A stretch of DNA of 64,000 nt from Fusibacter sp. 3D3 (GTDB lineage: Bacteria > Bacillota > Clostridia > Peptostreptococcales > Acidaminobacteraceae): assembly GCF_001748365.1 (NCBI RefSeq), contig NZ_BDHH01000007.1, forward strand, positions 124,001-188,000, in the 5' to 3' direction. The translations under genes and the position numbers were made by a program. The notes below the pieces were generated by a model, which searched no databases, was not told the origin of the DNA, and saw only the letters and a program-made list of their open reading frames with translations. This document shows, piece by piece, positions 1 through 64,000 of this stretch. How positions within the stretch are numbered: position 1 is the stretch's first letter; each line of letters opens with the position of its first letter.

Positions 1-447
1 TCCGTCAAGCAAGTGATTCATTTTGACCTCCATACGGGATATGGTCCTAGAAGTGAATTGTCGCTCATCAATTCCTCATACGATGCATTAAATCCTTTCT
101 TATGGAAACGAAACTTAAAATTAGATCGTGTGGAAATTAGAGATGTAAAAGGTGATATGATTGACTATTTGTATTTGCTAGGCAAACAAAGCAATAAGGA
201 TGTATTTCATACGTGTGTTGAGTTTGGGACTTTGGGGCATTCTATTTACCACAAGTTTGAGAGCCTTAGAGTGACTATACTTGAAAATTCAATTTGGCAT
301 CAAAAAATAAAACCACAAAAGATAAAAGAAAAAATTTTAAAAAAATTTATTGGCATTTACTGTCCCAATGAAGAGAACTGGTGGCTTAAAGCTGAATCAG
401 ATTTTGATCATTTAATGGTGAATACAATATCGTATTTCAATTTATAG
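1..447 (+). CDS. C-terminal fragment of a DUF2817-like (M14-type) protein, cut by the window start
   Basis: The frame is open from base 1, so the true start lies outside the window. The GTG at 13 is probably an internal Val codon. The segment begins with a motif like FDLHTGYGP, which resembles the HTG motif of DUF2817 proteins, a group related to zinc carboxypeptidases of the M14 class. About 148 codons are visible. The rest is Lys-rich, without a signal peptide or membrane segment, and ends at a normal TAA. A metal-dependent amidase or peptidase role would follow from the family, but most of the catalytic domain is missing from view. The family call rests on one motif and is tentative. Confidence 0.5.
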   Translation, partial: SVKQVIHFDLHTGYGPRSELSLINSSYDALNPFLWKRNLKLDRVEIRDVKGDMIDYLYLLGKQSNKDVFHTCVEFGTLGHSIYHKFESLRVTILENSIWHQKIKPQKIKEKILKKFIGIYCPNEENWWLKAESDFDHLMVNTISYFNL

Positions 448-479
448 CATAATGAATTTAGAGAGGGGAAGTATTATAA

Positions 480-911
480 ATGAAATTTAGGCGAATTGAT
501 GACTATAAACAGTTGTTTGAGGATCAAGAATTGAAGGCTCTACTGAAGACTTGTATCTTCAATGCAACAGATGGTAAAGTACAAAATATTGCACAGTCAA
601 TTTATGCAAAGACACAGGGCCGTTTTTATGTACTCGAAGAAGACGAAATGGTTTATGGCATAATAGGGGGATCTGTGGTCGATAACGATCTTCTCATTAT
701 AAAGCACATTGCAGTACGAGAAGCGCAAAGGGGTCAAGGTTACGCTAAAAAGCTCATAAAAGAATTGACGCATTTAGGTGATTTTATGACGTTGGAAGTG
801 GAATGTGATCATCACCTTGTCGCTTTTTATAGAGCATGTGACTTTAAATGTAGTCTCATAAAAAATGCTGATTTAACTTTAGATCAATACGCATGTGTAC
901 TCAGGATTTAA
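480..911 (+). CDS. GNAT-family N-acetyltransferase
   Basis: This 143-residue protein has the size and layout of a single-domain GNAT acetyltransferase. The acetyl-CoA binding signature is visible as QRGQGYAKKLI (about residues 81-91), which fits the R/Q-x-x-G-x-G/A pattern. It follows the beta-4 strand IKHIAVREA. The C-terminal VAFYRACDFK is the usual beta-5/alpha-4 segment. The substrate cannot be told from sequence: it could be a small molecule, an antibiotic or a protein N-terminus. An AGAGGGGAAG ribosome site lies 9-10 bases before the ATG. The gene follows the DUF2817-like fragment by 32 bases and ends before a bidirectional terminator. Confidence 0.85.
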   Translation: MKFRRIDDYKQLFEDQELKALLKTCIFNATDGKVQNIAQSIYAKTQGRFYVLEEDEMVYGIIGGSVVDNDLLIIKHIAVREAQRGQGYAKKLIKELTHLGDFMTLEVECDHHLVAFYRACDFKCSLIKNADLTLDQYACVLRI

Positions 912-930
912 AGCATCTGTTGAGATTTCA

Positions 931-970
931 TAAAAAAAGCTGGCGTTCACGGGAACCCAGCTTTTTTGAA
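931..970. terminator. Bidirectional intrinsic terminator between the GNAT gene and plsY
   Basis: A perfect stem (AAAAAAGCTGG with CCAGCTTTTTT) surrounds a short loop. A-rich and T-rich flanks on both sides let it work for both convergent genes. Confidence 0.85.
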
Positions 971-976
971 TCTACT

Positions 977-1567
977 TTATGTTTTGGAGCCAATGGTCAA
1001 TTTTTTTTCTTCGCCTCGAATCAATCGCAGTAAATTGCTGCGATGACGGTAGATCACAAATGCGCCTAGACCTGATGAAAAAATAATGATTTCAGTAGGG
1101 ACAGAAAAGAGCATGCAAAGAACGGGCAATAGGACAGCACTTGTAATAGAAGCTAACGACATAAAGCGCGTAGCAAAAATAATGATAAATTGAATGACGA
1201 ATAGTATTAAAAAAATCTGTGGCATCAGTATGATTAGAACACCTGCTGAGGTAGCGATCCCTTTGCCGCCTTTGAACTTTAACCAGACGGGGTAACAGTG
1301 TCCTAAAACTGCAAAGGTACCACCTACAAGGGCACCTATGTTGCCTAAAAGTAAATATCCAATCCAAGTAGGCATCAGACCCTTCAAAAAGTCGCCGATA
1401 AAGGCAAGAACCCCCACTTTTAGTCCGAGAGTTCTCACGACATTTGTGGTTCCAGTATTACCACTGCCCATCTGTCTAATATCAATTTTACTGATATACT
1501 TTGGAATTAAATAAGAAAAGGGGATGCTTCCAATAAAATAACTTATGATAGCAATAATAAATTGCAT
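977..1567 (-). CDS. plsY: Glycerol-3-phosphate acyltransferase PlsY
   Basis: PlsY transfers the acyl group of acyl-phosphate to sn-glycerol 3-phosphate, the first committed membrane phospholipid step in most Gram-positive bacteria. The three family motifs are visible: GSGNTGTTNV, GHCYPVWLKFKGGKG (phosphate loop) and a late IYRHRSNLLRLIRGEE. The protein is almost wholly hydrophobic, with about five to seven membrane segments, and 196 residues is the usual length. I start it at the ATG at 1567 (MQFIIAII), which has GGAGG seven bases upstream. An ATG at 1600 adds 11 residues but lacks a ribosome site. It is a single gene divergent from the hydrolase at 1710. Confidence 0.95.
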   Translation of the reverse strand: MQFIIAIISYFIGSIPFSYLIPKYISKIDIRQMGSGNTGTTNVVRTLGLKVGVLAFIGDFLKGLMPTWIGYLLLGNIGALVGGTFAVLGHCYPVWLKFKGGKGIATSAGVLIILMPQIFLILFVIQFIIIFATRFMSLASITSAVLLPVLCMLFSVPTEIIIFSSGLGAFVIYRHRSNLLRLIRGEEKKLTIGSKT

Positions 1568-1631
1568 TAATAGCCTCCATGAAAATAAATTTAAGTACAA
1601 CCATTATCATTTTAACATATAACCTTTTCGG

Positions 1632-1660
1632 TTCAAATAAGAATTTGTAAGTGTTATAAT
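1632..1660 (+). promoter_or_regulatory. Sigma-A promoter for the alpha/beta hydrolase gene
   Basis: TTCAAA and TATAAT are separated by 17 bases, about 50 bases before the TTG start. Confidence 0.6.
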
Positions 1661-1709
1661 AATAATATACATCTTTATATATATTTTATGATAAAAGGGG
1701 GCAACTGTT

Positions 1710-2621
1710 TTGAGATATGAATTTGAATTTGATTCGTTTGAAGATTCAGTCATTAAAGGGTACAAGTGGATCGAAGATAAAACACCACTTCAAATTGTCG
1801 TTTTATCTCATGGTATGGCTGAAACGATAGAAAGGTATGATCTGTTTGCAAATTATTTGCTAGAGAGAGACATATTTGTATTTGGTCATTCTCACAGAGG
1901 ACACGGAAAGACCGCGGGTTCCATAGAGCAGCTTGGACATCTTGGCGAAAATGGCTGGTTTAAAATGAAAGAAGATCTAAGGCGCGTCATAGAAATGGCT
2001 AAATCAGATTATCCAGATGCCCCCCTTGTTTTATTAGGGCATAGCATGGGATCGTTTTTGGCGAGGGATTTTATTTTAGATTACAGCTATTTACTAGAGG
2101 GGGTAATCTTATCGGGAACAGGTTATATGGATCCTTTTAAGTTAAAAGTGGCAAAGTTTTTGGCAGAGCGCGAGGGCTCAAAGATTGGCCTTCATCAAAA
2201 ATCTGCATTTTTAAATCGTATTTCATTTGGTACATACAATAATCGCATAAAAAATAATACAACGGCGTTTGATTGGCTTTCACGTGATGAAAAACAAGTT
2301 CAAAAGTATATTCAGGATCCCTATTGTGGTGTCGTTCACCCTGTAAGTTTTTATATAGAATTTTTCACAAATTTGCAAAGAATACTGCATACGGATGTCT
2401 TTAAAAATCAAAAAAACAACCTTCCCATGTTGATTTTATCTGGAGATTGTGATCCAGTTGGCGCGTATGGGAAGGGTGTGAAAAAGACAAGTGCCTATTA
2501 TAGTGCCAATGGCTTTGTAACCACCTTAAAACTATACTCAAAGGGACGCCATGAAATGTTAAATGAGATCAATAAAGAGGCTGTTTATAAAGACATTTGG
2601 ATGTGGCTACAGGCGCTGTAG
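1710..2621 (+). CDS. Alpha/beta hydrolase of the lysophospholipase / monoacylglycerol lipase type
   Basis: The 303-residue protein has the alpha/beta hydrolase layout of the Hydrolase_4 (serine aminopeptidase S33) family. The oxyanion region is LSHGMAE (about residues 32-38), followed by GHSHRGHG. The nucleophile elbow GHSMG puts the catalytic Ser at about 112. The Asp is probably in LSGDCDPVG and the His in SKGRHEM near the C-terminus, so the triad looks complete. There is no signal peptide, so it is cytoplasmic. Likely substrates are monoacylglycerols or lysophospholipids, inferred from the family only. The start is a TTG after an AAAGGGGG ribosome site. It is convergent with the AlaX gene, leaving nine bases between them. 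Confidence 0.85.
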   Translation: MRYEFEFDSFEDSVIKGYKWIEDKTPLQIVVLSHGMAETIERYDLFANYLLERDIFVFGHSHRGHGKTAGSIEQLGHLGENGWFKMKEDLRRVIEMAKSDYPDAPLVLLGHSMGSFLARDFILDYSYLLEGVILSGTGYMDPFKLKVAKFLAEREGSKIGLHQKSAFLNRISFGTYNNRIKNNTTAFDWLSRDEKQVQKYIQDPYCGVVHPVSFYIEFFTNLQRILHTDVFKNQKNNLPMLILSGDCDPVGAYGKGVKKTSAYYSANGFVTTLKLYSKGRHEMLNEINKEAVYKDIWMWLQAL

Positions 2622-2630
2622 ATTCTACAT

Positions 2631-3860
2631 TTATGATGACATATGATTTTGAATGTCTTGTTCAATACTTTCAAAAAATGCATCTATATCTTGATCAGAA
2701 GTCGTGCCACCTTGTGCCATGTCGGTATTTCCGCCACCTTTTAAGCCGATCATTTGCCCATATGCCTTAAAGAAAGCATTCATTTCAAAATTAAATAAAT
2801 TAGAGGCATCTTCTTTGGATTTAGATAAAACAATATGATATTTTTCATTTTCCAAAGACCTAGCGAGTACGATGAAATTGGGATTTTTACAAAGCAGTTG
2901 AACTTTTGTTCTCAAATCATTCATGCTCATGTCTTTTTCTTCAAGGCGAATGACTTTAATACCCTCTACTTCATCGAACATTGCCACAAGATCTGAAATT
3001 TCAAGTGTCATAAGTTCCACTTTAAGATCATCCAGTTCTTTTTTATCTTGTTTAGAATTTTCGATCAATTGCTTAACAAAGTCGACAATCTCATTTTCTT
3101 TAACAGACAAAAGTGTAGATAAATCATTGATGATGTCGTTGCGTGCATTAAAAACTGAAAGCGCAAAAAGGCCACAGACGAACTCGATTCGAATGCCTTG
3201 CTTATAGTTTTCTATCTTTTTGACTTTGATAATGCCAATTTCACCAGTACGCTTGACGTGGGTGCCACCGCAAGGTGAGAAATCAAATCCTTCAACTTCA
3301 ATAACCCTAATATTTTCACTCACTTTAGGTTGTTTGCGAAGAGGCATTTTTGAAAGTGCCTCTGCATCTGGATAATGTGCCATAATTTCTACATTTTGAT
3401 TTAAAACTTGATTTGCTAAAGTTTCCATATCGGAGACGTTTTGAGCACTTAGTTTTTGATCGAGATCAATGGTGATATAATCTTTACCAATGTGAAACCC
3501 AACTGTGTTTGCACCAAAGCGTTTTTCGGCAGAAGCGGATAGGATATGTTGCCCCGAATGCTGTTGCATCAGTGCAAACCGATTTTGCCAATCTATTTTG
3601 CAAGAGACTTCACCAGATAGCTTCGTCGCAGTTGCCACATCTCGTGGTGCTATAATATGATAAATAACGTCGTTTTCTATTTGTACATCTATAATGCTTA
3701 TCCCTTGAATTTCACCTATATCAGAGGGTTGTCCACCGCCCTCTGGATAAAAATAAGTTTCATCTAAAAGGATAGCCATTTGATTTTTTGCATAAGGTAC
3801 AATCTCTATTAGATTTGATTTGAATGCGCAGCAGTATGCATCTTCTAAATACTTTTTCAT
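2631..3860 (-). CDS. Stand-alone alanyl-tRNA editing protein, AlaX-L type with DHHA1 domain
   Basis: The protein resembles the editing half of AlaRS and would hydrolyse Ser-tRNA(Ala) or Gly-tRNA(Ala) in trans. The zinc site is intact: HSGQH (His101, His105) and CGGTH (Cys197, His201). The N-terminal FYPEGGGQPSD is the conserved second AlaRS-like segment. A helical linker (about 240-290) leads to a C-terminal DHHA1 domain with GLKGGGNTDMAQGG. At 409 residues it is the long AlaX form. It is a monocistronic minus-strand gene. AGGAGG precedes the ATG. The activity follows from the family and has not been shown for this protein. Confidence 0.9.
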   Translation of the reverse strand: MKKYLEDAYCCAFKSNLIEIVPYAKNQMAILLDETYFYPEGGGQPSDIGEIQGISIIDVQIENDVIYHIIAPRDVATATKLSGEVSCKIDWQNRFALMQQHSGQHILSASAEKRFGANTVGFHIGKDYITIDLDQKLSAQNVSDMETLANQVLNQNVEIMAHYPDAEALSKMPLRKQPKVSENIRVIEVEGFDFSPCGGTHVKRTGEIGIIKVKKIENYKQGIRIEFVCGLFALSVFNARNDIINDLSTLLSVKENEIVDFVKQLIENSKQDKKELDDLKVELMTLEISDLVAMFDEVEGIKVIRLEEKDMSMNDLRTKVQLLCKNPNFIVLARSLENEKYHIVLSKSKEDASNLFNFEMNAFFKAYGQMIGLKGGGNTDMAQGGTTSDQDIDAFFESIEQDIQNHMSS

Positions 3861-3967
3861 CTGTATTGCCTCCTAAGAAAATTAATGCTTTATTTACAAA
3901 ACATTTCGTTTATAAAGTCCTTTATAGTATATAATATAATTTGATATGAATAAAGAGGAGGTCTAAA

Positions 3968-4849
3968 ATGGACTATCAATTAATAGAAGCACAATACGAA
4001 TTACTTTTTGAGTTCGCTGTTTCGCCGCAATTTAAAAAAGCCTATGATTATGCGGAGGATATTTTTACAACCGAACGCCCAAGTGATGACCTTCTTGGAT
4101 TTGCAGAATGGTTTATGTTCAACTATGAGATTATAGATCAAGACAAAACAATTGCAGAAATTTTTGCAGTTCAAGAACCATCAGACATCAGAGCAGCGAT
4201 AAGTCAATCTCAAAGAAGTATTTTTAAAATCTACAGGGAAAATGAAAAAGTTTATCTCAAAGATATTTTTACAAACGAGAGCCTTCTACTAGGCCATGAA
4301 CTTTTTGCGGAAAGTGGCTTGCTCAATGCAAGAATTGTGATTTTGGATCACGATGCTTACATTATTGGTGATTTATTTGAGATGGATGCTTCGTTTGAAG
4401 AGGCCATTAAAAAAGCTGTATTTGAAGCCTATAATAAATTTTGTATAGATCATGATCTCATAAAAATTGATGAATTTATTAATAAAGAGAATAGAATGCT
4501 CTATAATATAGCCTCAATTATCCATGAGACAATAGAAGAGAACACCATAGATGACGATTATACGGTACATGAGGGTCTGTTTGCCTATAAATGTTCATAT
4601 GATGCCCTTGTGGAATTCTTATTAAAATTGCCTTATACCTTACAGGCTGATGACGACGATGAATTTGTATACAGTCTTATATTGGACGAAGATGTGGTTG
4701 GTGAAATCGAAATCGTAAAACAAACGTTTACGATCCTCTGCTTAACAGAGCACATGCTCCATAAAATCATAGAAAATATCAACCTTTTAAAGGATGAAAA
4801 CATCATTTTCATGAAGTCTCATATGTTAACTTTAGATGAATTGTTGTAG
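3968..4849 (+). CDS. Hypothetical cytoplasmic protein, 293 aa
   Basis: I do not recognise this family. The protein is acidic (many Asp/Glu), has no signal peptide, no long hydrophobic stretch and no Cys cluster. The N-terminal part has the aromatic segment LGFAEWFMFNYE (about 44-55). The middle (about 80-145) looks beta-rich and the end alpha-helical. Two tandem TATAAT-like hexamers (3930-3940) lie upstream and an AGAGGAGGT ribosome site precedes the ATG, so it is very likely a real, separately transcribed gene. It sits between the AlaX gene and another unknown gene that has its own promoter. Confidence 0.7.
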   Translation: MDYQLIEAQYELLFEFAVSPQFKKAYDYAEDIFTTERPSDDLLGFAEWFMFNYEIIDQDKTIAEIFAVQEPSDIRAAISQSQRSIFKIYRENEKVYLKDIFTNESLLLGHELFAESGLLNARIVILDHDAYIIGDLFEMDASFEEAIKKAVFEAYNKFCIDHDLIKIDEFINKENRMLYNIASIIHETIEENTIDDDYTVHEGLFAYKCSYDALVEFLLKLPYTLQADDDDEFVYSLILDEDVVGEIEIVKQTFTILCLTEHMLHKIIENINLLKDENIIFMKSHMLTLDELL

Positions 4850-4855
4850 TTTTAT

Positions 4856-4885
4856 TTGACAAAAGCCATTAATAAATAGTAAAAT
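4856..4885 (+). promoter_or_regulatory. Sigma-A promoter for the gene at 4964
   Basis: A perfect TTGACA box is followed after about 18 bases by TAAAAT. The leader to the ATG at 4964 is about 75 bases. Confidence 0.6.
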
Positions 4886-4963
4886 TTAGAGAATACCTAA
4901 TTGTAGGTTGTAGAATCTAGTAAATATTCTTTGTGAATAATTGAAAGGAGTAGTTGAAAAACT

Positions 4964-5368
4964 ATGTTAAATGCTTTATCAGATCTTCCCGCCGAGGAAT
5001 ATCCCGCCAGTAAAAAATTAGAGATGAATGATATTTTAAAGGATATTAAGGAGTTGCTGGAAAAGCACGATAATCCTGCTCTTGAACTTCAAAAGTATCT
5101 ATCGGAAGTTGAAACAAAAATAGATTTTGAGAATCAGAGAGAGCTTGATAGTGTTGACAAAGAAATTGTTAAAAGCGTAATCGAAAAACATCCTTATTTT
5201 AAGAATCCATCATCGTATCATATTCGCTTGATCACGATTATGAAGTTTCTGAAGAAAAAAGGCGTCGACATCACCATAAGAGATTTCGATCTGCTCGTAG
5301 ATGAGATCATTATGTCCGTGGATGGTGTTGAAAAAATTGGTTATGGTAAATATAGAAGAAGAAAATAA
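4964..5368 (+). CDS. Hypothetical protein, 134 aa
   Basis: I do not recognise this protein. The first half is helical and charged (about residues 22-70, possibly a short coiled coil). The second half has a compact alpha/beta look, and the tail GYGKYRRRK is strongly basic, which might contact nucleic acid. No membrane segment or signal peptide is present. It has its own TTGACA promoter and a GAAAGGAG ribosome site, though the latter lies somewhat far (about 12 bases) from the ATG. It is followed by a candidate structured RNA and a strong terminator. Confidence 0.65.
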   Translation: MLNALSDLPAEEYPASKKLEMNDILKDIKELLEKHDNPALELQKYLSEVETKIDFENQRELDSVDKEIVKSVIEKHPYFKNPSSYHIRLITIMKFLKKKGVDITIRDFDLLVDEIIMSVDGVEKIGYGKYRRRK

Positions 5369-5406
5369 GGTACTTTATTTGGACACTTTAACTCAATATT
5401 AAAATG

Positions 5407-5412
5407 TATAAT
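5407..5412 (+). promoter_or_regulatory. Candidate -10 box for a small RNA
   Basis: A perfect TATAAT lies seven bases before the first paired bases of the structured segment. No good -35 is seen: a TTGGAC box is present but 22 bases away. Confidence 0.4.
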
Positions 5413-5417
5413 ATAAA

Positions 5418-5561
5418 AAATCATTGTCCGTCGAAACTTCGTTTCGCCTGACCCGTCCTCGTCTAACCGCTTAGAGCAGGTTGAACATTCCTGCCTCTAA
5501 GCTGGACGAAAACTAATGATATTAATAAAAGTCATTGATATGGATATATCGATGACTTTTT
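5418..5561 (+). ncRNA. Candidate small structured RNA ending in an intrinsic terminator
   Basis: This 208-base gap holds nested complementary segments. ATCATT 5420-5425 pairs with AATGAT 5515-5520. CGAAAC 5432-5437 pairs with GTTTCG 5441-5446. CGTCC 5454-5458 pairs with GGACG 5504-5508. CTTAGAG plus CAGG 5470-5480 pairs with CCTG and CTCTAAG 5490-5501. The result is a three-way junction with one long arm. A terminator follows. The local base composition is more GC-rich than the surrounding spacer. I do not recognise a named RNA family. It could instead be the leader of the methyltransferase gene or a degenerate mobile hairpin. Confidence 0.5.
5527..5561 (+). terminator. Strong intrinsic terminator
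   Basis: AAAGTCATTGATAT pairs with ATATCGATGACTTT (one G-U pair) around a short loop and runs into TTTTT. It ends 16 bases before the methyltransferase ATG, so that gene probably depends on read-through or a weak promoter. Confidence 0.85.
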
Positions 5562-5576
5562 CACAATGGAGATGAC

Positions 5577-7397
5577 ATGTTTGAAAGTTATATCAAAGCA
5601 AAGTCGAGGATATTACATGAAAGTGTAGTCCTAGGAATCAACAAAAAGCATTCAAGAGGTGCTGTTTACACACCAGAACATATTAGCAAATACATGGTCT
5701 ATCTATTGGTTCGGGATTACATGTATCAACAAGATAAGCTTACAGAAGCACAAGATGCGCTTTTGAAAAGCGTATATCTGGATCAAACACTAGAAACTTG
5801 TAGCTCATATCAAGTAAGTCACAAGACACATAATGATCTCAAACATATTTTGGAAATGTTGAAACCGCTTAGTATCATGGATTTAGCCTGTGGTACAGGC
5901 CTGCTTTTATTAGCCTATCTAGAGCTCCATATGATGCTTTTGATGCTCTTAAAGGCATCTAAGGCAGACCTTTTAGAGAATCTTGGTCACATCATAGAAG
6001 GGCAATTATATGCCTATGATATAAATGAAGAGGCCACAAAGCATTTTAAGGAGACGCTCCAAATTTTAATGCGGTGTTTAAATGCAACTTATTGCTTTAA
6101 ACAAGATCATATTCAAAATGGAAATAGCTTACTCTTAGATATAAGTATAAAAGTAGACCTGATGATTGGAAATCCACCGTATATCGGTGAGAAGGGCAAT
6201 TTAGACTTATTTGAAGTCATAAAAGCTTCTGACTTTGGCAAAAAATATTACGAAGGCAAAATGGACTATTTTTACTTTTTCATCTATAAAGCACATCAAC
6301 ATTTGAAAGCCAATGGGAGTCTGTGCTATCTAACCAGTAATTATTTTTTTACAGCAGATGGTGCAACAAACTTGAGAAACTTTATCAAGAATGAGTTTAA
6401 TTTTTCTCAAGTTCTCAATTTCAATGATGAAAGCATTTTTAAAGACAAAAAACTACACGCGTGTATTTACACCTTAAGCTTAAAAAAACAAGCGGAAATT
6501 CAGTTATTGGATGCAAAATTAAATTTGAAAAAAAGGCTGAGTGCTTCTGATGTCTATTTAAGTTCTAAAACGTTTCATTTCATTTCGGATGAAATCGTGA
6601 CTCAAATTCTTGCAAAAATAGAGAAGCGTTTTCGGACACAGCTCGGTGCTGACTTTGACGTCAAGCAAGGCATCGTAAGTGGTGCAGACCGTTTTAATGG
6701 CTTCCCAGTATTTGTGTATAAGGAAAATGAATTATCAGAGATTCCCCAAAGTCTTCGTAAAGAGATGAAACCTTTTTTCAAAAACAGTGCGATTAAGCAT
6801 TTTGAACACGATGAGCAAACCCCATTTTATGTTTTATACAGTCATAAACACCTAAAACAAGTGGAAGCCATATCCCTTTTATTAGAGCCTTATAGAGATA
6901 AACTTATGTTGAGACGTGAAGTGATCAACGGGGTGAGGCAATGGTATGAATTGACATGGCCAAGAGAAGTAACGATGTTTGAGAGACCTAAAATCGTTGT
7001 CCCTCAGCGCGGCAAAAGCAATTATTTTGCTTATTCAGAAGGTGTATTTCATGCTTCGGCAGATGTTTATTATATTTTTGAAAAAGCAAACCTGGATTCA
7101 GAGGAAGAGAAACTGCAGTCACTTAAAGGATTGACGGCCTTCTTAAATTCATACGTTATATTGATGTATTTGTATTATAAAGGGAAGCGAAAAGGGGAGG
7201 CACTAGAACTCTATGCGACGCCTTTAAAATTAATGCCTTATGAGCCATCCCTCCTAAAAGGCTTGTCTGATCTTTACGATTTAAAATGTGCTCTCTCGGA
7301 TAAATTGGATGCCATCAATAAAGTGCTCTATGCATTTCTGGATCTAAATCCAGAGGAATGTGACTGGTTAAATAAATTTGGAAGGAAATTTTTATGA
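5577..7397 (+). CDS. Solitary N6-adenine DNA methyltransferase, Eco57I/TaqI class, CamA-like
   Basis: This 606-residue enzyme would methylate adenine N6 in a short DNA site using S-adenosylmethionine. The order is motif X RGAVYTPEHI (27-36), motif I MDLACGTG (101-108), motif IV NPPYIG (199-204), then a C-terminal target-recognition region with RQWYELTWPRE (454-464) and HASADVYYIF (492-501). No nuclease motif is visible and no restriction gene lies next to it, so it is an orphan. From memory, the NPPYIG context, the WYELxWxRE segment and SADVY match C. difficile CamA (577 aa), the sporulation-linked CAAAAA methylase. The target site cannot be read from sequence. Its TGA overlaps the next ATG (ATGA). 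Confidence 0.85.
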   Translation: MFESYIKAKSRILHESVVLGINKKHSRGAVYTPEHISKYMVYLLVRDYMYQQDKLTEAQDALLKSVYLDQTLETCSSYQVSHKTHNDLKHILEMLKPLSIMDLACGTGLLLLAYLELHMMLLMLLKASKADLLENLGHIIEGQLYAYDINEEATKHFKETLQILMRCLNATYCFKQDHIQNGNSLLLDISIKVDLMIGNPPYIGEKGNLDLFEVIKASDFGKKYYEGKMDYFYFFIYKAHQHLKANGSLCYLTSNYFFTADGATNLRNFIKNEFNFSQVLNFNDESIFKDKKLHACIYTLSLKKQAEIQLLDAKLNLKKRLSASDVYLSSKTFHFISDEIVTQILAKIEKRFRTQLGADFDVKQGIVSGADRFNGFPVFVYKENELSEIPQSLRKEMKPFFKNSAIKHFEHDEQTPFYVLYSHKHLKQVEAISLLLEPYRDKLMLRREVINGVRQWYELTWPREVTMFERPKIVVPQRGKSNYFAYSEGVFHASADVYYIFEKANLDSEEEKLQSLKGLTAFLNSYVILMYLYYKGKRKGEALELYATPLKLMPYEPSLLKGLSDLYDLKCALSDKLDAINKVLYAFLDLNPEECDWLNKFGRKFL

Positions 7398-8806
7398 AGA
7401 TCATCATAAAGAAACCTAAAAAGGCTTATGAAAAGTGGCTTAAAATAATGGCTGTTTTTGGGCTCGTAATATTATTTTATTTTGTTATGAAACCTGAAAT
7501 TGAAGTCGTTGAAAAAAAAGTCACGACATTGCCTGAAGTTTCTGACGATGTTGTTCGTGTGAAATCGGAGGTCTTTGTCAATGGATTTGAATCCTATATT
7601 AAAGAAATCAAGTGGCTTGACAATCAAATTGTAATTATGAAAAGCAATAAAGGTGCTCAAAAGGACACTGAATTTGAGGTAGACTTAGAGGCATTAAGTG
7701 TTAATCCAGTCGATATGGATGATTTAGAATCTCGATTAATAACAATTAAAGATCATGCAATTGAGCGCTATGAAGTTTTAGACGAAGGCGCTGCGAGAAC
7801 CCTTTATTTTTTAAATCAAGAGGACTATTATGGCATTTATGCCTATGATGGAGAAGGCAATTACCTCTTGGTGACAGATAAAATGAAAGTAGGGCAGAAT
7901 GCTTCACCACTTTTTAAACTTTCTGAGAACCAAAAAAAAATGCTCTATGTTGAAGCTTCAACAGATAGACTTGTCACATACGATTTTGAGACTCAAAAGA
8001 AAAAGATTTTAAAGCCCGTCGTTTCAGAGCAAATGTTTTATGAAAATTATATTTTATCTCCAGATGGTGGCTTTGTAATAGAATTGATTAAGGCTGAAAA
8101 GGATGCATTTAATTGTTATGGTACTGATAGTGGAAAACTTTATATTGATAATATAGAGGGTACAAATCCAATATTCTCAAAAGAAAGTAATCGCCTTTAC
8201 TATCTCTACACCGGCGATATGACTTCGCCTTTTACGGGGAGAAGGTTGGGCGTGGTTACACTTAATCAACGCGACATCCAATATCTATCCTCTGATTCTG
8301 AAGAAGTCTATTTTAATAAAATGCAACCTCTTGAGGACAATCAATTGCTTTATTTGGTGGGCGTGAACGACGGTGATCATTTTATAATTGACAGCGTTGT
8401 GATCTACTCTCCTGAAACAAACGAAAAGAAGAGTATCCGTGCTTTAAAAGGGATGCAGATTGATGAAAATTGCAATTTTGAAGTGAATCGTCAAATGTTA
8501 TTGCTGCCAGAGACAGATACACAATTGACTTTGCTCAATCTTGAAATACAAGCCGTGCAGAGCTTTTATGATTTAACAAGACTCTCTGAAGATGCCCTTT
8601 ATGTCAAAAACCGTGAAGGCTTTCTTTTAGGATATGGTAATGCGATTTATCGGATTGATCCAAGTGGTAAAACGCTGATTTATCAATATGAAGGTACCTA
8701 TAGGACTCTATCCATATCGCCAGAAGAAGATAAAATGCTTATCATTAGTGAAAGTGACAAGGGCCTAAATTGTGTGATTACATTTAAACTCAGCATTGAC
8801 TATTGA
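7394..8806 (+). CDS. Membrane-anchored extracytoplasmic protein of unknown function, possibly propeller-like
   Basis: I do not recognise this 470-residue protein. It starts with a short basic segment and one membrane helix (about 16-35), then a long extracytoplasmic part. That part is rich in short beta-type stretches of the kind seen in six- or seven-bladed propellers, for example LSPDGGFVIELI, SKESNRLYYLYTG and ISPEEDKMLIISES. The start codon overlaps the stop of the methyltransferase, so the two are translationally coupled. A link to DNA methylation is not obvious. It recalls the propeller-like ectodomains at 52-59 kb, but I cannot show homology by eye. Confidence 0.7.
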   Translation: MKIIIKKPKKAYEKWLKIMAVFGLVILFYFVMKPEIEVVEKKVTTLPEVSDDVVRVKSEVFVNGFESYIKEIKWLDNQIVIMKSNKGAQKDTEFEVDLEALSVNPVDMDDLESRLITIKDHAIERYEVLDEGAARTLYFLNQEDYYGIYAYDGEGNYLLVTDKMKVGQNASPLFKLSENQKKMLYVEASTDRLVTYDFETQKKKILKPVVSEQMFYENYILSPDGGFVIELIKAEKDAFNCYGTDSGKLYIDNIEGTNPIFSKESNRLYYLYTGDMTSPFTGRRLGVVTLNQRDIQYLSSDSEEVYFNKMQPLEDNQLLYLVGVNDGDHFIIDSVVIYSPETNEKKSIRALKGMQIDENCNFEVNRQMLLLPETDTQLTLLNLEIQAVQSFYDLTRLSEDALYVKNREGFLLGYGNAIYRIDPSGKTLIYQYEGTYRTLSISPEEDKMLIISESDKGLNCVITFKLSIDY

Positions 8807-8835
8807 TAATTAAAAGAGCATGACACAAAAAAACT

Positions 8836-8896
8836 CTCCTATATATTGTCAACTAAAGCGATTTATGTTACACTTTAATTGGTAATATATAGGAGG
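8836..8896 (+). promoter_or_regulatory. 12-bp inverted repeat pairing with the comEC ribosome site, overlapping a promoter
   Basis: CTCCTATATATT (8836-8847) is the exact complement of AATATATAGGAG (8884-8895), which contains the ribosome site. A promoter (TTGTCA 8846-8851, 17 bases, TACACT 8869-8874) lies inside the pair. Only transcripts from upstream would carry both arms. Confidence 0.6.
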
Positions 8897-8901
8897 ATTT
8901 T

Positions 8902-11022
8902 ATGTTCAATCGCTTGCGTCAATTATACAACATAAAGCTCATATGGATACGAAGTATGGTGATTCTAAGTCTTGTCTGTACTTTAGCCCTTTACACTATG
9001 ATGCAGTCCAATTATATGAAGAGGGTTGAAGCCTATAGAAACGCAACGCCTTCTAATATAAAACAAACCGCTAGCCTCAAAACTTTAGACGGCAATGTGG
9101 TTTCTTTAAATACTGAAAAAGGAACCTTGATTTTTAAGCCAAAAGCACTTGAACATAAAATCATGATTACTTATAATGTCGAAAACATAGATGCAAGAAC
9201 CCTAGAGCATGAGATTATTGAAGAGAAAACGGCCTTTAAGATGGAAATCGATCTAAACGAAAGGCAATTTAGAGAGACGCATAATGCCTATGAATTTGAT
9301 TATCAAAAGTATCTGTATGCCAATAATGTGATTGGGCAATATCATCTGAAAAGTTATGAAGTCAGTGATGGCCTTAAAAAATCGATTCTTGCTCATTTTA
9401 ATTCAAGGCGCATGAAGCTGATGCGGCTTGTAGAAAACCTTAAAGTAGCAGAATACTTTAACGCACTTATTCTAGGTCATAATGACAGTCTAAGTGAGAA
9501 AGACCTTTTTAGAAGATTGGGAATTTCTCATGTGTTTGCCATATCTGGGATGCATTTTGGGCTTATATACGCTTCTTTATATAAATTGATTAAAGGACCT
9601 AGGGGTTGTAAAAGCATACTTACGATGGGCTTGTTGATTTGTTATTGGGGGCTTATTGGATTTTCCTATTCAGCGGGTAGAGCTGTTTTTTTGGTGATTT
9701 ATGTTGAAGTCTCAAGAATGCTTTCAAGAAAAATAGATGCGCTCAGTGCGGTGGCGTTGACCAATTTGATCTTGTTGTTTATATTTCCAAATGCTGTTCT
9801 TGCAGTATCCTATCAACTGTCTTTTATTGCATATTTACTAATAGCTTATGTATACCAGCGGCTCAATCGCCACAAAAAGATGCATAAAATGATTGGGAGT
9901 TTTTATTTTGTTTTTTTCATCCAGATTGCATTTTTACCCATTCAGCTTTATTATTTTAATGAAGTTAATCTACTTGCGTTTTTACCGAACTTAATCATCG
10001 TGCCCCTGATTAGCGCGCTATTTCCCTTTTTCTTTTTAATCCCTCTTTTAGGAACTTCAATAGTATGGCTCTTAGAGAAGTGCCTTCATGGCATAGAATT
10101 TGTAGCCAAGCTTATGCCAATTTGGTGCGTTGAAGGGCAAATTTTGACACCAAGTCAATTTAAAATCATCTTTATTTTTGCTTTTGTCTATTTTGTCTAT
10201 AAATCCATTAGAATTTCTCAAAGCCTGATTTTAAAAAAGAGCCAAATGACTTTTATGGCTTTAATGACTTCTTGGATGATTATCAGTGGCTTTAATTTTT
10301 CTAAATCCGAAATTCATTTTTTTGATGTTGGGCATGGCGATTCAGCTTTAATTATGAATGACCATCACCCTATTTTGATTGATACAGGTGATCCCTATAC
10401 GGATTTAACTCAAATGCTCATCAAAAGAGATATATATAAGATTGACGCTCTCATTTTATCTCACGCACATAGCGATCACGTGGGGGGCTTAAAGCAATTG
10501 GCAGAGACCTATCCGATTTATCAAATATACTGCAATCAAGAGACCTATGAGGTTATTAAAGCAGATATAAGCGCATCCACCGAAGTGATCGTTGTGAAAT
10601 CACCGATTGAAATAACGCTGGCAAATGCCAGATTGACCTTGATACCCTCTGAATCCGACGATACTAATGATAACGCCATAGCGGTTTGGTATGATTCTAA
10701 GGAGATCAAAGGCATATTTTTAGGGGATATAAGTGGGCCTGTTTATGAAAAATTTCCCAGCGTGCTCACCGAACTCGATTTTGTAAAAATTGCTCATCAT
10801 GGTTCAAAGACTGGGCTCAGTAAATCTTTTCTGAAAGAACATCCAATAAAATATGCAATTATATCGCATAACGAGAAATATCTAATGCCCAATAAAAGTA
10901 TTTTGGATCAATTAGAAGAAGAAGGGATAGAAATATACAAAACCTATAATTGTGGCGAGATTATTCTTAATAAAAGGGGGATTTTTTCATATTTAACGCA
11001 TAAATCTACTGTAAACCCATAA
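8902..11022 (+). CDS. comEC: ComEC/Rec2 DNA-uptake channel protein
   Basis: ComEC forms the membrane channel that brings single-stranded DNA into the cell during natural transformation. The 706-residue protein shows all three parts. An N-terminal membrane helix and OB-like soluble domain span about 1-160. The Competence membrane domain starts with LRRLGISHVFAISGMHFGL-like sequence (around 205-220) and continues through several helices to about 465. A C-terminal metallo-beta-lactamase-like domain follows, with HAHSDHVGG and a later AHHGSK. The length is in the usual range. No comEA lies next to it here. AGGAGG before the ATG is complementary to an upstream segment. The next gene, holA, is its usual neighbour. 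Confidence 0.92.
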   Translation: MFNRLRQLYNIKLIWIRSMVILSLVCTLALYTMMQSNYMKRVEAYRNATPSNIKQTASLKTLDGNVVSLNTEKGTLIFKPKALEHKIMITYNVENIDARTLEHEIIEEKTAFKMEIDLNERQFRETHNAYEFDYQKYLYANNVIGQYHLKSYEVSDGLKKSILAHFNSRRMKLMRLVENLKVAEYFNALILGHNDSLSEKDLFRRLGISHVFAISGMHFGLIYASLYKLIKGPRGCKSILTMGLLICYWGLIGFSYSAGRAVFLVIYVEVSRMLSRKIDALSAVALTNLILLFIFPNAVLAVSYQLSFIAYLLIAYVYQRLNRHKKMHKMIGSFYFVFFIQIAFLPIQLYYFNEVNLLAFLPNLIIVPLISALFPFFFLIPLLGTSIVWLLEKCLHGIEFVAKLMPIWCVEGQILTPSQFKIIFIFAFVYFVYKSIRISQSLILKKSQMTFMALMTSWMIISGFNFSKSEIHFFDVGHGDSALIMNDHHPILIDTGDPYTDLTQMLIKRDIYKIDALILSHAHSDHVGGLKQLAETYPIYQIYCNQETYEVIKADISASTEVIVVKSPIEITLANARLTLIPSESDDTNDNAIAVWYDSKEIKGIFLGDISGPVYEKFPSVLTELDFVKIAHHGSKTGLSKSFLKEHPIKYAIISHNEKYLMPNKSILDQLEEEGIEIYKTYNCGEIILNKRGIFSYLTHKSTVNP

Positions 11023-11100
11023 GGATTTTCGAAATTGACTTTCAATTTGTTGCAATTGCTGATACTATTTTATAAGAACATTTGAGAAGGAGTCTTATTC

Positions 11101-12114
11101 ATGGATTTTATGACCTATTACAAGCAATTGCGAAATAACGAGATTGCATCATTAAATTTGATAACGGGTAGAGAACAATATTTAATTGATAATATCATCA
11201 AAATGATTGAAAGCAATTTTTTGTCAAAAGCTTATAAGGACCTTAACTTTACCATTATAGAAGGTGTTTTTGACATAGATCAATTTTTGAACATTTCTGA
11301 AACACTGCCATTCTTTGATGAAAGAAGAATCGTGTTTATTAATAATGTGAATCTTTTTAAAAATATGAAAGAAGATGCGGAATTGAAATTATTAGATTTT
11401 CTAAAATCTATACCTGAGCAAACCGTGCTCCTCTTTGTGGAGAAAGAGGTGGACAAGCGTAAAAAACTCTATAAATTCATGGCCAAAGAGGGGACTTTGA
11501 TCACGATAGACAAAATGACGCACTCTGACTTTGTCAAATGGGTTAACAAAAAATTTAAAGAGTATAATAAACCCATCTCTAATCATGCTTTAAACTATTT
11601 TATTGAGATGAGCAACTATCTTGATAAAGAATCTAATAAGAATCTTTACGATGTAGATAATACCATTAAATCTCTTGTAAACAATGAACGTGAAATTACG
11701 GAGAGCGTTATTAATCAATATCTTGAGATTCCAATAGAACATAATATTTTTAAGATGATCGACGCGATCAGTGAGAAGAAAATACAGACGAGTTTGTTGA
11801 TCTTAAATGAGCTCGTAGGTAATGGAGAACCAGAAATTAAGGTGTTCTATTTAATTAATCAACAATTTAGAAATATTTTAAAAACGAAGTATTTAATAAA
11901 AAGTGGTTATTCCAGTGACAGTGTAGCCACAAAACTAGGCATTCATCCTTTTGTGGCAAAGAAAGCGGCACATTTCGCCAATCAGTATTCTTTTGAATCC
12001 CTTCATAAAATCGTGGATATTGTCGAAACTGTGGATACAGAAATGAAGTCAACAGGACTTTCGCCACACTTATTGATTGAAAAGGCCCTGTTTGAAATTC
12101 ATACGGTTGGATAA
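11101..12114 (+). CDS. holA: DNA polymerase III delta subunit
   Basis: HolA is the clamp-loader subunit that opens the sliding clamp. At 337 residues it has the family length. Features include an N-terminal LITGREQYLIDNIIKMI, the segment LPFFDERRIVFINN (about 63-76) typical of the first domain, and a helical C-terminal part with EIKVFYLINQQFRNIL and STGLSPHLLIEKAL. Bacterial delta lacks a working Walker A motif, as here. It follows comEC by 78 bases with its own AGAAGGAG ribosome site, the order seen in many Firmicutes. It is convergent with rpsT, with a shared terminator between. Confidence 0.9.
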   Translation: MDFMTYYKQLRNNEIASLNLITGREQYLIDNIIKMIESNFLSKAYKDLNFTIIEGVFDIDQFLNISETLPFFDERRIVFINNVNLFKNMKEDAELKLLDFLKSIPEQTVLLFVEKEVDKRKKLYKFMAKEGTLITIDKMTHSDFVKWVNKKFKEYNKPISNHALNYFIEMSNYLDKESNKNLYDVDNTIKSLVNNEREITESVINQYLEIPIEHNIFKMIDAISEKKIQTSLLILNELVGNGEPEIKVFYLINQQFRNILKTKYLIKSGYSSDSVATKLGIHPFVAKKAAHFANQYSFESLHKIVDIVETVDTEMKSTGLSPHLLIEKALFEIHTVG

Positions 12115-12175
12115 AACGGATGATTTTCCCGATTAAAGTTTCAACCATCGGCTCAAATCTTGTTGTCTACAAAAA

Positions 12176-12212
12176 AAGACGAAAGCGTACATAAATGTAC
12201 GCTTTTTAATAT
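12176..12212. terminator. Bidirectional terminator between holA and rpsT
   Basis: AAAGCGTACAT pairs with ATGTACGCTTT around a short loop. TTTTT follows on the + strand, and the reverse strand also runs into a T-rich tract. Confidence 0.85.
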
Positions 12213-12228
12213 TTGATCAAATATTAAA
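12205..12228. repeat. 24-bp perfect palindrome
   Basis: The two halves TTTAATATTTGA and TCAAATATTAAA form an exact palindrome centred on TGATCA, partly overlapping the T-tract of the terminator. It could be a protein site or a second hairpin. Confidence 0.6.
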
Positions 12229-12279
12229 TTGACACGGTCTCATTTTTCGGGGAATTCCAAAATTAATATAAGTTAAACT

Positions 12280-12546
12280 CTATTCAGCCGCAGCGTTTAA
12301 TCTTTTTCTTAATCTTGAAACTTTTCTAGAAGCAGCATTCTTATGGAATGTACCTTTAGCACCAGCTTGAGTCATTTTCTTTTCGAAGAATCTTAATTTT
12401 TCTTCAGCAAGATTTTTATCGCCAGCTGCTAATGCTTCTAAGAATCTTTTTTCAGCAGTCTTAAGAGCCGATTTTCTTGATTTATTGACAGCTGTTTTCT
12501 TGCTGATAACATTGATTCTTTTCTTAGCTGATTTAATATTAGCCAT
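12280..12546 (-). CDS. rpsT: 30S ribosomal protein S20
   Basis: S20 binds 16S rRNA early in small-subunit assembly. The 88-residue, Lys/Arg/Ala-rich helical protein begins MANIKSAKKRINVISKK and contains GTFHKNAASRKVSRL, both family signatures. Length and start are typical. GGGGAGGTG lies just before the ATG. It is a single minus-strand gene between holA and lepA, and its promoter must lie in the AT-rich spacer shared with lepA. Confidence 0.97.
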   Translation of the reverse strand: MANIKSAKKRINVISKKTAVNKSRKSALKTAEKRFLEALAAGDKNLAEEKLRFFEKKMTQAGAKGTFHKNAASRKVSRLRKRLNAAAE

Positions 12547-12627
12547 TTGTGTTCACCTCCCCGCAGTTTTTCAACAGTCTTATTTTATCACGCAGCCCCT
12601 AAGAAATCAAGTTTTTTTTAAATGTAT

Positions 12628-12656
12628 TTGAGAAGGGGGACATCCTATGTTATAAT
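12628..12656 (+). promoter_or_regulatory. Sigma-A promoter for lepA
   Basis: TTGAGA (12628-12633) and TATAAT (12651-12656) are separated by exactly 17 bases. The leader is about 70 bases. Confidence 0.8.
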
Positions 12657-12732
12657 TGATAGGTACATTTTTAGAAGAAGATTTAAACGCTTTATGTTTA
12701 GAATATACAGTCACTGTTAAGGAGGCATATAA

Positions 12733-14544
12733 ATGTCTAGTGAAAGGCAAAAATATATAAGAAATTTTTCAATCATTGCCCATATTGATCATGGGAAATC
12801 AACGCTTGCTGATCGTCTCATTGAAAAGACGGGATTGTTGACCCAGCGCGAAATGAAGGCGCAAATACTAGATAGTATGGATCTCGAAAGAGAACGTGGC
12901 ATCACCATTAAATTACAAACAACGCGCCTCGTCTACAAAGCTCAAGATGGCCATGAGTACCTTCTAAATCTAATTGACACCCCAGGCCATGTGGATTTTA
13001 CTTACGAAGTCTCCAGATCACTTGCTGCCTGTGAAGGCGCTATATTAGTAGTCGATGCAACGCAAGGGGTAGAAGCACAGACACTTGCAAACGTGCATCT
13101 CGCTGATGAGCAGGGACTCGAAATCATTCCTGTACTCAACAAGATTGATTTACCCAGTGCAAGACCCGCTGAAATCATCGCAGAAATTGAAGAAATCATT
13201 GGCGTTATTGCAGAAGATGCGCCACAAATTTCAGCGAAAAATGGCATTAATATCGAAGCAGTTCTCGAGCGGATTGTTGAAGCCGTACCACCACCAGAAG
13301 GCGATGAAAATGCACCTCTTAAAGCTCTGATCTTTGATTCCTATTATGATAGCTATAAAGGTGCGGTGGCGTTTATAAGAGTTATGGAAGGCTCTATTAA
13401 AAAAGGTGACCAAATCATGATGATGGCTGCTGGTAAAAAATTTGAAGTGGTGGAAGTGGGAATTTCCGTGCCAAGTCCTCTTGCGATTCCTGAACTTTGG
13501 GCCGGTGACGTTGGTTATGTAACCGCAAGCATAAAAAATGTAATTGACTGCAGAGTAGGTGACACTATTACAAGTGCAGTGACGCCAACGGCTGAAGCAT
13601 TGCCTGGATATAAAAAGGCAACTTCTATGGTTTTCTGTGGGATTTATCCTGCAGAGGGGGAAAGTTATGATGAAGTCAGAGATGCACTTGAAAAACTTCA
13701 ACTCAATGATGCAGCACTTTCATTTGAACCAGAAACTTCAGTGGCACTTGGCTTTGGCTTTAGATGTGGTTTTTTAGGACTTCTTCATCTTGAAATTATT
13801 GAACAGAGAATTGAGAGAGAATTTGATCTTGATATCATTGCAACAGCTCCAAGTGTTATTTATCGTATTACCACGAACAGTGATGAAGTACTCATGATTC
13901 AAAATCCGTCTAACTTACCCCCTGTAACAGAAATTAAAATGATGGAAGAACCTATCGTAAAGGCAAATATTATTGTACCCAATGAATATGTAGGCAATAT
14001 CATGGACCTTTGTCAAAACAGACGCGGTGTGATGCTTCATATGGATTATTTGGATCCAAAACGTGTTGTTTTACATTATGAGTTACCGCTAAATGAAGTT
14101 ATCTATGATTTCTTTGACGCCCTTAAGTCAAAGACTAGAGGATATGGTTCTCTAGATTATGAGTTTTCTGAATATAGAGAGTCTGAGCTTGTTAAGTTGG
14201 ATATATTGCTTAACAAAGAAAATATAGATGCTTTTTCAATGATTGTCCATAAAACAAAAGCAGAAGGCAGAGGCAGAATCATCTGCGAGCGTTTAAAAGA
14301 AGTTATTCCGCGTCAGATGTTTGTAATTCCAATTCAGGCAGCAGTTGGGTCTAAAGTGATTGCGCGCGAAACCATCAGTGCCATGCGTAAAGATGTTTTA
14401 GCAAAATGTTATGGTGGCGATATCTCACGTAAGAAAAAGCTTTTAGAAAAGCAAAAAGAGGGTAAAAAGAAAATGAGGCAGCTTGGTTCAGTAGATGTAC
14501 CACAACAAGCCTTTTTATCCGTTCTAAAATTTGATGATAATTAA
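12733..14544 (+). CDS. lepA: Elongation factor 4 (LepA) GTPase
   Basis: LepA is a ribosome-bound translational GTPase thought to help with back-translocation or 30S biogenesis. The P-loop AHIDHGKST, the G2 region RERGITIK, G3 DTPGHVDF and G4 NKIDLP are all present in order. Domain II and EF-G-like domains III and V follow. The C-terminal LepA-specific tail contains [19 protein letters not shown]. Length 603 is standard. AAGGAGG lies upstream of the ATG, and a clear terminator follows. In many Firmicutes it precedes hemW and hrcA, as here. Confidence 0.97.
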
Positions 14545-14551
14545 TATTGGG

Positions 14552-14579
14552 GCAATCGGGTTTTTCCGATTGCTTTTTT
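14552..14579 (+). terminator. Intrinsic terminator of lepA
   Basis: GCAATCGG pairs with CCGATTGC, followed by TTTTTT. Confidence 0.9.
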
Positions 14580-14676
14580 GACCCTAAACATTGATATGTA
14601 AATTGTGCAATGGCCTATCAGAGCTGAAAAGGTTTCTGAGTTCGTGTTCATTTAAAAGTGATTTGAGGAGGTTCAA

Positions 14677-15861
14677 ATGAGTTTAATGATAAACGCATTA
14701 CAAGAAGATGCAATCAGTCTGTACATTCATATTCCATTCTGTGTAGAAAAATGTCTGTATTGTGATTTTGTTTCATACAAAATATCGGATACCGAAAAAC
14801 AAAATTCTGTAGAAACCTATGTTCAGGCACTCAAAAATGAGATTTCAATGTATGAATCCCTTTTGAGAAGTGCTAGCATTAAAACGATCTTCATTGGAGG
14901 TGGAACACCTTCAAGTATTGAAGGCCAATATATTTTAGGTATTATCAATCACATAAAGCAGTACAACGCTCTTTCAAATCTGATGGAATTCACCATTGAA
15001 GTTAATCCCGGAACCCTTAATGACGAGAAAATAAATGCTTATCTATCTGCAGGCGTCAACCGGATCAGCATGGGGGTTCAATCGGCACAGGATACACTTT
15101 TGAAATCCATCGGTAGGATTCACACCTTTAACGAGTTTTTGACAACTTACAAAGGCATAAGAGAAAAAGGCTTTGAGAACATCAGTCTCGATCTGATGTT
15201 CGGTTTGCCAAATCAATCTATTGAGGATGTTGAATATACTTTAAAAGTCATCACAGAACTCGCACCTGAGCACATCTCGACATATGCTTTAAAACTGGAA
15301 GAAGGGACGAATATGTATCGCGCTTATGAGAGAGGTGAAATCACCTTGCCTGATGAAGAGACCGAAAGAGCGATGTATCATCTCATCGAAAAAGTTTTAA
15401 AAGAAAAGGGATATGAGCAATATGAAATTTCAAATTTCGCCAAACCCCAAAAAGAATCTAAGCATAATCTCGTTTATTGGGAAAACAAATCCTACCTGGG
15501 TCTAGGGATTGCATCACACAGTAAAATTGGACCGTTAAGATTTAATAATTTTTCAAATTTCCCTCATTATATTGAAGCTTTAAATCAAAATTTAAAACCC
15601 GTGGAAGAAGAAATCCCAATTGAAAGAGATGAAGATCTATTTGAAACCATTATGCTCGGGCTTAGATTAAATAAAGGGATTTCTATAGAAGCTATTAATA
15701 CAAAATACGAAATTGACTTCGTAGAAAAATATCACACAGAAATCGAAAAACTAAAAATACAGAAACTGATCACACATCACATAGAAACCGATCGGATAGC
15801 ACTCACAGCTCTAGGCAGAGACCTATCCAATCAAGTTTTCTTGGAATTTATGAAGGACTAA
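14677..15861 (+). CDS. hemW: Radical SAM heme chaperone HemW
   Basis: HemW is related to coproporphyrinogen dehydrogenase HemN but acts as a heme carrier or chaperone. The radical SAM cluster motif CVEKCLYCDF (CxxxCxxC, about residues 22-31) is followed by FIGGGTPSS, EVNPGT and GVNRISMGVQS, all HemN/HemW hallmarks. Length 394 agrees with HemW rather than the longer HemN. HemN proteins carry an extra N-terminal segment and Cys that are absent here. It has GAGGAGG before the ATG. It lies between lepA and hrcA, the usual Firmicute order, and may be followed by a weak terminator. Confidence 0.92.
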   Translation: MSLMINALQEDAISLYIHIPFCVEKCLYCDFVSYKISDTEKQNSVETYVQALKNEISMYESLLRSASIKTIFIGGGTPSSIEGQYILGIINHIKQYNALSNLMEFTIEVNPGTLNDEKINAYLSAGVNRISMGVQSAQDTLLKSIGRIHTFNEFLTTYKGIREKGFENISLDLMFGLPNQSIEDVEYTLKVITELAPEHISTYALKLEEGTNMYRAYERGEITLPDEETERAMYHLIEKVLKEKGYEQYEISNFAKPQKESKHNLVYWENKSYLGLGIASHSKIGPLRFNNFSNFPHYIEALNQNLKPVEEEIPIERDEDLFETIMLGLRLNKGISIEAINTKYEIDFVEKYHTEIEKLKIQKLITHHIETDRIALTALGRDLSNQVFLEFMKD

Positions 15862-15869
15862 GTGGAAAA

Positions 15870-15914
15870 CGGATTTGCCTTTGAAAGGGGCGGATTAAGG
15901 AAATCTGATTTTTT
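15870..15914 (+). terminator. Weak branched terminator after hemW
   Basis: CGGATTT pairs with AAATCTG (one G-U pair), with a small inner hairpin, and runs into ATTTTTT. Confidence 0.45.
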
Positions 15915-15953
15915 AACGAAATGTAAATAGACTATAAATATTTAAAAAGAAGG

Positions 15954-15982
15954 TTGACAACTCAATTGGTTGGCGGTATATT
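15954..15982 (+). promoter_or_regulatory. Sigma-A promoter of the hrcA heat-shock operon
   Basis: TTGACA (15954-15959), 17 bases, TATATT (15977-15982). It lies just before CIRCE, so the transcription start is expected at or next to the operator. Confidence 0.9.
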
Positions 15983-15991
15983 ATATATAGA

Positions 15992-16018
15992 TTAGCACTC
16001 CTTAGAGATGAGTGCTAA
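15992..16018 (+). promoter_or_regulatory. CIRCE operator (HrcA binding site)
   Basis: TTAGCACTC, nine bases, GAGTGCTAA: an exact match to the CIRCE consensus. HrcA bound here should repress hrcA-grpE-dnaK-dnaJ until heat shock titrates GroEL away. Only this one copy was seen in the window. Confidence 0.98.
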
Positions 16019-16036
16019 CAAAAGGATGGTGACAAG

Positions 16037-17062
16037 ATGTTATCAGAAAGGCAACTTCGCATCTTAGAGGCAATCATCGTAGACTTTATAGATACTGCTC
16101 AACCAGTAGGCTCTAGAACCATTTCAAAAAAGTATCCTTTGGGCATTAGCTCAGCGACCATTAGAAATGAAATGGCAGACCTTGAGGAACTTGGTTATTT
16201 AGAACAGCCACATACTTCTGCTGGGAGGGTGCCATCAGAGCTTGGTTATCGCCTTTATGTGGATTCGATGACAAATCTTCATACAATCGGCTTAGATCAA
16301 AAAGAGTTGATTCAATCTCTTCTTCTTAAAAAAATAATCGAAGCCAATGACATAGCGGATCAATCTGCTAAATTATTGGCGGATTTTACTGGATTGGTAT
16401 CGGTAGTGACGATTCCTCAGTTTAACAAATGTCGGTTGGCAAACTTAAAAATGATCAAAGTAACTGATACTAAGGTCCTTTTAATTTTAGTGACCGATAA
16501 TGGGATCGTCAAAAGTATTCAACTTGCCTTATCCAACACAGATCAGTATATTTTGGATAAGATATCAGATACAATGCTCAATTTCTTACTGGGTGAAACC
16601 ATTGAGAATATAGATGTACGTTCGATAATGCGGTTGAAAGAAAAATTGAGTTCATTTGGTAATATAGTGGATTATCTAATTCCAATACTGAAAGATGCCT
16701 TAAAAAATCTAGATAACAATGAAATTCATATTGCAGGAGAGCAAAATATTCTGTCCATATTAGAATTTTCTGAATCCGAAAAAGCAAAACAAATTTTTAA
16801 CTTTATGAAATCCGTTGAGAATCTGGAAAAACTGGTTCGGACTGTGGATACGAGTAAACTGGCCATTAAAATTGGTTCTGAAATTGGGATAAAAGAATTG
16901 GAAGAATGTAGCGTGATCTCATCCACCTATAAGGTGGATGGTAAGAATGAAGGCAAAATTCTAGTGATTGGCCCTAAGCGAATAGACTATGGCGCTGTCA
17001 TATCCATTGTAAACTATATTAGCAATACATTATCAGATTTATTTTCGGGTATATATTTATAG
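16037..17062 (+). CDS. hrcA: Heat-inducible transcription repressor HrcA
   Basis: HrcA represses class I heat-shock genes by binding CIRCE. The N-terminal winged helix is recognisable: LSERQLRILEAIIVDFI, then GSRTISKKYPLGISSATIRNEM, followed by LEQPHTSAGRVPSELGYRLYVD. The C-terminal dimerisation and GAF-like part ends with IGPKRIDYGAVISIVNYIS. Length 341 is typical. AAGGATGGTGA precedes the ATG, and CIRCE lies 19 bases upstream, so the gene is autoregulated. It is first in the operon with grpE 38 bases downstream. Confidence 0.97.
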   Translation: MLSERQLRILEAIIVDFIDTAQPVGSRTISKKYPLGISSATIRNEMADLEELGYLEQPHTSAGRVPSELGYRLYVDSMTNLHTIGLDQKELIQSLLLKKIIEANDIADQSAKLLADFTGLVSVVTIPQFNKCRLANLKMIKVTDTKVLLILVTDNGIVKSIQLALSNTDQYILDKISDTMLNFLLGETIENIDVRSIMRLKEKLSSFGNIVDYLIPILKDALKNLDNNEIHIAGEQNILSILEFSESEKAKQIFNFMKSVENLEKLVRTVDTSKLAIKIGSEIGIKELEECSVISSTYKVDGKNEGKILVIGPKRIDYGAVISIVNYISNTLSDLFSGIYL

Positions 17063-17100
17063 GTTGTAAATAAACAAAAATGTTAAAAAGGATGAGACAG

Positions 17101-17685
17101 ATGAGTAAAAAGAAAAAAGAAAAAATAGACGTTGAAGAAATAGTAATCGATCAAGAAGAAACCGTTTCCCAAGTGGCAGAGGAAGCAGAAATTCAAGAAT
17201 CAGATGAAAGTACCCTCGAAGATCAAAATCTTGAAGCAAGTGGAGAGCAGGATTTGAAAGCAGAAATACAAAACTTAAATGATCGTTACCTTAGATTAAA
17301 TGCAGAATTCCAAAATTATAGGAAACGTGTTGAAAAAGAAAAGACAGATATCTTCAAATACGGCAATGAAAAATTAATCATTGAAATGTTACCCATCATG
17401 GATAACTTTGAAAGAGCGCTATCGTCTTTTGAAGAAGATCATGCAGAAGATAAAGTCTTAAGCGGCGTAAAAATGATTAAAAAATCTTTAGATGATTTCT
17501 TTGAGAAGAATGGTGTTAAAAAGATTGAGGCGGTTAACACACCTTTTGATCCAGATAAGCATCATGCCGTAATGACTGAAGAGGTCGAAGGTGTGGCAGG
17601 TGAGACCGTCGTATCGGTATTCCAAGAAGGGTATGTGTTGGGAGATAAGGTGATTAGACCAAGTATGGTTAAGGTATCTTGTTAA
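17101..17685 (+). CDS. grpE: Nucleotide exchange factor GrpE
   Basis: GrpE releases ADP from DnaK. The protein has the family build: a disordered acidic N-terminus, a long coiled-coil (LNDRYLRLNAEFQNYRKRVEKE), and a C-terminal beta-wing with FDPDKHHAVM and VFQEGYVLGDKVIRPSMVKV. I start it at the ATG at 17101 (MSKKKKEK), eight bases after AAGGA, giving 194 residues. An in-frame ATG at 17080 has no ribosome site. It lies between hrcA and dnaK in the CIRCE-controlled operon. Confidence 0.95.
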   Translation: MSKKKKEKIDVEEIVIDQEETVSQVAEEAEIQESDESTLEDQNLEASGEQDLKAEIQNLNDRYLRLNAEFQNYRKRVEKEKTDIFKYGNEKLIIEMLPIMDNFERALSSFEEDHAEDKVLSGVKMIKKSLDDFFEKNGVKKIEAVNTPFDPDKHHAVMTEEVEGVAGETVVSVFQEGYVLGDKVIRPSMVKVSC

Positions 17686-17712
17686 AGCGTAAAATTTTAA
17701 TAAAATAAGTTA

Positions 17713-17739
17713 AACAGGGCAACCAATCGATTGTCCGTT
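17713..17739 (+). other. Imperfect hairpin between grpE and dnaK
   Basis: AACAGGGCAA pairs imperfectly with TTGTCCGTT around CCAATCGA and is followed by an A-rich stretch, not a T-tract. It could mark an mRNA processing or stability site in the operon. The evidence is weak. Confidence 0.35.
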
Positions 17740-17785
17740 AAAAAAAATAAAACATGAAAAGGTTAAATTATAAGGAGGCAATACA

Positions 17786-19603
17786 ATGGCTAAAATTATT
17801 GGTATTGATTTAGGAACTACAAACTCATGTGTGTCTGTATTAGAAGGTGGCGAAGCTGTAGTTATCCCTAATGCAGAAGGGAATAGAACAACACCGTCAA
17901 TCGTCGCTTTCACAAAAACAGGTGAAAGATTAGTGGGTGAAACTGCAAAAAGACAAGCAATTACAAATCCAGATAGAACAATTATTTCTATAAAAAGAGA
18001 AATGGGTAGAGATCACAAAGTTAAAATTGATGACAAAGTATATTCGCCACAAGAAATTTCTGCAATGATTCTTCAAAAATTAAAAGCAGATGCAGAAAGC
18101 TATTTAGGTGAAACGGTAACAGAGGCTGTCATAACGGTTCCTGCATACTTTACAGATGCTCAAAGACAAGCGACAAAAGACGCTGGTAAAATTGCTGGTT
18201 TAGATGTTAAAAGAATTATCAATGAACCTACAGCAGCTTCATTATCTTATGGATTAGATAAAACAGATAAGCAGCATAAAATCATGGTATTTGACCTTGG
18301 TGGGGGTACATTTGATGTATCAATCCTCGAAATCGGGGATGGTGTTTTCGAAGTGCTTGCAACGAACGGGAATAACCATTTAGGCGGAGACGACTTTGAT
18401 AAAATCGTCATGGATCACTTAGCAGAAGTTTTTAAATCGGAACATGGTGTCGATTTGAGAAACGATAAAATGGCACTTCAAAGATTAAAAGAAGCTGCCG
18501 AAAAAGCAAAAAAAGAGCTCTCTACAACGCAATCTACTAATATCAACTTGCCATTTATAACTGCAACTGCTGAAGGTCCATTGCATTTAAATATTGATTT
18601 AACGCGTTCTAAATTCGAACAGTTGACTAAAGGTTTAGTAGATCAGACAATGGAACCCACTAAAAAAGCACTTAAAGATGCTGGTTTAAATCCAAGCGAT
18701 ATCGAACAAGTTATCTTAGTCGGGGGTTCTACGAGAATTCCAGCGGTACAAGATGCTGTTAAAAAGTTTACGAACAAAGAGCCACATAAAGGCGTTAATC
18801 CAGATGAGTGTGTTGCACTTGGGGCAGCAATTCAAGGTGGCGTTCTTTCAGGCGATGTGAAAGATGTCTTATTGCTTGATGTTACACCACTTTCACTTGG
18901 TATCGAAACTTTAGGCAGTGTGTTTACAAAATTGATCGAAAGAAATACGACGATTCCTACAAAGAAAAGTCAAGTTTTCTCAACTGCTGCGGACAACCAA
19001 ACGGCTGTTGACATTCACGTTTTACAAGGTGAAAGACAAATGGCAGGGGATAATGTCACGCTTGGTAGATTCCAACTTGATGGCATTCCACCCGCAAGAA
19101 GAGGTGTGCCACAAGTAGAAGTTACTTTTGATATCGATGCAAACGGTATTGTAAACGTAAGTGCTAAGGATTTAGGCACTGGAAAAGTGCAACATATTAC
19201 GATTACAGCATCTACACATTTATCAGATGAAGAAATTGAGAAAAAAGTAAAAGAAGCAGAGTTACACGCAGAAGAAGATCGTAAGAAAAAAGAATTGATC
19301 GAAGAAAGAAATAAAGCAGACAATATGATTTATGAAATCGAGAAATCTTTGATTGATCTTGGCGAAGACGTTTCTGAAGATGAAAAAGCAGATATCAATG
19401 CTAAAATAGAAAAATTAAAAGCATCCATGATTACAGATGATGCAGACGTTATAAAAGCTGATTTTGAAGCACTTACAAATGCGTTCCAACCATTAGCTCA
19501 AAAGCTTTACTCAAAAGGTCAAGCGGAACAAGGGCCTCAAGATATGGGTCAAAATTCTTCTGATGATAATGTTGACGAAGCGGATTATGAAGTGGTAGAC
19601 TAA
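17786..19603 (+). CDS. dnaK: Chaperone DnaK (Hsp70)
   Basis: DnaK is the ATP-driven Hsp70 chaperone. It starts [16 protein letters not shown] (phosphate 1) and contains [14 protein letters not shown] (phosphate 2) and [11 protein letters not shown] (adenosine motif). The substrate-binding domain follows with [13 protein letters not shown] in the linker region. A helical lid ends in a flexible tail with [10 protein letters not shown]. Length 605 is normal for Firmicutes. AAGGAGG is well placed. Unlike some relatives, there is no second CIRCE directly in front, so control should come from the hrcA promoter. Confidence 0.99.
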
Positions 19604-19606
19604 TAC

Positions 19607-19665
19607 AGGGCACCTTAGGGTGCCTTCTTAAGATAAGAGGGTTTGAGCTCAACAGAGAGCTCAAA
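19607..19665 (+). other. Two hairpins between dnaK and dnaJ
   Basis: GGCACC/GGTGCC at 19609-19624 is followed by TTCTT. TTTGAGCTC/GAGCTCAAA at 19642-19665 has no T-tract. The first may be a partial terminator that lowers dnaJ relative to dnaK, and the second may stabilise or process the mRNA. Confidence 0.5.
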
Positions 19666-19706
19666 TGTTGTTAAAAATCGGTTTCAATGAGAAAGGCGGA
19701 ATTTTA

Positions 19707-20873
19707 GTGAGTAAAAGCGATTATTATGAGTTGTTGGGTGTCGAACGTAATGCAGATGAAAACGAACTCAAAAAAGCTTATAGAAAACTTGCGATGCAAT
19801 ATCATCCAGATAGAAATCCAGACAATGCAGAAGCAGAAGCTAAATTTAAAGAAATAAATGAAGCTTATGAAGTTTTAAGTGATTCTGAGAAAAGACGTCT
19901 ATATGATCAATTTGGACATGCGGGTGTCAATCAGAATGGCGGTGCAGGCGGTGCTGGATTTGAGGGATTTGGTGGCTTTGAAGATATCATCAATGAAATG
20001 TTTGGTGGCTTCGGTTTTTCATCCTCTTCTTCAAGACGGAATGGCCCGAGAAAAGGTGCCGATATAAGAGCAGACATCACTTTATCGTTTGAAGAAGCGG
20101 CTTTTGGTGTCAAAAAGAAAATTGAATTCTTAAGAACTGAAGAATGTGATGTTTGTCATGGTGCAGGAAATGAACCTGGAACATCAACCCACACTTGTAC
20201 GACTTGTAATGGTAAAGGTGAAGTCAGATATTCTCAAAGATCGCTATTTGGTGAATCCATTAGTGTAAAACCTTGTACCGCATGTAAGGGCAAGGGCGAA
20301 ATCTTCGATACACCATGCCAGCAATGTAAAGGTCATGGTAAAATTAAAAAAAGAAATTCTAAAGAGGTTGATATTCCAGCAGGCGTATTTCATGGTGCCA
20401 ATATGCAACTTAGAGGTGAAGGTGATTTAGGTCAAAATGGGGGACCGCGCGGAGACGTTATAGTGGTTCTGAGAGTGACGCCTCATAAACACTTTACACG
20501 CGATGGCAACGATGTTTATTATGATTTAAATATCACATACACTCAAGCCGTATTAGGCGCTGAGGTCATGGTACCAACCTTGGATGGAAAAGCAAAATTT
20601 GTAATTCCAGAAGGGACTCCAAGTGGTAAACAATTTAAACTTAAAGGCAAAGGCGTCCCAGTTCTTAATGGTTATGGACGAGGCGACCAGTATGTTCGAG
20701 TGATTGTGGAAATTCCTAAAGGTCTTAACAAGAAACAGAAAGAACTCCTTGAAGCTTTTGAGGCTGAAATGACTGGTAAGAAAACCAGCAATTCTACCGC
20801 AGAGGAGACCTCAAAGAGTAAAAAAAAAAATGACAAAGGATTCTTAGGCAAAATGAAGGATGCTTTGAGCTAA
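19707..20873 (+). CDS. dnaJ: Chaperone DnaJ (Hsp40)
   Basis: DnaJ stimulates the DnaK ATPase and delivers substrates. All domains are present: the J domain with YHPDRN, a Gly/Phe-rich linker, four zinc repeats ([32 protein letters not shown]), and the C-terminal substrate domains. I start it at the GTG at 19707, giving [12 protein letters not shown] as in relatives, with AAAGGCGGA upstream. An ATG at 19665 would add 14 unusual residues. The protein is 388 residues long. A strong terminator follows, so prmA may rely on read-through. Confidence 0.97.
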
Positions 20874-20876
20874 ATG

Positions 20877-20904
20877 AAATCTCTTGTTTATCAAGAGATT
20901 TTTT
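20877..20904 (+). terminator. Intrinsic terminator after dnaJ
   Basis: AAATCTCTTG pairs exactly with CAAGAGATTT around TTTAT and runs into TTTTTT. It ends 19 bases before the prmA ATG. Confidence 0.9.
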
Positions 20905-20922
20905 GCAAACAAGGAGCAAAAT

Positions 20923-21855
20923 ATGAGCTGGTTTGAAATAAAAATTAAAACAAGTGAAATGGCGGTAGAAGCCGTTTCTAATATACTCTGTGACGTGGGT
21001 GCAGGTGGTGTGATGATCTTAAATCCAAACGACCCCGATTTTCACAATCAATCTCAGGGGAAATGGGATTACTATGATCCTCAAAATATAACGCTTGATT
21101 TTGAGGGCGTCTTAGTGACCGGATATCTTGAAAAAGAAAATGTTGAAGACTCAATCGATATTATTAAAGAACGTATTTCACATCTGCAAGAATTTGGTTT
21201 AGATCCAGGATTAGGCGAAATTTCATGTGAGATCGTTGATCCCAAGGATTGGGAAAATGAATGGAAAAAATATTTTAAGCCTATTCGCCTTGGTGAACAT
21301 ATGGTCGTTAAACCCACATGGGAAACTTTTGATGCAAAAGAAGATGACATTATAATAGAAATTGATCCTGGAAATGCTTTTGGTTCTGGAACGCATGAGA
21401 CCACCTCAATGTGCATTGAGATGATCGAAAAATATATGAAAACAACCGATACTGTAATTGATGTAGGTTGTGGAAGTGGTATATTGTCCATTGCTGCCGG
21501 TCTATTAGGGGCTCAAAATGTGGTTGCAGTTGATATTGATGAAAATGCTGTAAGGACTGCGAAAGAAAATCTTGATCACAATGGCTTGACTAAGATCTCT
21601 GATGTGAGACATGGCGATCTGCTTTCGGTTATTACCGAAAAAGGGGATTTAGTGGTTGCGAATATCATTGCAGAAATTATCGTGATGCTCGTTGATGATA
21701 TCGACAAAGTGCTCAAAGAAAAGGCATATTTTATTGCCTCAGGGATTATTCTGAGTAGAATAAAAATGGTAACGGATAAACTTGAATCTTCTGGATTCAA
21801 AGTGCTTGAAGTTATAGAAAAGGGCGAGTGGGCCGTTGTTGTTTCGCAAAAATAA
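20923..21855 (+). CDS. prmA: Ribosomal protein L11 methyltransferase
   Basis: PrmA trimethylates ribosomal protein L11 with S-adenosylmethionine. The protein has an N-terminal substrate-recognition part (MSWFEIKIKTSEMAVEAV) and the Rossmann core with DPGNAFGSGTHETT, motif I DVGCGSGILSIAA and VANIIAEIIV (the NPPF-like post-motif). I chose the ATG at 20923, with AAGGAG eight bases upstream. The longer frame from 20884 begins inside the dnaJ terminator. The 310-residue length fits the family. The order prmA-rsmE-mtaB after dnaJ is typical for Clostridia. Confidence 0.95.
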   Translation: MSWFEIKIKTSEMAVEAVSNILCDVGAGGVMILNPNDPDFHNQSQGKWDYYDPQNITLDFEGVLVTGYLEKENVEDSIDIIKERISHLQEFGLDPGLGEISCEIVDPKDWENEWKKYFKPIRLGEHMVVKPTWETFDAKEDDIIIEIDPGNAFGSGTHETTSMCIEMIEKYMKTTDTVIDVGCGSGILSIAAGLLGAQNVVAVDIDENAVRTAKENLDHNGLTKISDVRHGDLLSVITEKGDLVVANIIAEIIVMLVDDIDKVLKEKAYFIASGIILSRIKMVTDKLESSGFKVLEVIEKGEWAVVVSQK

Positions 21856-21873
21856 GGAAATGAGGCGCTTAAA

Positions 21874-22623
21874 ATGTATAAATTCTTTTTAAACCAAGAA
21901 GATCAAATTGAAGCGGATCATATCCTTGTGCGTCATGCGGACTCGGTAAGACATCTAGAAAAATCGTTGAGGGTTAAAGTTGGCGAAAGGATTACCTTTA
22001 GTACTGGTGAGCTCAGTTACATTGGAGAGATCGTCGACATCACATCTCAAATGATAAAACTAAAAATAATGGGCACTCATGAAGCCCAAAACGAATCACC
22101 GCTTAAAATTGACATCTATCAATGCTTGCCTAAAGGACAAAAATTAGAACTTATTATACAAAAAAATGTAGAGCTTGGTGTTCGTGATTTCTATCTTGTG
22201 GAATCCAAGAGATGCATCGTTGAATATAAAGGAAAAGATGTTCAAAAGAAGCTGGAAAGACTCGATAAGATTGCACTTGAAGCTGCAAAACAATCCAAGC
22301 GGGATTATATTTCCACGGTGAAAGCCGTGTTGCCATTTCAAAACCTAAAAGCATATTTAACGGCATATGATCTTGTGTTAGTGCTCTATGAGTCCGAAGA
22401 GGACCTCTTTATAAACGATGTCCTCAAGGGGTTTGAGCCTAAAACAATTGCGGTGGTTATTGGTCCAGAAGGTGGCTTTGAATCCAGTGAAATCGATCAA
22501 CTTAAATCGTATGGGGCGCAAATCGTAACGCTTGGAAAACGTATATTGCGAACAGAAACAGCAGGCTTTACCTGTGTTGCCTGTCTTCAATATGCCATTG
22601 GTGATTTGTCATCAAGAAAGTAG
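21874..22623 (+). CDS. rsmE: 16S rRNA m3U1498 methyltransferase RsmE
   Basis: RsmE methylates N3 of U1498 in 16S rRNA. It is a SPOUT enzyme with an N-terminal PUA-like domain (about 1-70). The trefoil-knot motifs are VVIGPEGGFESSEID and LGKRILRTETAG near the C-terminus. The segment ECLPKGQ-like QCLPKGQKLELIIQKNVELG is also typical. At 249 residues it is the standard size. It follows prmA by 18 bases and is followed by mtaB after 19 bases, forming one unit. Confidence 0.95.
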   Translation: MYKFFLNQEDQIEADHILVRHADSVRHLEKSLRVKVGERITFSTGELSYIGEIVDITSQMIKLKIMGTHEAQNESPLKIDIYQCLPKGQKLELIIQKNVELGVRDFYLVESKRCIVEYKGKDVQKKLERLDKIALEAAKQSKRDYISTVKAVLPFQNLKAYLTAYDLVLVLYESEEDLFINDVLKGFEPKTIAVVIGPEGGFESSEIDQLKSYGAQIVTLGKRILRTETAGFTCVACLQYAIGDLSSRK

Positions 22624-22642
22624 GTTAGAGTAGGAGTTTTTA

Positions 22643-23950
22643 ATGCATAAAGTAGCATTCGTAACCTTGGGTTGCAAAACAAACCAATATGAAACAGATG
22701 CCTTGATGGATCTTTTCTATAATCATAGATTTGAGATTGTAGACTTTGATGAATATGCGGATGTTTATATCATCAATACCTGTACTGTAACGAACGTTGG
22801 GGATCAAAAGTCTAGGCAGATGATCAGAAGGGCGAAGAAAAATAACGCCGAGGCAATAGTTGTGGTCATAGGGTGTTATGCTCAAATTTCTCCAGATGAA
22901 GTTTCTGCGATTGAAGAGGTGGATATCGTCATAGGGACGGATGCCCGAGGCGATATTATTAAGTATATTGAAGATTATCAAAAAGGACTTACTGAAAAAC
23001 CTTATGTGATCGTCAAAGATATCATGAAGATCAAACAATTTGAAGAATTAACCGTGAAACATATCAAAGAGCACACAAGAGCTTTCATTAAAATTCAAGA
23101 AGGTTGTAATCAGTTTTGTTCGTATTGCATCATCCCCTATGCAAGAGGTCAAGTTAGAAGTCGATCCCTTGAGAACATTGTGAATGAAATGACAGCGCTC
23201 ACGCTTGAAGGGTATAAGGAGTTTGTATTAACGGGGATCCATATCGGTTCGTATGGCCTTGATCTTGAAAATATACAATTGATTGACCTCTTGGAAGCGA
23301 TCCATAAAATTCAAGGTGTAAAGCGCATAAGACTTGGTTCAATTGAACCGAGACTGATTACGAACACTTTTGTTGAACGTTTGAAACCTTTAAATAAGAT
23401 TTGTGATCATTTTCATCTATCCATGCAAAGTGGCTCCAACATGGTTCTTCAAAGAATGAATCGGAAATACAATACAGCTGAATACGAGCAAGCCGTTATA
23501 GCACTTCGTCAAATTTATAAAAAGCCTTCTATCACAACGGATATCATTGTGGGATTTCCAGGTGAGACAGATGAAGCCTTTAAGGAAACACTGAACTTTG
23601 TTGATCGGATTCAGTTCAGTGAGATTCATGTGTTTAAGTTTTCAAAAAGAGAGGGAACGCCCGCCGCTACAATGTCAGATCAAATTCATGGCGATGTAAA
23701 AAAGAAGAGAAGTGAAGCGCTTATTGCTTTAGGAGAATCACTAGAGAAAGCATACAGACAATCCTACGTTGACACATGTCTTGAGGTGTTGTTTGAGTCT
23801 TATAAAGCCGGGTACTGGATTGGTCATACGACGAATTACATCAAGGTGGCAGTCCTAGGTGAGGTTTCTCAAAATTTAATCAAGCAAATTCATACGGTGC
23901 GCATTGAAGCTTATGAAAATCATCAACTCATGGGCAAAATAATTTCATGA
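22643..23950 (+). CDS. mtaB: tRNA t6A37 methylthiotransferase MtaB
   Basis: MtaB converts t6A37 to ms2t6A37 in tRNAs reading ANN codons, using two iron-sulphur clusters. The N-terminal UPF0004 cysteines are visible in TLGCKTNQYE, NTCTVT and IGCYAQ. The radical SAM motif is CNQFCSYC (CxxxCxxC), followed by PYARGQVRSR. A TRAM-like C-terminal domain ends the 435-residue protein. VTLGCKTNQYETDALM is characteristic of MtaB rather than MiaB or RimO. It is the last gene of the hrcA-region unit, since a promoter for the HIT gene follows. Confidence 0.95.
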   Translation: MHKVAFVTLGCKTNQYETDALMDLFYNHRFEIVDFDEYADVYIINTCTVTNVGDQKSRQMIRRAKKNNAEAIVVVIGCYAQISPDEVSAIEEVDIVIGTDARGDIIKYIEDYQKGLTEKPYVIVKDIMKIKQFEELTVKHIKEHTRAFIKIQEGCNQFCSYCIIPYARGQVRSRSLENIVNEMTALTLEGYKEFVLTGIHIGSYGLDLENIQLIDLLEAIHKIQGVKRIRLGSIEPRLITNTFVERLKPLNKICDHFHLSMQSGSNMVLQRMNRKYNTAEYEQAVIALRQIYKKPSITTDIIVGFPGETDEAFKETLNFVDRIQFSEIHVFKFSKREGTPAATMSDQIHGDVKKKRSEALIALGESLEKAYRQSYVDTCLEVLFESYKAGYWIGHTTNYIKVAVLGEVSQNLIKQIHTVRIEAYENHQLMGKIIS

Positions 23951-23965
23951 AATGTTAAAATTATT

Positions 23966-23994
23966 TTGTGACTCTCAATAAAATTTGGTATAAT
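23966..23994 (+). promoter_or_regulatory. Sigma-A promoter for the HIT gene
   Basis: TTGTGA (23966-23971), 17 bases, TATAAT (23989-23994). The predicted start is near 24001. Confidence 0.8.
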
Positions 23995-23999
23995 TAATT

Positions 24000-24036
24000 A
24001 GACAATAATCCTAATACTGTTTAGGGTTTGTTGTCT
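24000..24036 (+). promoter_or_regulatory. Leader hairpin of the HIT gene
   Basis: AGACAA and CCTAA pair with TTAGG and TTGTCT, giving a two-part stem at the predicted 5' end of the mRNA. It ends 44 bases before the start codon. It is likely a 5'-protecting structure, and no known riboswitch is recognised. Confidence 0.45.
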
Positions 24037-24080
24037 TGTAATGTTTAAATGAATTCAGACATATGAGAGGAGGTGTTATA

Positions 24081-24422
24081 GTGGATTGTATATTTTGTAA
24101 GATTATAAACGGCGAAATTCCATCGTCTAAAGTTTATGAAGATGAGTTAGTCTATGCATTTGAAGACATCAATCCGAGTGCGCCTGTCCATGTTCTCATA
24201 GTCCCAAAAGAACATATTGCGTCGTTAGAAGAAATGGATGAAAGGCACACAAGCCTCATTGGACATTTACATCTTGTGGCATCAAAAATTGCCAAAGAGA
24301 GAAAGATCGATGAGAGTGGGTATCGTTTTCTTACAAATGTTGGTAAAGACGGAGGTCAAAGTGTGTTTCATCTTCATTATCATTTACTTGGCGGTAGAAC
24401 TTTACAGTGGCCACCAGGTTAA
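24081..24422 (+). CDS. HIT family nucleotide hydrolase (HinT-like)
   Basis: HIT proteins of this branch hydrolyse nucleoside phosphoramidates or acyl-adenylates. The catalytic triad motif HLHYHLLGGR fits HxHxHxx. The N-terminal DCIFCKIINGEIPSSKVYEDE and DINPSAPVHVLIVPKEH are family hallmarks. I start it at the GTG at 24081, right after GAGAGGAGG. An upstream in-frame ATG at 24063 overlaps the ribosome site. That gives 113 residues, the usual size. It has its own promoter and precedes rpsU by 116 bases, a common Clostridia arrangement. Confidence 0.93.
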   Translation: MDCIFCKIINGEIPSSKVYEDELVYAFEDINPSAPVHVLIVPKEHIASLEEMDERHTSLIGHLHLVASKIAKERKIDESGYRFLTNVGKDGGQSVFHLHYHLLGGRTLQWPPG

Positions 24423-24428
24423 AATGGC

Positions 24429-24470
24429 ACTAAAAATATATTGCAATAGTCATATTTTTAGTGTATAATA
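24429..24470 (+). promoter_or_regulatory. rpsU promoter embedded in a 12-bp inverted repeat
   Basis: CACTAAAAATAT (24429-24440) and ATATTTTTAGTG (24453-24464) are exact complements. The -35 TTGCAA (24442-24447) sits in the loop, the right arm fills the 17-base spacer, and TATAAT (24465-24470) follows at once. It may also act as a terminator-like hairpin for the HIT transcript, though it lacks a T-tract. Confidence 0.75.
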
Positions 24471-24538
24471 ACGAAGTATGTTCTAGGTACATTCCTCTGT
24501 ACTATTTAAGAATCTATTAACGGAGGGAGGGAATGTGT

Positions 24539-24721
24539 ATGTCTGGCATCAAAGTAGGAGAAAATGAAAGTATTGATAGTGCTTTAAAAAGATTTAAAAG
24601 AGAGACTTCAAAAGCTGGCGTAATGGCTGAGATCAAGAAAAGAAGACATTACGAAAAGCCTAGTGTAAAGCGTAAGAAAAAATCTGAAGCAGCTAGAAAG
24701 AAAAAAAAACGTCAAGCTTAG
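24539..24721 (+). CDS. rpsU: 30S ribosomal protein S21
   Basis: S21 is a small basic protein of the 30S platform that aids initiation. The 60-residue product reads [19 protein letters not shown], then a Lys/Arg-rich tail ending RKKKKRQA. The ATG at 24539 fits the family and lies seven bases after GGAGGGAGGG. The alternative ATG at 24533 adds only Met-Cys. It is followed by yqeY after 15 bases, the typical rpsU-yqeY pair. Confidence 0.96.
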
Positions 24722-24736
24722 AGAGAGGGTGAAAAT

Positions 24737-25183
24737 ATGTCACTAGCGAATAAGCTGACTGATGATTTGAAAGATGCAATGAGATCAAAAGACAAAGTGA
24801 GAAAGTCTGTAATTATAATGCTTCGAGCTGCAATTAAGCAAATTGAAGTTGATGAGAGAAGAGCACTTTCTGAGGAAGATGTCATAGAGATTATCGCAAA
24901 ACAAATCAAGCAGAAAAAAAGTGCCATCGATGAGTTCTCAAAAGGTGGTCGAGAAGACTTAGTTGATTTAACTAAGACTGAAATTGATATGCTTATGACT
25001 TATTTACCAGAACAGCTTTCTGAGGAGGCAATTGTTGAGATTATTGCTCAGGCAATAGAAACGACAAGTGCTACCACAATGAAAGATATGGGTAAGGTTA
25101 TGGGAATCGTTTCAGAATCTACAAAAGGTAAAGCGGACGGTAAGCTTATTGCTGATCTCGTCAAAAAATCTTTATCAAAATAA
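24737..25183 (+). CDS. yqeY: YqeY / GatB-like domain protein
   Basis: YqeY proteins are helical and share the tail domain of GatB, the tRNA-dependent amidotransferase subunit. Their exact role is unsettled. The 148-residue protein has MSLANKLTDDLKDAMRSKDKVRKSVIIMLRAA at its start (shown in parts: KLTDDLKDAMRSKDK and SVIIMLRAAIK), LMTYLPEQLS in the middle and MGKVMGIVSESTKGKADG near the end, all typical. It is cotranscribed with rpsU and closed by a terminator. Confidence 0.92.
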   Translation: MSLANKLTDDLKDAMRSKDKVRKSVIIMLRAAIKQIEVDERRALSEEDVIEIIAKQIKQKKSAIDEFSKGGREDLVDLTKTEIDMLMTYLPEQLSEEAIVEIIAQAIETTSATTMKDMGKVMGIVSESTKGKADGKLIADLVKKSLSK

Positions 25184-25207
25184 GATCTGTTACTTTAACA
25201 GTTGATT

Positions 25208-25245
25208 AAATAGCACTTTCCATACGGGAAGTGCTATTTATTTTG
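25208..25245 (+). terminator. Intrinsic terminator after yqeY
   Basis: AAATAGCACTT pairs with AAGTGCTATTT (inner TCC/GGG) and runs into ATTTT. Confidence 0.85.
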
Positions 25246-25258
25246 AAATAATAAATCT

Positions 25259-25308
25259 AAAAAAACGGTCTGGAGTGGCATTTATACGGCTAATTTCTGA
25301 CCGTTTTT
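25259..25308 (+). other. Second hairpin in the yqeY-phoH spacer
   Basis: AAAAACGGTC (25261-25270) and GACCGTTTTT (25299-25308) are exact complements separated by 28 bases. The T-tract makes it terminator-like, but one terminator already precedes it. The remaining spacer up to 25472 is very AT-rich and should hold the phoH promoter. I could not fix its boxes. Confidence 0.5.
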
Positions 25309-25472
25309 ATCATTATGGATTTTTTAGTCAATATTTATTTAAAATATAACTTAATATTATTTAAATAAAACGCTCATATTTATGATAAAATAATAGAAAA
25401 TCCTTTTTTTATTATAGACAACAAGATTTGAGACATCAAGAAACCGTTCAGATGTTGTTATTAGGAGGTAAA

Positions 25473-26504
25473 ATGTCAGAAACTTCAACAAAAAGAATTG
25501 CGCTCAATGATTTTAACGCTTTGCATTTACTCTTTGGTAATTTGGATGAAAATATAAAAATAATTGAGAAACATTATGATGTGAATATTACGTCCAGAGA
25601 TGGTGAAATCCTCATTAAAGGGAACGAGGCGCAAGTTAATGCTGTGGCAGAAGTTATTCAAAATTTAATTGCGGCCCTTCAATCGGGTGAAACCATCGAC
25701 AGACAACGTATTCATTATGTCATACAGTCTGTAAATATAGGCGATAGCTCAAAACTAGAAGATCTAAATAAAACTTTTGTCTGTGTAACCGCAAAAGGCA
25801 AATATCTCAAACCTAAAACGATTGGACAGGGAAATTACATTAAAGCTATTCAAAAGAATGCAGTCGTCTTTGGCATTGGACCGGCGGGAACTGGAAAAAC
25901 CTATCTTGCAGTGGCTATGGCGGTGCGTGCCTTTAAAAATAATGAAGTGACTCGAATTATCATCACGCGTCCTGCTGTTGAAGCAGGAGAAAGCTTAGGT
26001 TTTTTACCGGGTGATTTACAGATGAAAGTAGACCCGTATTTGAGGCCTTTGTATGATGCTTTATATGATATTCTAGGTGCGGATACTTACAACAACTATA
26101 AAGAACGCGGTTTGATAGAAGTAGCACCACTAGCCTATATGAGAGGACGAACGCTCGATAATGCGTTTATCATTTTAGACGAAGCACAAAATACAACCAA
26201 ACAACAAATGAAGATGTTTCTTACACGTTTTGGCTTTGGCTCAAAAGTGGTTGTGAACGGTGATATAACTCAAATCGATTTGCCAACGGGAAAAAAATCA
26301 GGCCTTGTGAATGCAATTGAAGTCTTAAATGATGTAGAAGGTATCCATTTTATATATTTAACGGAACGTGATGTTGTCAGACATGAGCTCGTTAAAAAAA
26401 TCATTACATGTTATGATCAATATGAAAAAAAAGAAAAAAACATTGCTGAGAAAAAGCAAGCTCAAAAGAAAAATCTTACTCGAAAAAACAAGCCTAATTA
26501 CTGA
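25473..26504 (+). CDS. phoH: PhoH-like ATPase
   Basis: PhoH-like (YbeZ) ATPases are linked to RNA metabolism and to the endonuclease YbeY. The 343-residue protein has an N-terminal KH-like segment (about 15-80), Walker A GPAGTGKTYLA, Walker B FIILDEAQN, and GESLGFLPGD and VVVNGDITQIDLP, all family motifs. I start it at the ATG at 25473 because AGGAGG lies five bases before it. A TTG at 25428 would add 15 residues. The Lys-rich tail is typical. It heads the run phoH-pgpH-ybeY. Confidence 0.93.
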   Translation: MSETSTKRIALNDFNALHLLFGNLDENIKIIEKHYDVNITSRDGEILIKGNEAQVNAVAEVIQNLIAALQSGETIDRQRIHYVIQSVNIGDSSKLEDLNKTFVCVTAKGKYLKPKTIGQGNYIKAIQKNAVVFGIGPAGTGKTYLAVAMAVRAFKNNEVTRIIITRPAVEAGESLGFLPGDLQMKVDPYLRPLYDALYDILGADTYNNYKERGLIEVAPLAYMRGRTLDNAFIILDEAQNTTKQQMKMFLTRFGFGSKVVVNGDITQIDLPTGKKSGLVNAIEVLNDVEGIHFIYLTERDVVRHELVKKIITCYDQYEKKEKNIAEKKQAQKKNLTRKNKPNY

Positions 26505-26544
26505 TTCTATAGGAGTCTTTTGACAAAAACAACGGGAGGCAAAC

Positions 26545-28677
26545 ATGGATAAAATCAGAAAAAAGACGAGACAACGCTTTAAAAATAGAAATTTATTGAC
26601 CAATACGATTGTTATGGTCACGAGTTTTTTAATCGTGTTCTTTTTATTTAATCAATCCGTATTTAACGGCATTTATGATTACAAAATAGGTGATATCGCT
26701 AAATCAGATATCTATTTGACCAAAGATGTCATCGATCAAAAAGCAACGCAAAGCTTGAAAGATAAAACCGCACAAGAAATTGAACCCATCATGACCATTG
26801 ATTTCTCTAAACAAGTTGAGACAAAAAAACAGCTCAATGAATTTTTTGGAAGATTACTTGAACTCAAAGAGAATTATGCAAATGATACAGAACTTTTTAA
26901 AAGAGTGTATGCAGGCATTGAAAGCAAGAATCCCTATGGCTTTGATGACAAAATGCTCCAATCGATTTCAACGATGTCTGTTGATCGGATCACGCTTATT
27001 AAAAATTATTCCATGGATATCACTCAAGAAAACATGTCCAATGGCATCGAAATTGGAGAATTGCTGGATATTACAAACGGCATAAATGCCTTTGTTCAAA
27101 ATCTTTCTGACATTGGTGAAAATGATAAGCTTATATTAATGAAGTTTGTTACAGGCTCTATAAAAGCGAATAAATTTGTGGATCAAGAAAAAACGGATAA
27201 AAAAATTCAAAATGAAATGGATAAGATTGACGATGTCGTATATCCGTCGGGGACTTTGCTCGTTTCTAAAGGTTCAAAACTGACGGAAAGAGAACTAAAT
27301 ATACTCAAAGATGGAAATATGATGATTGAGTCAAGTAAAGATCATCTTCTAAATCTATTGGGACTTTTAGGTTTACTTATAATGATTTGGGTTATCAATC
27401 ATTTATACTTGATTTATTTTGAAAGGCATGTCATTGAGAAATCTAAAGAATACATTATTTTAATGGCATTGTTTGTTATGATTTTTGCAAGTTCAAAAAT
27501 ATTTGCCTCATATTCCATCTATTTAATTCCAATTCCTGTTTTTGCAATGCTAGTGGGTATTTTACTGACGCCAAATCTCGTGAAATTCTATGGCACAACG
27601 CTTATTATTTTGATCAGCATTTGGTTAGGTTTACCCTCTTACGTCACCCTGATGTATTTGTTGAGTCTATTGATCGTCGGTTTATTTTTGAGAAATGTGA
27701 AACTGCGTTCGCAAATTATGATGATGGGCATATACGCATCATTAATCATGGTTGTATTTATGTTGATGAATGCTTTGATTTTTAAAACATATAATGAAAA
27801 TTTACTCTTTAAATTGATGATTATTTTTACGAATGGTATTATGTCGTCTGTCATAACACTTGGAACCTTGCCGTTCTTCGAGACCTTATTTCATATATTG
27901 ACACCTTTTAAGTTGCTTGAACTATCTAATCCTAATAGAGAACTTCTCAAAAGATTATTGGTTGAAGCCCCTGGAACATATCATCACAGTATACTCGTCG
28001 GCAATCTCGCTGAAACAGCCGCTCATGATATTTCGGCAAATAGTATGCTCGCAAGAGTAGGTTCTTTTTATCACGATATCGGGAAATTGGAAAGGCCTTA
28101 TTATTTTAAAGAAAATCAGGTTGGACCAGAAAACCCACATGATAAATTACCACATCAGGTGAGTGCAAATATTATTCGAAACCACACTGTTTTTGGTGTG
28201 GAATTGGCAGAGAAAAATAAACTGCCAGAGGAAATTCTACAGATTATTAGAGAACATCATGGGACATCTCTCATCAAGTATTTTTATCATCAAGAGCTGA
28301 CGAAGAATGCCGCTGTTGATATTACTAAATTTCTATATCATGGGCCAAAACCCGTCAGCAAAGAAGCCGTTGTAGTTATGCTTGCGGATTCAGTTGAAGC
28401 AGCTGTGCGCACGCTTGAAAATCCAACAAAAGAAGCTATTGGAGATCTGGTCGATAAGATTATTGCTCAGAAAATAAGTGAAGATCAGTTGAGCAATTCC
28501 AATATAACGCTTAAAGAAATTGAACAAATTAAGAGATCCTTTATAAAAGTTTTAGGGGGCATATTTCATGAACGCATAGTATACCCAGAAATTGATATGT
28601 CCATGATTTCAAAAGAGACTTTTAATGAAAACAGGGATGATCCAAGTGAGGTGCACGAAGATGAACATTCAAAGTAA
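26545..28677 (+). CDS. pgpH: Membrane HD-domain c-di-AMP phosphodiesterase, PgpH type
   Basis: PgpH proteins degrade cyclic di-AMP and so affect potassium and wall homeostasis. The domain order fits: one N-terminal membrane helix (about 24-42), the 7TM-HD extracellular domain (about 55-260), seven membrane helices (about 268-460), then a cytoplasmic HD domain. The HD residues are in APGTYHHSILVGNL, YHDIGKLERP, RNHTVFGVELA and REHHGTSLIKYF, and all look intact. The 710-residue length is typical. It follows phoH and overlaps the ybeY start by 17 bases, indicating coupled translation. Confidence 0.92.
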   Translation: MDKIRKKTRQRFKNRNLLTNTIVMVTSFLIVFFLFNQSVFNGIYDYKIGDIAKSDIYLTKDVIDQKATQSLKDKTAQEIEPIMTIDFSKQVETKKQLNEFFGRLLELKENYANDTELFKRVYAGIESKNPYGFDDKMLQSISTMSVDRITLIKNYSMDITQENMSNGIEIGELLDITNGINAFVQNLSDIGENDKLILMKFVTGSIKANKFVDQEKTDKKIQNEMDKIDDVVYPSGTLLVSKGSKLTERELNILKDGNMMIESSKDHLLNLLGLLGLLIMIWVINHLYLIYFERHVIEKSKEYIILMALFVMIFASSKIFASYSIYLIPIPVFAMLVGILLTPNLVKFYGTTLIILISIWLGLPSYVTLMYLLSLLIVGLFLRNVKLRSQIMMMGIYASLIMVVFMLMNALIFKTYNENLLFKLMIIFTNGIMSSVITLGTLPFFETLFHILTPFKLLELSNPNRELLKRLLVEAPGTYHHSILVGNLAETAAHDISANSMLARVGSFYHDIGKLERPYYFKENQVGPENPHDKLPHQVSANIIRNHTVFGVELAEKNKLPEEILQIIREHHGTSLIKYFYHQELTKNAAVDITKFLYHGPKPVSKEAVVVMLADSVEAAVRTLENPTKEAIGDLVDKIIAQKISEDQLSNSNITLKEIEQIKRSFIKVLGGIFHERIVYPEIDMSMISKETFNENRDDPSEVHEDEHSK

Positions 28678-29140
28678 GATGACTGTGGAAGTGATAAATG
28701 AGACAAATGAGATTCTAGACCCCTTATTAAACGCTCAAATATTAGAAGTCATAGAACTTGTACTGGATTCAGAAAATATAAACGCAGAAGGTGAAGTGAG
28801 TATCCTTTTTGTGGACAATGAGCGCATTAAGGCACTCAATCGTGAGTATAGAGCTAAAGACATTGAAACGGATGTTTTGTCATTTCCACAATACGATTCG
28901 ATTAAGGATACCACTGTTCAACAGTCCTATTTGTATTTAGGCGATATCGTGATCTCTTTAGAAAAAGCAAAAGAACAAGCCGAAAGTTTTGGACATACAT
29001 TTGAACGTGAAATACTATATCTTGTAGTACACAGCATTTTGCATCTAATAGGTTATGATCATATGGCGGATGAGGCAAAATGTGAAATGAGGACTAAAGA
29101 AAAAGCAATCTTCAAAAGAATAGCTGTTTTTAAAGCCTAA
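28661..29140 (+). CDS. ybeY: Endoribonuclease YbeY
   Basis: YbeY is a metal-dependent RNase that matures 16S rRNA. The zinc signature HSILHLIGYDH (HxxxHxxxxxH) is intact, preceded by DVLSFPQ and LGDIVIS. I choose the ATG at 28661, eight bases after GAGGTG, giving 159 residues. Another ATG at 28679 lacks a ribosome site. It overlaps the end of pgpH. The next gene starts 41 bases on after GGAGG. Confidence 0.93.
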   Translation: MNIQSKMTVEVINETNEILDPLLNAQILEVIELVLDSENINAEGEVSILFVDNERIKALNREYRAKDIETDVLSFPQYDSIKDTTVQQSYLYLGDIVISLEKAKEQAESFGHTFEREILYLVVHSILHLIGYDHMADEAKCEMRTKEKAIFKRIAVFKA

Positions 29141-29181
29141 AAGCAAGAGCAAGAGCATAAAATTTATCCGCGGAGGCAAGA

Positions 29182-30282
29182 ATGAATAAAAATGCTAAGT
29201 TGAAAATACCATTACTCCTTATTGCATGCCTAATTTTGGTGACGGGTTGCCAAAAGCAAGTGCAAAGTGTTCCAGAAGTTGAAGAAGCTGTTAAAATAGT
29301 AGTTCCTCAAAAAATGGATGAAAAAGAAGATGACATGGATCAGGAATCTGTCGATTTGACGGGTAAAGCGCTTAATAAGCTCACTGGACTTTATATGGAT
29401 GAAAAAAATATTCAAAACAGACCTATCGTTGTGATGCTGGACAATCAGTTTTCAGCAAGACCACAAGCCGCTATTGAACAAGCTGATGTCATGTATGAAT
29501 TTTTAGCCGAGGGCAGAATTACAAGATATATGGCCGTCTTTTATAGCCAAAGACCAGAGCACATAGGCCCTGTGAGAAGCGCAAGACCCTATTTTCTCTT
29601 AAAAGCACTTGAATACGATCCGTTTTATGTTCATGTAGGGGGCTCTATGGATGCACTTTCCAAGATCAGGTCCTATAAAATGGCAGATATTGATGGCCTC
29701 TCAAGTGGCGCTTTCTGGAGAGAAAGTCATAAAAAGATCCCGCATAATATGTATACTTCCTCTGAAGTATTACTTGAAGATGCTGCTCGAAAGAAGTATC
29801 GAGAGATTCCTGAATTTAAATTTTTAGATTTCTACAAGGAATTTACAGTGATTGAAGGCGTTGACGCAACTGAAATTAAATGCGTTTACAAAGAACCGAC
29901 TCAGAACGATAAAGTTGGCTATACGACTTCGTATAAATATAACAATGCAGATCAGTTGTATTATAGATATACTAATAATGGACCCCATGCTGACGAAAAC
30001 TCCAAGGTTCAGCTCACTTGTACGAATGTCCTTGTACAATACGCGAAGACGAAGGTGTTGGATTCAGAAGGGCGCTTACAAGTGGACTTAGTGGGTTCGG
30101 GAACAGGTGATTACTTCACTGCAGGTAAAACCATACCAATCAAATGGGAAAAATCAGATCAAAATGCACTAACTCTGTTCTATACACTTGAAGATCAGCC
30201 GATAAAATTAAATCCTGGCGTCACATGGTTTCAAATTATGGAAACGGGTAGTCAAGCTATCGTGGAAAAAGATAACGAGTAG
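29182..30282 (+). CDS. DUF3048 lipoprotein (YerB-like)
   Basis: This is a secreted lipoprotein of 366 residues. The signal peptide ends in a lipobox LVTGC (Cys about 23). DUF3048 features include RPIVVMLDNQFSARPQAA, MYEFLAEGRITRYMAVF, HIGPVRSARPYF and the C-terminal LNPGVTWFQI. The family is common on the Firmicute cell surface and its role is unknown. It lies between ybeY and cdd with short gaps, so it seems cotranscribed, although the GCGGAGGC site suggests good independent translation. Function cannot be given beyond surface attachment. Confidence 0.88.
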   Translation: MNKNAKLKIPLLLIACLILVTGCQKQVQSVPEVEEAVKIVVPQKMDEKEDDMDQESVDLTGKALNKLTGLYMDEKNIQNRPIVVMLDNQFSARPQAAIEQADVMYEFLAEGRITRYMAVFYSQRPEHIGPVRSARPYFLLKALEYDPFYVHVGGSMDALSKIRSYKMADIDGLSSGAFWRESHKKIPHNMYTSSEVLLEDAARKKYREIPEFKFLDFYKEFTVIEGVDATEIKCVYKEPTQNDKVGYTTSYKYNNADQLYYRYTNNGPHADENSKVQLTCTNVLVQYAKTKVLDSEGRLQVDLVGSGTGDYFTAGKTIPIKWEKSDQNALTLFYTLEDQPIKLNPGVTWFQIMETGSQAIVEKDNE

Positions 30283-30292
30283 AGGTGAATAT

Positions 30293-30682
30293 ATGGATTA
30301 TAAAGGATTAATAGAAAAAGCTTATGAAGCTATGGCGTATGCATATGTACCTTATTCAAAATTTCAAGTGGGTGCTGCATTACTCACTAAAACGGGGGAA
30401 ATCTTTACGGGGTGTAATGTAGAATCAGCCTCCCTTGGTGCGACAAACTGTGCTGAAAGAACAGCTGTCTTCAAAGCAATTTCGGAAGGCTTTAGAGAAT
30501 TCGAGGCCATTGCCGTCGTATCCTCAAGTAGAGACTTTACTTATCCTTGTGGCATTTGCAGACAAGTCCTTGTGGAATTCGGAAAAGATATTGACATCAT
30601 AGTTGCAAAAGATTATGATTATGAAGTCTATAAAATTGATGATTTATTGCCAAGATCTTTTACTGGTATTGACATCAAGTAA
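30293..30682 (+). CDS. cdd: Cytidine deaminase
   Basis: Cdd deaminates cytidine and deoxycytidine to uridine and deoxyuridine in pyrimidine salvage. The zinc ligands and catalytic Glu are in NCAERTAVF and PCGICRQVL, the homotetrameric Cys-Cys-Cys type. YVPYSKFQVGAALLT and GCNVESASLG bind substrate. Length 129 is standard. It lies ten bases after the DUF3048 gene and 24 bases before era, the classic ybeY-cdd-era order. Confidence 0.96.
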   Translation: MDYKGLIEKAYEAMAYAYVPYSKFQVGAALLTKTGEIFTGCNVESASLGATNCAERTAVFKAISEGFREFEAIAVVSSSRDFTYPCGICRQVLVEFGKDIDIIVAKDYDYEVYKIDDLLPRSFTGIDIK

Positions 30683-30706
30683 TCAGCTATAAAAACGGAG
30701 GTATGC

Positions 30707-31597
30707 ATGTCCTTTAAATCAGGTTTTGTCACCATCATTGGAAGACCAAATGTTGGGAAATCAACGTTACTCAATAATGTCATTGGTGAAAAAATCGCTA
30801 TTATGTCTGACAAGCCTCAGACGACACGTCATAAAATAACAGCAATGTACACAGACGAAGAAGTTCAGATCATCTTTGTGGATACACCAGGAATTCATCG
30901 CCCTAAAAGTAAATTAGGCGATTTCATGGTAAATAGCGCTAAAGGGGCTATTGCAAATGTGGACGTTGTCATACTCATGGTTGATAATTCTATGAAAATC
31001 GGTCCTGGTGACCAGTATTTATTAGATTTTATAACCGAAGCGAAAGCAGAAGTTATTTTAGTGATTAACAAAGTGGACTTGCTCACACCAGAAGAATTCA
31101 AAGCCATTTATGAAACTTATTCCAAGTTTGATTTTATAAAAAATATCATGGGCCTTTCAGCCATTAATGCCAAAGGGGTTAAAGAACTTGTAGAAGCCAT
31201 TAAAGCAGAACTTCCTGTGGGGCCACCTTTATACCCAAAAGATTTCTTAACAGACCAATCTGAAAGAACAATCGTTTCTGAAATAATAAGAGAGAAAGTT
31301 TTGAAGTACATTGATGATGAAATCCCACACGGTGTTGCGGTTGAAGTTCAAAGTATGAAGTTTAGACAAGATAAGCCTATTTGTGATATAGAAGCTGATA
31401 TTATATGTGAAAAGAAATCGCATAAGGGCATTATTATTGGTAAAGAGGGGCGTAAACTTAAAGGTATCGGTAAAAGTGCACGTCAAGATATTGAGGTGCT
31501 TCTGGATATGAAAGTCAACTTACAACTTTGGGTTAAGGTTAGAGAAGGCTGGCGAGACAATCAAGGCATCTTGAAAAATTTAGGTTATAAAGAATAA
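30707..31597 (+). CDS. era: Ribosome-assembly GTPase Era
   Basis: Era binds the 3' end of 16S rRNA and aids 30S maturation. The G motifs are all present: GRPNVGKST (G1), PQTTRHK (G2), DTPGIHRPK (G3), NKVDLL (G4) and LSAINAKG (G5). The C-terminal KH domain has the GIIIGKEGRKLKGIGK loop. The protein is 296 residues long. ACGGAGG precedes the ATG. It is the last gene of the block before a hairpin and mgtE. Confidence 0.97.
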   Translation: MSFKSGFVTIIGRPNVGKSTLLNNVIGEKIAIMSDKPQTTRHKITAMYTDEEVQIIFVDTPGIHRPKSKLGDFMVNSAKGAIANVDVVILMVDNSMKIGPGDQYLLDFITEAKAEVILVINKVDLLTPEEFKAIYETYSKFDFIKNIMGLSAINAKGVKELVEAIKAELPVGPPLYPKDFLTDQSERTIVSEIIREKVLKYIDDEIPHGVAVEVQSMKFRQDKPICDIEADIICEKKSHKGIIIGKEGRKLKGIGKSARQDIEVLLDMKVNLQLWVKVREGWRDNQGILKNLGYKE

Positions 31598-31623
31598 TAA
31601 ATAAACTTTATTAATATGGATTT

Positions 31624-31650
31624 AAGGTAAGTTGAATAGACTTACCTTAT
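31624..31650 (+). terminator. Hairpin between era and mgtE
   Basis: AAGGTAAGT pairs exactly with ACTTACCTT around seven bases. The following ATCTT is only weakly T-rich, so it is a poor terminator or an mRNA end. Confidence 0.5.
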
Positions 31651-31685
31651 CTTGCGTTCGTAATATAACCTTTGAGGAGGTGCGT

Positions 31686-33062
31686 ATGGGACTGTTAATG
31701 TTTTACGAATATCTAGATAAAATCGAACAACTTCTAGAGCAAAAAAAAGAAATAGAATTACACAATTACCTAGAGAATATGCACGCTGCCGATATCGCTG
31801 AGGTTCTGGAAAACCTAGAGGTTGACGATCAGACACAGGTTTTTGGATTACTTTCTGATGAAAAAGCGACAGATGTTCTAGAGCAGATTAATCCAGAAGA
31901 TTTTAGCAGCTTGATCAAAGCTTTAACCTATGAAAAGAAAGTCACTTTACTGGATTTGATGAGTCAAGATGACATCGTCGATAAGCTCATAGAATTACCT
32001 GAGAGTAGGCAGAAAGAAATCATCGCATTTTTGGATTATGAAGATGCCCAAGACGTCAAGCAACTTTTAATCTACGAAGAAGATACCGCTGGTGGTATCA
32101 TGACGACGGACTTTGTGTCCATTAAAAAGGATTATTCCATCTATTATGCGATAGAGACGCTTAGAGCAATTGCGCCTGATGCTGAAACGATCTACTATAT
32201 CTATGTAACCGATGATCTCGATCGCCTAGTAGGTGTTATTTCACTCAGACAATTGATTATATCCCCGCCCAATAAAGCGGTTGACAGCATAATGAATGAA
32301 AACCTCATCACTGTTAATGTTCATGAAGATCAGGAAGCTGTTGCTAAAATTGTCACAAAATATGGTTTGTTAGCGGTACCTGTTGTAGATGATAACAACG
32401 TAATGCTGGGCATTATAACCGTAGATGATATTTTAGATGTCATTGAAGAAGAGGCAACAGAAGATATTTTTAGATTTGCAGGGACAAATGAAGATGAGAT
32501 TTACGAAAATGATGATACCCTTTTTGAACGTGTTAAGAACTCTGTAACCTCTCGTTTGCCTTGGTTGATCATCACGATTTTTGGTGGTCTATTATCGGCA
32601 ACAGTGTTGACCTCTTTTCAAACGACTATAAGTGCAAATGCAACTTTGGCGTTGTTTATGCCATTACTTGCGGGCATGGGCGGGAATGTCGGCACTCAAT
32701 CCTCTACGATAACGGTTAGAAATATTGCCACTCATGCAATTGAAGGGATCGGTATTTTTAAGACATTGATTCATGAAATATCCGTGGGGATATTTGTTGG
32801 AATCGTGTGTTCCTTATTGGTTGCAGCGGCGGCATATTTTATGCATGGTGAATATCACATTGCAATTATTGTCGGCATTTCCATGTGGGCGAATATGACA
32901 ACAGCTTCTGCAATTGGAACGATTGTACCTCTTGTTTTTAAAAAAATTGGTGTAGATCCTGCCGTTGCATCCGCACCATTTATTACCACGACGATAGATT
33001 TGACAGGCCTGACCATATATTTTTCACTTGCAACAATTATGATGGCGAACATTCCCAAATAG
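31686..33062 (+). CDS. mgtE: Magnesium transporter MgtE
   Basis: MgtE is a Mg2+-gated channel. The order is an N domain of short helical repeats (about 15-125), two CBS domains (about 130-250, with YEEDTAGGIMTTDFV and PVVDDNNVMLGIITVDDI), a connecting helix, and five membrane helices with PLLAGMGGNVGTQSST and TIDLTGLTIYF. Asp and Gly in the pore motif are kept. I start it at the ATG at 31686 after GAGGAGG. A TTG at 31632 lies inside the upstream hairpin. No M-box was found in the short 5' spacer. The length of 458 is usual. Confidence 0.95.
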   Translation: MGLLMFYEYLDKIEQLLEQKKEIELHNYLENMHAADIAEVLENLEVDDQTQVFGLLSDEKATDVLEQINPEDFSSLIKALTYEKKVTLLDLMSQDDIVDKLIELPESRQKEIIAFLDYEDAQDVKQLLIYEEDTAGGIMTTDFVSIKKDYSIYYAIETLRAIAPDAETIYYIYVTDDLDRLVGVISLRQLIISPPNKAVDSIMNENLITVNVHEDQEAVAKIVTKYGLLAVPVVDDNNVMLGIITVDDILDVIEEEATEDIFRFAGTNEDEIYENDDTLFERVKNSVTSRLPWLIITIFGGLLSATVLTSFQTTISANATLALFMPLLAGMGGNVGTQSSTITVRNIATHAIEGIGIFKTLIHEISVGIFVGIVCSLLVAAAAYFMHGEYHIAIIVGISMWANMTTASAIGTIVPLVFKKIGVDPAVASAPFITTTIDLTGLTIYFSLATIMMANIPK

Positions 33063-33080
33063 ATAAAAGGGGGATCATCC

Positions 33081-33827
33081 ATGTTTTTAGAAACTGACGG
33101 AATTGTCCTCAAAGCTACCAAATCAACTAATAATGATGTTTTTTTGACTGTTTTTACGCGCAAAGCGGGTAAGATTGAAATTGTAGCCAATGGTGCAAAG
33201 AGCAGTAAATCACCACTTGCAGCATGTTCAAAACCATTTGTATTCGGTCTTTTTATGATCAATACATCCAGTAAGATGATGCGCCTTAACAACTGCATTA
33301 TACACCATTCTAATTTTAGAATTACAGAGTCACTTGATAAACTTGCGTATGGAAGCTATCTCTTAGAGCTTTGCAATCTTTCGACACACAAAAATATGAT
33401 TGACTTAGATCATTATGCACTCATCGTTGAAATGGTGGACTTGCTCGCCAAAAAAGAAGTGGATTTGAAATTACTCCAACTTTCATACTTGATTAAACTG
33501 GCGAAATTTTCAGGACATATGCCCAATCTTTTAGCAACGTGCACTCAATGTGGTAAGCCACTAGATGAATTTATTTTTGAGGTCAATGCAGGTGGTCTTA
33601 TCCATAGAGCCTGTATGACTCAAGAGGGTCAAATCTTTAAACTCAATCAACAGTTCATTCAAATCATACAGTATCTTTCGGTCAAAGATATTCGAGTGAT
33701 TGTCAATACAAAGTTTCATCAAAGTTATATCGATCATCTTCTCCCTCTATTTGAACTCTATATTCTAACGCATTTGGATATTCATCATATCAATTCTAAA
33801 GCCTTTATAGAAACATTGTCCAAATAA
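33081..33827 (+). CDS. recO: DNA repair protein RecO
   Basis: RecO helps RecF and RecR load RecA on gapped DNA. The N-terminal OB fold begins FLETDGIVLKATKSTNND. The C-terminal helical part holds a zinc-type motif TCTQCGKPLDEF, followed by NAGGLIHRAC. Length 248 is typical. AAAGGGGGATC precedes the ATG, and the gene follows mgtE by 18 bases. The era-mgtE-recO order varies among Firmicutes; era-recO adjacency is common. Confidence 0.92.
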   Translation: MFLETDGIVLKATKSTNNDVFLTVFTRKAGKIEIVANGAKSSKSPLAACSKPFVFGLFMINTSSKMMRLNNCIIHHSNFRITESLDKLAYGSYLLELCNLSTHKNMIDLDHYALIVEMVDLLAKKEVDLKLLQLSYLIKLAKFSGHMPNLLATCTQCGKPLDEFIFEVNAGGLIHRACMTQEGQIFKLNQQFIQIIQYLSVKDIRVIVNTKFHQSYIDHLLPLFELYILTHLDIHHINSKAFIETLSK

Positions 33828-33944
33828 ATAGATTGGGATTGTGTTAGAAGATAGATGAAAATTAGAGATATTTGTGTAATAACGCGTTGACAATGGTATA
33901 ATAAGTTTATAGAAACAGAACTTTATAAGATTGGAGTGATTTGA

Positions 33945-34487
33945 ATGAGAATTACATTGGAAATGGTAGATGAAGTTATTAACAGAACTGGTGTTACGTA
34001 CAAAGAAGCAAAAAATGCGCTTGAAAACAATGAAGGCGATCTCTTAAAAGCAATCGTGTATTTAGAAGAACTTCAAAATGAACCCTCTAAATCAGAACAT
34101 AAAAATATGTCTGGACAAGAAATTATCGATAAATTAAAAAGCTGGGTTAATGAAGGTTTCATCAATCAAATTACGATTGTTAAGGCTGGAAGAACGGTTG
34201 TTGATATTCCCATTATGGCAGGTGCCATTGGTGCGGTTATCTTTACAATCCCAACAGTGGCTGCAATTATTGCAGCAGTTGCTACGGGCTGTGAAATTAA
34301 AATCGTCAAAGCAGATGGTGAAGAGATCAATATCAATGAAATGACCCAAGATAAATTTGAAGATTTAAAATCCGTTTTCAAAGAAAAAAAAGGGACTGAA
34401 ACAGACCAAGCGGAAGATGAAGAGACTGAATTTGCCGAAGATGCTATTTTCGAAGAAGACCTCTTTGAAGATGAAGAAAAAAAATAA
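33945..34487 (+). CDS. UBA-like / DUF4342 domain protein
   Basis: The 180-residue protein joins an N-terminal UBA-like three-helix segment (about 4-45, with GVTYKEAKNALENNEGDLLKA) to a DUF4342 domain (about 50-130). The latter contains IVKAGRTVVDIPIM and a hydrophobic run GAIGAVIFTIPTVAAIIAAV that may enter or touch the membrane. The C-terminal 45 residues are strongly acidic. The function of the family is unknown. It sits between recO and the glycyl-tRNA synthetase T-box. A TTGGAG ribosome site is present. The upstream promoter region is ambiguous: TATAAT at 33897 with a 19-base spacer to TTGTGT. Confidence 0.85.
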   Translation: MRITLEMVDEVINRTGVTYKEAKNALENNEGDLLKAIVYLEELQNEPSKSEHKNMSGQEIIDKLKSWVNEGFINQITIVKAGRTVVDIPIMAGAIGAVIFTIPTVAAIIAAVATGCEIKIVKADGEEININEMTQDKFEDLKSVFKEKKGTETDQAEDEETEFAEDAIFEEDLFEDEEKK

Positions 34488-34510
34488 TAAGCGTATTTTC
34501 AGCAAAAGTG

Positions 34511-34539
34511 TTTACAGTGTATTTAATATATGATATTAT
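34511..34539 (+). promoter_or_regulatory. Sigma-A promoter of the T-box transcript
   Basis: TTTACA (34511-34516), 17 bases, TATTAT (34534-34539). The start is expected near 34546, just before Stem I. Confidence 0.75.
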
Positions 34540-34545
34540 CAATAA

Positions 34546-34738
34546 AAATATTGCAGCGATGACAAAGAATAGTATTTTAACAATGACATGCAGAGAGTTG
34601 ATGGCTGGTGTAAATCAACGATATTGTTAAAGGAAGGGCGCTTTAGAGCTATGCATACTTAAGTGGGCTACGGCCAACTAGGGTGGAACCGCGGAATCAT
34701 CTTTCGTCCCTTTCTATAGGGATGGAAGATTTTTTTTT
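34546..34738 (+). promoter_or_regulatory. T-box riboswitch for glycyl-tRNA synthetase
   Basis: This fills the 310-base gap before the synthetase gene. The canonical T-box AGGGTGGAACCGCGG is at 34680-34694. Stem I pairs TTTAACAAT with ATTGTTAAA (34623-34631). Its distal loop has the expected GGCTGGTGTAAA. AGTA on the 5' side of the specifier loop faces GGAAGGGC, so the specifier is a glycine GGN codon near 34636-34639. The antiterminator competes with the terminator at 34699-34738. Uncharged tRNA-Gly should allow read-through. Confidence 0.95.
34699..34738 (+). terminator. T-box-controlled terminator
   Basis: ATCTTTCGTCCCT pairs with AGGGATGGAAGAT and runs into eight T residues. Confidence 0.93.
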
Positions 34739-34797
34739 GATAATTTGACTATATTTCTTGTAAAATCAGCATTAAAAATGGATAATGGAGGTAAGTT

Positions 34798-36186
34798 ATG
34801 AATCCGGTAACGATGGAAAAGGTAGTATCTTTATGTAAGTCTAGAGGTTTTATATTCCCTGGCTCTGATATATACGGTGGGCTAGCAAACTCTTGGGATT
34901 ATGGTCCGTTAGGTGTAGAGCTTAAAAACAATGTCAAACAAGCTTGGTGGAAAAAATTCGTACAAGGCAGTCCATTAAACGTTGGTATTGACAGTGCGAT
35001 TTTGATGAATCCAGAGGTATGGGTGGCATCTGGTCATGTAGGCGGCTTCAATGACCCTTTAATGGATTGTAAATCCTGTAAGACAAGATTTAGAGCAGAT
35101 CAAATAATTGAAGCTCACATGGCTGAAAAAGGTGAACATGCAGATGCTATAGATGCTTGGGGCAATGAAAAAATGGAAAAATACATTGCAGATGAGGGGA
35201 TTAAATGCTCAAACTGTGGTGAAATAAATTTTACAAACATTAGGCAATTTAACCTCATGTTTAAGACTTTTCAAGGTGCAGTAGAAGATTCCTCCACAGA
35301 AATTTACTTGAGACCAGAAACAGCTCAAGGCATATTTGTGAATTTCAAAGCGATTCAAAGAGCTTCTAGAAAGAAAGTGCCATTCGGTATAGGTCAAATT
35401 GGTAAATCATTTAGAAATGAAATTACACCGGGCAATTTTACTTTTAGAATTAGAGAATTTGAACAAATGGAACTGGAATTTTTCTGTGAACCGGGTAAGG
35501 ACTTAGAATGGTTTGCATATTGGAAAGAATTCTGTATGAATTGGTTGTTGAGATTGGGGCTAAACCCTGATCATGTGAAATTCAGAGATCATGAAGCGGA
35601 AGAATTGTCTCATTATTCGAATGCGACCACGGATATCGAATTTAAATTTCCTTTTGGATGGGGAGAGTTATGGGGCATTGCAGATCGCACCGATTTTGAC
35701 TTAAAAGCACATATGGAACATGCTAAAGTGGATTTATCCTATCAAGATCCTATTACAAATGAAAAATATGTGCCATACTGTATAGAACCCTCACTTGGAG
35801 CTGATCGTGTAACGCTTGCATTCTTGGTAGATGCCTACAATGAAGAAGCACTTGAAGATGGAACCAGTAGAATTGTAATGAAGTTCCACCCAGCGCTTGC
35901 ACCTTTTAAAGCAGCTATTTTTCCTTTATCTAAAAAATTAAATGAAAATGCTCAAGAAGTTTTTAATACACTGGCAGAATATTTTAGCGTTGATTTTGAT
36001 GATTCTGGGAGTATTGGTAAGCGTTATAGAAGACATGATGAAATCGGAACACCTTACTGTATCACATACGATTTTGACTCAGAAGAGGATCAATGTGTGA
36101 CAATTCGTCATAGAGATACAATGGACCAAGAGCGCGTTAAGATAGAAGATTTAGTTGCCTATATTACCAAAGGTCTTAAATTTTAA
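34798..36186 (+). CDS. glyQS: Glycyl-tRNA synthetase, single-chain homodimeric type
   Basis: The enzyme charges tRNA-Gly with glycine. It is the alpha-2, class II form rather than the GlyQ/GlyS tetramer. Motifs include [11 protein letters not shown] at the N-terminus, motif 2 [19 protein letters not shown], and motif 3 [13 protein letters not shown]. The two zinc-type pairs CKSC and CSNC flank an insertion, as in other bacterial homodimers. The C-terminal anticodon-binding domain starts near [11 protein letters not shown]. Length 462 is typical. Expression is controlled by the T-box. Confidence 0.97.
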
Positions 36187-36298
36187 ACGATTCATTTGGA
36201 GTGTAATTTATTTGAAATCTTTTAAAAGTGTTGTGGCTTTGAAAATATATCAATAAATTTTTGATAAATGGATATATATTAAGCAAATGGAGGCGCCT

Positions 36299-37117
36299 AT
36301 GGACAATAGATACCATATATTTATCTTATCGGATTCACTTGGTGAAACGGCAACGCACGTTGCCAAAGCAGCCATGAATCAATTTTTAAATAAAGACTAT
36401 ATTGTAAAAAAGTACAATTATGTACGCGACGAAGATGCTGTGGAAGAGATTGTAATAGAGGCATCAAGACATAAGTCTGTGATTCTCTTTACGACGGTAC
36501 TCGATGAAATGCGGTTAAAAATAATTTCATCTTGTGAGCAACACCATGTCACTTATCATGATATTCTCTCACCTGTACTAAACCAGTTTGCAGAGTTCTT
36601 TGCGGATAAACCTGTGGGTAAGCCTGGAACCATGTACAAATTGGATGACGATTATTTTGAAAGAGTTGCAGCTATTGAATTTGCAGTGAAATATGACGAT
36701 GGTAAGGATTTAAGGGGTTTGAAATATGCGGATGTCGTGTTGCTTGGCATATCAAGAACGTCTAAAACACCGCTAAGCATGTATTTATCGCATAAAAATG
36801 TCAAAGTGGCAAATGTACCTTTAGTACCTGAAATTCCAGTGGCAAAAGAAATTTTTCAAGTGCCGAAAAACAAACTGATTGGTTTGACGAACTCCCCTGA
36901 TAAATTAAATGAAATCAGGATGGAGCGATTAAAAGCGCTTGGCTTGTCATCAGATGTGGAATACGCCAATATGGATCGTATTTTGCAAGAGCTGGATTAT
37001 GCTGAAAAAGTTTATAAGCAATTAGGGTGTCCCATTATTAACGTTGCAAATAAGGCCATAGAGGAAACCGCAAGTATTATCCTCGAAATAACAGGTCTTA
37101 ATATGAAGCTCAAGTAG
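36299..37117 (+). CDS. Pyruvate,phosphate dikinase regulatory protein (PDRP, DUF299)
   Basis: PDRP is a bifunctional enzyme. It inactivates PPDK with ADP-dependent Thr phosphorylation and reactivates it with Pi-dependent pyrophosphorylysis. The family hallmarks are IFILSDSLGETA at the start, the P-loop-like LLGISRTSKTPLSMYLS, and LIGLTNSPDKL. Length 272 fits. I start it at the ATG at 36299 after GGAGG. The in-frame ATG at 36287 overlaps that site. It lies directly upstream of ppdK, which supports PPDK as its target rather than PEP synthase. Confidence 0.93.
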   Translation: MDNRYHIFILSDSLGETATHVAKAAMNQFLNKDYIVKKYNYVRDEDAVEEIVIEASRHKSVILFTTVLDEMRLKIISSCEQHHVTYHDILSPVLNQFAEFFADKPVGKPGTMYKLDDDYFERVAAIEFAVKYDDGKDLRGLKYADVVLLGISRTSKTPLSMYLSHKNVKVANVPLVPEIPVAKEIFQVPKNKLIGLTNSPDKLNEIRMERLKALGLSSDVEYANMDRILQELDYAEKVYKQLGCPIINVANKAIEETASIILEITGLNMKLK

Positions 37118-37130
37118 TGACAGATAATTG

Positions 37131-37156
37131 ACCCATAGTATTCTATGGGTTTTTTA
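37131..37156 (+). terminator. Intrinsic terminator between the PDRP gene and ppdK
   Basis: ACCCATAG pairs exactly with CTATGGGT around TATT, followed by TTTTT. ppdK therefore may have read-through expression or its own promoter. Confidence 0.85.
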
Positions 37157-37187
37157 TAAATTTTATCTTTGTGAGGGAAGGTTAAAA

Positions 37188-39821
37188 ATGAAAAAATTTG
37201 TTTATGCTTTTGAAGAGGGCTGCAAAGAGCTCAAATCACTGCTAGGTGGTAAAGGTGCAAACCTAGCAGAAATGAAAAAAATTGATTTGCCAGTACCAGA
37301 GGGATTTACGATTACAACTGAGGCCTGTAATCAGTACTATGTTGATGGTAAACAAATTTCAGAAGAAATTGTCACACAAATTGAGGCTAACTTAAAACTT
37401 TTAGAAGCTAAGACTCAAAAAAAACTGGGAGATTCTAATGATCCTCTATTGGTATCTGTAAGATCTGGTGCAGTGGTTTCAATGCCGGGTATGATGGATA
37501 CAGTCCTTAACTTAGGCTTAAATGATTTATCCGTTGAAGGGCTTGCTAAACTAACTGAAAATCGAAGATTTGCGATGGACTGTTATAGACGGTTTATTCA
37601 AATGTTTGGAGATGTCGTACTGGAAATTCCTAAGTATAAGTTTGATAAAGTTTTAGATGGCAAGAAAGAGATTTGTGGCTATGAGATGGATACAGATCTT
37701 ACAGCAACAGACCTTGAAGAAATTATCGCGGGTTATAAAAAAATTGTCAAATCTGAAAAAGGGTTTGATTTTCCCCAAGAACCTAAAAAACAAATGATGA
37801 TGGCGATTGAAGCCGTATTTGGTTCGTGGAATAACGACCGCGCCATCGTATACAGAAATTACAACGAAATTCCACATAATCTTGGAACAGCTGTTAACAT
37901 TCAGTCCATGGTATTTGGAAACATGGGCACAACTTCAGGTACTGGTGTTGCCTTTACGCGTAATCCCTCTACGGGGGAAAACAAACTCTTTGGTGAATTT
38001 TTAATCAATGCACAAGGTGAAGACGTTGTTGCAGGGATTAGAACGCCTCAGAAAATTGACGAACTCAAAGATGCGCTCCCAGAGGTCTATCAGCAATTTG
38101 TAGATGTTTCGGCAAAACTTGAAACCCATTATAGAGATATGCAGGATATTGAATTTACAGTTGAACGTGGTATTTTATACATGCTCCAGACCAGAACTGG
38201 TAAGAGAACAGCCTATGCTGCCATTAAAGTAGCCGTCGATATGGTGGATGAAGGTGTTTTGGATAAAGAAGAAGCACTCATGAGAATAGCACCGTCACAA
38301 CTGGATCAATTACTGCATCCAACATTTGAACCCTCTGCACTTGAGTCTGCCAATCTTTTAGCAAAAGGATTACCAGCTTCACCAGGTGCTGCAAGTGGTA
38401 AAGTGTACTTCCATTCAGCCGATGTGGTCAGAGCAAGAGAACAGAGAATCAATACGATTTTAGTAAGAACTGAAACGTCACCAGAAGATATTGAAGGCAT
38501 GGTCAAAGCGGAAGGTATCTTAACTTCAAGAGGGGGTATGACTTCCCACGCTGCGGTTGTCGCAAGAGGCATGGGAAAATGCTGCGTTGCAGGTTGCGGT
38601 GAAGTTAAAGTAGACGAAGAAAACCGTATTTTCAGAATTGGAGACCAAATCTTCAAAGAAGGCGATTACATTTCACTTGATGGTAATACAGGTAAAGTCT
38701 ATTCAGGTGCAATTAAGACGATTGAAGTCGGCCTAACAGGCGATTTTGCCAAAGTATTAGAATGGGCTGATGAATTCAGAACTTTAGGGGTTAGAACCAA
38801 TGCTGATAATCCTCACGACGCCGAAACGGCCGTGAAATTTGGCGCTGAAGGCATCGGTCTTTGCCGCACAGAGCATATGTTCTTTAGCGATGATCGTATT
38901 CTGAGTGTAAGAGAGATGATTGTAGCCTCCAATAAGGTTAACCGTGTAAAAGCACTGGATAAACTCTTGCCATATCAAAAAGAAGATTTCATCGGTATTT
39001 TCAAAGCGATGGGGTCAAGACCTGTAAACATCAGACTCTTAGATCCACCCTTACATGAATTCTTACCACATAAAGATGAGGAAATTGGCGCATTGGCTAG
39101 AGATTTGGGCGTAGATTTTGAAGTCCTTAAGTCTAAAGTGGAGAGTTTAAGTGAGTTTAACCCAATGCTGGGTCATAGAGGGTGTCGTCTGGCAATCACG
39201 TATCCAGAAATCTATGAAATGCAAGTAAAAGCGATCATAGAAGCAGCGGTGTATTGTAAAGATGAACTCAAAATAGAAGTACATCCAGAAATTATGATTC
39301 CACTGGTTGGACATCTTAAGGAATTTACAATTCTCAAGAAACTTGTCATAGATACAGCCACAGAAACGCTTAAAGCGTTAAATGCTGAGGTTGTCTATAA
39401 AGTGGGTACTATGATCGAAGTGCCAAGAGCCGCATTAATCGCAGATGAAATTGCAGCAGAAGCTGAATTCTTCTCGTTTGGAACAAATGATTTAACGCAA
39501 ATGACCCTTGGGTTTTCACGTGATGACTCTGGAAAATTCCTTGATGAATACGTGAAAAAAGAAGTCTTTGATAAAGATCCATTTGAATCCATCGATCAAA
39601 ACGGTGTGGGCAAACTCGTTAACATGGCCTGTGAACTTGGCCGAAAAACAAACCCATCGATTAAGTTAGGCATTTGTGGCGAACACGGTGGCGAACCGAA
39701 ATCCATCGAATTCTGCCATAAGACAGGCTTAAATTACGTTTCATGTTCACCGTTTAGAGTACCAATTGCAAGACTTTCAGCGGCGCAGGCGGCGATTAAC
39801 AATCCAAACCTAAAAAAATAA
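37188..39821 (+). CDS. ppdK: Pyruvate, phosphate dikinase
   Basis: PPDK interconverts PEP, AMP and PPi with pyruvate, ATP and Pi, and in anaerobes often runs in the glycolytic direction. The order is the ATP-grasp domain (KGANLAEM, VSVRSGAVVSMPGMMDTVLN in parts), the swivelling phosphohistidine domain TSRGGMTSHAAV (His and the regulated Thr both kept), and the PEP/pyruvate barrel with GLCRTEHMFF, GTNDLTQM and CGEHGGEP. I start at the ATG at 37188 after GAGGGAAGG, giving 877 residues, the usual size. The upstream frame from 37128 contains the terminator. It pairs with the adjacent PDRP. Confidence 0.97.
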   Translation: MKKFVYAFEEGCKELKSLLGGKGANLAEMKKIDLPVPEGFTITTEACNQYYVDGKQISEEIVTQIEANLKLLEAKTQKKLGDSNDPLLVSVRSGAVVSMPGMMDTVLNLGLNDLSVEGLAKLTENRRFAMDCYRRFIQMFGDVVLEIPKYKFDKVLDGKKEICGYEMDTDLTATDLEEIIAGYKKIVKSEKGFDFPQEPKKQMMMAIEAVFGSWNNDRAIVYRNYNEIPHNLGTAVNIQSMVFGNMGTTSGTGVAFTRNPSTGENKLFGEFLINAQGEDVVAGIRTPQKIDELKDALPEVYQQFVDVSAKLETHYRDMQDIEFTVERGILYMLQTRTGKRTAYAAIKVAVDMVDEGVLDKEEALMRIAPSQLDQLLHPTFEPSALESANLLAKGLPASPGAASGKVYFHSADVVRAREQRINTILVRTETSPEDIEGMVKAEGILTSRGGMTSHAAVVARGMGKCCVAGCGEVKVDEENRIFRIGDQIFKEGDYISLDGNTGKVYSGAIKTIEVGLTGDFAKVLEWADEFRTLGVRTNADNPHDAETAVKFGAEGIGLCRTEHMFFSDDRILSVREMIVASNKVNRVKALDKLLPYQKEDFIGIFKAMGSRPVNIRLLDPPLHEFLPHKDEEIGALARDLGVDFEVLKSKVESLSEFNPMLGHRGCRLAITYPEIYEMQVKAIIEAAVYCKDELKIEVHPEIMIPLVGHLKEFTILKKLVIDTATETLKALNAEVVYKVGTMIEVPRAALIADEIAAEAEFFSFGTNDLTQMTLGFSRDDSGKFLDEYVKKEVFDKDPFESIDQNGVGKLVNMACELGRKTNPSIKLGICGEHGGEPKSIEFCHKTGLNYVSCSPFRVPIARLSAAQAAINNPNLKK

Positions 39822-39876
39822 GTTGATTGCATAAGGCGATTTTAAATAGAAACCATATATCAAATTTTTATAGGAA

Positions 39877-39918
39877 GGGGGTTATCTCTGAATACTTTAA
39901 GAGATAATCCCCTTTTTT
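39877..39918 (+). terminator. Strong terminator after ppdK
   Basis: GGGGGTTATCTC pairs with GAGATAATCCCC (one G-U pair) and runs into TTTTTT. The remaining spacer up to 40086 is AT-rich and must hold the dgt promoter. I saw no clear boxes. Confidence 0.9.
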
Positions 39919-40086
39919 ACAAGTAGAGCTCTAAGGGCGGAGTACTTATTTAGTCATAAAAACTTAACATTCTTTTAATCGAAAAATAGAGGAATTAAGG
40001 GTATAAATGTTTAATACATACTTTATAGAGAATAGAATTGGTTAAAATATTAATTTCAGTATTTCATTTTAAAAGGTGGTGACATA

Positions 40087-41100
40087 ATGATCAAATTTAG
40101 AGAAGAGCATGAAAAACTTGAATACGTACAACTTGATTCAAAAGCCCAAAAGGTGTCTGATTCAAAGGGGAGACGTTTAGAAGAGGAACAGTGTCCTATT
40201 CGAACAGATTACCAAAGAGACCGCGATCGCATTACGCATTCCAAAGCATTTAGACGATTAAAGCATAAAACTCAGGTTTTCTTATCGCCAGAGGGAGATC
40301 ATTATAGAACGCGCTTGACACATACACTTGAAGTTTCTCAGATTTCCAGAACCATAGCGGGTGCACTCAATTTCAATCTTGATCTCACAGAAGCAATTGC
40401 ACTTGGTCACGATCTTGGCCATACCCCCTTTGGGCACTGTGGTGAGGAGCGGTTGAATAAAATACATCCATCAGGTTTTAAACACAATGAACAAAGCCTT
40501 CGAGTCGTTGATTTTTTAGAGCGGAGAAATAACAGTACCTTTGGACTGAATTTAACTTCTGAAGTGAGAGATGGTATTTTAAATCACAATGGTCCAAACT
40601 TACCGATGACGCTTGAAGGCCAAATTGTTAAAATTTGTGATCGAATTGCATATCTCAACCATGATATTGATGATGCCATCAGAGCAGGTGTCCTCAAAGA
40701 ATCTGAAATCCCAAAGGAATTTTTATTGTCTTTAGGCGAGACGCATGGCAAACGGATCAATACGTTGATCATGGATCTTATTGAAAACAGCTATGGCAAA
40801 GAAATCATTTCCATGAGTGCAGAAAAGCAAGAAGCGTTCACTAGGCTTAGAAAATTTATGTTTGAACATGTTTATCTCAACAAGGAAGCTAAAAAGGAAG
40901 AAGCGCGTGCAGAATCAATCGTAGAGTCGTTATACAACTATTATTTGCAAAATCCAGATAAGATGCCAGAAGAACGCTTTGAGGACTATCATAAAAGCGA
41001 AGGCATAGAAGCAATTAAAGATTATGTTGCAAGTATGTCGGATCGGTATGCCGTAAATATATATAAGGAGATTTTCATTCCTAAATTTTGGCTTTATTAG
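40087..41100 (+). CDS. dgt: dGTPase-like HD-domain nucleotide triphosphohydrolase
   Basis: Dgt-type proteins split deoxynucleoside triphosphates into nucleoside and triphosphate. The 337-residue protein has RDRDRITHSKAFRRLKHKTQVF, the HD motif ALGHDLGHTPFGHCGE and later ILNHNG and DRIAYLNHDIDDA, giving an intact metal site. The length matches the shorter Firmicute form rather than E. coli Dgt. AAGGTGGTGA precedes the ATG. In Clostridia it is commonly upstream of dnaG and sigA, as here. Substrate range is not predictable. Confidence 0.93.
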   Translation: MIKFREEHEKLEYVQLDSKAQKVSDSKGRRLEEEQCPIRTDYQRDRDRITHSKAFRRLKHKTQVFLSPEGDHYRTRLTHTLEVSQISRTIAGALNFNLDLTEAIALGHDLGHTPFGHCGEERLNKIHPSGFKHNEQSLRVVDFLERRNNSTFGLNLTSEVRDGILNHNGPNLPMTLEGQIVKICDRIAYLNHDIDDAIRAGVLKESEIPKEFLLSLGETHGKRINTLIMDLIENSYGKEIISMSAEKQEAFTRLRKFMFEHVYLNKEAKKEEARAESIVESLYNYYLQNPDKMPEERFEDYHKSEGIEAIKDYVASMSDRYAVNIYKEIFIPKFWLY

Positions 41101-41230
41101 GTAGGGGTGCTAAAATTTCGTGTCCAGTAAAAATTTCTTATTAAAGTTTATTAATAATAAAAGGAATTAATCGTTTGATGTCGAATTATTTAAAAAGAGA
41201 ATGATTTATAAAAAAAAGGAAGGGAAATGG

Positions 41231-43027
41231 ATGAGCGGCAGATATGAAAATAACATCTTTGATGTGATTCTTGAAAATATCAACATCATAGATGTCATCT
41301 CAAGCTATATAACAGTTGAGAGATCCGGTAAAAACCATAAAGCATTGTGTCCATTTCATCATGAGAAAACAGCTTCATTTATTATATCAGAAGATAAGCA
41401 ACTTTATCATTGCTTTGGATGTGGTGCAGCAGGAAATGCGATCAATTTTGTCATGAATTATGAAAATTTAGATTATATTGATGCCGTGGAACAACTGGCC
41501 GATAAGTATAATGTGGACATTTCAAAGTTTCAAAAAGGCAATGATCAAAAAAGTTCTAGCTATTATACGCAGTTTTATGATATATTAAGAGATGCGGCAA
41601 TTTATTATTATAAGAATTTGCGCACCAGTGATGAAGCCATGCAGTACCTTCAAAAACGTGGGATTGATTTTGAGATCATAAAACAATTTGGGCTGGGCTT
41701 TTCTAGTGATGCTTGGCAAGATACGATTGGTCAACTTTCAAAAAAATACGATATTAAAAGTCTTGAAAAAGTAGGTCTCGTCATTCCTGGAAAGGAAGGC
41801 AAACGCTATTATGATCGCTTTAGAAACAGAATTATGTTTCCAATCATCAATCCCAAGGGTAAAGTTATTGGATTTGGTGGGCGCGTTATGGATGATTCAT
41901 TACCGAAGTATTTAAATTCTCCAGAAACGGAGATTTTTAATAAAAGTAAAACTTTATATGGCCTTAATCTTGCTAAAAATGCATTGCAAGATAAAAAGCA
42001 ACTTATAATTGCGGAAGGCTATATGGATGTTATCGCACTCCATGTGAATGGCTTTACGAATGCTGTTGCAACATTAGGGACTGCACTCACAAAAGAACAT
42101 GGTAGATTGATGCGTCGTTATGCAGATGAGGTGATTATTTGTTACGATTCTGACGTCGCTGGTCAAAAGGCGAGTTTAAGAAGTCTCGATGTATTACACG
42201 GTGTTATTGAGAAAGTTCGCGTCGTTGTATTAGGTGAAAATCTTGATCCAGATGATTATCTTAAAAAATATGGGATAGAACGTTTTCAGGCTAAACTGGA
42301 TCACGCGATGACCTCAACAGAGTATAAACTCAATCATCTAAAGCAAGGGTTTAACCTCAATCATGAGCAAGAGAAAATTGAGTTTCTATCAAAAGCAGTT
42401 GTCATTATTGGCGAACTGAGCAACGAATTTGAGAAAAATCTCCACATTGAGCGGCTGAGTGATGAACTCAACGTCAATTATGATTTGGTTGCCAAGGAAG
42501 TTTATAAGGAGAACTACAATGGCAGAAGCCAATATGGTTTTTCAGGTGATCAAAAGAAAAAAGAGGCTGTGAAACTGACAACGGATCGGAACAAACATCT
42601 AGAAAATCAATTGATTGCGTTCTACATCCATAAGTTTATACTTTTAAATGAAGAGCAAAAGAAATTGATTCAACAGTTCCAGTTTTCAGAAGGGACTCAA
42701 GATATTATTGACTATATCATGTATTATTTTTCGATACACGAAACCTTTTCAAAACAGGAAATCATTGAAAATGCTGATATCACCATCTCAACAGCACTTA
42801 TTGAAATATTGGACAGTTATATTGATGAAGTAGAAGAAATTGACATAGATTTAGTTCTCAATAACATACTCATAAAAAACATTGATGAAGAACTAAGCAT
42901 CATCCAATTGAAATTAAAAACACAATTTAGCCAAGAAGTACGAGATGAATGGAGAAGGTTGATTGATTTAAAAAACACCATTTTACAAAAAGTAGAGAAG
43001 AAGACAAACTTTAAATTTAAAGAATAA
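41231..43027 (+). CDS. dnaG: DNA primase
   Basis: DnaG makes RNA primers for replication. The N-terminal zinc finger CPFH...CFGC (Cys-x2-His-x17-Cys-x2-Cys) is intact. The RNA-polymerase core has RFRNRIMFPI, a TOPRIM domain follows with IIAEGYMDVIAL and CYDSDVAGQKA, and a helicase-binding C-terminal domain ends it. I start at the ATG at 41231 (MSGRYENN), six bases after AAGGAAGGG. The longer frame from 41201 lacks a ribosome site. The protein is 598 residues. It is the usual upstream partner of sigA in the macromolecular-synthesis operon. Confidence 0.96.
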   Translation: MSGRYENNIFDVILENINIIDVISSYITVERSGKNHKALCPFHHEKTASFIISEDKQLYHCFGCGAAGNAINFVMNYENLDYIDAVEQLADKYNVDISKFQKGNDQKSSSYYTQFYDILRDAAIYYYKNLRTSDEAMQYLQKRGIDFEIIKQFGLGFSSDAWQDTIGQLSKKYDIKSLEKVGLVIPGKEGKRYYDRFRNRIMFPIINPKGKVIGFGGRVMDDSLPKYLNSPETEIFNKSKTLYGLNLAKNALQDKKQLIIAEGYMDVIALHVNGFTNAVATLGTALTKEHGRLMRRYADEVIICYDSDVAGQKASLRSLDVLHGVIEKVRVVVLGENLDPDDYLKKYGIERFQAKLDHAMTSTEYKLNHLKQGFNLNHEQEKIEFLSKAVVIIGELSNEFEKNLHIERLSDELNVNYDLVAKEVYKENYNGRSQYGFSGDQKKKEAVKLTTDRNKHLENQLIAFYIHKFILLNEEQKKLIQQFQFSEGTQDIIDYIMYYFSIHETFSKQEIIENADITISTALIEILDSYIDEVEEIDIDLVLNNILIKNIDEELSIIQLKLKTQFSQEVRDEWRRLIDLKNTILQKVEKKTNFKFKE

Positions 43028-43054
43028 GAAAACTAGTGAAAGGAGGCACTTCAA

Positions 43055-44275
43055 TTGAACAGTAAATTGAATGCCAAACACCAAGAAATCATAAAAGGGT
43101 TAATTAAAAAAGGGAAAAAACAAGGAACACTCACTTACAAGGAAATTCAAGATAAACTTTCGCAATTTGAGTTAGATAAAGATCAAATTGAAGAGGTTTT
43201 TGAAGCGTTTAATGACTTGAATATTTCGGTTATCACTGAATCTGATGAGGATGAAGACGAAGAAGAGGATGAAGAAGAGGATATCGATCTTGATCTTGAT
43301 GAAATTGATTTAGAAGACCTCGAAGATATTGAACCCCTTGATGATTTGGATGACCTCGAAGATTTGGATAAAATTAGAGATGATGAAGAAGATGAAGAGG
43401 ATGAAGAAGATGACATCAAAATTGACTTGTCCTTACCTAAAGGGATAAACATTGATGATCCAGTTAGGATGTATCTTAAAGAAATCGGTGAAGTCGCATT
43501 ACTATCGAGTGAAGAGGAAGTTAACCTCGCTAAGCGTATGGAAACCGGTGATGAAGATGCTAAAAAGAAACTTTGTGAAGCCAATTTGCGTCTAGTCGTC
43601 AGTATTGCTAAAAAATACGTCGGCAGAGGCATGTTATTCCTTGATCTAATCCAAGAAGGTAATTTGGGTCTTATTAAAGCGGTTGAAAAGTTTGACTGGA
43701 CAAAAGGTTTTAAGTTCTCGACTTATGCAACTTGGTGGATTCGCCAGGCTATAACACGTGCCATTGCAGATCAAGCGCGAACTATTCGAATCCCAGTTCA
43801 TATGGTTGAAACCATCAATAAATTAATCCGAGTTCAACGACAATTACTTCAAGAACTTGGAAGAGAACCGATCCCAGAAGAAATTGCAAAAGAAATGGAT
43901 ATGCCTGTTGAGAAAGTCAGAGAAATTTTAAAGATTGCTCAAGAACCCGTATCCCTAGAGACACCGATCGGTGAAGAAGAAGACTCACATCTTGGTGATT
44001 TTATACCGGATAACGATGCCCCTGCACCAGCGGATGCAGCAGCTTTCTCTATGTTGAAAGAACAGCTTATGGAAGTTCTAGAGACATTGACACCAAGAGA
44101 ACAAAAAGTGCTTAAATTGAGATTTGGACTTGAAGATGGACGTGCGAGAACGCTCGAAGAAGTGGGCAAAGAGTTCGATGTTACACGTGAGCGAATCAGA
44201 CAAATTGAAGCTAAAGCGCTTAGAAAATTAAAGCACCCAAGCAGAAGTAAAAAACTTAAAGATTATTTAGAGTAA
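43055..44275 (+). CDS. sigA: Primary sigma factor SigA/RpoD
   Basis: This is the housekeeping sigma-70 factor. Region 1.1 (about 1-60) is followed by a low-complexity Asp/Glu tract (about 65-130). Region 1.2 is [18 protein letters not shown]. Regions 2.1-2.4 carry [18 protein letters not shown] and [13 protein letters not shown]. Region 3 has [13 protein letters not shown], and region 4.2 is [17 protein letters not shown]. Length 406 is slightly longer than B. subtilis SigA because of the acidic tract. The start is a TTG eight bases after AGGAGG. It is cotranscribed with dnaG. Confidence 0.97.
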
Positions 44276-44283
44276 GCATAAAG

Positions 44284-44315
44284 GGGTTTTCAGCTTTTGG
44301 CTTCTGACACTCTAA
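44284..44315 (+). repeat. Copy 1 of a short intergenic repeat
   Basis: The core TTTTGGCTTCTGACACTCTAA-like segment (44295-44315) matches a segment at 51082-51102 at 19 of 21 bases, and the flanking GGGT also matches. Both copies lie just downstream of stop codons, next to terminators. Confidence 0.5.
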
Positions 44316-44332
44316 GCTTTGAAGCAGATCAA

Positions 44333-44363
44333 AAAGCATTCGCTTAGGCGGATTCTTTTTTTT
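44333..44363 (+). terminator. Intrinsic terminator after sigA
   Basis: AAGCATTCGC pairs imperfectly with GCGGATTCTT around TTAG, followed by eight T residues. Confidence 0.7.
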
Positions 44364-44376
44364 GGTATAACCCTTG

Positions 44377-44416
44377 GGGAGATGAACCCCACTTCTTAAA
44401 GCGGGGTTCATCTCCC
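44377..44416. repeat. 14-bp perfect inverted repeat
   Basis: GGGAGATGAACCCC and GGGGTTCATCTCCC are exact complements around a 12-base loop. There is no T-tract on either side, so it is not a standard terminator. The sequence is unusually GC-rich for this spacer. Confidence 0.7.
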
Positions 44417-44475
44417 TAATTCAAAGGGCGTATTAAACCAAGCACTATCATTAAAGAAGAACTGAGGCACAATAA

Positions 44476-45243
44476 GTGAGAAAACAAAAATTATCTCAGA
44501 GATTAAACCAAATGGCGAAATGGATTGAGCCAGATTCAAGCATCGCAGATATAGGCACTGATCACGGCTATTTACCCTATTACCTTTTTGAGCAAGGCAG
44601 GATAAAAAATGCCATTTTATGCGATATTAATTCAGGTCCACTTGAAAATGCTAAAAATACATTTCATGGATCCCCCTATGGTAACTCTTCTGAATTTAGA
44701 CTGGGATCGGGTATAGAGCCCCTGAAAAATGGGGAAGTGGACTACGTCATCATTGCGGGTATGGGCGGTTCTTTGATCAAAGCCATATTGGCAAACAACA
44801 TCGAAAAAACAAAGTCTTTTAAAGGTTTTTTTCTGCAACCGCAAACCGAACAAGATGTTCTAAGAGTTTGGCTTTTGGAAAACCATTTTCAGATCGTAAA
44901 TGACCTTTACGTTTTTGAGGATCAAAAATACTATGAGGCACTTTTCGTAATGCCAAATGCCCTTGATTTGAAATTAAATCCTGTATTGACGATCAGTAAA
45001 TCGAGTCAAGACAGTTTTTATGTCTATGCAATTTCAAAGGATTTGGAATATGGGTATAAGGTACATCCAGAGAGCATCGTGGTCTATAGGGCTTATTTGG
45101 CGTACAAGCGTCAAAAATATGAAATGATTCAGTCTAAAATTAAGAATGTGGATAGTCTCAAATATGCACAGTGCCAATCCAAGTTACAGCAAATCAAGTT
45201 GTTGTCTCTGCATTTAGAGATGCATTTAAAGAAGCGGGATTAA
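44476..45243 (+). CDS. trmK: tRNA m1A22 methyltransferase TrmK
   Basis: TrmK methylates N1 of A22 in tRNA. The protein begins LSQRLNQMAKWIE and has the SAM motif IADIGTDHGYLPYYL and VIIAGMGGSLIKAIL, which together define the family. The C-terminal half is a helical coiled-coil domain (about 170-255). Length 255 is slightly above the B. subtilis form. The start is a GTG with a GAGGC element upstream. The sigA-trmK-Nif3 order is conserved across Firmicutes. Confidence 0.93.
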   Translation: MRKQKLSQRLNQMAKWIEPDSSIADIGTDHGYLPYYLFEQGRIKNAILCDINSGPLENAKNTFHGSPYGNSSEFRLGSGIEPLKNGEVDYVIIAGMGGSLIKAILANNIEKTKSFKGFFLQPQTEQDVLRVWLLENHFQIVNDLYVFEDQKYYEALFVMPNALDLKLNPVLTISKSSQDSFYVYAISKDLEYGYKVHPESIVVYRAYLAYKRQKYEMIQSKIKNVDSLKYAQCQSKLQQIKLLSLHLEMHLKKRD

Positions 45244-45264
45244 CGAAAAGTAAAGGAGGGTTTT

Positions 45265-46068
45265 ATGGTTACTTCAGTGGGCAAAATACTTAAATTATTA
45301 GAGCATATCGCACCTTTAAGTCTAGCCGATGCATGGGATAATTCCGGATTGCTCATCGGGCATTCAGACCGCGAGGTAGACCGAATTCTAATTGCACTAG
45401 ATCTTACAGAAGAGGTCTTAGAAGAAGCACTTGACGAAGGGTTCGATCTAATTCTCACACATCATCCTTTAATTTTCAACCCTATAAAGCAGATCACCAC
45501 TGAAACGCGTATTGGCAAACTCATCATTAAATTAATTGAAAACAGGATCAGTCTCATTTCGCTTCATACCAATATGGATCGTTCTTTTGAAAACGGGATT
45601 AACCGTTACGTAGGGGAAAAACTTGAATTAGAGGATATGACTATTCTTGTGAAAGATGAAGCGTATGTAGGTTATGGTGTCGTGGGTAATTTTAGTGCAG
45701 CTCAGCCTTTAGAAAATGTTGTGGCCACTTTAAAAACGCTATTTAATCAAAAAACCATAAAACTCACAAACGGCACTTTAGATAAACCTATAAGGCGTAT
45801 CGCTTTTTGTAGTGGTGCTGGAGCTGATTTTATCGAACAAGCATTAAGTGAACATGCGGATTTATATATTACGGCTGATGTCAAACATCATGAGAGTCAA
45901 CTGGTAAACGGTTCTACAATGACCTTATTAGATGTAGGGCATTATGAAAGCGAAACTGTTTTCTTAGAGCGTCTTAAAGCGCTTTTAGATGAGCAAATTG
46001 CCCTTAAAAATTACGATGTTTTTACGATGGTCACCGAAACAGAAAAAGCACAATTCAAATATGTATAG
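45265..46068 (+). CDS. Nif3-like dinuclear metal centre protein (YqfO family)
   Basis: The protein belongs to the Nif3/GTP cyclohydrolase I type 2-like family. Metal ligands are in LILTHHPLIF, SLHTNMD and DVGHYESE. It begins with the usual APLSLADAWDNSGLLIG. At 267 residues it lacks the middle PII-like insertion found in longer YqfO proteins, so it is the short form. The biochemical role is unsettled. AAAGGAGGG precedes the ATG, 21 bases after trmK, so the two are cotranscribed. Confidence 0.92.
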   Translation: MVTSVGKILKLLEHIAPLSLADAWDNSGLLIGHSDREVDRILIALDLTEEVLEEALDEGFDLILTHHPLIFNPIKQITTETRIGKLIIKLIENRISLISLHTNMDRSFENGINRYVGEKLELEDMTILVKDEAYVGYGVVGNFSAAQPLENVVATLKTLFNQKTIKLTNGTLDKPIRRIAFCSGAGADFIEQALSEHADLYITADVKHHESQLVNGSTMTLLDVGHYESETVFLERLKALLDEQIALKNYDVFTMVTETEKAQFKYV

Positions 46069-46076
46069 AAAATGGA

Positions 46077-46112
46077 GCTCCACTTTAAGCTGAAGAGAAC
46101 CTCTTAAAGTGG
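46077..46112 (+). other. Hairpin after the Nif3 gene
   Basis: CCACTTTAAG pairs exactly with CTTAAAGTGG around about 13 bases. There is no T-tract, so it is a weak end signal or an mRNA-stabilising structure. The arm sequence resembles the CTTAAAGCGGGG part of the inverted repeat at 44377. Confidence 0.5.
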
Positions 46113-46220
46113 GATATATAAATTCATGATATTTTAACGATATATTGCTTTAAGTCTCTTCAAATTTTGGGTATCATGAAAGCAATAGGATAAAATAAAG
46201 CGTTAGGGGATCGTGTTGCC

Positions 46221-49133
46221 ATGAAAAAAAAGGAAAAGACGAAACAGATGCAGAAAACAAAACACAGCTTAAGACATAAAATTACGAAATTTATGTTTTT
46301 AAATAGCAGTGTTTCAAATTTAATTTTAAGTATATTGGTTATTGTAATCATAGTAGGTGCAATGAATACTTTTGGAATGGCAACCTCAAATATAATAGCG
46401 AGTCAAATCGTTGGAGAACTAGAAAATCCAATGTCTATAGGAAAGTTCGGAAAAAAATCAGTAGAAAATATTGACCCTGACAATGAACAATATCAAAGAT
46501 GGCTTAATGCGATTGGCAACAAATTTTATTTTAATATGAGTTCAGGATTTGTACTCCGTACGGAAGAAGAACTCATGAATATGGAGAATTTTGAAAAAAC
46601 AGATACCGAGGGTCTTACTGAAGTAGAATTCGTATTTGTAGAAATTGATGTAAAAGAGACTCCTGTTTTTTCTACACTTCCAGAAAGTATGGATATCGAA
46701 AATCCAGAAAACAACCCATTGGGCACGCACTATTTCTATGTCTCCGAGCAGGCATTTAGAAATTCATTAGGCGAAAACGTTGGCACCGTTAGAGTGATGT
46801 TTAATCCGTATATTTTAGTGAGTATCACTTTTATTTTAATTTGCATCTTTATTTTTGCCACTTTACTTTCAAATATCGTTTCATTTTTTATAAGCAAAGT
46901 CATGGCGAAATCATTGACCAATCCACTTAAAGAGCTACAATTAAAATTGAATAATTTAGCAGAAGGCGATATAGAATCTGCATTCACAACTGAGGTGTCT
47001 TTAAAAAAACCAATGCTTGAAATGGCAAACCTCGCATCAGCCACAAATTTGATCATAGAAAAAATGAGAGATTATGCTGAAACTCTAGAAGACCATCGGG
47101 TGGAGTTGACCGCTCAAAATGAAGAGCTTGAAGAAAAAGGGACTCACCTCATTCGTATTAACAATCAACTTGAGTCTATGAATGTTCAGATGAAAGATAT
47201 TTTAGATAACGTGGGGCAGGGCTTTTTAAGATTTGATGAAGATTTGATGATTCACAGTGAATATTCTAAGGAGTGCATGGATATATTCAATCACAATATT
47301 ACGAATCGCGTGTTTTCAAAATTAATTTTCCCAGATGATCCTGACCAGGGCGCTTTTGTGGATGAACTTCTTGTAATGATTCTAAAAGAAGAGTCAGCCA
47401 TGACCAAACTCTATTTGCCCTTGTTACCAGATGAAGTGTGTCTCAATGATCATATTATTGAGATTGACTACAGACTTTCAAAGCGAGATGCAAATAAGAA
47501 ATCAATGATTGTCATATTAACCGATATCACTGAAAAAAGAAAATTAGAAGCTCAAATGGATAAAGAACAGCATATTTTGAAAATGGTTGTAAAAGCTTTA
47601 GTCAATCGCACCATGTTCATTGAAGTTGCTGAAAGTTTTGAACGCTTTATGGCAGAAGGCATAGAGAGCCAATGGCAATTTGCACAAAATCAAGAGGAAA
47701 ATCTTCAATACATCATGCGTCAACTTCATACCTTTAAAGGTAACTTTAGCCAGTTTGATGTGGTTCAATTATCGGATGCGCTTCACATTGCTGAAAATCA
47801 GCTTTTAAACATCATTCGAAGTGAAGGCAGCTGCAACGTAGATTCTTGTTTGGATACAAAAGCGCTTATGTCCGCTTATGATCACGATATTAACATTATC
47901 AAAACCTATATCGGGGATGATTACATGCTACAAGATGATTATTTCTTAATTGAAAAATCCCGGATTATAGAAATTGAATATAAAATGCAAACTATTTTAT
48001 CCGAACAAGATTGTAAAATTTTGTTGCCTGAAATAAGGAGTCTCTGTTATAAACCCATAAAAGATCTCTTCAAAATGTACCCTGACTACACGCTAAAACT
48101 TGCTGAGCGGTTAGATAAAACCCTTTACAATTTTGAAATTGAATCCGAAAATCTATTAGTGGATGAACTTAGATTCCAAGATTTCAGCAAAAGTATGGTG
48201 CATGTCTTTAGAAATGCGGTGGATCACGGGATTGAATCTCCAGATGAGCGTGTGGATGCAGGCAAAGAAATGATGGGCAGTGTCAAGTGTCTCATAAAAA
48301 AACGGGGTGAATCTGTAGAAATAACCATTATGGATGATGGCAGGGGGATTGACCTAGAACGCATTAAAGAGAAACTGACCCATTCGGGGTATGGTCCAAA
48401 GCAACTCGATGAAATGAGTGTATCGACATTGCTTTCTAAAATATTTGACGATAACTTTTCGACCAAAGAAGAGGTTACCCTGTTTTCTGGTCGCGGCGTT
48501 GGCTTATCTGCAGTTAAAAAAGAGGTTGAAGCGCTTCAGGGGACAATCAAGGTAGATTCAGAACTTGGCAAGGGGACGACGTTTATATTCGAACTTCCAT
48601 TGGAGGGTAAAACTGAAATTGAAGCTATTGTGCCTATGCATCTGATGGAAACTTTGGCGAATACTTCAGCAGATTACTTGAGAAATCAGGTTGAAGGTCA
48701 TCCCATAACAACTTTTACAGAAATTCTAAAATCTAAGAAAATTGAATTGAAACAGTTGACAGCCCTTGTGAGTCTAAAAGGAGTTATCAATGCGCTGATT
48801 ATGATCAGCGTAAATCAGCCTATGGCTCAAAAGCTTGCAAGCAGTTTTCTAATAGAAATCAATAAGGATGAGGATATGGAACCATATATTGAAGATGTCC
48901 TCGCAGAAATTGCAAACACAGTTCTTGGAAATACACTGGGGCGGCTAGATGACACAAGTGAATTTTTACACATGGGCATCCCTGCTATTATTACCAATAA
49001 TGGTGCTTATGTCAAATATACAAACGCTGAAATATTGACTTTTAATCTTCAATACGAAAAATATGAATGGAGTGTGCATATGATTCAAATCGAAAGTAAT
49101 TATATAGAGGAGGAATCTCTATGGCAAGAATAA
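46221..49133 (+). CDS. Membrane CheA-like histidine kinase with Hpt and C-terminal CheX-like domain
   Basis: This 970-residue sensor has an unusual order. Two membrane helices (about 34-53 and 198-225) flank an extracytoplasmic domain. HAMP (about 226-280) and a coiled coil (285-325) follow, then a PAS-like domain (328-440). An Hpt segment has QLHTFKGN with His503 as the likely phosphorylation site. A CheA-type ATPase carries FRNAVDHGIE (663-672), DDGRGID (705-711) and SGRGVGLSAVK (756-766). A final domain (about 800-955) resembles the CheX/CheC phosphatase, with EIANTVLGN (896-904). There is no CheW-like SH3 domain. It overlaps the downstream receiver gene by 13 bases. Confidence 0.85.
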   Translation: MKKKEKTKQMQKTKHSLRHKITKFMFLNSSVSNLILSILVIVIIVGAMNTFGMATSNIIASQIVGELENPMSIGKFGKKSVENIDPDNEQYQRWLNAIGNKFYFNMSSGFVLRTEEELMNMENFEKTDTEGLTEVEFVFVEIDVKETPVFSTLPESMDIENPENNPLGTHYFYVSEQAFRNSLGENVGTVRVMFNPYILVSITFILICIFIFATLLSNIVSFFISKVMAKSLTNPLKELQLKLNNLAEGDIESAFTTEVSLKKPMLEMANLASATNLIIEKMRDYAETLEDHRVELTAQNEELEEKGTHLIRINNQLESMNVQMKDILDNVGQGFLRFDEDLMIHSEYSKECMDIFNHNITNRVFSKLIFPDDPDQGAFVDELLVMILKEESAMTKLYLPLLPDEVCLNDHIIEIDYRLSKRDANKKSMIVILTDITEKRKLEAQMDKEQHILKMVVKALVNRTMFIEVAESFERFMAEGIESQWQFAQNQEENLQYIMRQLHTFKGNFSQFDVVQLSDALHIAENQLLNIIRSEGSCNVDSCLDTKALMSAYDHDINIIKTYIGDDYMLQDDYFLIEKSRIIEIEYKMQTILSEQDCKILLPEIRSLCYKPIKDLFKMYPDYTLKLAERLDKTLYNFEIESENLLVDELRFQDFSKSMVHVFRNAVDHGIESPDERVDAGKEMMGSVKCLIKKRGESVEITIMDDGRGIDLERIKEKLTHSGYGPKQLDEMSVSTLLSKIFDDNFSTKEEVTLFSGRGVGLSAVKKEVEALQGTIKVDSELGKGTTFIFELPLEGKTEIEAIVPMHLMETLANTSADYLRNQVEGHPITTFTEILKSKKIELKQLTALVSLKGVINALIMISVNQPMAQKLASSFLIEINKDEDMEPYIEDVLAEIANTVLGNTLGRLDDTSEFLHMGIPAIITNNGAYVKYTNAEILTFNLQYEKYEWSVHMIQIESNYIEEESLWQE

Positions 49134-49495
49134 TGATTGTAGACGATTCAACCGTTATGAGAATGAATTTAAAAAAAATACTCACGGATGTTGGACATAC
49201 TATTGTTGCAGAAGCACAAAATGGAAAAGAAGCGTGTGCACAATACGAAAAGTATAGGCCAGATTTAGTGACTATGGATATTTCAATGCCTGTAATGACA
49301 GGTGTGGAAGCTACAAAAGCCATCGTAAGTAAATTTCCAGATGCTGTAATTGTAATGATCAGCGCACTTAATCAAAAGAAGATGGTGTACGATGCCTTGA
49401 AAAATGGGGCTAAACATTATATTATTAAACCGATTGATCAAGAAAAAGTCATCAGTGTTCTAAATGAAGTTTTGCGAACTGATGTGTCGACTTAA
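49121..49495 (+). CDS. CheY-like single-domain response regulator
   Basis: The 124-residue protein is one receiver domain. The acidic pair is in IMIVDDS, the phospho-acceptor Asp in VTMDISMPVMTG, the Ser/Thr switch in VMISAL, and the Lys in YIIKPID. With no output domain it probably carries phosphate between the CheA-like kinase and a target. The obvious source is the overlapping upstream kinase, and its CheX-like domain could dephosphorylate it. The next gene is an HD-GYP protein. Whether this regulator touches the flagellar motor cannot be told, and no flagellar genes are visible. Confidence 0.93.
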   Translation: MARIMIVDDSTVMRMNLKKILTDVGHTIVAEAQNGKEACAQYEKYRPDLVTMDISMPVMTGVEATKAIVSKFPDAVIVMISALNQKKMVYDALKNGAKHYIIKPIDQEKVISVLNEVLRTDVST

Positions 49496-49515
49496 AAAGA
49501 GGAGAATTGCTTGAA

Positions 49516-51033
49516 ATGATAAATAATGTGCTTTTGATCTCCAAAAATCAACTGTTATTAGAACAGCTTCAATCAAACATTGACCCCAATGAGTATGCGT
49601 TAACGCAAACCAGTGGTAGCGATATCATGCAAAAGTGTTTTTTGTTATCACCGTGTTATATCTTTGTTGATCTTAATGATCTCAGTGAACAAATGATTCA
49701 AGTCATTAAGACCATCAACGATCTTGATTATATCCCCATTCTTTATATAGGTGAAGTTTCTTCTGCAAAAAGGATGGAAATTGCACTTGAAGATGAATTG
49801 CTACTGCCTTTGGATGCCTTTATTTTACAGTCGAGTTGCCTTTTGAAACAAGGCATTCAATTTAAAAGGCAATATAATAAAGTTTCACAGGCGTATGACA
49901 CAATGGATGCGTTGACCACAGATACTAAAAGCATTATGGCAAATTACTTAGAACACAATACTCTAGATCCTGTAAAACTCTATAATGACATCATCAATAG
50001 TATTTTCATGGACAATCCCCTTTTGAATAATAAACCTCAGTATGTCTGGATCTTGATAAAGGTTGGCGATAATTACAAAGCCAATTTATATCTTCGTGAA
50101 AAGCCTGATGATAACTATGTAAATATAAGTATTTCTAAAGTCCCCATGGATCATTCTTTTGGATTTGATGTTTTTGCAGAAAACGGCTTTAAGATTAATT
50201 TGTTTGAATCTCACTTATCGGATATAGACTCTACATCTAAAATGTTTCCGGACGAAATGCTGAATGACATGGCCGCTGTTGAAAATTTTGCGGGTTATGG
50301 TCTGGATCAAATGGTCGTTATTGGATGTAATTACGAACACTCGGTCAGCAGCTATGAAGCCTCTATTTTAAAATCTGCTACAGTTACACTGGATTTACTG
50401 GAAAACATTCAGATGAAGTTATCTGACGTCGAAGGCGCTTTTAATTACACGTTAGATGCGCTTGCAAGAGCGGCAGAGGCCAGCGACGATTCAACAGGCC
50501 AGCATATTAAACGCGTTAATGAATATGCAAAGTTCATTGCCATGGCATTAGGTCTTGAGAATTCATTTGTAAAAGAAATTGCGAAAAGCGCCCAAATGCA
50601 CGATGTGGGTAAAATTTACGTGGACAATAGTATCCTTCAAAAAAAAGGGCCTCTTGATGAAAGGGAATTTTATGAAATGCAACAACACACGCTTTATGGT
50701 GAACGGATCGTTGGCGCCTCTGATTATTTAAAAATGGCATCGGAGATTGCACTGAACCATCACGAAAAATTTGATGGCAGTGGTTACCCCAATCAAAAAA
50801 AAGGTGAGGCAATACCACTTTCAGCTCGAATCGTTTCACTTGCAGATGTCTATGATGCGCTTAGAAGTTCAAGATCATATAAACCGGGATTTACGCATGA
50901 AAAAGCTTGTGATATAATCCTAAACGGAGATGGCAGAGTTATGCCAGAGCATTTTGATCCTCAAGTTTTAGCGGTCTTTAAAAAAGAACATTTAAGCTTC
51001 AACTCTATATTTGAAGCGCATAATTATAATTAA
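49516..51033 (+). CDS. HD-GYP c-di-GMP phosphodiesterase with N-terminal receiver-like domain
   Basis: HD-GYP proteins hydrolyse cyclic di-GMP. The C-terminal domain (about 310-490) has HIKRVNEYA, the HD pair AQMHDVGKIYV, and NHHEKFDGSGYPN (the GYP signature), all intact. The N-terminal 120 residues look like a divergent receiver: YIFVDLND keeps a possible acceptor Asp but the usual N-terminal acidic pair is absent. The middle (about 145-300) may be a GAF-like sensor. I start at the ATG at 49516, 11 bases after GGAG. A TTG at 49507 is only two bases from it. It is cotranscribed with the receiver. Confidence 0.9.
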   Translation: MINNVLLISKNQLLLEQLQSNIDPNEYALTQTSGSDIMQKCFLLSPCYIFVDLNDLSEQMIQVIKTINDLDYIPILYIGEVSSAKRMEIALEDELLLPLDAFILQSSCLLKQGIQFKRQYNKVSQAYDTMDALTTDTKSIMANYLEHNTLDPVKLYNDIINSIFMDNPLLNNKPQYVWILIKVGDNYKANLYLREKPDDNYVNISISKVPMDHSFGFDVFAENGFKINLFESHLSDIDSTSKMFPDEMLNDMAAVENFAGYGLDQMVVIGCNYEHSVSSYEASILKSATVTLDLLENIQMKLSDVEGAFNYTLDALARAAEASDDSTGQHIKRVNEYAKFIAMALGLENSFVKEIAKSAQMHDVGKIYVDNSILQKKGPLDEREFYEMQQHTLYGERIVGASDYLKMASEIALNHHEKFDGSGYPNQKKGEAIPLSARIVSLADVYDALRSSRSYKPGFTHEKACDIILNGDGRVMPEHFDPQVLAVFKKEHLSFNSIFEAHNYN

Positions 51034-51047
51034 ATTTTTAATAACGC

Positions 51048-51128
51048 ATGTCCATAAACAATCTATAGAGGGTCGCTCAAATTTTGACTTTTGACACTCT
51101 AATTATAATTGTTTTATGGACTTTTTTT
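51048..51128 (+). terminator. Large terminator after the HD-GYP gene, containing repeat copy 2
   Basis: GTCCATAAACAAT pairs with ATTGTTTTATGGAC (one bulge) and runs into TTTTTTT. An inner hairpin pairs GTC with GAC. The loop holds the 51070-51102 repeat. Confidence 0.8.
51070..51102 (+). repeat. Copy 2 of a short intergenic repeat
   Basis: It matches the sequence at 44284-44315, with 19 of 21 bases identical over the TTTTGACTTTTGACACTCTA region. It sits in the loop of a terminator. Confidence 0.5.
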
Positions 51129-51201
51129 ATGAATTGAATGGCACTTGTCGGGTATAAAACACTTATGGGGCAATTATGAATAAAAAGGGGGAAGTGATTA
51201 T

Positions 51202-52092
51202 GTGGATTGGAAATCAATATCGTTTGAAGACAAAAACATTTTTGAAGAAATGATAAAATTAAAGCCTTATCCGCTGAGCGATTATAATTTTACACATCTG
51301 AATATCTGGAAAACGGCTTACAAGCTCTCTTATACAATATTGAATGGGAACCTTGTGGTGAGAGGGAAAGATCCATTTTCAAATGAAGAATATGTCTACA
51401 TGCCTATGGGGATCGGCAATTTACACGCTTCAATTGAAGCTTTAAAAAATGAGTTTAAGGGGATCCATAAGCCTTTGATCATCAAGGCTTTAACACCCAA
51501 AATGATGGCTGAAATCAAATCGGCAAATCCACGCCAATTCAATTTTACAATCAATCGCAATGAATTTGAATATATTTATAAAATTAAGCAAATCGCGTCG
51601 TACGACGATAAAAAGTTAAGACGCAAGAGAGAACTTTGCAAGCATTTCGAAACCCATTATCCGGCCGAGTTTATCCAATATGAAACGGTTCACTATCCGC
51701 TCGTTTTGGATCTGATCGAGAAATGGCATCATGACCGAGAAGAAGATGATCTGATCGTGCAATCTGAAAAGGAGGGCATTCTCAACATCTTAGATCACTT
51801 AGAACACTTAAAATGCGAAGGTTTTATGCTCATGGTATCGGGTGAGGTCATAGGGGTTATCATTGCCGAACCGCTGACTGAAGATATAGTGCTCGTTCAC
51901 TATGAAAAAGGGATAAGATCATATAAAGGGGTATATGATATCTTAAAACGCAATGTATCACGCTATTATCAAAATGAGTTTAAATATATCAGTTTAGAGG
52001 AAGATATGGGTATTGAAGGTCTGCGAATTGCAAAGGAACTCTACAGACCAAATCATTTAATTATTAAGGGGACAATAACATTTATAGACTAG
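51202..52092 (+). CDS. DUF2156 (MprF C-terminal-like) protein
   Basis: The 296-residue protein resembles DUF2156, the aminoacyltransferase-like domain of phosphatidylglycerol lysyltransferases, with a double GNAT fold. Visible features are LKPYPLSDYNFTHLNIWK at the start, a central KLRRKRELCKHFE, and C-terminal YISLEEDMGIEGLRIAKELYRP. No membrane domain precedes it, so it is the stand-alone type common in Clostridia. Its substrate is unknown. The start is a GTG after GGGGGAAG. It lies 15 bases before the MFS-sensor gene, so the two probably share a transcript. Confidence 0.85.
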   Translation: MDWKSISFEDKNIFEEMIKLKPYPLSDYNFTHLNIWKTAYKLSYTILNGNLVVRGKDPFSNEEYVYMPMGIGNLHASIEALKNEFKGIHKPLIIKALTPKMMAEIKSANPRQFNFTINRNEFEYIYKIKQIASYDDKKLRRKRELCKHFETHYPAEFIQYETVHYPLVLDLIEKWHHDREEDDLIVQSEKEGILNILDHLEHLKCEGFMLMVSGEVIGVIIAEPLTEDIVLVHYEKGIRSYKGVYDILKRNVSRYYQNEFKYISLEEDMGIEGLRIAKELYRPNHLIIKGTITFID

Positions 52093-52107
52093 GGGGCAGT
52101 TGATTAT

Positions 52108-55100
52108 ATGAGACAACACTATTCCAAAAAGACGATTATTGTACTGCTCATGATCTTTTTTATAGCTACAATTGGGATAAGCTTCACTTATACCCATTTT
52201 AAAGTTAATCCTTTTGAGAACATTCACCTGACCAATACTTCTGGCGTTGCCTTGGGGGAAGATCATAGCATTTACATTGTAAGCGATTCCAATAGAGCCA
52301 TTCGTAAAATAGCCAATAATGATCAGCTCATATACACGATTGAAGGTGGCAAAAGAACAGCTGACAGTTTTTACACAGCCAATGAAATCGATACGGATGA
52401 AAATGGAAATTTATATGTGATGCACAGTCGATGGGACGATACGGGCTCGTATCTAGAAACAGAAACGATTAGTGTCTTTGATAACACAGGGAAATTTATC
52501 AAGCAAGTCTTTAAACTTCCAGATGAATCTCAGTCAAAATTAACCCCTGCTATGAAAGGATTAAAGTACTTTGAGGGACATTTATATTGGTTTGTACTGG
52601 TAAACGAAGGGATTAACCTTTATTCTGACAAATCGGAAGAACCCATGGGCTTTTTTGCTTTTGAAATGGCAGATCAAATGATACAAGATGTTGATATGAG
52701 GGATGAAACGCATTGGTTTTATGCTTCTAAACAAGGCTTTATCCAATCTGTGGATACAAATAAAATGAAGGTTCAAACGCTCTTTGATGCCCGATTACTC
52801 AGTCAAGAAAATCCCTCTAGTATATGGGGCATTCAATATGATGCCCAGTCTAAAACCTTATTTTTTAACGATCTTGGACAATTTGGCCTCTTTAAAATCA
52901 ATGGAAGTCAAGTTGAAAAAGTCTTTTCAAGTAGTGAATACAGCACGGTAAACGATGAAGTTTATTATAATTTCGATGTATTAAGTGCATCCTATATCGC
53001 CGTCAATGATGAGAGCATTACACTTAAATCTGAGGCGGGCGCTTATAAGAGTATCTCAGAGCTAAAACCTTCGTCCTCTATTTTGATCCTTCGAATCATT
53101 GCATGGGTTTCAATCTTCTTAATGATTTTAAGTGCCTATTTGTTAATAAATTGGCTCTTGAAAGATGTCTTGAAAAATGGCATACCAAGAGGTTTCAAAA
53201 AAACGGCCGCTATTATTTTAGTGGTTTTAATTGCAACGATTCTAACGTCATCACTTGCGATTAATTTCTACAATGAGATTTTGGTGGAACAAGCTACGAA
53301 TAACTTGAAATTACTCGTTCAAGGTTCTAAATTTGTCATACATGGCGATGCCGTGGATGCCATCAAACAGCCCTCTGATTTTTATACCGAAGAGTATCAA
53401 GTGGTTTATGATGATCTCCAACGCATGGTCAACTATAATCAAGAAGTTTGGGACGAAAACCTATATACGGCGCTCTATACGATTACAGATGACCGTTACT
53501 ATGCACTTATGTACAATGATAATAGTGTGACCCCTTATTATACCTTCAACGCTTGGACTGACGATCCCGATTTTAATTACTTTTACGACGCCTTTCAAGG
53601 TAAAATCACACATGGGACGGAAACGGATGCCGATGGTGAATGGCTTTTCGCTATGGGCCCTGTTTACAATTCAAAAGATGAAGTTGTTGCAATCATTGAA
53701 GTGGGCATGAACAAGTACATTTTTGATGAATGGAATAAAAATATCGTCAATAAAATCATTACCGACATCATATCCATTACCATCATCATAATCTTATTGA
53801 TTTCTGAAGTGACATTTTTATCCAATTGGTTGGAGCAAAGAAAAGCACATCGATTGCAGAGTGCATCGTCAAAAGCACATGAAATCAATCCAGAATTTAA
53901 TGAACTCAATGCCTTAAGAACGCTTGCTTTGCTCACTTATATTGTCATCTTCATGTGTACGGCGTTCATTCCTCTAATGGCAAAATCTATTTACAGTCCT
54001 ATTGGCAATCTATCCATGTCGATGGCGATTGGACTCCCTATATTTACAGAAGTGTTGTTTGCGGCTATAACCATTGTCATTGCTGGGTTTATTGCAGAAA
54101 AGAAAGGTTGGAAACTCATATTTTATATGGGAATCATCATTTTAATTGGAGCTGCCATTGCCACAGCTTTGACGAGATCACTATTGGTTTTTATCATTAT
54201 CAGAGGGATTGCAGGCATTGGCAATGGGTTTATACAGATGACGATGCACGCTTTTGTGAACACGGGGAAGACGGTGGCACAGAGAAACGAAACCTTCGCA
54301 AATATGATGTCCGGTGCCATTGCTGGGGTCAATCTCGGCGTCGTCTTTGGTGCGAATCTTGTGGATAAGATGGGCTATTTTAATGTTTTCTTTATTATGG
54401 CTGGAATAGGTGTCATCGCCATATTATTTGAACGCCTATTTTTAAGACAATACGACACCATGGCGTTTCATATTGAAGAGGCAGAACCGCCTATAACGGA
54501 GGATACCCTTGATAAAAACAATCAGAAAATGTCATGGCTTTATTATTTTTCAAGAAAGAGTATTGCCGCGTTTCTCACGCTTATACTCGTGCCTGCACTT
54601 TTGTGTTACATGTATTTAGAATATTTTTTCCCATTGTTTGCTGAGGCAAAAGGATTGACGACTTCAATGATCGGAATTGTTTTCTCACTTTATGGCCTGT
54701 TTATCGTTTATTTTGGTCCATCCATGAGCACTTTTACAGAAAAAACTTTTGGGGTGAAAAATGCTTCTGCCATTGCAAGTATATTAACAGGCATTTCATT
54801 GCTTGTGTATGCTGTTACTGGAACACTTTTAGGCGCTGTACTGGCCGTATTGATCTTGGCAATTTCGGATAGCTTTGGCGACAGCGTTTACACCACTTAT
54901 TTCTTAGCGATTAAAGAATCACAAAAAATCGGCAAATCCATTGCAGCGGGTTATTTAGAATTTTTCTCTCAGATTGGGAAGATGCTTGGCGCGCTTGCCT
55001 TTGGTATTGCCATTGGGTTTGGAGATCAACTTGGAATTGGTATAATAGGGGTGATCACTGTTGGATTTGGAGTGTTATTCATTCCAATTGGAACTCAAGT

Positions 55101-55125
55101 AGTTGTTTCGGATACGGATGAATAA
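52108..55125 (+). CDS. Fusion of propeller-like ectodomain, Cache-like domain and MFS transporter
   Basis: This 1005-residue protein is a chimera. A signal-anchor helix (about 9-28) precedes a propeller-like ectodomain (35-320) with NHL/SMP-30-type blades such as EIDTDENGNLYVMHS. Two membrane helices (325-351, 367-387) are followed by a Cache-like domain (390-545, with DADGEWLFAMGPVYNSKD) and another helix (549-571). A full 12-helix MFS region ends it (about 602-1000, with IRGIAGIGNGFIQM). The first 570 residues match the layout of the protein at 56396. The transported substrate is unknown. It could be a transporter gated by, or signalling through, an extracellular sensor. Confidence 0.8.
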   Translation: MRQHYSKKTIIVLLMIFFIATIGISFTYTHFKVNPFENIHLTNTSGVALGEDHSIYIVSDSNRAIRKIANNDQLIYTIEGGKRTADSFYTANEIDTDENGNLYVMHSRWDDTGSYLETETISVFDNTGKFIKQVFKLPDESQSKLTPAMKGLKYFEGHLYWFVLVNEGINLYSDKSEEPMGFFAFEMADQMIQDVDMRDETHWFYASKQGFIQSVDTNKMKVQTLFDARLLSQENPSSIWGIQYDAQSKTLFFNDLGQFGLFKINGSQVEKVFSSSEYSTVNDEVYYNFDVLSASYIAVNDESITLKSEAGAYKSISELKPSSSILILRIIAWVSIFLMILSAYLLINWLLKDVLKNGIPRGFKKTAAIILVVLIATILTSSLAINFYNEILVEQATNNLKLLVQGSKFVIHGDAVDAIKQPSDFYTEEYQVVYDDLQRMVNYNQEVWDENLYTALYTITDDRYYALMYNDNSVTPYYTFNAWTDDPDFNYFYDAFQGKITHGTETDADGEWLFAMGPVYNSKDEVVAIIEVGMNKYIFDEWNKNIVNKIITDIISITIIIILLISEVTFLSNWLEQRKAHRLQSASSKAHEINPEFNELNALRTLALLTYIVIFMCTAFIPLMAKSIYSPIGNLSMSMAIGLPIFTEVLFAAITIVIAGFIAEKKGWKLIFYMGIIILIGAAIATALTRSLLVFIIIRGIAGIGNGFIQMTMHAFVNTGKTVAQRNETFANMMSGAIAGVNLGVVFGANLVDKMGYFNVFFIMAGIGVIAILFERLFLRQYDTMAFHIEEAEPPITEDTLDKNNQKMSWLYYFSRKSIAAFLTLILVPALLCYMYLEYFFPLFAEAKGLTTSMIGIVFSLYGLFIVYFGPSMSTFTEKTFGVKNASAIASILTGISLLVYAVTGTLLGAVLAVLILAISDSFGDSVYTTYFLAIKESQKIGKSIAAGYLEFFSQIGKMLGALAFGIAIGFGDQLGIGIIGVITVGFGVLFIPIGTQVVVSDTDE

Positions 55126-55130
55126 GAGAA

Positions 55131-55189
55131 GCCCCATCGACAGTTTCGACCCATTAAAGAGATGGACCATGTCGATGGGGCTATTTTTT
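55131..55189. terminator. Bidirectional terminator between convergent genes
   Basis: GCCCCATCGAC pairs exactly with GTCGATGGGGC around 29 bases (inner CCAT/ATGG), followed by TATTTTTT. The T-tract overlaps the stop codon of the minus-strand gene. Confidence 0.85.
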
Positions 55190-56300
55190 AGGGTTTGCCA
55201 ATGAGGTTGTAAAGCATTTCAATTTGCTCAGGTAATGGCAGTTTAAGAGGATAGTTGACCGGCAGATAATTGGGGTCTTCTAAACCATTGAAAACAGAAA
55301 GTGTATAGGCATATTTTTCATCGCCGTAAGTTTCAAGTGAAATTTTATACAAGTAATCTCCAGGAGGCACTATAAAGAGTGTATAATCATGACTCATTTT
55401 TTCTTGTGGCTCAACGGTACTTGGAGGTGCATTCATTTTGGGGACGTATACAGATACGGTTTCAGTCTCCTCAGCCGTTTCACTATAGGGATCATCATAG
55501 CGTACTACGCCGATTAAATCCTTGACATAAGGCTTATTGCTCTCAGCCGTAGAGTTAGAAAACAGGGTCGTGACATAAACGATGACCATGAGCAAGATTG
55601 AAAGATAGACCAACGTTCTAAAGTGATTTTTAATCCAAAGGACTACTGCTAAAAGTTTTTCATAAAACCAAGGTTCTTGATGTTCATTTATTGTCCCTAA
55701 AAAATACTTATAATCAGCAAGCATACTGATATAATCTTTATAGATTCCAGCCTCGCAATTCATAATAAAAACGTTCAGCTCATCGTGCTCTTCAGTTAAA
55801 GCTTCAATTTGGGTGGCTACTTTTTTCTGAACCGATTTGAAATGGTCAAAGGAATCTGGGTTTAGTAAATCCAAAGTAACATTAAAATGCAAAATTTTAT
55901 TTGAATCAACTCTTAAATTATCAGATTTTATGAGCGTATATTTAATGAAATTGGGTAAAGTACTATCAAGCGAAAGTTTTGCCAGAAGCTTCAGTATAAA
56001 ATCTTTTTTAGAGGCATCATTGAACTGGCTGTGATGGATTGCAGGTTCATCTGAATAATCCTTAAAAATTAAGTAGAGATCGCCAAAAGCAACAAATGAT
56101 TCTACAAACGGTAACGTCTGACTAAATCGATCTAAAAATTTTAAATAATACTTGATAAGGGCTCGATCTTTAATTTGATGAATTCTGTAGTGTGTCTCTT
56201 GTTTTTTGTGCGGCTCTAAGCATCTATAAATGGTCATACTTGCATTCGTAGAAACCACATCCACAACTACGTATTTATCTGAAATAAGTGCACCTTGCAT
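55188..56300 (-). CDS. Pseudokinase-like membrane protein with extracytoplasmic LysM-like domain
   Basis: I infer three parts in this 370-residue protein. The N-terminal 210 residues resemble a protein-kinase fold without catalytic motifs: IYRCLEPHKK and LPFVESFVAFGDLYLIFKDY match small-lobe strands, but no HRD or DFG is seen. One membrane helix lies at about 230-250. The outer part ends in a LysM-like segment, DYTLFIVPPGDYLYKISLETYGDE through YPLKLPLP, which would bind peptidoglycan. The start is the ATG at 56300, seven bases after GGAGG. A TTG at 56303 is less likely. It is the only minus-strand gene in this region. Confidence 0.65.
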   Translation of the reverse strand: MQGALISDKYVVVDVVSTNASMTIYRCLEPHKKQETHYRIHQIKDRALIKYYLKFLDRFSQTLPFVESFVAFGDLYLIFKDYSDEPAIHHSQFNDASKKDFILKLLAKLSLDSTLPNFIKYTLIKSDNLRVDSNKILHFNVTLDLLNPDSFDHFKSVQKKVATQIEALTEEHDELNVFIMNCEAGIYKDYISMLADYKYFLGTINEHQEPWFYEKLLAVVLWIKNHFRTLVYLSILLMVIVYVTTLFSNSTAESNKPYVKDLIGVVRYDDPYSETAEETETVSVYVPKMNAPPSTVEPQEKMSHDYTLFIVPPGDYLYKISLETYGDEKYAYTLSVFNGLEDPNYLPVNYPLKLPLPEQIEMLYNLIGKP

Positions 56301-56395
56301 CAAATCACCTCCAAACTATATGTTACTTATATCACTTTATCAGAAAAATAAACGGTTAAGTTCAAATATCTATTTTTAGAAGGGGAGCGCACAAT

Positions 56396-59143
56396 ATGAG
56401 AAAAATTTTGGTTTTAGTACTGTTGACTGTATTGTTGAGTGGCATTTTTACATACTGGATTGAAAATCTCGATCTAGAGCATGTTATTGACGTTTTAGCC
56501 GCTCCAGATGACGAGATGGTCATCCTTCAAAAAGAAACTTCTGAAAGTATGATAGAATCTTTTATCAACTATCTTAGACCCACCTATAATCTCATACGCA
56601 TTTCTAAAAAAGGTGAAATTCTAAAATCGTATCCATTGCCTAAGGATGCTAAATCCACTTTTTCTGATTATGATAATCTCAGTATGGATTCAGAGGGCAA
56701 TCTGTATCTTCACAGATCTTTAAAAAATGCGGATAATTACTATGTCCAATCTGAAGAAATTATTAAAATTTACCCTGATACTTTACAAATTAAAACCCTT
56801 TATAAGGTTGATTATCACTCAACAGGTGCTGTGGAGTATGCCTTGATCAACAAAGCTTATCTTGTTGATCATCATCTTTTTGTGATTCAAAAAACGGCTG
56901 CAGATCCATCAAATGTAATCATATCTCAAATTAATATTTACAATGAAGAAGTTCAGGTGATCAAAGATTTAAAATTTGACCCCACCTTATACGTCAAGGA
57001 TATCTTGTATTTAAACAGCGGGAACGTTATATTTTCAACAGTTAAAGGGTTGCTTTATCAATATTACGATGGCAATTTTGAAGTGATCCAATATGAAGCG
57101 ATGCCAGAACGTATGCAAGTTTCAAAACTCAACTCATACGATCATTCCACATTTGCATTTATGAATGAACTGACAAGTGATGTCGTCACGATTGATACAG
57201 ATCAAAAGCGCTATGAAGTGATTAGAAGTGGCATGGATGACGTCAGTAAAATCGAGAAACTCAAATATAAAGATGCCAATTTAGTGACCCTGAGAAACTC
57301 AAAGAGTATCACTGGAAATGTGCGTTTTAACGCTCAAGGGAATCGGTTTGTATTTATAGATAGAGATGAATCTATAATTGCCATGAGTGACATAGAGTAC
57401 AGTGGCACTCATCATATGCGGACTTTCTTTAAGCACTTTCTGATCATCGGACTATTGGCTTTAATTGTCGGATTTGTGATGTACGCTTACGAAAAGAGTA
57501 GAGGTTCTCTCATTATAAAATTTGGAACTATTTTACTGCCTTTAGTGCTCTTGATTCCAATGATTTCGCTTTCAGTAAGCTTTGGCTATTTTACGAATTT
57601 AGCGAAGAATGATTTGCTCGCAGAATTGTTTAGTTTTTCAAAAGAACGTGCTTCTAAAATTACGGTGGCTCATCTAAAAGAAATTGATGGTCTTGAAGAT
57701 TATGCCAATCCAGGCTATATGGCCTTAACCCAAGAAAGAAAAGTTAACGGTCAGGAATTTAATGATCTTGCGTTAAAGACTTATGATCGTTGGTACTATT
57801 CTGTAATTTACAAATATGAGGGCGATAAAATACATGTCGTAACAGGAGATGAAATTGAATTTTGGGCAACAACCCAATACCTTTATGGCGAACGTTCACA
57901 TCAATCTTATATAAAAGCAGCTACTGAAAATAGAACCGTTTTAGCGGATAATTCAGATATAACAGGCGAATGGGTTTTTGCAGTAACCCCCATCAGAGAT
58001 GCGCAGAATCAAGTCATCGGTTTGCTTGAGATCGGAACGGGTAAAGAAAGCTACACTTACTATATTCAAGGCTATTATGGTAGTTTGGTCACCTTAAACC
58101 TCGTAATCGTCAGTTTTATTTTATTGCTCATGTCAATCGTCATCTACCGTGTTATTTTACCGCTTCGCAATTTGAATGACTCTGTTGACGAAATCAGCAG
58201 TGGCAATTGGGGCGTTACGGTCCCCGTTCACACTCATGATGAGATCGGTGAACTCTCGGGCATGTTCAATAAAATGTCGCTGTTTATCAAAGATTATATT
58301 ACAGAACTTACGAAAATGAATGAAATTTACTATAAATTTATTCCGCTTAAGTTCTTTGAACTGCTCCATAAGAAAAGCATCACAGAAGTGGCGCTTGGCA
58401 ATTATACAAAGCAGGAAATGACTGTGGTTTATATCAATACTGCCAATTATTTTGATCTCGTAAGGGGCAAAACATCTAAAGAGCAACTGGATATCTTAAA
58501 TAAACTCTTTGAAGAGTATGCAAGGAGTATACACGCTCAAAATGGACTTGTGGGTGAATTTAGAAACGCTGGCGTGCTAGCTTTATTTACCAAAGAAGAA
58601 GAAGCAATGTCTACGGCCTCTATGATCATGCAACATATCAGTGCACTTGACTTACCTGTAAAAACCAATATCAGTATCCATTTAGGAGAGGTCCTATTGG
58701 GCATCGTTGGAGATGAAAATAGATTGACAACATCGGTTATAAGCGAGTGTGTCAATGAAGTCACTGAAATGAATAAAATTGCAACTAAGTTTGATACAGG
58801 CGTGCTCTTAAGTGATACTTTGAAGGCTAAGATCCATCAGTCAGATGATATGATCCGATATATAGGGCAGTTGGAAGATGAGCAATCCGATAAATCGATA
58901 AGTCTTTTTGAGTGGCTAGCAACTTTACAAATTGCAACACAGAAAGATTTTGTGAAATCAAAAGAACGGTTTGAATCCGCATTGCGGTTTTATGAAGCCG
59001 CACGTTATGCTGAGGCCAAAAAAGATTTCATAAGCGTTATAAAAGCAAATGGTCGTGACAAAGTTTCTAAAGAATATCTTTTCAAGTGTGAAAAACTCGA
59101 TCTAGATCCAAATACTTTAGAGAAACCGCTAGGACGATACTAA
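56396..59143 (+). CDS. Propeller-like/Cache sensor with HAMP and degenerate class III cyclase domain
   Basis: This 915-residue protein begins with a signal anchor and a propeller-like ectodomain (about 35-335). Two membrane helices (345-364, 375-400), a Cache-like domain (405-555, with DITGEWVFAVTP), a helix (563-585) and HAMP (586-640) follow. The cyclase-homology domain (about 670-840) has VVYINTANYF where the first metal Asp should be, and EFRNAGVLALF where the second should be, so both look lost. A TPR-like tail (850-905) ends it. It is likely a non-catalytic signalling protein. Its first 560 residues share their plan with the MFS fusion at 52108. The MORN gene follows closely. Confidence 0.8.
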   Translation: MRKILVLVLLTVLLSGIFTYWIENLDLEHVIDVLAAPDDEMVILQKETSESMIESFINYLRPTYNLIRISKKGEILKSYPLPKDAKSTFSDYDNLSMDSEGNLYLHRSLKNADNYYVQSEEIIKIYPDTLQIKTLYKVDYHSTGAVEYALINKAYLVDHHLFVIQKTAADPSNVIISQINIYNEEVQVIKDLKFDPTLYVKDILYLNSGNVIFSTVKGLLYQYYDGNFEVIQYEAMPERMQVSKLNSYDHSTFAFMNELTSDVVTIDTDQKRYEVIRSGMDDVSKIEKLKYKDANLVTLRNSKSITGNVRFNAQGNRFVFIDRDESIIAMSDIEYSGTHHMRTFFKHFLIIGLLALIVGFVMYAYEKSRGSLIIKFGTILLPLVLLIPMISLSVSFGYFTNLAKNDLLAELFSFSKERASKITVAHLKEIDGLEDYANPGYMALTQERKVNGQEFNDLALKTYDRWYYSVIYKYEGDKIHVVTGDEIEFWATTQYLYGERSHQSYIKAATENRTVLADNSDITGEWVFAVTPIRDAQNQVIGLLEIGTGKESYTYYIQGYYGSLVTLNLVIVSFILLLMSIVIYRVILPLRNLNDSVDEISSGNWGVTVPVHTHDEIGELSGMFNKMSLFIKDYITELTKMNEIYYKFIPLKFFELLHKKSITEVALGNYTKQEMTVVYINTANYFDLVRGKTSKEQLDILNKLFEEYARSIHAQNGLVGEFRNAGVLALFTKEEEAMSTASMIMQHISALDLPVKTNISIHLGEVLLGIVGDENRLTTSVISECVNEVTEMNKIATKFDTGVLLSDTLKAKIHQSDDMIRYIGQLEDEQSDKSISLFEWLATLQIATQKDFVKSKERFESALRFYEAARYAEAKKDFISVIKANGRDKVSKEYLFKCEKLDLDPNTLEKPLGRY

Positions 59144-59161
59144 CCTATAGAGGTGAGCTTA

Positions 59162-60694
59162 ATGGGCAATTTGATTAAATATATGTTCAAAACTGCAAAA
59201 ACTGCATTTTTAAGACCGCTTAAATTGCTCAAAAGAAAATTGCGAAAGAGTATATTTCTTAAAAGCAAAGTTGGGAAAGTCATTAAGACCACGGTAAAAG
59301 ATACCATTGCGGTTTTAAAGCGTGCGCCAGAACAAAAGTCCGATTATGTACTCATCGGGAATAAATACTATGCTAAAAGATTAGTCATTGTACTATGTGT
59401 CTTATTTTTACTGCTCATTGCAATCAGTCAAACCGTGATTGTGCCTTTGGTAAGAGGACGCCTTTACACACCTACATTCATGCTTACGGAACCCTTATTA
59501 GAGACGTATACGGGTAAGGTTAAACTCATTAATCGCAGTGGCATTACTGTGTTTGAAGGCAGAATGGTCGAAGGAAAATGCCAAGAAAATGGCATTCAAT
59601 ATGATGATCTCGGACAGTTAGTTTACAGAGGACAGTTTAGAGAAGATGTCTATGCTGGTGAAGGCACGTTATATGCTCAAAATGGAGATGTCATTTATAA
59701 AGGCATCTTTGAAAACAACACTTTTAATGGCATTGGTATTTTATATCAAAATAATCGCTCGACTTTGTACGAGGGGACATTTGAAAATGGATTATTTACG
59801 GGTTCTGGGAAACTTTATAATGACAAGAATCAGCTCATTTACTCAGGTGCATTTACACAAGGTCTTCAAAACGGTTATGGTGTGTCCTATTTTGACAACG
59901 GTATGATTCAGTATACCGGTAGCTTTTTGAATGGCAAGTATCATGGGGAAGGGACTCTGATGACCCTAGAGGGTTTAAAGCTTTATAGTGGTCAATTTTC
60001 AAATGGTGTCTTTGAAGGTTCTGGCAAATTATTTTTCGATAATGGTCAATTGGCATATGAAGGCAATTTTGCAAGCGATCAATACAACGGCTTTGGGCAA
60101 CAGTATTCTGAGGAGGGCAAGTTGATTTATAGAGGTAACTTTGCTTTGGGCTATTACTCGGGCGAAGGCAAACAATACAATGCTTCCACAGATCAGCTCA
60201 TCTATGATGGCAACTTTGATAAGAGTTTATTCAACGGCATTGGCACTTATTATATTCAAAACGAAAAAGTTTATACAGGGGATTGGCTTGAAGGCGATGC
60301 GCTTTTTGAATCTTTACTTGGACTCAGCAGCGGAGATGTTCGGCAGCGCTTTTTAGAATCAGGAGAAGTGATTCAGTCAGAAAATTATTATGTCCTTTCA
60401 TATTCGAAAGCAAAGTGTGACTTCTACTTTGTGTATCCAACGGATGTGCTTGAGCCCATTCTCTATAAAATCGTGATCAAAGACTTCAATTTAACGCATA
60501 AATGGCAAAAGGGCATGAGTCTTGACGAGGTCAAGGCGAAACTCGAAGATTCCACAGCTTCTGCTAAAAGCGTAGAGGGTCATGCGTACTTTGTGCTACA
60601 GGTGCCTCAAGCCAGTTCACAAATGAATATGTACTTTGATTTCAATACACTTGAATTGATCTTTTATGAATATGAAACCCCTATAGGAGGCTGA
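59162..60694 (+). CDS. Membrane-anchored MORN-repeat protein
   Basis: The 510-residue protein has a very basic cytoplasmic head (about 1-65), one membrane helix (about 72-97) and a long outer part. The latter holds about ten MORN-type repeats (about 130-385) of the form YEGTFENGLFTGSGKLY, YTGSFLNGKYHGEGTL and YEGNFASDQYNGFGQ. A C-terminal globular domain (about 395-510) follows with a DFYFVYPTDVLEP segment. MORN repeats usually serve as scaffolds or lipid/protein binders. I start at the ATG at 59162, six bases after AGAGGTG. A GTG at 59153 overlaps that site. It lies in a tight run with the cyclase-like and TolC-like genes. Confidence 0.85.
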   Translation: MGNLIKYMFKTAKTAFLRPLKLLKRKLRKSIFLKSKVGKVIKTTVKDTIAVLKRAPEQKSDYVLIGNKYYAKRLVIVLCVLFLLLIAISQTVIVPLVRGRLYTPTFMLTEPLLETYTGKVKLINRSGITVFEGRMVEGKCQENGIQYDDLGQLVYRGQFREDVYAGEGTLYAQNGDVIYKGIFENNTFNGIGILYQNNRSTLYEGTFENGLFTGSGKLYNDKNQLIYSGAFTQGLQNGYGVSYFDNGMIQYTGSFLNGKYHGEGTLMTLEGLKLYSGQFSNGVFEGSGKLFFDNGQLAYEGNFASDQYNGFGQQYSEEGKLIYRGNFALGYYSGEGKQYNASTDQLIYDGNFDKSLFNGIGTYYIQNEKVYTGDWLEGDALFESLLGLSSGDVRQRFLESGEVIQSENYYVLSYSKAKCDFYFVYPTDVLEPILYKIVIKDFNLTHKWQKGMSLDEVKAKLEDSTASAKSVEGHAYFVLQVPQASSQMNMYFDFNTLELIFYEYETPIGG

Positions 60695-60695
60695 T

Positions 60696-62714
60696 ATGCT
60701 CATTAAGAAGACATTGCTCCTTTTACTAATCTTAACACTGATTATGCCACAACTCCCCATAGACGATGCCAGTAGAACTATGGATATGAAAGTGGCGATT
60801 TCACTTGCACAACAAAATAGCGCTGCGATTAATTTGGTGAAACTTGACCTCATTAAAAAAGGGGTTGAAAGAAGGCAAGCGGTTGAAGGTCTTCAAGATA
60901 TAAGAGAAAAAGAAACCACAGTGAGATTTGCATTGCTCTTTGACATCTCTTTTCCTGAAAAACACGCCATGCCAAAAGAGATAGAACTCATCATGAAGCT
61001 TCCTAAAATTGATAATGATATTCAAAAATTAAAAGAGCAATATAAATTTGAAGTTCATAAATTGGAGTTTGAAGTCAAAAATGCTTTTCTGAGTATTTTA
61101 GAAAAAGAAGCCGTCCTAAAATTTGAAACCGATAAAAATAAAGATTTAGCTTCGACTTATGAAAGGTTATATAAAGGGTATTTGGCGGGAGAAACAACTC
61201 AAGCAGATTTAGAATTAATCAAAGCTTCATTGGATCAATCAAAAGACACGCTAACCAAAGTGACCCTTGAATTTGAAACATCGAAAGAAAAATTTTCTGA
61301 AATTATTGGAATCGATATTACAAGAGGCTATACCTTTAAAAATGAACTCATCGAGGTGAAGTTGACAAGAACGGATTTGGATGCATTAATTCAAATTGGA
61401 CTTTCAAAGGATTATCAGGTTTATGTGGCGACACAAGACCGAAAACTTTCTGAAAAAGAAGTCACAGAAGTCTATGATATTTACAAAAACTACTATGGTT
61501 CAAAAGTGAATATACTCTCTTCAGAGTTAAATAAACCTAAAATTGATTATGCGGCGCTTTTTCAAAATTATGAGCAAATGCTTCAAAATATAGATGCCAA
61601 ATGGCAAAAAGTGTACGTCATCAATCTCTTATTTTTCAAGATCAAAATACCAATGAGATGGTTTCAAGGCGAATATACGGCACTGAGATATTTTGAAAAC
61701 GAAAAATACCCTCTGATCGTCGCACTGGGCGAACGGGATAAAAAGAGAGTCGCAGAAGCCGCGATGATCACTTTGACGACTCAAAAGATCAAGGACAGCT
61801 ATGATGCGGTCAAGCAAATGGATCTCGTGATCAAGCAAAGTATCGAAACGATTGCGCTTGCCACTTCAAGTTACGAACAACTGAAAAAAGATAACCTCGC
61901 GGGTATCGTTTCTTTTGCAGAAGTTCAGCAGGCAAAAGAGGTCCTAAAGGAACTCGAACTCGCTCAATTTCTATCGAAAATTTCACTTTCAAAATTCATA
62001 GCGGCACTTGATTTTAATACCTCTGGAGGCGTGGCAGCGCTCACAAGCAACGCGGACTTTGCTACGGGGAACTATGACTCTGGTGTGTCTAATGTCAAAT
62101 CTATGGAGGGGAGTAGTGAACCCTTTTGGTATATTGAAACACCCTATAGCAGCCTCAAGTTCATATTCGGTGTAAATCTTTCTGCTGAACTACAAGTGAC
62201 ACATTACAGATTGTTTGATGCAAATGGGCTCCCCGTTGGGGGGCTGACGCCAATAGCGGAAACACTTGAGCATTTACCGCTTGCCTTTGATAGTTCATCA
62301 GAGTTGTCTGTTGTCTTATATACAAAGGATTTACCTAAATATAAGTCTAAAATAGAAGGTGAAGGTTATCAAGGGACTTTAAAATTGGAACCTATAAAAA
62401 CCAATCCTAAAGATTTAAAATTACCTATTGGCACTTTTAAGTTGGCTCAATCTGATTTATTGAGAAGTAGTCTAGCCATTAGCATAAGTGATCAAATTGG
62501 ATATGATCACTATAGAATAATCAAGAGCGATGGTTCACCAATAAATGACCTTGTTAAAAAAGGGACTCCCCTTGAAGATTTAACCTTGATTCTTACGGAC
62601 GTTGAACAATATCAAATAGAACTCTTACTTGGTGAAGATCATGTCATGAAATTAAGTCTTATACCAGAAACTGAACCAGTTCAACAAGGCGTTTTAGTCT
62701 CAACAGAAAAATAG
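60696..62714 (+). CDS. TolC-family-like coiled-coil exported protein
   Basis: The 672-residue protein has a signal peptide (about 1-22, without a clear lipobox). Long paired coiled coils follow, with the internal repeat typical of outer-membrane efflux proteins: MKVAISLAQQNSAAINLVKLDL at the start (in parts), YERLYKGYLAGETTQADLEL in the first half, and SYEQLKKDNLAGIVSFAEVQQAKEVL in the second. The last 170 residues are beta-rich and not TolC-like. In monoderm Firmicutes such proteins cannot form an outer-membrane pore, so a wall-spanning or scaffold role is more likely. AGGAGG precedes the ATG, which lies one base after the MORN stop. Confidence 0.75.
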   Translation: MLIKKTLLLLLILTLIMPQLPIDDASRTMDMKVAISLAQQNSAAINLVKLDLIKKGVERRQAVEGLQDIREKETTVRFALLFDISFPEKHAMPKEIELIMKLPKIDNDIQKLKEQYKFEVHKLEFEVKNAFLSILEKEAVLKFETDKNKDLASTYERLYKGYLAGETTQADLELIKASLDQSKDTLTKVTLEFETSKEKFSEIIGIDITRGYTFKNELIEVKLTRTDLDALIQIGLSKDYQVYVATQDRKLSEKEVTEVYDIYKNYYGSKVNILSSELNKPKIDYAALFQNYEQMLQNIDAKWQKVYVINLLFFKIKIPMRWFQGEYTALRYFENEKYPLIVALGERDKKRVAEAAMITLTTQKIKDSYDAVKQMDLVIKQSIETIALATSSYEQLKKDNLAGIVSFAEVQQAKEVLKELELAQFLSKISLSKFIAALDFNTSGGVAALTSNADFATGNYDSGVSNVKSMEGSSEPFWYIETPYSSLKFIFGVNLSAELQVTHYRLFDANGLPVGGLTPIAETLEHLPLAFDSSSELSVVLYTKDLPKYKSKIEGEGYQGTLKLEPIKTNPKDLKLPIGTFKLAQSDLLRSSLAISISDQIGYDHYRIIKSDGSPINDLVKKGTPLEDLTLILTDVEQYQIELLLGEDHVMKLSLIPETEPVQQGVLVSTEK

Positions 62715-62725
62715 AGGGTGATCGA

Positions 62726-64000
62726 ATGAAAAAAAATAGAGCTCTACTGATATTATTAATCTTAATATTGATGTTCCATGTAAGCTTTGCAGAGGCAAGA
62801 CCTGCTGCGAAAGCTTTTCCGACGCGTTCGATAATTATCGGTTCTTATGTCATCGATTACAAAGCTTTGAATCCTAAAACCATTAGTTTAGCTCAGGATA
62901 CTGTAGAAAGTTCCGGTCAAAAGAAGATTTATTACAAATCTGATCTGACAAGTCAAAAAATCTGGGTGGACATCACTAATGGTGAGCGCATCAGCGATAT
63001 CTCCGATAAATCCACAAGTATCATCTCTGATGCCATGATAGATGCACTGCCGCTTACGCACTGGATAAAAGCGGATGCTAGTGTCATCGTTTTTGGAACT
63101 GGAGAAGTAAAGTCCATAAATGATATGCATTCACTTTTAGACCCCAAAGCTCATGAACTCCTTCAGAAGCTTTCTATTGACTATGACCTAGCGAAAAATC
63201 TTTTCGATGCAGATGATGAAGATGTCGTTTCTGAAATGACACAAAATATTTTAGCACCTGTATTAATGCCTTTAAGCCAAGCGACCATAGAAGGCTATGA
63301 TCAGCAACTTGCTGCATGGGATGCTTTTTCAGCTTATTTAACCGCAAATGGCGGTTCAGATGCGGCTATTAATCTGGTGTCTGCTGAAAAAGGAACGACT
63401 TTTATAAATCGTGAAATCGCTGTTAACACTGCACTTCTAGGACGCCTTAATGATGCGGCAAACAGTGCTGTTAAAAAGGGTTTAAACGCGCTCAATGGAG
63501 ATATTTGGGAATCTATAGGGAAAGTTGAAGCCCAAATAATAGAGCTTCAAGAGGGTCTTAATATTGATGAGAGTTCATTTTTAGCCCTCTACAGGGCAAC
63601 ACAAGAAAAAAAATTACTGCAAGCAATCGCAAGCAAAGATTACAAAACAGCCGAATCAAGTGTTGAAATAATAACGCATGCAGATCATATTTCAGCGGGA
63701 TTAATCATTGATAAACCTTCTGAATTAGAGATTCTCACAATTACTTTTGGACAAAGCATCCAAAAAATAAAAGCAATTGCAGCTGAAGGCAATGGGATAC
63801 CTTATTACACAGCACTCAAAAACGGGGAACCCGCTGCAACACTTAAAGTGCTTATCGAAGCACAAATATCAAACTTAAAAGAAGCCATTTCAGAACTTCA
63901 GCGCATCATGGATGATACTATCGCGCGGCTAGATCAATCAGAAGCTCAGCAAGTTTTTTTGGGTCAAGCGGTCGAAGCAATGTCGAAAGCTCTAGATGCG
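62726..64000 (+). CDS. Secreted protein of unknown function, cut by the window end
   Basis: The frame opens at an ATG at 62726 after GAGGGTG, 11 bases past the TolC-like stop, and stays open to the last base (425 codons), so the gene continues beyond the window. It begins with a signal peptide, MKKNRALLILLILILMFH, then SFAEA. The visible mature part has an opening beta-rich part (about 30-110) and then Ala-rich helices with a coiled-coil look (about 130-425). I do not recognise a family. Its place after the TolC-like gene suggests it is exported or wall-associated and works with it. Confidence 0.8.
   Translation, partial: MKKNRALLILLILILMFHVSFAEARPAAKAFPTRSIIIGSYVIDYKALNPKTISLAQDTVESSGQKKIYYKSDLTSQKIWVDITNGERISDISDKSTSIISDAMIDALPLTHWIKADASVIVFGTGEVKSINDMHSLLDPKAHELLQKLSIDYDLAKNLFDADDEDVVSEMTQNILAPVLMPLSQATIEGYDQQLAAWDAFSAYLTANGGSDAAINLVSAEKGTTFINREIAVNTALLGRLNDAANSAVKKGLNALNGDIWESIGKVEAQIIELQEGLNIDESSFLALYRATQEKKLLQAIASKDYKTAESSVEIITHADHISAGLIIDKPSELEILTITFGQSIQKIKAIAAEGNGIPYYTALKNGEPAATLKVLIEAQISNLKEAISELQRIMDDTIARLDQSEAQQVFLGQAVEAMSKALDA

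What the first reader, a model, noticed from the sequence alone, without database searches (positions are those of the whole stretch)
51202..64000. Envelope gene cluster of unfamiliar composition
Seven genes encode a DUF2156 protein, an MFS fused to a sensor ectodomain, a pseudokinase/TM/LysM-like protein, a sensor ending in a degenerate cyclase domain, a MORN scaffold, a TolC-like coiled-coil protein and a secreted helical protein. Six are on one strand. The last four are separated by only 18, 1 and 11 bases. Nearly all products are membrane-bound or exported, and several carry enzyme folds that look catalytically dead. I know of no described system with this set. Inference: a wall-spanning sensing or assembly complex.
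Basis: partly seen in the sequence, partly recalled or inferred. Interest (0 to 1): 0.8.

Follow-up and report, generated by a model that had tools for sequence, protein, structure and literature searches.

The report
Envelope module of a contractile injection system
The odd membrane genes at the end of this window are the front part of a locus for a phage-tail-like injection machine in a bacterium with a single membrane, and they probably tie that machine to the cell surface.

Summary
The genes are real, but the window stops just before the explanation. The run 56396-64000 continues on the same strand (gaps of 1-14 bases, then overlaps) into Pvc16, u251 and a PAAR-like gene, the start of a contractile injection system (CIS) locus with AAA+, sheath, tubes, hub, spike, gp25, baseplate and an eCIS_core cargo candidate. 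In 33 CIS loci read (32 picked by Pvc16, one by the TolC-like protein), a membrane-MORN protein occurs in 19, the sensor in 19, both in 18; 13 loci, mostly of other CIS types, have neither. In a 398-genome sample, 8 of 10 genomes with sensor-type hits carry Pvc16, itself in 15. A TolC-fold protein with a secreted helical partner joins in a subset, yet 0 of 20 genomes show Omp85, so no outer membrane is expected. Cyclase and kinase folds look dead. DUF2156 is not conserved with CIS; the MFS-sensor is an occasional accessory. Best explanation: a dedicated envelope module that senses outside signals and docks or fires the CIS at the membrane, as CisA does in Streptomyces, with unrelated parts. 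Association strong; mechanism inferred.

The parts
52108..55125 (+). MFS transporter fused to the same type of ectodomain as the sensor (accessory, not core)
   Evidence: MFS_1 3.3e-21; MFS with matching ectodomain also next to CIS in G405, G320 and G770; no match in the UBA6806 genome G406
55188..56303 (-). Pseudokinase, one TM helix (230-248), C-terminal LysM-like tail in the Fusibacter copies only
   Evidence: Profile vs PDB kinases E 0.0017; homologues in 14 of 33 CIS loci read, all 14 with the MORN protein (9 of the 14 are rows of the model)
56396..59143 (+). Sensor: TM, outer propeller-like domain, 2 TM, Cache-like domain, TM, HAMP, degenerate cyclase domain, TPR-like tail (tail by eye)
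   Evidence: sensor at 19 of 33 CIS loci; whole-genome searches
59153..60694 (+). MORN protein: basic N-terminus, one TM helix (78-96), MORN repeats predicted outside
   Evidence: MORN 1.6e-18; 19 of 33 CIS loci, 7 of these outside the model's rows
60696..62714 (+). TolC-fold exported protein: helical repeats kept, barrel-strand region short, two C-terminal beta domains
   Evidence: Foldseek to outer membrane factors E 7.2e-9; profile vs TolC in PDB E 7.8e-6 over about 80 residues; surveys
62726..64000 (+). Exported helical protein, 852 aa in full (ends at G000:C7:189284, outside the window)
   Evidence: a long protein follows the full-length TolC-like gene in 9 of 9 loci, hydrophobic N-terminus computed in 6, by eye in 3

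Best explanation
The pseudokinase, sensor, MORN, TolC-fold and helical genes are the envelope module of a CIS encoded directly downstream. Shown by sequence: they belong to the CIS locus, are found with a broad set of Bacillota CIS and not with others, and are membrane or exported proteins with apparently inactive enzyme folds. Inferred: the sensor reads a ligand or envelope state outside; its dead cyclase domain and the pseudokinase act as binding platforms on the inner face rather than enzymes; the MORN protein, with a short basic inner part, one helix and an outer repeat domain, is the docking anchor; signalling makes the CIS baseplate bind the membrane and fire. Where present, the TolC-fold and helical proteins extend the complex into or across the wall. 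The known TolC channel is too narrow for a CIS tube (recalled dimensions), so they are more likely a scaffold or sensor arm, or an effector path, than the tube's path.
For: CIS locus following the same run. Co-occurrence: class, TolC-like profile at E below 1e-30 in 5 of 15 Pvc16 genomes and 0 of 376 others, p 4e-8, 4 of the 5 outside the model, all 2.6-6.7 kb from Pvc16; family, the same 5 of 41 genomes for both (4 of the 5 are rows of the model, G421 is not), p 1.3e-6; phylum, sensor profile (which includes two MFS-sensor rows) in 8 of 15 Pvc16 genomes and 2 of 383 others, p 2e-11, or 6 of 13 and 2 of 383 without the two model genomes, p 9e-9. Order PFERN - pseudokinase - (sensor) - MORN - (TolC - helical) - Pvc16 - u251 recurs, with gaps in the set, across families. 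G025 holds two CIS; sensor and MORN lie only by one of them. Distances of MORN and Pvc16 correlate, r 0.77 (17 loci, one Fusibacter kept), MORN and PFERN 0.78 (15), both p 2e-4, the floor of the test. One TM helix starting at residue 51-86 in 16 of 19 MORN proteins (G421 has a second, G320 is cut by its contig, G631 differs). Omp85 in 0 of 20 module genomes while 7 of 14 control genomes ring. Precedents: CisA needed for firing in Streptomyces (PMC12237407, passages); a linked membrane protein gene tracks one group of haloarchaeal CIS, two of which act from the membrane, and the closest Cis11 relatives of haloarchaea are Bacillota (PMC11566945, passages).
Against: No contact between any module protein and a CIS protein was tested. 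Module content varies: full-length TolC-like in 9 of 33 loci, pseudokinase in 14, sensor missing in G631, MORN missing in G573; G724 has neither but sits among module loci in the tree. Two genomes hit the sensor profile without Pvc16: G681, and G692, whose hit is an MFS-sensor. Sensor-type genes could as well control expression or release. The link of PFERN to the thylakoid-CIS protein Cis19 is weak (profile E 0.03-0.06; a single type-B sequence gave no hit). Both structure models have low mean confidence (52.8 and 43.0) and low TM-scores (TolC matches 0.21-0.36 by query length). Congruent distances may partly mirror species history.
Confidence: 0.6

Rival explanations
1. Regulatory or release module: the sensor set controls when the CIS is made or when the cell lyses to release it, without touching the particle.
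For: HAMP and Cache-like sensor architecture; eCIS loci elsewhere have linked regulators such as GerE and histidine kinases (PMC8213781, passages).
Against: No DNA-binding or phosphotransfer domain recognised in the window's module proteins; cyclase and kinase residues look lost (by eye); MORN, TolC-fold and helical proteins make little sense as expression control; no lysis gene recognised among the locus proteins scanned.
Confidence: 0.2
2. A separate export or wall machine (TolC-fold channel with helper proteins) that exports CIS effectors or wall factors and merely shares the operon.
For: TolC fold; a long partner gene behind each of the 9 full-length copies; known TolC bore is too small for a CIS tube (recalled).
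Against: No ABC, RND or adaptor protein recognised among the locus proteins scanned; MORN and sensor occur with CIS also in genomes without a TolC-like hit (G202, G320, G025).
Confidence: 0.12
3. Unrelated neighbours that happen to sit next to a CIS locus.
For: Fits DUF2156, which is not kept at the other CIS loci.
Against: Order and linkage kept across families at 14-29% identity and strong co-occurrence.
Confidence: 0.03

Closest known systems
Streptomyces CIS with membrane protein CisA (PMC12237407, passages)
   Same: Gram-positive host; membrane protein encoded in the CIS locus; CisA is single-pass with a largely unstructured inner N-terminus and an outer C-terminal domain and is needed for firing: the MORN protein has a like layout
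   Different: One membrane protein described there, no sensor, pseudokinase, MORN repeats or TolC fold; CisA's outer domain resembles substrate-binding domains
Haloarchaeal membrane-bound CIS with Hbor_38620 (PMC11566945, passages)
   Same: A group of CIS marked by a linked membrane protein gene; particles on the cytoplasmic membrane; closest Cis11 relatives in Bacillota
   Different: Hbor_38620 has six TM helices and a ~150-residue inner domain; no multi-protein module of this kind in the passages seen
Thylakoid-anchored CIS of Anabaena (PMC8894136, passages)
   Same: Membrane-anchored CIS; PFERN weakly resembles its crown protein Cis19 (All3314) over about 55 residues
   Different: Anchored through baseplate and fibre extensions (Cis12, Cis13)
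Type VI secretion system
   Same: Idea of a CIS tied to a trans-envelope complex
   Different: No TssJ/L/M-like domain among 31 protein entries of the window end and CIS locus scanned with Pfam; tail genes of Pvc type (Pvc16_N, CIS_tube, eCIS_core)
TolC outer membrane factors
   Same: Two-repeat helical fold
   Different: Genomes without Omp85; barrel-strand stretches short; extra C-terminal beta domains

Membership tests
Contractile injection system (eCIS type) | Sheath, gp19 tube, gp25, Baseplate_J, hub, spike, Pvc16 cap, AAA+ in one locus | tested here: met
   the hub (Phage_GPD) and the second Baseplate_J match are below Pfam's cut-offs, the rest above
Contractile injection system (eCIS type) | Recognisable tail fibre gene (Pvc13/Afp13) | tested here: inconclusive
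   No fibre domain by Pfam in the genes scanned; fibres diverge fast, PFERN or the Tail_P2_I protein could have that role
Type VI secretion system | TssJLM membrane complex | tested here: not met
   None in 31 protein entries scanned; rest of the genome not searched for it
CisA-type anchor | Single-pass, unstructured inner part, substrate-binding-like outer domain | tested here: not met
   MORN protein is single-pass but its outer part is MORN repeats; no direct search with CisA was run
Membrane-bound CIS | Particles seen standing on the cytoplasmic membrane | not testable with these tools
   Needs cryo-tomography
TolC outer membrane factor | TolC helical fold | tested here: met
   44 Foldseek hits below E 1e-3: 38 outer membrane factors or their complexes by title, 6 titled only as a P. 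aeruginosa membrane protein
TolC outer membrane factor | Sits in an outer membrane | tested here: not met
   Omp85 in 0 of 20 module genomes; indirect, one marker only
Class III nucleotide cyclase | Two metal-binding Asp residues | tested here: not met
   By eye: first Asp not at its place in 12 of 12 rows, second kept only in G202; motif recalled
Protein kinase | HRD and DFG motifs | tested here: not met
   Not seen in the 9 aligned homologues (by eye)

The most novel reading that the evidence does not exclude
A trans-envelope injection system of single-membrane bacteria: living Bacillota cells hold a phage-tail-type CIS on the inside of the membrane with a wall-spanning complex built from a dead-cyclase sensor, a MORN anchor, a pseudokinase and a TolC-derived protein, and fire it outward through their own wall on demand, a Gram-positive counterpart of the T6SS that arose independently.
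Probability: 0.3. Interest if true: 0.9.

Novelty: new variant of a known kind. Interest (0 to 1): 0.74.

Why it matters
How CIS of single-membrane bacteria are held, triggered and fired is open; CisA is the one worked case in Gram-positives that my searches showed. This module gives named genes, a set of CIS in which they are kept, and an internal control (G025, with one CIS of each type), so anchoring and firing become testable. It also shows a TolC fold where no outer membrane is expected, and apparently dead cyclase and kinase folds recruited together to an injection machine.

Tried and rejected
Rejected: DUF2156 as a member. The TolC fold as path for the tube (recalled dimensions). The reading that all seven genes form one unit. 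Viral contig scans with the TolC-like and PFERN profiles found no relative. PDB search with u251 gave nothing, and with one type-B PFERN sequence nothing. No Rfam match in window 44000-64000. Promoter and terminator scans are near the shuffled means and were used only for the absence of an intergenic terminator. The kinase model (mean confidence 43) is used only as support for the profile result. Likeness of the pseudokinase to T7SS EssB/YukC is recalled; no YukC match appeared in Pfam.

Dropped or limited rows: G405 and G406 are taken to be F. ferrireducens (L002) and UBA6806 (L003) because contig length and position agree, and are counted once. Regions end with the contig for G199, G593, G242, G294, G510, G320, G421, G160, G729 and others, so some loci are judged on Pvc16 and a few genes; for the seven type-B genomes (G025, G136, G199, G201, G242, G294, G366) and the phylum genomes the whole-genome sensor searches cover this (one search scored two candidates a genome). 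G729 carries MORN and sensor on another contig than the CIS. G573's Pvc16 gene was not called as an ORF and is missing from the tree; G724 was labelled 'module' there although it has neither MORN nor sensor. G593 sits on a very long branch apart from the other 11 module-less rows. E-values are from iterated models and inflated. In one search the model rows include 12 of the 19 MORN loci, 10 of the 19 sensor loci and all 9 full-length TolC loci; out-of-sample support is (G025).

Papers: only passages were read; none was read whole. Searches for a prior description: none of which listed one by title or abstract start; the library lacks preprints and most subscription journals, so this absence is weak.
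Full report
WHAT IS THERE. The window is G000:C7:124001-188000 of a 5.1 Mb, 57-contig genome; its nearest named relatives by the TolC-like protein are Fusibacter ferrireducens (82% identity) and MAG UBA6806 (75%). The last ORF runs off the window and is 852 aa long.

I took the contig from C7:186000 to its end, 35.6 kb beyond the window. The run goes straight on into a CIS locus: Pvc16_N cap 14 bases after the helical gene, a 251-aa unknown (u251) and a DUF4280 gene (PAAR-like, recalled), each overlapping the one before, all on the + strand; then a reverse-strand AAA+ gene, two unknowns, sheath, gp19 tube, a 123-aa gene, second gp19 tube, a 1651-aa Asn-rich protein, CIS_tube, hub, spike, gp25, two Baseplate_J proteins, Tail_P2_I, a 585-aa protein I call PFERN after its N-terminus, and a 957-aa eCIS_core protein as cargo candidate. 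The hub and the second Baseplate_J match lie below Pfam's cut-offs. The lead came from L004, an Oscillospiraceae MAG in which homologues of the sensor, MORN, TolC-like and helical proteins (22-29% identity) precede Pvc16, a u251-like gene, DUF4280, sheath and tube.

IS IT MORE THAN CHANCE. Three surveys were sampled by taxonomy, not by the module. Class: 391 genomes, Pvc16 in 15; TolC-like profile at E below 1e-30 in 5, all among the 15 and 2.6-6.7 kb from Pvc16; three weaker hits (5e-7 to 2e-5) have no Pvc16. Family: 41 genomes, Pvc16 in 5 and strong TolC-like in the same 5; six further genomes gave only weak hits, best 4e-9. Phylum: 398 genomes, Pvc16 in 15, sensor profile at E up to 1e-40 in 10, 8 shared. 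Fisher p values are 4e-8, 1.3e-6 and 2e-11. Exceptions: G681 has the sensor beside short sheath and AAA pieces; G692 has an MFS-sensor on an 11-kb contig without recognised CIS genes.

WHICH CIS HAVE IT. I read gene order in 33 CIS loci: 32 chosen by Pvc16 (31 genomes, G025 has two) and L004 chosen by the TolC-like protein. MORN protein: 19 of 33. Sensor: 19 of 33 (15 long, 4 short forms in G202, G320, G510, G770). Both: 18. Pseudokinase: 14. Full-length TolC-like: 9, plus 3 short, weak ones in the same slot (G265, G631, G764). Neither MORN nor sensor: 13 (G025 first locus, G136, G199, G201, G242, G294, G366, G524, G611, G799, G732, G593, G724). The seven type-B genomes gave only short sensor hits in the Cache/HAMP range, none better than 7e-13, apart from G025, whose one hit (1.7e-89) is at its other CIS. 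Sheath and Pvc16 trees of the first survey separate module-bearing from module-less loci with full support (10 against 7 and 13 against 7 rows). With the phylum sample added, 11 of the 12 module-less rows group together (98/97), G593 alone on a very long branch; the tree is unrooted and has several long branches. In G025 sensor and MORN sit on the opposite strand just past PFERN of the module-type CIS.

ANATOMY. Sensor: four predicted TM helices in similar spacing in 14 of 15 long homologues at CIS loci (G764 has five); propeller-like outer part (Pfam NHL in 2 of 14 rows of A11, best E 0.0014), Cache-like part, HAMP, then a cyclase-like domain that Pfam sees in 2 of 14 rows and that lacks the first catalytic Asp in 12 of 12 (by eye). 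MORN: basic inner N-terminus, one TM, repeats outside. Pseudokinase: kinase-like by profile and by a weak model, without HRD and DFG (by eye), then one TM (none predicted in G265 and G764). TolC-like: signal peptide, two-repeat TolC topology with well-predicted helices but low mean confidence (52.8), Foldseek matches to outer membrane factors (low TM-scores), a short strand region where TolC has its barrel, and two C-terminal beta domains. Omp85 was found in 0 of 20 module genomes (8 of the 9 full-length TolC-like loci are in them; the L004 MAG was not tested), while the control set rings in 7 of 14. The MFS-sensor shares the sensor's ectodomain and recurs beside CIS in G405, G320 and G770.

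HOW IT MOST LIKELY WORKS. Shown: locus membership, co-occurrence and congruent divergence, predicted topology, loss of catalytic residues by alignment. Inferred: outside signal to sensor; allosteric change of the inner dead-enzyme domains; MORN and pseudokinase as docking sites for the baseplate; firing at the membrane. The TolC-like and helical proteins would be a wall extension in one subset. The particle's use (attack on neighbours, or death of the producing cell as proposed in Streptomyces) is open.

COMPARISON. CIS membership is met; T6SS membership is not. It works most like the CisA-dependent CIS of Streptomyces and the membrane-bound haloarchaeal CIS, but the anchor proteins described in the passages seen differ in architecture. 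Nothing describing this module appeared in the searches named in Tried and rejected.

CHANGES AFTER RE-CHECKING. MORN single-TM count corrected to 16 of 19; gp25 confirmed by a new scan; DUF2156 wording narrowed; model rows disclosed.

Noticed in passing
window 46221-51033: Upstream trio: one protein joining HAMP (weak), Hpt, histidine-kinase ATPase and CheX, then a receiver protein and an HD-GYP protein; also next to the cluster in G405.
   Followed up: no
L005:12217-17172 (beyond the window): 1651-aa Asn-rich ORF inside the CIS locus without Pfam match; 1819 and 1657 aa in the two close relatives, other unmatched ORFs of 446-1859 aa in the same slot of module loci.
   Followed up: no
L006:6185-7942: PFERN protein; up to three long copies at the end of type-B CIS loci; weak N-terminal likeness to thylakoid-CIS Cis19.
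   Followed up: partly
L006:7983-10856: 957-aa eCIS_core protein, candidate cargo of the CIS.
   Followed up: no
L006:11196-11988: Small overlapping gene pair that looks like a nucleotidyltransferase and HEPN pair just past the CIS locus (by eye).
   Followed up: no
G025 (L041/L042 and L057/L099): One genome with two CIS of different type, only one with sensor and MORN.
   Followed up: yes
L145-L150 (G799, G611, G524): A further CIS type with two sheath genes and no module.
   Followed up: no
L130 (G681): Sensor gene beside short sheath and AAA pieces, perhaps a decayed CIS locus.
   Followed up: no
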